Part shown: one piece after another, positions 1 through 19,423 of the stretch
Position numbering within the stretch: the first letter of the stretch is position 1
How the letters are laid out: every line of letters starts with the position of its first letter
Notes under the pieces: generated by a model
Databases searched by the model: none
Seen by the model: the letters and a program-made list of their open reading frames with translations, nothing else
What the model was told of the DNA's origin: nothing
Source: an uncultured Muribaculaceae bacterium
Lineage (GTDB): Bacteria; Bacteroidota; Bacteroidia; Bacteroidales; Muribaculaceae
Assembly (NCBI GenBank): GCA_934663645.1
Contig: CAKUKR010000040.1
Location: 1 to 19,423 of the forward strand
DNA length: 19,423 bases
Direction: 5' to 3'
Made by a program: the position numbers and the translations under genes

Positions 1-248
1 CCTTCAGCATCGACTACGACACCGACACAGCTGTTGACGGCATCTACGCAGAGGGCGGCATGACATACCGCGACGGCATGCTCCACATCGCAGGACAGGC
101 CACAGACCTGGCAGTATGCGACCTGGCAGGACGTGTAATCCTCTCCATGCCCGCATGTACAGGCAGCGTGACACTCCCCGGCGAGGGCATGATGATAGCC
201 ACCGCAACAATCGGCGGCAAGACCGTGACACTGAAAGTGATGAGATAA
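1..248 (+). CDS. C-terminal end of a secreted/surface protein (5' truncated)
   Basis: The frame is open from the left edge (first full codon at base 3) and stops at TAA 246-248, giving about 81 visible residues. The sequence has alternating beta-type segments with the pattern of a Por-like C-terminal sorting domain: a 'VCDLAGRVI' strand, then a Gly/Leu turn, then a short 'GGKTVTLKVMR' end. In Bacteroidetes, such tails end cell-surface or secreted proteins, some of them exported by the type IX system. This one is degenerate, because the usual 'G.Y.v' step reads 'GEGMMIATA', so I call only a Por-like tail. ATG codons inside the visible part are probably internal, since the upstream frame reads well as protein. 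The body of the protein, and hence its function, lies outside the window. A strong terminator follows 26 bases after the stop, so this is the last gene of its unit. Confidence 0.6.
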   Translation, partial: FSIDYDTDTAVDGIYAEGGMTYRDGMLHIAGQATDLAVCDLAGRVILSMPACTGSVTLPGEGMMIATATIGGKTVTLKVMR

Positions 249-273
249 TCCCCCTTTCAGACAACACAAGACT

Positions 274-312
274 GGAGGGCGCACCATATAGCAGGTGTGC
301 CCTCCCTTCTTT
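274..312 (+). terminator. Rho-independent terminator after the left-edge gene
   Basis: GGAGGGCGCACC (274-285) pairs with GGTGTGCCCTCC (294-305) over 12 bp with one G-U pair and an 8-base loop. It is followed by CTTCTTT. It ends transcription of the left-edge gene before the promoter of the barrel gene. Confidence 0.85.
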
Positions 313-379
313 ATGCTCCCGATGAAGCTTAACCGTATTTCAGGCTACTGCTAAATCGGCGTTAAATCAGCGGTTTGCA

Positions 380-410
380 TTTGATGTGCAAAATTAATGT
401 GTTAATTTCG
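380..410 (+). promoter_or_regulatory. Probable Bacteroidetes-type promoter for the outer-membrane barrel gene
   Basis: TTTG at 380-383 lies 19 bases ahead of TAATTTCG at 403-410. This matches the Bacteroidetes sigma-ABfr layout (-33 TTTG, -7 TAnnTTTG) with one mismatch in the -7 element. Transcription would start a little before 420, leaving a short leader to the ATG at 444. A TTTGCA/TGCAAA dyad (374-379 and 387-392) overlaps the -33 element and could be an operator. Confidence 0.4.
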
Positions 411-443
411 CAGTCGATTTAACACTAACGCAATAAGAGATTT

Positions 444-2909
444 ATGAAGAGAATAATGACCTTGGCACTTTTGGGACTGACTATGCCGCTCGCCGTAATG
501 GCCAAAGGCAACGTCACCGGGTCTGTCTTCAAAAACGGAGACGGGACGCCCATCGACTTCGCCGTAGTCCAGCTGATTGACGCCAAGACCTCGCAGCCCA
601 CCGCATACGGTGCCCAGACCGACGAGGACGGAAACTTCACCATCCCTGATGTCAAGGACGGTGAATACATAGTACGCATCACCAACCTCGGCTCCGTGCC
701 CCAAGAGCGCACAGTCACCATCGCCGGAGGCAATGCCTCAATAGGCAAAGTCGGCCTCTCCGACGACGAGAAGATGCTCGAGGAAGTCGTCGTAACAGGA
801 GTGAAAGGGCAAATGCACTTCGAGCTCGACCGCAAAGTCTTCAACGTAGACAGCAACATCGCCTCCGCCGGCTCGTCAGCCTCCGAGCTGCTCGAGAGCA
901 TACCCTCCGTAGAGGTAGACCAGGACGGCGAAGTATCGCTGCGAGGCAACTCCTCCGTAACAGTGTGGATAAACGGCAAAGAGTCGGGCATGACCTCCGA
1001 CAACCGCGCGCAGATACTCGAGCAGATACCCGCCGAAACCATCGACCGCATCGAGGTAATCACCAACCCCTCAGCCAAGTACAACCCCGAAGGTACAGCC
1101 GGCATCATCAACATCATCCTCAAAAATGACCTGCGCACCGGATACTTCGGCAGCGCGGAGGTAGGAGCGAACTCACGCGGCGGCGCCAACGTCAACGGCA
1201 ACATCAACTACAACGTCGGACGCTTCGAGACATTCGCCGGCCTCGGCCTGCGCATGCGCCACAACAAGGGCGGCTCTGAAAGCCGCCGCTTGTTCGACAA
1301 CGGCGACTACCTCAACTCTGACGCTACATCGCGCAACCACGGCGACAACATATTCCTCCGCCTCGGCGCGACATGGCACGTCACTGACCGCGACGACATC
1401 TACGCAAGCGGCTTCGCTATGTTCGGGCACCGCTGGGGACACTCACAGACACAATACGCATCTACCGTCCCCGGACAGTGGCGCAGCAACTCCAACCTCT
1501 CGCGCGAAAACAGCGACAGCCAGGGCGCGCACATCGAGTGGGGATACAAGCACTCATGGAACAGCTCCCACACCCTCGACGCAAACGTGTCGTTCAACCG
1601 CTGGGGAGGCCCAATGTGGACAGGCTACAACCAGGAGCAGACATTCGAGGACGGCAGCATCGCGTCCGTATACCAGGAGGAAGACCAGCACATAAACACA
1701 AACATCTGGGAAGCCAAGCTCGACTACACCAACCAGCTCACCAAATGGCTCAAGCTCGAAGCCGGATACAACGGCAACTACAGCCACGAGAACACCCCCG
1801 TATCAATCCTCACCGGCACGACGCAAGACAACGCCACGCTCGACCCGAGGCTCTACAACCGGTTCATATACAACAACAACGTCTCAGCCCTCTACCTGAC
1901 GCTCGGCGGCAAATACCGCTCGTTCAGCTTCTCCGCCGGCCTGCGCTCCGAATCATGGCAGGTGCGCACACGCTCCCTCGGATACGGACAAGCCAAGGCA
2001 GACGTCCCTGAATACAAGAAGAACTTCTTCGCCCTATTCCCCTCCGCGTTCATCTCATGGTCGCTGCCACACGACAACGAACTGCAGCTCAACTACACGC
2101 GCCGTCTGCGCCGCCCCTGGGGGCCGCAGCTCAACTCGTTCCGCAACATCGAGGACCCAACAAACATACACATGGGTAATCCCGAACTCGAGCCAGAATA
2201 CACCAACTCATTCGAGCTCAACTACATCAAGTCATGGACGCAGCACATGGTTTCGCTCTCAGCATACGTCCGCTCGTCAGACAACATGATCAGCCACATA
2301 TCATTCATGGGAGAATCAACCATCACCCCGGGCGAGCAGACCATGTACCTCTCACACGCCAACGTCGGCAAGCAGGTCAACTCCGGCTGCGAAATCGTAG
2401 TCAAGAACAACCTCTTCAACCGCGTCCTTGACCTGACCACCACAGCCAACCTCTACAACAACCACATCAGCGCATGGAGCACGATTTACCCCATGGACGG
2501 CGTGGACTACAAAATCTCCGGCGCACGCCAGAACAGCTTCGCCTGGGACATCCGCTGCATGGCGTCTGTACGCATGCCATGGGGTCTGTCGTTTCAGGCA
2601 ACGGGACGATACAACTCGCGAACATTCACAGCGCAAGGCACACGCGAGCCCGGCTGGGACGTTGAGGCCGGAATCCGCAAGACCGCAGGCAACTGGTCAT
2701 TCTCGCTCAACTGCCGCGACATTTTCGATTCGCGCCGCATGCACCACTACACATACGGCGACGGCTACACACAGGAAGACAAACGCTGGCGAAGCGGGCG
2801 CACTCTGAGGTTGACCATCAAATACAGCTTCGGCAACATGAAGTCACGCAAGAACGCGCTGCTCAACGATCAGGAACCCATCGACGCAAGCGGATACGGC
2901 GGCGATTGA
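444..2909 (+). CDS. Outer-membrane beta-barrel protein, TonB-dependent-receptor type
   Basis: 821 residues. Residues 1-20 form a clear signal peptide (MKR followed by a hydrophobic stretch and 'VMA-K'). A carboxypeptidase-regulatory-like beta domain follows ('VTGSVF', 'DEDGNFTIPDVKDGEYIV', roughly residues 22-105). Next comes a TonB plug domain with the typical 'LEEVVVTG', 'ELLESIPSVEVDQDGEVSLRG' and 'IEVITNPSAKYNPEGTAGIINI' motifs (about 113-230). The remainder is a long run of amphipathic strands rich in Asn, Tyr and Trp, ending in a 'LTIKYSFG' strand and a short polar tail. This order is that of the 'outer membrane beta-barrel family' (OMP_b-brl_3) rather than a true SusC. No SusD-like partner lies beside it, so it is probably a lone transporter or surface protein with unknown substrate. 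It has its own promoter and is followed by a hairpin, so it appears monocistronic. Confidence 0.88.
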   Translation: MKRIMTLALLGLTMPLAVMAKGNVTGSVFKNGDGTPIDFAVVQLIDAKTSQPTAYGAQTDEDGNFTIPDVKDGEYIVRITNLGSVPQERTVTIAGGNASIGKVGLSDDEKMLEEVVVTGVKGQMHFELDRKVFNVDSNIASAGSSASELLESIPSVEVDQDGEVSLRGNSSVTVWINGKESGMTSDNRAQILEQIPAETIDRIEVITNPSAKYNPEGTAGIINIILKNDLRTGYFGSAEVGANSRGGANVNGNINYNVGRFETFAGLGLRMRHNKGGSESRRLFDNGDYLNSDATSRNHGDNIFLRLGATWHVTDRDDIYASGFAMFGHRWGHSQTQYASTVPGQWRSNSNLSRENSDSQGAHIEWGYKHSWNSSHTLDANVSFNRWGGPMWTGYNQEQTFEDGSIASVYQEEDQHINTNIWEAKLDYTNQLTKWLKLEAGYNGNYSHENTPVSILTGTTQDNATLDPRLYNRFIYNNNVSALYLTLGGKYRSFSFSAGLRSESWQVRTRSLGYGQAKADVPEYKKNFFALFPSAFISWSLPHDNELQLNYTRRLRRPWGPQLNSFRNIEDPTNIHMGNPELEPEYTNSFELNYIKSWTQHMVSLSAYVRSSDNMISHISFMGESTITPGEQTMYLSHANVGKQVNSGCEIVVKNNLFNRVLDLTTTANLYNNHISAWSTIYPMDGVDYKISGARQNSFAWDIRCMASVRMPWGLSFQATGRYNSRTFTAQGTREPGWDVEAGIRKTAGNWSFSLNCRDIFDSRRMHHYTYGDGYTQEDKRWRSGRTLRLTIKYSFGNMKSRKNALLNDQEPIDASGYGGD

Positions 2910-2952
2910 CACAATGCGCACACGCATTCGCGCTGCATGACACCATACACCC

Positions 2953-2978
2953 GGGGACGGCACACCAGTGCCGCCCCC
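2953..2978 (+). terminator. GC-rich hairpin after the barrel gene, possible terminator
   Basis: GGGGACGGCAC (2953-2963) pairs with GTGCCGCCCCC (2968-2978) around an ACCA loop, with one A-C mismatch. It lies 44 bases beyond the stop codon. No U-run follows, so intrinsic termination is uncertain, but position and strength suit an mRNA 3' end. Confidence 0.5.
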
Positions 2979-3074
2979 GCTGTTATATGCCCAATAAACC
3001 TTCGTGCTTTCCGAGTGCGCGGAACTCTCCGAGCTCTCGCCTTTGTCCCATAATTCGCCTTGCTGCAAATGCAC

Positions 3075-3094
3075 TTCTCTCCGTAAGAGAAATT
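3075..3094 (+). repeat. 20-base element, first copy of a perfect inverted pair
   Basis: TTCTCTCCGTAAGAGAAATT. Its exact reverse complement occurs at 3246-3265. The element itself contains a 6-bp dyad (TTCTCT/AGAGAA around CCGTA), the shape of a dimeric regulator site or a small hairpin. Confidence 0.75.
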
Positions 3095-3205
3095 CATGAC
3101 GATAAGACGCTAACTGTCAGAATATTGTGATTGAGATTGCGCAAGAGAAGCGCACAGAATAGCCTTTTGGAGGTGATAAAGGCAGTGGTAAAATGCGGTC
3201 AAGTA

Positions 3206-3236
3206 TTGTAAAAATCAGAAGTTTACGCTAACTTTG
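3206..3236 (+). promoter_or_regulatory. Bacteroidetes promoter of the seven-gene operon
   Basis: TTG at 3206-3208 (in ATTG) is spaced 20 bases from a perfect TAACTTTG -7 element (TAnnTTTG) at 3229-3236. Transcription should start near 3242-3246, which places the second repeat copy exactly at the start site. That is a classical position for repression. Confidence 0.7.
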
Positions 3237-3245
3237 CAAAACCAA

Positions 3246-3265
3246 AATTTCTCTTACGGAGAGAA
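3246..3265 (-). repeat. 20-base element, second copy, inverted, at the transcription start
   Basis: AATTTCTCTTACGGAGAGAA is the exact reverse complement of 3075-3094. It begins about 10 bases after the -7 element, so a protein bound here would block RNA polymerase. A degenerate direct copy of the first element (CTCTCCGTGACAGAAGTT, 15 of 18 positions matching) lies at about 3371-3388, just ahead of the first gene. Confidence 0.7.
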
Positions 3266-3413
3266 ATTACGCACCAAGAGCCGTCAACTCGCTGATTACC
3301 ACAGTGTAAGAACTTCCGCGTCGTAAAGAGATACGATAAGAGATGTCCTGCATACCCGCTCGCGCTGCCTCTCTCCGTGACAGAAGTTTGCAAATGAACT
3401 AAAACAGATTTAT

Positions 3414-6400
3414 ATGCATACGCTGATAGCAAACACGGGCATACAGACACTGACGTTCCGTATATCCATTGATATGCAAGACCGCCACAAGCAGTGGTTT
3501 CACGAGTGGTACGACAACGACAGCGGCGAGTGGAAACTCGAGCCGGTACATGAGGTATGCTCCGAAGACCAAGGCGCGTGGTATTACCGCAAGGCCGAGC
3601 TGAGCCGAGCCGGCTTCCTCGCCGCCGGCGTGACCTCGATTGAAATCAGCGACCTGCAGCATGCCGGCATATCGCCGCTTTTGGTAGACGGCGAAATGTG
3701 CAGCGGCGTACCAGGTGAAGTCTTCAGCCTCACCTTTTCCGACAAGGCCAACTCGTTCAACGCTTTCGTGAACGAATGGCTGCCCGCCCCCTACTTCTTC
3801 AACCGCACCGAACACAGGCAGACATTCGGCCCGCTCAACTGGGCCCGCTTCAAGCTCGTGCCGGCCGGTGAGGATGGCAGCCGCAAGCTGTACGACGTGC
3901 TGCTCGCTTTCGACACACGGGCGAAATACGAGGGCGACATAGCGGAAAGCGAGGTGCCCGTATTCCGCGACCGATACGGCCTCGACATCGACCTGTCGCT
4001 GTGCAACAACACCCTTGCCCTCTTCGACTTCTGCTCCTCCGGCAAGAGGTGGAGCTACGTTGACGAGCATCTCCTGCACCTGGTGCACCCCGGAGTGGCG
4101 CGTGTCGGGCTGCTGAAGGGCAACAACATACGCCGCATGGGATATGTGGCGTCCTACATATTTCTGATCAGCTACCTGCAAGAGAAGAACCTGCTGCCGG
4201 CAGTCAAGATGTACCGTGCCGACAGCGTGGTGACACGCGACGTTGACATGGTAATCGACATCGGCAACTCGCGCACAACCGCGTTGCTGACAGAGGAGCA
4301 TGAGGGGCAGCTGGATTACTTCAAGCAGGTGCGTCCGCTCTCGCTTACGGACTATACAGACATGCTGGCATACGACGACGAGGGCAACGCACGCATACGC
4401 ACCTACGACGAGCCGTTCGACATGCGGCTGGTGTTCCGCAAGGCAAGTTTCGGCAACTTCGGCCCGCGTGACAGCCGACAGTTCGTCTATCCCAGCTTCG
4501 TCCGCCTCGGCCAGGAAGCCAACTTCCTGATACACCGCGCCTCTTCTGGCGACGACAACGCCACTGGTGCGTTCTCGACATATTCCAGCCCCAAGCGATA
4601 CCTGTGGGACAAGAATTCCAGTCACGAGGAGTGGCGGTTTCTCGTGCTGCCGGGAGAGCCGGACGACCATGTGCTCAACCTGCCGGGCATCTCCCCGATG
4701 CTCCGCAGCGACGGACGCTTCGACCCCAACGGCGAGGGAGGGCAGTCGTCACACTATTCGCGACAGTCGCTCATGACGCTGTCGCTGCTCGAAATGCTGG
4801 TACAGGCGCACACCCAGATCAACGGCATACTCCACCGGTCAGCGGAACACGGCTTCGGAGACGCAGAAAAGCCACGCCGCATCAAGCGCGTCATAGTCAC
4901 CTGCCCCACCGCCATGTCCAAGCTGGAACGCGAGGCGCTGCTGCGCTGCGCCGGGGACGCTGTCAAATTGTTCTCCACGTTCTTCGGCATTGCCAAGGGC
5001 GACATGGCGGAGGTTATACCGCAGCCTGGCTCGCCGAGAGACGACACGCCCTCGCTGTATTACGACGAGGCTACCTGCTCGCAGCTCGTGTACATGTACG
5101 GCGAGGCCGGACACAAGTACAAGGGGTGCTGCGGCGAGTTCTTCCGCCTGTACGGCAGGCAAGAGGGCGACTGCCCGCCGTCGCTCACCGTCGGCTCGCT
5201 CGACATCGGCGCGGGAACGACCGACCTCATGATAAGCCGCTACACCTACGAGAAGGGTGATGTGACCACGCTGTCGCCCGAGCCGGTATTCTACGACAGC
5301 TTCTATTTCGCCGGCGACGACATGCTCAACGGCATGGTGAAAAACGTGATGCTCCTGAGCGAGGACAGCGCGTTGCGCCGCGCCCTCCACCACCTCTCCC
5401 ACCAGGACTACCGCCAGCGCATAAAGAACTTCTTCGGACCTGACCACAACAACCAGACCCTCGCCGACCGCATGCTCCGCAAGGACTTCAACATACAATA
5501 CTCCGTGCCGCTGATGTGCCATTTCCTCGAGCTGCTCAAGAGCGGCAGCAAGGACTGCATGGTGCGCTATGAGGACGTGTTCGCTGAATGTCCCCCCAAC
5601 GAAAGCGTGATACGCGGATTTGCCCGCAAGACCGGGGAGCGCGGCAACGAGGGCATCGACGTGACCAAGCTTGAATGGAGGTTTGACCGCCAGGCTGTGT
5701 CCTCTGTCGTGGAGAAGGAGTTCGAGCCGCTGCTCAAGAAGGTGGCGACTATAATGTACGCGCACGCCTGCGACCTGATACTTCTCTCAGGACGGCCGGC
5801 ATCACTGCCCGCAGTGCGCGAGATTTTCCTGAAATACTACCCCGTCTCGCCAGACCGTCTCATCCTGTTAAACAACTACTATGTCGGCGACTGGTACCCC
5901 TTCGGCAACAACACCGGCTACATCGCCAACCCCAAGACCATTGTGGCAATGGGAGGGCTGATAGCCCATTACGCCTCCGAACTCGGCGGAATGGGCAGCT
6001 TCGTGGTCAACCTCGAGAAACTGCGCACCGGGCTGAAGTCTACGGTCAACTACATCGAGGCCTCACGCGACGGACAGCCGATAGAGTACTTCATCACACC
6101 TGAAAACGCACAGGGCGACCTGACCGTAAGCCAGCTGCCGGCACAGCTGACAGTACGCCAGCTCGGCATGGACACATACCCGAGCCGTCCGCTGTACACC
6201 ATCGCCTTCGACCGCGCACGCATCGCCGACCGCATACGCCGCAAGGCGTTCCTGACAGACGGCACTACGCTGACTGACAACCAGGTCAGAGCATTGACTG
6301 TGAACGCCATAGACGACCTACGAAAGCGCATGCCCTTCAAGCTGACAATACAGCGCGACAGCGACGACAAGGAAAACCTCTCAATCGTTTCCGCAATCGA

Positions 6401-6503
6401 CCGCCACGACAACGAAGTCCAGGACGGAAACCTGGAGATGCACATCCAGAGCCTCGGCACAGACGACCGCTACTGGCTCGACTCAGGCGCGTTTAACTTC
6501 TGA
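3414..6503 (+). CDS. srfB: SrfB-like protein with actin/Hsp70-type ATPase core
   Basis: 1029 residues, close to the usual length of about 1,000 for the SrfB family. The N-terminus 'LIANTGIQTLTFRI' agrees with the conserved SrfB opening, which supports the start at 3414. The ATPase core shows a phosphate-1 loop 'VIDIGNSRTT' (residues 280-289), a phosphate-2 loop 'LDIGAGTTD' (596-604), an adenosine motif 'LILLSGRPASLP' (788-799) and a following helix 'NPKTIVAMGGLI' (839-850). Together these mark the actin/Hsp70/sugar-kinase fold. No signal peptide or membrane segment is seen, so it is cytoplasmic. In enterobacteria, SrfB is encoded with SrfA and SrfC in an SsrB-regulated locus of uncertain function. 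I infer an ATP-driven chaperone- or filament-like role for the complex made by this operon. It is the first gene, 11 nt ahead of the SrfC-like gene. The family call is firm; the role is not known. Confidence 0.82.
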   Translation: MHTLIANTGIQTLTFRISIDMQDRHKQWFHEWYDNDSGEWKLEPVHEVCSEDQGAWYYRKAELSRAGFLAAGVTSIEISDLQHAGISPLLVDGEMCSGVPGEVFSLTFSDKANSFNAFVNEWLPAPYFFNRTEHRQTFGPLNWARFKLVPAGEDGSRKLYDVLLAFDTRAKYEGDIAESEVPVFRDRYGLDIDLSLCNNTLALFDFCSSGKRWSYVDEHLLHLVHPGVARVGLLKGNNIRRMGYVASYIFLISYLQEKNLLPAVKMYRADSVVTRDVDMVIDIGNSRTTALLTEEHEGQLDYFKQVRPLSLTDYTDMLAYDDEGNARIRTYDEPFDMRLVFRKASFGNFGPRDSRQFVYPSFVRLGQEANFLIHRASSGDDNATGAFSTYSSPKRYLWDKNSSHEEWRFLVLPGEPDDHVLNLPGISPMLRSDGRFDPNGEGGQSSHYSRQSLMTLSLLEMLVQAHTQINGILHRSAEHGFGDAEKPRRIKRVIVTCPTAMSKLEREALLRCAGDAVKLFSTFFGIAKGDMAEVIPQPGSPRDDTPSLYYDEATCSQLVYMYGEAGHKYKGCCGEFFRLYGRQEGDCPPSLTVGSLDIGAGTTDLMISRYTYEKGDVTTLSPEPVFYDSFYFAGDDMLNGMVKNVMLLSEDSALRRALHHLSHQDYRQRIKNFFGPDHNNQTLADRMLRKDFNIQYSVPLMCHFLELLKSGSKDCMVRYEDVFAECPPNESVIRGFARKTGERGNEGIDVTKLEWRFDRQAVSSVVEKEFEPLLKKVATIMYAHACDLILLSGRPASLPAVREIFLKYYPVSPDRLILLNNYYVGDWYPFGNNTGYIANPKTIVAMGGLIAHYASELGGMGSFVVNLEKLRTGLKSTVNYIEASRDGQPIEYFITPENAQGDLTVSQLPAQLTVRQLGMDTYPSRPLYTIAFDRARIADRIRRKAFLTDGTTLTDNQVRALTVNAIDDLRKRMPFKLTIQRDSDDKENLSIVSAIDRHDNEVQDGNLEMHIQSLGTDDRYWLDSGAFNF

Positions 6504-6514
6504 CACCACACGAC

Positions 6515-9349
6515 ATGACACACGACATAGACAAACATATCACCATAATCAACGACGCTCTCGCCTGGGCACGCGAGTACGGCAAGAACTCATTCCCCAC
6601 AGAGCAGTTCAAAAACTACCGTCGCGAGCTGGCCAAGATACGCGGCGTACTGTCGTCCAAATGCTCCGCCGCAGCATACGGCGAGAGCCAGGTGGGCAAG
6701 TCATACCTCATGAGCAGCCTTCTCTCCTCCGCCGACTGCCCCTTTGAGATTGAGAACGGAGGCAGGAGGTACAGCTTCATCGACGAGCTGAACCCAAGCG
6801 GCGGCAACAACGCCAAAATCGAGTCCACCGGCGTTATCACGCGCTTCACCACAAGCCGCCAGACGCAGAAGCCGGCGGGAATGATACGCATCTCCAACCT
6901 CTCCGTGCTTGACATAATACTCCTGCTGGCCGACTCTTATTACAACGACATCAAGATAGACCCTGACAAGTCGCTGTCCGCCAACTCGATAAACTCAAAG
7001 CTGAACGAACTCGCCACGCTGTGGAGCGGTGCGTCAGCGCAACAGGACATAATAACCGAAGACGACATTCTCGACATAAACGACTACATACGCGAGGTCA
7101 TAGGCAACGCCGCTGCGGCTGTGTACCAGTCAAACTTCTGCAAGGTCGTCGCACCGGTCATTTGCCGTGTCCCGCACCAGTGCTGGCCGGACGTGTTCAG
7201 CCTGCTGTGGAACCAGAACGCCGAGATAACCCGGCTCTTCGCCACCCTCGTCAACGCCTACGAGAAAATCGGCTTCCGCCGCGAGGTGTACGTGCCTTTC
7301 GACGCGGTGCTGCGCAGCAAGGGCACTCTGCTCAAAATAGAATGGCTCGACACCGTATGCGGCGCGAAGCCAGCCGTCAGCGACGACGGCAGCAACGACG
7401 ACGTGCCGGTCACAGACATATACGACGCGGCAGGGCAGCTGGTGGCACGCGACTTCAACAAGGGGGAACTGTCCGCCCTGACAGCCGAACTGACATTCGA
7501 GTTGCCAATGCAGCTTGTCGAGGAGCGGAATTTCCTCAACCAGATGGACTTGCTCGACTTCCCCGGAGCAAGGTCTCGTGAAAAATACAAGGAGAGCGAA
7601 ATCGCCACCGTGCTGCCGCGTATGTTGCGGCGCGGCAAAGTCGCGTACCTGTTCAACAAATACTCGCGCTCGCAACAGATAGGCTGCGTCCTGTTCTGCC
7701 ACCACAACGACCAGAAAGCCGAACCCACCATCGGCGACACGATAAACAGCTGGATAGAGGATAACATCGGCAAGGATGCGCAGGAGCGGACACGGATGCT
7801 GCAAGACACCCGGGGCATCTCGCCGCTGTTCCTCATCGCCACGAAATTCAACATCGACCTGGAGTGTACCAAGAACGACAAGCAGGACGACACATCGACC
7901 CTCGACAAGCACTGGAACCGCTTTGACACAGTGCTGCCCGAGATTGTAGGTCCAAGCAAATGGCTCGACCAGTGGACTGTATCTGCCGGTGTCGCCAAGC
8001 CGTTCCAAAGCATCTACCCGCTGCGCGACTTCTACTGGTCTGCCAAGAACGGCCTGTTCGACGGCTACAGCGACGGCGAGACGAAATCGCCGGAAAAGAG
8101 CCTCCATTTCCACCCCGACTTCCCTGGATACATGGACTGCCTCAGGAGAAGTTTCCTCAGCAACCAGTTCGTCCGTGACCATTTCGCCAGCCCCGAAAAG
8201 ACATGGGAAGAAGTCGCCACGCTGAACAACGACGGCTCGAAGCCCATAATCCGCGACCTCGGCGAAATATCGGGAGTGCTGGACGAGGCGCGCCGCAAGA
8301 GATGCCTCGAAAGGCTCATTGCCCTCAAAAAGGCTATCGACAGCACATTGCGAGTGTATTACGACGACACCGACGACGAGGCCAAGGACAAGAAAGTCCG
8401 TGCCATAGCCGGCCAGATACGGCGCACCCTGACATCCGCTATCGCCCGCGACCCCGGCACATTCGGCGGTGTGATAGACCGCCTTATGGTCAGCCCCGAG
8501 GCGATACGCAACATGGCATACGACATCATAGTGCTTCACACCGACAAGCCCCGAGACTTCAACAACATCAACATACTCCACGCAAATGCCGGCATTGACT
8601 CCGCCGCCCCGAGACAGGAAAACGTCAGACGGCTCATGTCCTTCACCCAGCTTGACACAGAGGACGAACTGAGCGAATACCTGAAGTCACAGGGCACAAC
8701 TATCGACGAGGTCATCTCCGGCGACACGAACAAACTCGCCACAATTGGAGGCGTCATCACCAAGCATGCCACCGGCTACTGGACAGACCACCTCAACCGC
8801 GCCGCAGCGGAGATGTCAGAGACACTGCCCTGCGCCGACGAGCTGGTGTTCATGCTCACAACCCTGTTCAGCAAGCTGGGCGCAGACCGTGCCATGGCAG
8901 AGCGCATCGACCGCTACGCATCGCTGTTCGGCACAGAAGAGCAGATAAACGCTATCGGCGACTACGCCTCTCTAACGCTCAACAGCTTCGTCAGCACCGT
9001 AGGCCGTGAATATATGCCCGACAGCGAGCTGGAGAACCTGCGCAGCAAGGCCGGCCGCTGCAACATCGCCATCGACCTGTCGCCCGCTGCATGGGAAAAA
9101 GCCGCCGAGCCGCAGCCGCTCGAGGAGACCCTCCGCGTGTTTGACGACGCGGCAAAAATACTCAACAGCCAGCACGTCAACATGGACGCACTGCGCCGGT
9201 TGCCCTTCTGGAGCAACTACTACAAATGGGAAAACCTCGTCTTCATCGGCCTGCTCTACTCGTCTGACATCTCGCACTGCGACCCGGTCAGCAACGGCAA
9301 AGTCCGGGACTTGATAGACCGCAACCAGGCACTTTATTCAGGACAATGA
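6515..9349 (+). CDS. srfC: SrfC-like large P-loop protein, probable GTPase
   Basis: 944 residues, cytoplasmic in appearance (no signal peptide or membrane helix). It has a G1/P-loop 'GESQVGKS' at residues 56-63, in the middle of 'AAAYGESQVGKSYLMSSLL'. A G3-type 'LLDFPGARSRE' has its Asp-x-x-Gly at 348-351, and a G4-like 'IATKFNID' has TKFN at 443-446. The G4 site lacks the canonical Asp, so guanine specificity may be weakened. The wide spacing between G1 and G3 and the long helical C-terminal half recall dynamin-like or other large GTPases. The family call rests on position directly after SrfB, on size and on the P-loop, and matches the SrfC 'putative virulence factor' group. It probably forms a regulated NTPase partner of SrfB. 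It ends one base before the protease gene, implying translational coupling. An alternative is an unrelated large GTPase of a conflict system. Confidence 0.68.
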   Translation: MTHDIDKHITIINDALAWAREYGKNSFPTEQFKNYRRELAKIRGVLSSKCSAAAYGESQVGKSYLMSSLLSSADCPFEIENGGRRYSFIDELNPSGGNNAKIESTGVITRFTTSRQTQKPAGMIRISNLSVLDIILLLADSYYNDIKIDPDKSLSANSINSKLNELATLWSGASAQQDIITEDDILDINDYIREVIGNAAAAVYQSNFCKVVAPVICRVPHQCWPDVFSLLWNQNAEITRLFATLVNAYEKIGFRREVYVPFDAVLRSKGTLLKIEWLDTVCGAKPAVSDDGSNDDVPVTDIYDAAGQLVARDFNKGELSALTAELTFELPMQLVEERNFLNQMDLLDFPGARSREKYKESEIATVLPRMLRRGKVAYLFNKYSRSQQIGCVLFCHHNDQKAEPTIGDTINSWIEDNIGKDAQERTRMLQDTRGISPLFLIATKFNIDLECTKNDKQDDTSTLDKHWNRFDTVLPEIVGPSKWLDQWTVSAGVAKPFQSIYPLRDFYWSAKNGLFDGYSDGETKSPEKSLHFHPDFPGYMDCLRRSFLSNQFVRDHFASPEKTWEEVATLNNDGSKPIIRDLGEISGVLDEARRKRCLERLIALKKAIDSTLRVYYDDTDDEAKDKKVRAIAGQIRRTLTSAIARDPGTFGGVIDRLMVSPEAIRNMAYDIIVLHTDKPRDFNNINILHANAGIDSAAPRQENVRRLMSFTQLDTEDELSEYLKSQGTTIDEVISGDTNKLATIGGVITKHATGYWTDHLNRAAAEMSETLPCADELVFMLTTLFSKLGADRAMAERIDRYASLFGTEEQINAIGDYASLTLNSFVSTVGREYMPDSELENLRSKAGRCNIAIDLSPAAWEKAAEPQPLEETLRVFDDAAKILNSQHVNMDALRRLPFWSNYYKWENLVFIGLLYSSDISHCDPVSNGKVRDLIDRNQALYSGQ

Positions 9350-9350
9350 C

Positions 9351-12155
9351 ATGGAAGACAAGCACACATTCATAGGGAAACGGAAAGTCTGCAGCACAGA
9401 CCCTTGCGACTTCACAGACTATCAGGGCATCGGCAGCGACCCGATGTACAGACGGTACGAGAGCGTGCGGAGCATCATCGGCCACGTCATTGACCCGGCC
9501 TTCGCACACTTCCTCGCAGCTCCGGACTATTCCACAGAAGAAGATGTGATCAACTGGTACATCGATGACTGGACGGAAACGCCGGAGCGGCTCGCGGACA
9601 TGACCGGCGACAAGCGGACACGGTACGCCGCCGTGAGAGACGCGACCTTGGCGCATTACCGCGATACGCTCGACAGCCTGTCGGGCGACGAGCTGCAGAT
9701 CATGCTCGGGGCTTTGGTCAGCGCCGGCAATGACGAGCTGACATTCGGCTGCGACGGCAAGGTGTTCACAGTCGCATGGGGCATGAGGGTTGACACCAAC
9801 AAGCACCCCATAATCGGCGAAGTGATACACGAATCGCCATACCGCGTCAAGCATGACGTGACTTTCGACCCGGGCGAGCACGGGCGCATAGCCTCTCCTC
9901 TCGGCGGCAAAATCTCGCTCGAAGAGGGCGCGGAGATAACGCAAAACGACATACCCGCAGTCGAGGCAGACAGCGGCTACGAGTTCACCGGCTGGCAGCC
10001 CTCGCCCCTCGGCGCGAAAGTCACCGGCGACCTCACATTCACAGCCGCATACCGCGTGGCGATACCCCCAATTCCACCCATTACCCCTGAGCCTGAACCA
10101 GATCCGATGCCACCGCAAGAGGCCGTATGCACCTTCAACGCCGGCCTGCACGGCTCGCTGCGCGGCGAGGGGATATTGACACGCCCCCTCGGCTATGTGC
10201 TGACGCCAGCCGACATTCCGCAGGTCATGCCCGAAAAGGGATGGACGTTCAAGGGCTGGTCTGCCAATCCGCGGAACACTTGCCTCAACGGCGACATGAC
10301 ATTCGATGCCGTCTACGAGAAGAAGCTGCCGTGGTACAAGCGGCTGTGGGACAGCTGGCTGAAATGGCTGTTGCTCGCACTGCTGGCACTGCTACTGCTG
10401 CTCCTACTCTCATGGCTGTTCCCCAACTGCCGTGGCTGCACGCACGCAGTCAACGGCGTGGCTGACCTCGACCGCGTCGTCACCGCAACAGGCGACACGA
10501 TAGACGACAACGGCTATGCCAAGCCCATACCCCTCAACGACGGCAAGCTCCCCGACGGCGAAGCAATCGTCGCCCCCATACGCGGCGAGGACGGCAAAGC
10601 GCCCAACATAATCCGCAACCCGGGTGTGCCGCCCGTAATGGCAAACCGCCTGTTCCTCTTCCTCGAGGACGAAAGCGACAGCGTGGACGCGCTCGCTTCC
10701 GACTTCAAGAAGGCCTACCCCGACGACAAGTACTGCATCGTCGGCTACGACCGCAACGTGAAGTCGCTCGTCATACAGATACCCGAAAACGAGCGCGACA
10801 ACATACGCCAGACCATCAACCAGCGCATACCGAACCACCGCTTCCTCGTCTTTGACGAGCAGATATACGAAATCAACGCAAGCATCGGCAGCCCGAGCGA
10901 CACCAACACCAGCGGCGCGGCAAACGGCTGGCACATCGACGCCGTGCGTGCGCGGCAAGGGTGGAACATCACCAAAGGCTCGCCCGAAGTCACCGTCGCT
11001 GTCGTTGACGACGGCATCGATGCGGGACACCCGATGTTCACCGGGCGCATCAAGGACGCATACAACGTCTACACGCAGAACAACCGCCTGAGCCGGGGCG
11101 TAGGGCACGGCACACACACCGCCGGCCTTGCCGTCGGCTCGCTGCAATACCTCAGCCGTGGCGCAGCCGGCATCGCACCGGACTGCAAGCTGATGCCCGT
11201 CCAGGTCGTTGACAACAGCGTCTGCCCGATGTCCGCACTCGTGAGCGGCATCATGTATGCCGTCCACAAAGGCGCGGACGTGGTCAACATATCCATTGCA
11301 CCCACGTTCCAGGGGCTGAACGCGCTCCCCGTAGAGGCGCAGCGCGAGATAATGCAGTCGCAGTTCAAGAATGTCGAGAAGCTGTGGCTTCGCGTCACCA
11401 GGCTTGCCGCAAGCAAGAGGACAATACTCGTGTTCGCAGCCGGCAACGACGACATCCTCTCCGGCATACCCCCCGAAAACCGCACCCAGTCGGCGATAAC
11501 CGTCGGCGCGGTTGACAGCCGCCTCTACCCCACAGACTTCACCAACTACGGCACATGCACCGACATCTCCGCCCCCGGCAAAGGGATATACTCAGCATAC
11601 CCCGTAGGCAGCTTCACCTGCTTCGACGGCACAAGCATGGCCGCGCCAATAGTCACCGGCACGATAGCGCTGATGAAGTCACTCAAAAAAGACCTCACCG
11701 TAGAGCAAGCATACAACGTCCTCTACCGCACCGGAGCCGACGTGTACGGCAACATGCCGCCCCTCGTGCAGGTAGACCGCGCATTGGAGGGCGTACGCAA
11801 GGGAGACTTCAGCAAGCCCGCCAAACGGCAAATGCGCCACGTGCCGCATGATGCAATCGACACAGGTGATCTTCCCATATCAGTAAAAGACGACACCGGC
11901 GCATACACAGACACTGTGGTGCCGAGCCCCATAGGCGGCACTGACGATGGCCCGATTGTCGACCGAACCGCGCCCGACGACAGCCGAGTACGAGGACGCG
12001 ACAATGAAGTTGCTCCGCCTGTCTCCGGCAACGGCAGCGACTACGACCGGATAAGCCGGATAAGAGAACTAATCGAATATTACGAAAGGAAAATAGTAGA
12101 ACTGGAAGGCCTGCTTCCTGAAAATCAGAACAACAGAAAAAAGACCAAGAAATGA
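9351..12155 (+). CDS. Membrane-anchored subtilisin-like (S8) protease with InlB-type repeats
   Basis: 934 residues with an unusual order. Residues 1-165 form an unrecognised mostly helical region. Two divergent InlB-type (Listeria-Bacteroides) repeats follow: about 168-232 ('VTFDPGEHG', 'GYEFTGWQPS', 'TFTAAY') and 259-325 ('CTFNAGLHG', 'GWTFKGW', 'TFDAVY'), joined by a Pro-rich linker. A single membrane helix lies at about 339-358. An inhibitor-like or linker part (about 390-530) precedes the S8 peptidase domain. The catalytic triad is intact: Asp553 in 'VVDDGID', His586 in 'GHGTHTAG', Ser762 in 'DGTSMAAP', with oxyanion Asn699 in 'AAGND'. A polar, charged tail ends the protein. There is no N-terminal signal peptide. 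Lys/Arg residues just before the helix ('KKLPWYKRLW') predict N-inside, putting the protease in the periplasm. It overlaps the next gene by ATGA. It is likely the effector of the operon. Confidence 0.85.
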   Translation: MEDKHTFIGKRKVCSTDPCDFTDYQGIGSDPMYRRYESVRSIIGHVIDPAFAHFLAAPDYSTEEDVINWYIDDWTETPERLADMTGDKRTRYAAVRDATLAHYRDTLDSLSGDELQIMLGALVSAGNDELTFGCDGKVFTVAWGMRVDTNKHPIIGEVIHESPYRVKHDVTFDPGEHGRIASPLGGKISLEEGAEITQNDIPAVEADSGYEFTGWQPSPLGAKVTGDLTFTAAYRVAIPPIPPITPEPEPDPMPPQEAVCTFNAGLHGSLRGEGILTRPLGYVLTPADIPQVMPEKGWTFKGWSANPRNTCLNGDMTFDAVYEKKLPWYKRLWDSWLKWLLLALLALLLLLLLSWLFPNCRGCTHAVNGVADLDRVVTATGDTIDDNGYAKPIPLNDGKLPDGEAIVAPIRGEDGKAPNIIRNPGVPPVMANRLFLFLEDESDSVDALASDFKKAYPDDKYCIVGYDRNVKSLVIQIPENERDNIRQTINQRIPNHRFLVFDEQIYEINASIGSPSDTNTSGAANGWHIDAVRARQGWNITKGSPEVTVAVVDDGIDAGHPMFTGRIKDAYNVYTQNNRLSRGVGHGTHTAGLAVGSLQYLSRGAAGIAPDCKLMPVQVVDNSVCPMSALVSGIMYAVHKGADVVNISIAPTFQGLNALPVEAQREIMQSQFKNVEKLWLRVTRLAASKRTILVFAAGNDDILSGIPPENRTQSAITVGAVDSRLYPTDFTNYGTCTDISAPGKGIYSAYPVGSFTCFDGTSMAAPIVTGTIALMKSLKKDLTVEQAYNVLYRTGADVYGNMPPLVQVDRALEGVRKGDFSKPAKRQMRHVPHDAIDTGDLPISVKDDTGAYTDTVVPSPIGGTDDGPIVDRTAPDDSRVRGRDNEVAPPVSGNGSDYDRISRIRELIEYYERKIVELEGLLPENQNNRKKTKK

Positions 12156-13195
12156 ACGAAAGACTGCAATTCTCATGGGGACACATCATCGCCTTCGTCG
12201 CGCTGATTGCCGTGAGCTACATATCATTCATGGGCATAACATACCTCACAGCCGGCAACTTCGTCGCCGCGCTGTTGGGCATGGCCGCAATAGACATCCT
12301 CTTCATGCTCTTCTTCATCGGGGCGCAGCAGATGAAAGCCTCCGGCGAACACATCAACCGCAAGATCATATTCGAGCGAATATTCATCTTCGGCTCGCCA
12401 ATAGTCTTCATCGCCGCCATGATGCCCATGTCGCACTTCTGGACTGTCAAGAGCAACGAGACGAAGATAGTGGGCACATTCCAGGGGGCAATCAGCAGCG
12501 CAAAGCTGCTGTTCCCCGACTACGAGAAATATTCCGAAGACCGCATCGCAGCCTACGGCAAGTCGCTCGACCAAATCATCAGCGGCGGCAACGGCAGCCT
12601 GTTCTACAAGGCCGGGTTCGTCGAGGGCAAGACCGCCATTCAGAAGCAGAACATGCTCGAGACACTGCGGCTGCAGCTACTCTCCGAAAACTACACAGCA
12701 ATCAAGACACCAGCCAATGCGTGGCTCGACAACGCCACGCAGTCCGCCAGCATCTGGAACGTATTCCTGCTCGGCAACACACGCAAAATCAAGAAGACAC
12801 TCGTGCAGTGGGAGACCAAGCTGAAAGGCTTCAGCGAGAAACAGATGTCAAACGAGGCGCTGCTCTCCGAAGTGCCGCAGTTCAGCAGCAGCGGCGTATC
12901 AGCCGCCCTGTCCCAGCTCGACCAGATGAGCGCCAACTTCACCCAGTGGCACTTCCCCGCATTGCCAGGCATCATCTTCGGCATCGTCATCTACCTCATG
13001 CTCCTCTTCCCCTACATCCTCCAGGAACGCCACCCAAGAAGCATTTATCGGCTAATAGGCAATGAACGCCTGTATGGCATGGAGTGGATAAGAGCATTTA
13101 TCAAAGGACGACGGCAGCCTGACAGCAACCGTGATGCTTGGAGCGACACCAAAGCCAACGAGAACTCTTCAAATGACTTCCCAGCCACATTCTAA
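12152..13195 (+). CDS. Four-pass inner-membrane protein with a large loop, unknown function
   Basis: 347 residues. Three hydrophobic helices near the N-terminus (about 11-32, 36-57 and 75-93) are followed by a soluble, mostly helical loop (94-268), a fourth helix (269-290) and a basic cytoplasmic tail (291-347). A basic segment between helices 2 and 3 ('NRKIIFERIF') puts that loop inside, so the 175-residue loop should be periplasmic, on the same side as the protease domain of the preceding gene. I recognise no family. The ATGA start overlaps the protease stop, so the two are probably made in fixed ratio, and a partner, substrate or regulator role for the protease is plausible (inference). 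The last 50 codons are AT-richer than the rest, coinciding with the composition change of the operon. Confidence 0.75.
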   Translation: MNERLQFSWGHIIAFVALIAVSYISFMGITYLTAGNFVAALLGMAAIDILFMLFFIGAQQMKASGEHINRKIIFERIFIFGSPIVFIAAMMPMSHFWTVKSNETKIVGTFQGAISSAKLLFPDYEKYSEDRIAAYGKSLDQIISGGNGSLFYKAGFVEGKTAIQKQNMLETLRLQLLSENYTAIKTPANAWLDNATQSASIWNVFLLGNTRKIKKTLVQWETKLKGFSEKQMSNEALLSEVPQFSSSGVSAALSQLDQMSANFTQWHFPALPGIIFGIVIYLMLLFPYILQERHPRSIYRLIGNERLYGMEWIRAFIKGRRQPDSNRDAWSDTKANENSSNDFPATF

Positions 13196-13240
13196 GCCAT
13201 TTGAGAAGCACGAAAGCAACAACAAAACACACAACAGAAT

Positions 13241-14614
13241 ATGCCAACAAAAGAAACTATACTCGACAACGTAGGGAACTACACACCTCCACAACTGGTG
13301 GAATTTATCCAATCAGAGATTGTTACCTACAATGAGCTGTGCAACGAGGAGGACTTCTCAGCCCCCGCGAGGGCTGAAGTCAAACGCCTCCTCGAACAAA
13401 AGCCTGTGACCCCACCAGAACCAGAACCTGCACCAGCACCAGCACGTGACGGTGATGATGACGATCTGTTCGGTTTTGATTTAGATGAATTCAAAAGTCA
13501 GGTCAAACAAATGTATGACAATCCGCCAATAGGCAAAGACGCACACAAAGCCGTGGCCGATCTTGTGAGCCAAGAACTTGAAAACGAGAATTTGTCAAAA
13601 CAAGACCTGCTCGGAATCATCAAACGTGACAACAATTTCCTGAGTGCCTCAACGCTATACCAACTGAAAAAGGCAAACAAAATAACGACAAAGGACTTAA
13701 CAAATTGCGGCATAGAAAAAGACTTCATCGAGCTAATGAACAATGACACGAAAAGAGGGAATTTTGCACCTCCTTCAAAGCCTCTTAACAAAATCTGCAT
13801 GACATGTACCGAAGTGTACTTCTGGGGAATACCGACATCAGGCAAAACATGCGCACTTGGCGCAATCATGAGTGTAGCCAACAATGGCATCGTGGCAAAA
13901 ACCATGAGCAAAAAAAACTGCCAAGGATATGACTACATGAACCGTCTGTCTTTGCAATTTCAACGAGACAAAATCAAGGTCTTGCCAGGCAAAACCCCCA
14001 CTGATTCTACTTACGAAATGAGTTTCGAACTCACCGATAAAAATAACAAAGTCCATCCGTTTACCTGCATCGACATCGCAGGGGAAGTAATGTTGGGGAT
14101 GTACGACGGAGACGTCAATGAACCTATGGAGCCAGTTTTCAAGGTACTCGTCGACAAAGCAACAAATAACCGCAAGATCCACTTCTTTGTAATCGAATAT
14201 GGAGGCGAAAACCGTTTGTTCGATGGTCTGACACAACAGACCTATCTCGAAAGTGCGGTTAAATATCTCAAGGAAACAAACATCTTCAAAAAGGACACAG
14301 ATGCAATATACCTCATCGTGACAAAAACAGACATGACAGGGAAGACAGGGACGGATCTCCAAAAAGAGCTGAGAGACTATGTCAACCTCCACTATAGAAG
14401 TTTCTATACTGGACTCAACCAAATATGCCATGATAACGGCATAAACGGAGGCGAAGTCGTGTGCATACCATTCTCTGTGGGAAAGGTTTGTTTTAAGTAC
14501 TACTGCAAATTCGACGACAGTGCTGCATCAAATGTGGTAAGAGAACTGCTGACACGCAGCAAGGGATTCAAAAGCGGCAAACTTCAAGATATTCTAAACA
14601 GATTCAAACGATGA
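13241..14614 (+). CDS. GTPase with N-terminal helical adaptor-like segments
   Basis: 457 residues, soluble. GTP-binding motifs are all present and in order: G1 'GIPTSGKT' (196-203), G3 'DIAGE' (278-282) and G4 'TKTD' (361-364). This indicates a TRAFAC-type GTPase with an active-looking site. The N-terminal part has a helical segment 'TPPQLVEFIQSEIVTYNEL' (about 15-33, within 8-53), a Pro/Ala/Glu linker (54-70) followed by an Asp run, and a second helical segment of similar flavour ('LSASTLYQLKKANKITTKDL', about 134-153). Such short helical modules often serve as protein-interaction adaptors in bacterial conflict proteins (inference). The gene is AT-richer than the four before it. Its stop overlaps the next start by ATGA, so it is coupled to the coiled-coil membrane protein. 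It may belong to the GTPases found with 'GTPase-associated proteins' in predicted conflict systems. Confidence 0.75.
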   Translation: MPTKETILDNVGNYTPPQLVEFIQSEIVTYNELCNEEDFSAPARAEVKRLLEQKPVTPPEPEPAPAPARDGDDDDLFGFDLDEFKSQVKQMYDNPPIGKDAHKAVADLVSQELENENLSKQDLLGIIKRDNNFLSASTLYQLKKANKITTKDLTNCGIEKDFIELMNNDTKRGNFAPPSKPLNKICMTCTEVYFWGIPTSGKTCALGAIMSVANNGIVAKTMSKKNCQGYDYMNRLSLQFQRDKIKVLPGKTPTDSTYEMSFELTDKNNKVHPFTCIDIAGEVMLGMYDGDVNEPMEPVFKVLVDKATNNRKIHFFVIEYGGENRLFDGLTQQTYLESAVKYLKETNIFKKDTDAIYLIVTKTDMTGKTGTDLQKELRDYVNLHYRSFYTGLNQICHDNGINGGEVVCIPFSVGKVCFKYYCKFDDSAASNVVRELLTRSKGFKSGKLQDILNRFKR

Positions 14615-16620
14615 GCAAAATCGGACTACAAATCACTACATGTCAGGAGGGCTTTAGAAGAGGTGACCCTTTTAATGGCGACGGATCTTGGGAAAACCAG
14701 TGTATCGACATTAGAACCCCAATACTGTTACGCTATAACTACGACGATGCCGCAAAAGAATACGGTATGTTTATGCGCTTCAGCAAACAGGGTTCATACA
14801 TCACTATCTGGAAGTTCCACTCCGGAAGCGAAAATGATTTTACGGCCTTTTGGCTGTTCATACCCTCTGGCATCAAGATAGAGGGAAAAGAGGTTCTTGA
14901 TCTCATCAACAAGGTAAAAGAATCACTGCCCACCTTACACGAGGAACAAACCAAAAACGAAATCAAAGCCTTGCTCTCAAAAGAGTATCACAGAGATGAG
15001 AATGCACCCGACCCTATAGAGTCCAAGGGGAAAATGAGCGACAATGCAACATTGGCATTCCGCAAATACAAAGACGAGAATGAGTTGGCAGACCTTATAG
15101 GCAACAAAAGATGTCAAACATACTATGAGGACTATGCAGCTATTCTCCTGACAGGCCCGAATGGTCTGCAGCTGAAGAGTCCAAACGACATCAAAGACCT
15201 GACGAACGAAAAACTGGTCGAGTATGCTAAGCTGCCACTTCCCCAAAAACTCAACGAACAAGGCATCAAAGTCTTCATAGACAACAGCGAAAGCGAATAT
15301 ACTCAAAAGCAGAAGTTTGAAATCGGGCATGAAATCAACCTGACCTTCAAAAAGGACGACCGTGAAGACATCAATAGAAACAAAGTCAAGTTCGAAGATC
15401 CCGACACATTCTGGGAAAACGCAGCTGCCGATCTCAAGTGGGAGAAGAAAATCACTCGCGATATGTTCCATGTCACAGCCAAACCAGAAGTCGGCGATGA
15501 AGACCATGCTCCCGAATGTACAATCAAAATCAACGGCGAAAAACTCACAGAAAAAGGCATCCTAATCCAAGAAGACAAACTGTCCGAGGTTCACGTTGAA
15601 ATAACACTGGAACACTTCGAGACACATCATTCAACCGACCTAACCTCGAAAAGCATCCCCATCAATATGGCAGAAAAGAAAGAATACACAAACAGCCAAT
15701 ACCAAAAGAAGGTCAATGATCTTGAGGACACAAAACGGGAACTCAAAGCGAAAGAGAAGGAAATCACCAATCTGAACAAAGACATTGGGGAAAAAAATGA
15801 TGAGATTACGAAGCTGAAGGAAAAACTCCATAACGAGAAAAAAGAGAATACGGCGACAACAGACAAAGAGGTTGGCGACTCCCCCGATGATGATAAAGGG
15901 AATGTAGACGCCCCCAGCCATGGTAAAAAGGGGGAAAGGGGGAACAACAAAAAGGACAAGCAGAAGAATGAGGACGGCAATAATACACTTGACCCAGAGA
16001 AGCAGGAAGACCCCAAATCTCGCCTCACCAGTGAAAACGGACAGTCAGAAGAGAAAAGAAGAGAAAAGAATAAGTGGACAGTCTGGCTTATAGTTTATGC
16101 TGTGGTCACGACCGTGATCTCTGTCGTGTTGGCATTCGTGCTTTTGTCAGTCAGGACTCTCCCTGATTTGACTTCAGTCTCCTCCAACGACAATGCAACT
16201 GCCACAGCAACAATGCAAACAGAACAAGCCGCAATCGCAGAAATCACTGACAGTATTCCGGCAATCAACTACCTGAAGAACTGCGATGGCATACTTCTCA
16301 AAGACAGTTTGGAGCATTACCAATACACCAAAGGCCTGTGGGACGACCTCAACGACTTCAACCTCGAGAAAGTCATCGGCGAATGGGCTGAAAAACTCAG
16401 AGGCAGAGGAATACAATACTTCGAAGACATTGCCGACCATGCAAAGAATTGCATTGACAAGAATTTGCTCGACAAAGCCAAAGAGAAGAACAGCGGTCAC
16501 TACAATAAAGCCGAAGACCTGAAAATCAACGTGAAGAATTACTGTAACTGGATTGATGCGGCGTGCGACAAAAACACTTCCTCAAATGATTCAGAAGACA
16601 AATACGGGAGCGGCTATTAA
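14611..16620 (+). CDS. Coiled-coil single-pass membrane protein coupled to the GTPase
   Basis: 669 residues. The N-terminal domain (about 1-120) is a beta-rich module with 'YGMFMRFSKQGSYITIWKF' (51-69) and 'FTAFWLFIPSGIKIEGKEV' (77-95), which I cannot assign to a named family. A middle region with Ig-like beta strands ('INLTFKKDDRED', 'ECTIKINGEKLTEKGI') runs to about 350. A strong heptad coiled coil rich in Lys/Glu lies at about 355-415. A low-complexity Lys/Asp/Asn linker follows (about 416-487), then one membrane helix (about 489-514) preceded by basic residues, and a 155-residue helical C-terminal domain that should be periplasmic. The translational overlap with the GTPase suggests a dedicated partner that carries a signal across the inner membrane (inference). 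The gene is AT-rich like its immediate neighbours. Confidence 0.72.
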   Translation: MSKIGLQITTCQEGFRRGDPFNGDGSWENQCIDIRTPILLRYNYDDAAKEYGMFMRFSKQGSYITIWKFHSGSENDFTAFWLFIPSGIKIEGKEVLDLINKVKESLPTLHEEQTKNEIKALLSKEYHRDENAPDPIESKGKMSDNATLAFRKYKDENELADLIGNKRCQTYYEDYAAILLTGPNGLQLKSPNDIKDLTNEKLVEYAKLPLPQKLNEQGIKVFIDNSESEYTQKQKFEIGHEINLTFKKDDREDINRNKVKFEDPDTFWENAAADLKWEKKITRDMFHVTAKPEVGDEDHAPECTIKINGEKLTEKGILIQEDKLSEVHVEITLEHFETHHSTDLTSKSIPINMAEKKEYTNSQYQKKVNDLEDTKRELKAKEKEITNLNKDIGEKNDEITKLKEKLHNEKKENTATTDKEVGDSPDDDKGNVDAPSHGKKGERGNNKKDKQKNEDGNNTLDPEKQEDPKSRLTSENGQSEEKRREKNKWTVWLIVYAVVTTVISVVLAFVLLSVRTLPDLTSVSSNDNATATATMQTEQAAIAEITDSIPAINYLKNCDGILLKDSLEHYQYTKGLWDDLNDFNLEKVIGEWAEKLRGRGIQYFEDIADHAKNCIDKNLLDKAKEKNSGHYNKAEDLKINVKNYCNWIDAACDKNTSSNDSEDKYGSGY

Positions 16621-16647
16621 AAACGACAACCATCAAAACAACAAAAA

Positions 16648-17580
16648 ATGAAGACTCGAATAAAGATAATATTGCTGATGCTGTTCACTGTAGGAGCAGT
16701 GACCGGAGTGCTTGCAACCGCGAAAAAAATAGCAGACCCACCAACAAAATTCCCGGTTGTAGACCAGTACTCAAAAGCAATACAGGCAGACGTGCGTGAA
16801 CTTGACTCTGCGTCAAATTTCACGCAAAGCCGCAATCTGTATGTCGCCCTCGATGACAAACTTAAGCGTTTCCGTGCAGAGGATGTAATCGGAAATGACT
16901 CCGCCGACACCTGCCTAATAAGGATAGACACAAGCTATGGCAAACAGCTGAAAAAGTATTGTCACCACATACTAAACAGCCCAAACTGGACTGGCAGCCA
17001 ACTTGCGACAATGATAGGTTATGCTGACGCTTTGTCTGCAGACAGACTGTCTGACGGCAAACAAGCTATCACCGACAGACTTGCTGCCTCATTCGCTGAA
17101 CTGCACACGATTCAGAACAACTACAATGCCGCCCTTCAGGCATCTCGCAACACAGGGTACGTCAACATAGCTGATGCGAAAGCAAAAATTGCGAGGGCAA
17201 ACGAGTTCAAGAACAAGCAGTATCTGAAGAACAACTTTTCGCTCGTGACAGCACTCAATGCCGTCCCCAGAAAGATTGCCGCCTCGCACTACTACCATGT
17301 GAACGCCATTGTAAACAAGCTCGCAAGATACAAAAGTTTGTCATACAACGACTACATAGATGCAAAACAGAAAGCAACCAAAGCCATAAACGAGTACAGG
17401 CACACTGAAATATACGAAGGTAACAAAAAGAGCATAAAACCCATTGAAGACCGGAAATGTAAATTGTGTAAAGCAGCTGATGTTTATTACAACAAGCGAC
17501 AACACGGGCGAAAATCGAATTACCAAGCCGAAGACATCATAGGCTTGTTTGATTCAAGTGAATATGAATTTGTTGAATAA
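16648..17580 (+). CDS. N-terminally anchored or secreted helical periplasmic protein, unknown function
   Basis: 310 residues. A basic start 'MKTRIK' and a hydrophobic stretch (about 7-24) form a signal peptide or uncleaved anchor. No lipobox Cys is seen. The remainder is predicted to be largely helical, with many Ala, Lys and Asn residues ('DAKAKIARANEFKNKQ', 'DAKQKATKAINEYRH') and a CxxC pair 'CKLCKA' near the C-terminus (about 268-273) that could form a disulphide or bind metal. I recognise no family. It lies 27 nt after the coiled-coil membrane protein and just before the operon terminator. A role as the outer or periplasmic partner of that protein is a reasonable guess from order only. 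Confidence 0.7.
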   Translation: MKTRIKIILLMLFTVGAVTGVLATAKKIADPPTKFPVVDQYSKAIQADVRELDSASNFTQSRNLYVALDDKLKRFRAEDVIGNDSADTCLIRIDTSYGKQLKKYCHHILNSPNWTGSQLATMIGYADALSADRLSDGKQAITDRLAASFAELHTIQNNYNAALQASRNTGYVNIADAKAKIARANEFKNKQYLKNNFSLVTALNAVPRKIAASHYYHVNAIVNKLARYKSLSYNDYIDAKQKATKAINEYRHTEIYEGNKKSIKPIEDRKCKLCKAADVYYNKRQHGRKSNYQAEDIIGLFDSSEYEFVE

Positions 17581-17716
17581 CAACCTCACACACCCACTAT
17601 AAGCAGACTGAAGAAATGAGGTCCGGAGGTTATACGAGTGACAGCCGTCCGCATTTCTTCGGGACGACAATGACAGCTTACTGGAAACTGTAAGCGTGCA
17701 ACCAAGCGTATTTCAA

Positions 17717-17749
17717 GGGGGTGTGTCAAAATAGGCGCACCCTCTTTTT
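17717..17749 (+). terminator. Rho-independent terminator of the seven-gene operon
   Basis: GGGGGTGTG (17717-17725) pairs with CGCACCCTC (17736-17744) over 9 bp with two G-U pairs, followed by TTTTT. It lies 137 bases after the last stop codon and fits the end of the operon transcript. Confidence 0.75.
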
Positions 17750-17882
17750 ATGCGCAGCATGGTAGGGACACGGCGCGAATTTGCCGCCGGTGCGTTTGCC
17801 GCCCGAACTCTCACGGGGAGCGGGATATGTTACATCTTTGTGAAATATCGGGGCGGCAGAGCGCGGCTCGGATTATTATTGC

Positions 17883-17890
17883 TAACTTTG
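17883..17890 (+). promoter_or_regulatory. Bacteroidetes -7 element for the glycosyltransferase gene
   Basis: TAACTTTG matches TAnnTTTG exactly and lies 25 bases before the ATG at 17916, implying a leader of about 20 bases. I see no good TTG 19-21 bases upstream, so the promoter may be activator-dependent or weak. Confidence 0.55.
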
Positions 17891-17915
17891 CAGCTGACAC
17901 TCATACATCGCGCCT

Positions 17916-19423
17916 ATGGATACCTCAACAAGGAAAAAGTATTTCTGGCTGCTCGCGGCCATTGTTTTCGTGCTTCTCTTCCTGTTCCTCGGCTTGTCGC
18001 CGTTCAACACCAAGGGTGAGCCGCGCGAGGCTGTGGTGGCTGTGTCAATGCTGAACCAGGACAACTGGATATTGCCGGTCAACAACGGCATCGACATGGC
18101 GTACAAGCCGCCGTTGTTCCATTGGTGCATCGCCGCATTGTCGTCCGTCTCGGGTGCGGTGACAGAATACACGTCACGCATGCCGTCGGCTCTCGCCCTC
18201 GCGGCGATGACGCTTGCCGGTTTCCTGTTCTATGCCAAGCGGCGCGGCACGCAAGTCGCGTTCATTGCCGCGCTGGTTACACTGACCAACTTCGAGGTAC
18301 ACCGTGCCGGCACAAACTGCCGCGTGGACATGCTGCTGACGGCGTTCATGGTCATTTCCCTGTACCTGCTGTACCGGTGGCATGAGCGTGACATGAAGGG
18401 TGTGCCGTGGGCCGCGATATTATGCCTGAGCGGCGCGTTCCTGACCAAAGGTCCGGTGGGGATGCTGCTGCCCTGCCTCGTCATCGCTGTTTTCATGCTG
18501 ATACGCGGGCGGCGGTTCGTCGAGGTGCTGTGGAAACTGGCTTGCATCGCGCTTGCTTCGTGCGTGCTGCCGCTGCTGTGGTATGTGGCGGCGTACCGGC
18601 AAGGAGGCGACGAGTTCCTTCAGCTCGTGCTGGAGGAAAACGTGCTGCGCTTCCTGGGCAAGATGACATACGGCTCGCACGAAAACCCGGTGTACTACAA
18701 TTTCCTGACCGTCCTGTCTGGCTTCCTGCCGTACACGCTTATGGCGCTGATTTCGCTGTTCACATTGCGCTATAAAGGGTGCATCACCGGCAAGCCGCGA
18801 CAGTGGTGGACGCGCTTCAAGGCGTACATACGCGAAATGGACGACACGCGGCTGTTCTCACTGCTCAGCATCGTCGTCATATTCGTGTTCTACTGCATAC
18901 CGAAAAGCAAGCGCAGCGTCTATCTGCTCCCGATATACCCGTTCATTGCGTACTTCCTTGCGGAATACATATTGTGGCTCGTGCGCACACGCCCTGGGGT
19001 GGTGAAGTCATTCGGACATATCATGGCGGCAATTTCGGTTGCCGTAGGCGGAGCGTTCATTTACCTCGGCTGCGGCGGGTCTGTTGACGCCCTGTTCAGC
19101 GGCAAGCACGCCGCACAGAATATGGAGTACGCACAGTCTGTTGCAGCCTCGTCGCACAACCTGCTTTCCGACGGGCTTGTACTGCTTATGCTGGCAGCGG
19201 CGGTGTCATACATCGCCATATACTCCCGACAGAAGTTTGACGCCAAAGGGTGCTGGCGGATGTTCGCGGTTGTCATCACGCTCTACATGGCGTTCGACGG
19301 CGTGTTCGCGCCGGCAATAATGCGAGTCAAGACCGACAAGTATGTAGCAGAACGGATTGCGGAACTCGTGCCGCAAGGCAAGCTGTACTCGTGCCACACT
19401 GGCCAGACCTCCGGCAACCCGAT
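17916..19423 (+). CDS. ArnT-like GT-C glycosyltransferase (3' truncated by window edge)
   Basis: About 502 residues are visible and the frame is still open at the right edge. It is a polytopic membrane protein that starts with a helix at about 10-30. The first periplasmic loop has the GT-C hallmarks: 'NTKGEPREAVVAVSML' with Glu35 in the position of the conserved acidic residue, then 'NWILP' and 'YKPPLFHW' (63-70). Later come a 'HRAGTNCRVDMLL' segment, an 'LTKGPVG' motif and a 'CIPKSKRSVYLLPIYP' segment typical of the PMT_2/ArnT family. These enzymes use polyprenyl-phosphate sugars to modify lipid A or other envelope glycans on the periplasmic face. The exact sugar and acceptor cannot be told. 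The ATG at 17916 is chosen because it gives a proper N-terminal helix 25 bases after a -7 element. The gene is a separate transcription unit from the operon before it. Confidence 0.85.
   Translation, partial: MDTSTRKKYFWLLAAIVFVLLFLFLGLSPFNTKGEPREAVVAVSMLNQDNWILPVNNGIDMAYKPPLFHWCIAALSSVSGAVTEYTSRMPSALALAAMTLAGFLFYAKRRGTQVAFIAALVTLTNFEVHRAGTNCRVDMLLTAFMVISLYLLYRWHERDMKGVPWAAILCLSGAFLTKGPVGMLLPCLVIAVFMLIRGRRFVEVLWKLACIALASCVLPLLWYVAAYRQGGDEFLQLVLEENVLRFLGKMTYGSHENPVYYNFLTVLSGFLPYTLMALISLFTLRYKGCITGKPRQWWTRFKAYIREMDDTRLFSLLSIVVIFVFYCIPKSKRSVYLLPIYPFIAYFLAEYILWLVRTRPGVVKSFGHIMAAISVAVGGAFIYLGCGGSVDALFSGKHAAQNMEYAQSVAASSHNLLSDGLVLLMLAAAVSYIAIYSRQKFDAKGCWRMFAVVITLYMAFDGVFAPAIMRVKTDKYVAERIAELVPQGKLYSCHTGQTSGNP

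Follow-up and report, generated by a model that had tools for sequence, protein, structure and literature searches.

Pfam names both SrfB and SrfC 'virulence factors', and a 2013 study, in the portion of its text used here, calls the function of srfB and srfC unclear (PMC3608642). The same portion reports the two genes from host-associated Deltaproteobacteria and as absent from environmental ones, and it places srfABC next to tagQ, ppkA and mostly tagR/S/T (PMC3608642). TagQRST-PpkA, according to excerpts of another report, is tied to the sensing of outer-membrane damage (PMC11881912), and SrfABC of Xenorhabdus is described, again in excerpts, as cytotoxic, with SrfA, SrfB and SrfC forming a complex (PMC6950479). 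An earlier note on the DNA studied here had proposed that SrfB- and SrfC-like genes, together with a subtilase, a GTPase and three further genes, form an operon of undescribed composition, possibly a conflict system in which NTPases gate a membrane-anchored protease.

The window, i.e., the whole 19,423-nucleotide stretch that was analysed, carries at 3414-17580 seven co-directional ORFs on the + strand with intergenic gaps of -4 to +45 bp (Table 1), as that note had described. The SrfB-like and SrfC-like identities were borne out: SrfB scored 723.4 bits against a PF07520 cut-off of 27.1 (profile positions 12-991 of 992), and SrfC, which starts 11 bp downstream, scored 317.3 bits against a PF10139 cut-off of 28.1. 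Among the relatives of SrfB, the phosphate-1 pattern was kept in 68/79 and the phosphate-2 pattern in 78/79; we take these nucleotide motifs to be of the Hsp70/actin-like type, and a sequence search of the PDB at E up to 1 returned no relative of SrfB. In alignments of 23 and 26 rows, the invariant columns of SrfC were GxSQxGKS, DxLDxPGxR, T443 and N446, the last two falling in a motif that reads TKFN in the window, and from these motifs SrfC is probably a dynamin-like GTPase. A Pfam scan of the window proteins placed genes 4-7 in no family above its cut-off.

Table 1. Features of the operon and their positions in the window.
Feature	Positions	Strand	Description
SrfB	3414..6503	+	1029 aa; PF07520 E 6e-217
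SrfC	6515..9349	+	944 aa P-loop protein; PF10139 E 3e-94
Subtilase, gene 3	9351..12155	+	934 aa; PF00082 E 4e-41, PF18998 (Flg_new_2) E 8e-7
SrfA-type N-terminal domain	9351..9851	+	window residues 9-152 matched; predicted alpha/beta fold
Catalytic residues	11007..11636	+	D553 (11007), H586 (11106), N699 (11445), S762 (11634)
TM4, gene 4	12152..13195	+	347 aa; four helices, large loop between helices 3 and 4 (hydropathy)
Composition break	13196..13240	+	5' part GC3 0.77-0.80 vs 3' module GC3 0.49-0.54
GTPase	13241..14614	+	457 aa; motifs GIPTSGKT, IDIAGE, TKTD
Coiled-coil membrane protein, gene 6	14611..16620	+	669 aa; helix 493-511 (hydropathy)
Gene 7	16648..17580	+	310 aa; N-terminally anchored periplasmic protein (predicted); 12-row alignment

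SrfA had been thought absent from this locus and the protease a mere addition to it. Both statements had to be given up, since the N-terminus of the subtilase is itself a SrfA-type domain followed by one membrane helix, and since in Pseudomonadota srf operons SrfA, a trypsin-domain protein and vWA proteins all begin with this domain. After the SrfA-type domain, the subtilase comprises an InlB-type repeat, a single helix (residues 339-357), a putative prodomain-like stretch and the S8 domain (546-795). Five K/R residues precede the helix and one follows it; the N-terminus is therefore predicted to lie inside and the protease outside. By phmmer, residues 474-777 aligned with 398-residue Tk-subtilisin chains and residues 492-777 with an entry titled Tk-subtilisin precursor. 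Alignment confirmed Ser762, which had been named as the catalytic residue, along with D553, H586 and N699; the catalytic set is thus intact as judged from sequence, and all four aligned residues were kept in 70 of the 77 S8-profile proteins of at least 450 aa. Proteases also recur in or near other srf loci: L084 has a trypsin domain on a SrfA-type protein, L085 a separate trypsin gene, and L045 a papain-family gene by its srf genes, with a counterpart in L046 recognised by eye. Considering that the catalytic set is kept and that substitute proteases occur in or near srf loci, these results suggest that the protease is central to the system.

Matches to the SrfA-type domain were obtained in all eight Pseudomonadota plasmid loci, and reversed decoys gave zero. 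Across 301 genomes of one family, the 13 genomes with the domain were all SrfB-positive; at E 0.001, none of the 282 SrfB-negative genomes matched, nor did 6 of the 19 SrfB-positive ones. The operon resembles srfABC in a near full-length SrfB, an SrfC covering most of its model, and an N-terminal SrfA-type domain with a single helix after it. It differs in that a subtilase is joined to the SrfA domain and the fusion comes after SrfC; further downstream stand TM4, the GTPase, the coiled-coil protein and gene 7, in the place of the vWA, ABC and SUMF1 genes of some Pseudomonadota operons. A search of the window's seven proteins for full-length SrfA (NF040486) was negative at E 0.1, so that what they have in common with SrfA is the N-terminal domain only. 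This SrfA-type module nevertheless unites loci of two phyla, while the operon gives SrfB/SrfC a partner whose chemistry is defined, namely a subtilase in which the catalytic set is complete.

To what extent the seven genes belong together was judged from 80 loci, the window included. Profile matches were found for SrfC in 77, S8 in 74 (in L016, L045 and L046 the match is to a SrfA-type domain without an S8 domain), TM4 in 67, the GTPase in 71 and the coiled-coil protein in 31, and the labelled genes lay on the same strand in 80/80. The order SrfB-SrfC-S8-TM4-GTPase was kept in 63/69 loci with at least 8.5 kb of downstream DNA, counting labelled genes only and skipping unlabelled intervening ones. 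Gene 7 was present in 11 of the 20 loci with extended DNA, and in each of these 11 all seven families occurred in order: uninterrupted in L092, L093, L096, L097 and L100, with a second, shorter GTPase-profile gene in L094, L095, L098 and L099, and with an inserted gene in L103 and L107, the latter also having a split S8 frame. When gene distances were compared across 66 loci, the matrices of five genes correlated at r 0.76-0.96, against a permutation maximum of 0.14. That the genes diverge together as one co-inherited operon is therefore well supported, though so high a correlation would also arise from vertical descent. The concern that the genes might rarely occur together can accordingly be dismissed, and the operon claim of the earlier note stands. 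Its claim of undescribed composition also held, in that titles and abstract openings, among the matches listed, contained no description of the whole operon. GTPase-like and TM4-like genes were also found without SrfB. Some relatives carry extra genes, namely a TPR plus retropepsin-like protease and a YfiO-like gene in L098, CarboxypepD_reg in L091 and L108, and vWA in L108.

Downstream of the protease the operon is a mosaic. Hydropathy agreed with the proposed membrane topology, in which the subtilase and gene 6 each have one helix, gene 4 has four and gene 7 has an N-terminal anchor. When TM4 was compared by hhalign with five Pseudomonadota genes located after SrfC, no homology was seen (probability 0.1). 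In a 24-row alignment of the GTPase, the invariant positions were G196, G201-K202, G281-E282, K362 and D364, and the nearest named family, by a weak match, was the double-GTPases. The coiled-coil protein, with an inside N-terminal domain, a coiled coil, a helix and an outer part of ~158 residues, diverged fastest in most pairs compared by pairwise identity, with median identities of 23.0% for the part preceding the helix and 22.1% for the part following it (12 proteins, one split at the wrong helix). Between loci, SrfB-SrfC-S8 is constant, and the GTPase and coiled-coil genes, sometimes with TM4 and gene 7, are exchanged. The loci of G002 and G009, for instance, have nearly the same core, with 85% identity in SrfB, but only 39% in the GTPase. 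In the window, the GC3 difference of core minus module was 0.27, the largest of 85 sets (median 0.02, sd 0.056). The GTPase/coiled-coil side is the likely detector half of the operon, and its exchange fits the expectation for a bacterial conflict or defence system; since cassette exchange marks the half that is selected to change, it also shows where to seek the signal.

Comparison with other known systems gave partial likenesses. The GTPase-centric conflict systems of Kaur et al. (2020), as excerpted, share a P-loop GTPase with a glutamate after the G3-type motif, membrane parts and a fast-evolving component, and some include HSP70 (PMC7159879). However, their systems combine a DO-GTPase with GAP1, and SrfB is a different protein from their HSP70. 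At E up to 10, DO-GTPase1 matched 9/24 GTPase rows (best 6e-6) and DO-GTPase2 6/24 (best 5e-4), in both cases weakly and without the window row. In six genomes the best DO-GTPase1 match had an E of 0.005, none over the cut-off, and 14 control genomes matched too (E up to 1). No GAP1 family was among the 25 listed, out of 46, for 30 coiled-coil, TM4, gene-7 and related proteins; a search for GAP1-N1 at E up to 1 was negative in G004, G008 and G002, and the searches for GAP1-N2 and GAP1-M covered three SrfB-negative genomes only. The main text of PMC7159879 contains no word beginning 'srf'.

As for the protease itself, its S8 domain came closest in NCBIfam to the type VII mycosin, likewise a membrane-tethered subtilase. 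The protease is not a member of that family (TIGR03921), because its 129 bits fall under the cut-off of 278.75; moreover, its anchor is N-terminal to the protease and comes with the inside SrfA-type domain, and no type VII secretion genes are named in the operon. The anti-phage system IetAS consists of an ATPase and an S8 protease, and the window likewise has an S8 protease beside NTPases, with a weak local match to IetS (E 2e-5). Assignment as IetS was rejected at 18.8 bits against a curated cut-off of 900, and the systems differ in that the NTPases here are SrfB/SrfC and the protease is membrane anchored.

The link to TagQRST-PpkA, which speaks for an envelope role, runs through the Pseudomonadota loci. 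In L083, L085, L086 and L090, the genes after srfC encode vWA, ABC ATPase and permease proteins, SUMF1 is named in three, and the ABC parts of L083 resemble LolD/LolCE. These vWA/ABC/SUMF1 genes are missing from L084, L088 and L089 (3/8 plasmid loci), and neither ABC transporter nor SUMF1 had a Pfam match in the nine window proteins scanned, so that any relation to the present operon would be one of analogy.

The operon has a patchy distribution, its carriers being some gut and water bacteria; a close relative is the L004 locus of Bacteroides stercorirosoris DSM 26884. SrfB is rare, occurring in 19/301 genomes of one family and in 2/395 genomes, and one plasmid copy lies 1.3 kb after annotated BREX genes. 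SrfB matched none of 50,697 phage records, and a relative was encoded by no stretch in IMG/VR. As for the enrichment near defence genes that had been suggested, PADLOC (E 1e-10) gave 13 member matches by 11 models in 110 upstream neighbours and 3 in 110 control genes, a modest excess and a weak difference, the loci being unmatched. Direct repeats >15 bp were not found in the four loci searched. The proposed conflict role of NTPases with an anchored protease thus draws support from patchiness, cassette exchange, some recombinase linkage and the BREX-adjacent copy, while its narrower form, defence, gains little from the phage and viral records or from PADLOC.

With somewhat less than even confidence, we favour the reading that the operon encodes an inner-membrane, SrfABC-type machine of Bacteroidota, partly mobile, which would guard the envelope and answer damage or invasion by controlled proteolysis. 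SrfB, as an Hsp70/actin-like ATPase, and SrfC, as a P-loop and probably dynamin-like GTPase, would form a cytoplasmic nucleotide-driven switch docked on the protease at its inside SrfA-type domain, and the subtilase domain would be held inactive in the periplasm by the prodomain or the complex. The sensing half would consist of TM4, the GTPase, the coiled-coil protein and gene 7, with TM4, gene 7 and the tail of the coiled-coil protein turned towards the periplasm. Outer-membrane damage, a phage, a competitor's weapon or a similar signal would flip the GTPase, SrfB/SrfC would then turn over nucleotide, and the protease would be released onto envelope or invader targets, so that the invader's foothold is destroyed or the cell killed. 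If this is true, an envelope-based, protease-armed class would be added to the known bacterial conflict systems.

The operon might instead serve envelope biogenesis or surface-protein maturation, the subtilase processing exported proteins as mycosin does for type VII secretion and the NTPases powering assembly. The mycosin match, the long and machine-like build with its conserved order, and the envelope-type extra genes of L098, L091 and L108 are consistent with this; however, the mycosin score lies under its cut-off, and the rarity of SrfB, the cassette exchange and recombinase linkage in six loci would be unusual for such machinery, and we regard it as rather unlikely. Clearly less probable still is a module that stabilises mobile elements or helps integrases, plasmids or hosts exclude rivals, e.g., by monitoring conjugation at the envelope. 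In six loci and one fragment (L040), SrfB does come 291-780 bp after a tyrosine recombinase, its identity Pfam-checked on three loci, L049 has a relaxase-like gene nearby (21.2 bits, below the Pfam cut-off of 24.6), and SrfB matched in 142 plasmid records. Yet the recombinase profile matched elsewhere only in a short downstream stretch of L101, many loci holding little upstream DNA, and 114/142 plasmid records are Klebsiella and may reflect few lineages.

SrfABC of Xenorhabdus has been proposed to be a virulence or toxin complex directed at the host; such a role here would accord with the cytotoxicity, the complex and the host-associated Deltaproteobacteria mentioned at the outset. Against it, loci come also from Niastella, Gelidibacter and Fluviicola, which are of free-living habit, and from a freshwater Runella plasmid. 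By hydropathy, moreover, SrfB has no hydrophobic helix and SrfC only a marginal internal stretch (121-139), and the remaining parts, bar the GTPase, have membrane helices. We consider this explanation improbable. That separate loci were joined by chance in the window, a recent join that the composition break would fit, is refuted for practical purposes by the order conserved across loci.

Beyond the favoured envelope-guarding reading, it is possible, though we hold it with more doubt, that SrfABC loci of Bacteroidota and Pseudomonadota form one broad class of envelope-surveillance immune machines with a SrfB/SrfC switch, interchangeable outputs and exchangeable sensors. Outputs would be the subtilase, trypsin, papain-like protease or vWA, tied to the SrfA-type inside domain and a membrane helix, and sensor cassettes would be TM4-GTPase-coiled coil in Bacteroidota and, in some Pseudomonadota, ABC plus SUMF1. 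On that view, calling SrfABC a 'virulence toxin' would be a misnomer or would describe a by-product.

The seven ORFs of the operon are separated by intergenic gaps of -4 to +45 bp (see table), and its unity is near certain. Searching GTDB species genomes with an SrfB profile yielded 79 loci, which come from the best 80 matches and are nearest relatives rather than a random sample. Across 80 loci, including the window, iterated profiles found SrfC in 77, the subtilase (S8) in 74, the GTPase in 71, the four-helix membrane protein (TM4) in 67, the coiled-coil membrane protein (CC) in 31 and the anchored periplasmic protein (gene 7) in 1, the fetched DNA ending within 10 kb after SrfB in many loci, short of CC and gene 7. 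Of 20 loci given longer DNA, 11 contained gene 7, and all 11 had the seven families in order: five without an intervening gene, four with an additional GTPase-profile gene of shorter length, and two (L103 and L107) with an insertion. The seven-gene unit claimed in an earlier note is real and under-described, and the co-occurrence in order that the note proposed to check across Bacteroidota was seen in these 11 of the 20 extended loci. The order SrfB-SrfC-S8-TM4-GTPase was kept in 63 of 69 loci having at least 8.5 kb downstream, counting labelled genes with repeats merged and ignoring unlabelled genes in between; the exceptions were L032, L061, L065, L066, L068, and L070, and the S8 label in L016, L045, and L046 denotes the SrfA-type N-terminal domain alone. 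Distance matrices of five genes from 66 loci correlated at 0.757 to 0.964, compared with a permutation maximum of 0.141. Two MAGs labelled as non-Bacteroidota, Clostridiales (L017) and Limnohabitans (L022), may be mis-binned, since the SrfB tree nests them within Bacteroidota. The operon is best classed with the SrfABC-type loci, among which it represents a new variant.

Features of the window, with the operon and its flanking genes
Feature	Position	Strand	Remark
TonB-type outer-membrane receptor	444-2909		upstream of operon
SrfB, SrfC, subtilase, TM4, GTPase, CC, gene 7	3414-17580	+	operon, in gene order
Composition break	13196-13240		sharp
PMT_2 glycosyltransferase	17916-		downstream of operon

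A modular architecture is well supported. In the window, GC3 was 0.77-0.80 for SrfB, SrfC, S8, and TM4 and 0.78 for flanking genes, as against 0.49-0.54 for GTPase, CC, and gene 7; at the break it falls from ~0.78 to ~0.5 over the three 3' genes, and the downstream flank is back at 0.78. This core-module difference of 0.27 was the largest of 85 sets, some genomes being counted twice (median 0.02, sd 0.056). In trees built for 26 selected loci, SrfB groups the window with L001, L002, L003, L007, and L013 (support 100/100); the GTPase rejects this clade (p-AU 0.001, log-likelihood lower by 56.7), whereas TM4 does not (p-AU 0.387), and long branches drew a warning from the tool. Pairwise identities agree. 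Between genomes G002 and G009, SrfB, SrfC, S8, and TM4 were 85, 78, 76, and 80% identical, compared with 39, 23, and 36% for GTPase, CC, and gene 7; for G003 and G009 the values were 87, 84, 81, and 73%, compared with 41% (GTPase) and 30% (CC), with gene 7 at 81%. For G004 and G022, SrfB, SrfC, and S8 were at 83, 81, and 70% and TM4, GTPase, and CC at 39, 54, and 25%, while between G002 and G003 the GTPase went with the core (74%) and gene 7 was at 34%. From these pairs we conclude that the exchange unit varies. CC identity was low throughout, about 20-26% in all parts (12 proteins, one split at the wrong helix). Small genes following the CC-type gene cluster with CC by sequence in L101 (5452-8926), L108 (10627-13502), L109 (4140-7459), and L091 (40310-43137), as if the sensor were duplicated in series.

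Parts of the operon also occur elsewhere. In the 301 genomes of the family, TM4 was matched at E below 1e-30 in 20, 17 of them with SrfB, and nine further matches were weak. The GTPase profile matched 167 genomes, mostly via its repeat-like N-terminal part; the GTPase part proper was strong also in seven SrfB-negative genomes, three of which had a TM4-GTPase pair at the head of another operon and one of which (G561) had a CC-profile gene after the GTPase (E 4e-9). The result fits movable cassettes, and equally means that TM4, GTPase, and CC-type parts are not tied to SrfB. The other operon (L140, 8712-18675; L141, 1014-11022; L142, 9303-18670) also encodes a protein with 10-13 helices and a second P-loop protein, joined in L140 and L141 by a protein of ~830 aa; GAP1 models had no match in these three operons. 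In L144 (5820-8415), from a genome without an SrfB match, a GTPase-profile gene precedes a coiled-coil-profile gene.

Conserved in the GTPase alignment (24 rows) are GxxxxGK, a GE pair, and KxD. DO-GTPase1 matched nine rows at E up to 10 (best 6e-6) and DO-GTPase2 six (best 5e-4), neither matching the window protein; a six-frame search of six genomes with DO-GTPase1 reached 0.005 at best (G008 operon), below the cut-off, and at E up to 1 matched the 14 control genomes too. A relationship with the double-GTPases described by Kaur et al. (2020) is therefore plausible but weak. The partner in those systems, GAP1, was not found here, either among families listed for 30 CC-, TM4-, and gene-7-related proteins (25 of 46) or with GAP1-N1 at E up to 1 in G004, G008, and G002. 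Part of the GTPase-centric conflict systems contain HSP70, according to the accessible text of Kaur et al., 2020 (PMC7159879); the accessible text of PMC8195603 lacks the terms srfb and srfc. In L001, L004, L005, L010, and L013, a GTPase-profile gene of 226-269 aa lies between TM4 and the full GTPase.

Aligned D, H, N, and S were complete in 70 of 77 S8-profile proteins of at least 450 aa. Five had the SrfA-type domain without an S8 domain (two each in L045 and L046, one in L016; L045 and L016 checked with Pfam), one was cut by the contig end (L011), and one was a different subtilase (L026). L045 has a papain-family protease gene before TM4 (PF00112, E 3e-15), which the gene at that position in L046 resembles by eye. 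The charge around the helix places the protease domain outside, and the phmmer alignment of residues 474-777 with long Tk-subtilisin chains suggests that a prodomain may precede the catalytic domain.

Of 395 genomes from the phylum, 2 had SrfB, including the centre genome itself; in its family the count was 19 of 301. G017 has two diverged copies (L030 and L058). In L001, L002, L010, L013, L038, and L049, SrfB is preceded at a distance of 291-780 bp by a tyrosine recombinase (Pfam-checked in L001, L038, and L049); L040 has a fragment of one. SrfB relatives were found neither in phage records nor encoded on viral contigs. On Runella plasmid pSP2_1 (L091), the operon starts ~1.3 kb after annotated BREX genes; an AbiEii-type gene, the BREX genes, the SrfB operon, and several further unknown genes span 11071-48605. 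SrfB matches occur on 142 records of the plasmid collection, 114 of them Klebsiella. As to enrichment near defence genes, raised earlier as a check, PADLOC at E 1e-10 gave 13 member hits to 11 models (110 of 338 upstream neighbour ORFs) versus 3 hits (110 of 112 control ORFs, 11 genomes). The excess is weak, because the proteins behind the hits are unnamed and neighbour and control loci are unmatched.

In four annotated loci of Pseudomonadota (L083, L085, L086, and L090), genes for vWA, ABC ATPase, and permease proteins come after the srf genes, and three of these loci also have a gene named as SUMF1; unannotated ORFs of similar size are present in L087, and L084, L088, and L089 are without the vWA, ABC ATPase, and permease genes. 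The L083 ABC parts are near LolD and LolCE (NCBIfam, below cut-offs). As far as the accessible texts go, srfABC in host-associated Deltaproteobacteria adjoins tagQ and ppkA, and mostly tagR/S/T too (PMC3608642), TagQRST-PpkA is tied to outer-membrane damage (PMC11881912), and SrfA, SrfB, and SrfC interact and are called a toxin (PMC6950479), the interaction supporting a complex. The vWA/ABC/SUMF1 neighbours, the tag-gene reports, and the membrane anchors in the window operon favour a role that would involve sensing the envelope. Sensing would then release the protease, a step that, like the nature of the threat, we infer; the mechanism is a proposal open to testing, and among the options a conflict role is the most likely. 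After gene 7, and not in the window, L098 (15751-19198) encodes TPR, retropepsin-like protease, and YfiO-like proteins and L108 (16088-18205) CarboxypepD/vWA; genes of L097 and L099 cluster with the L098 TPR protein.
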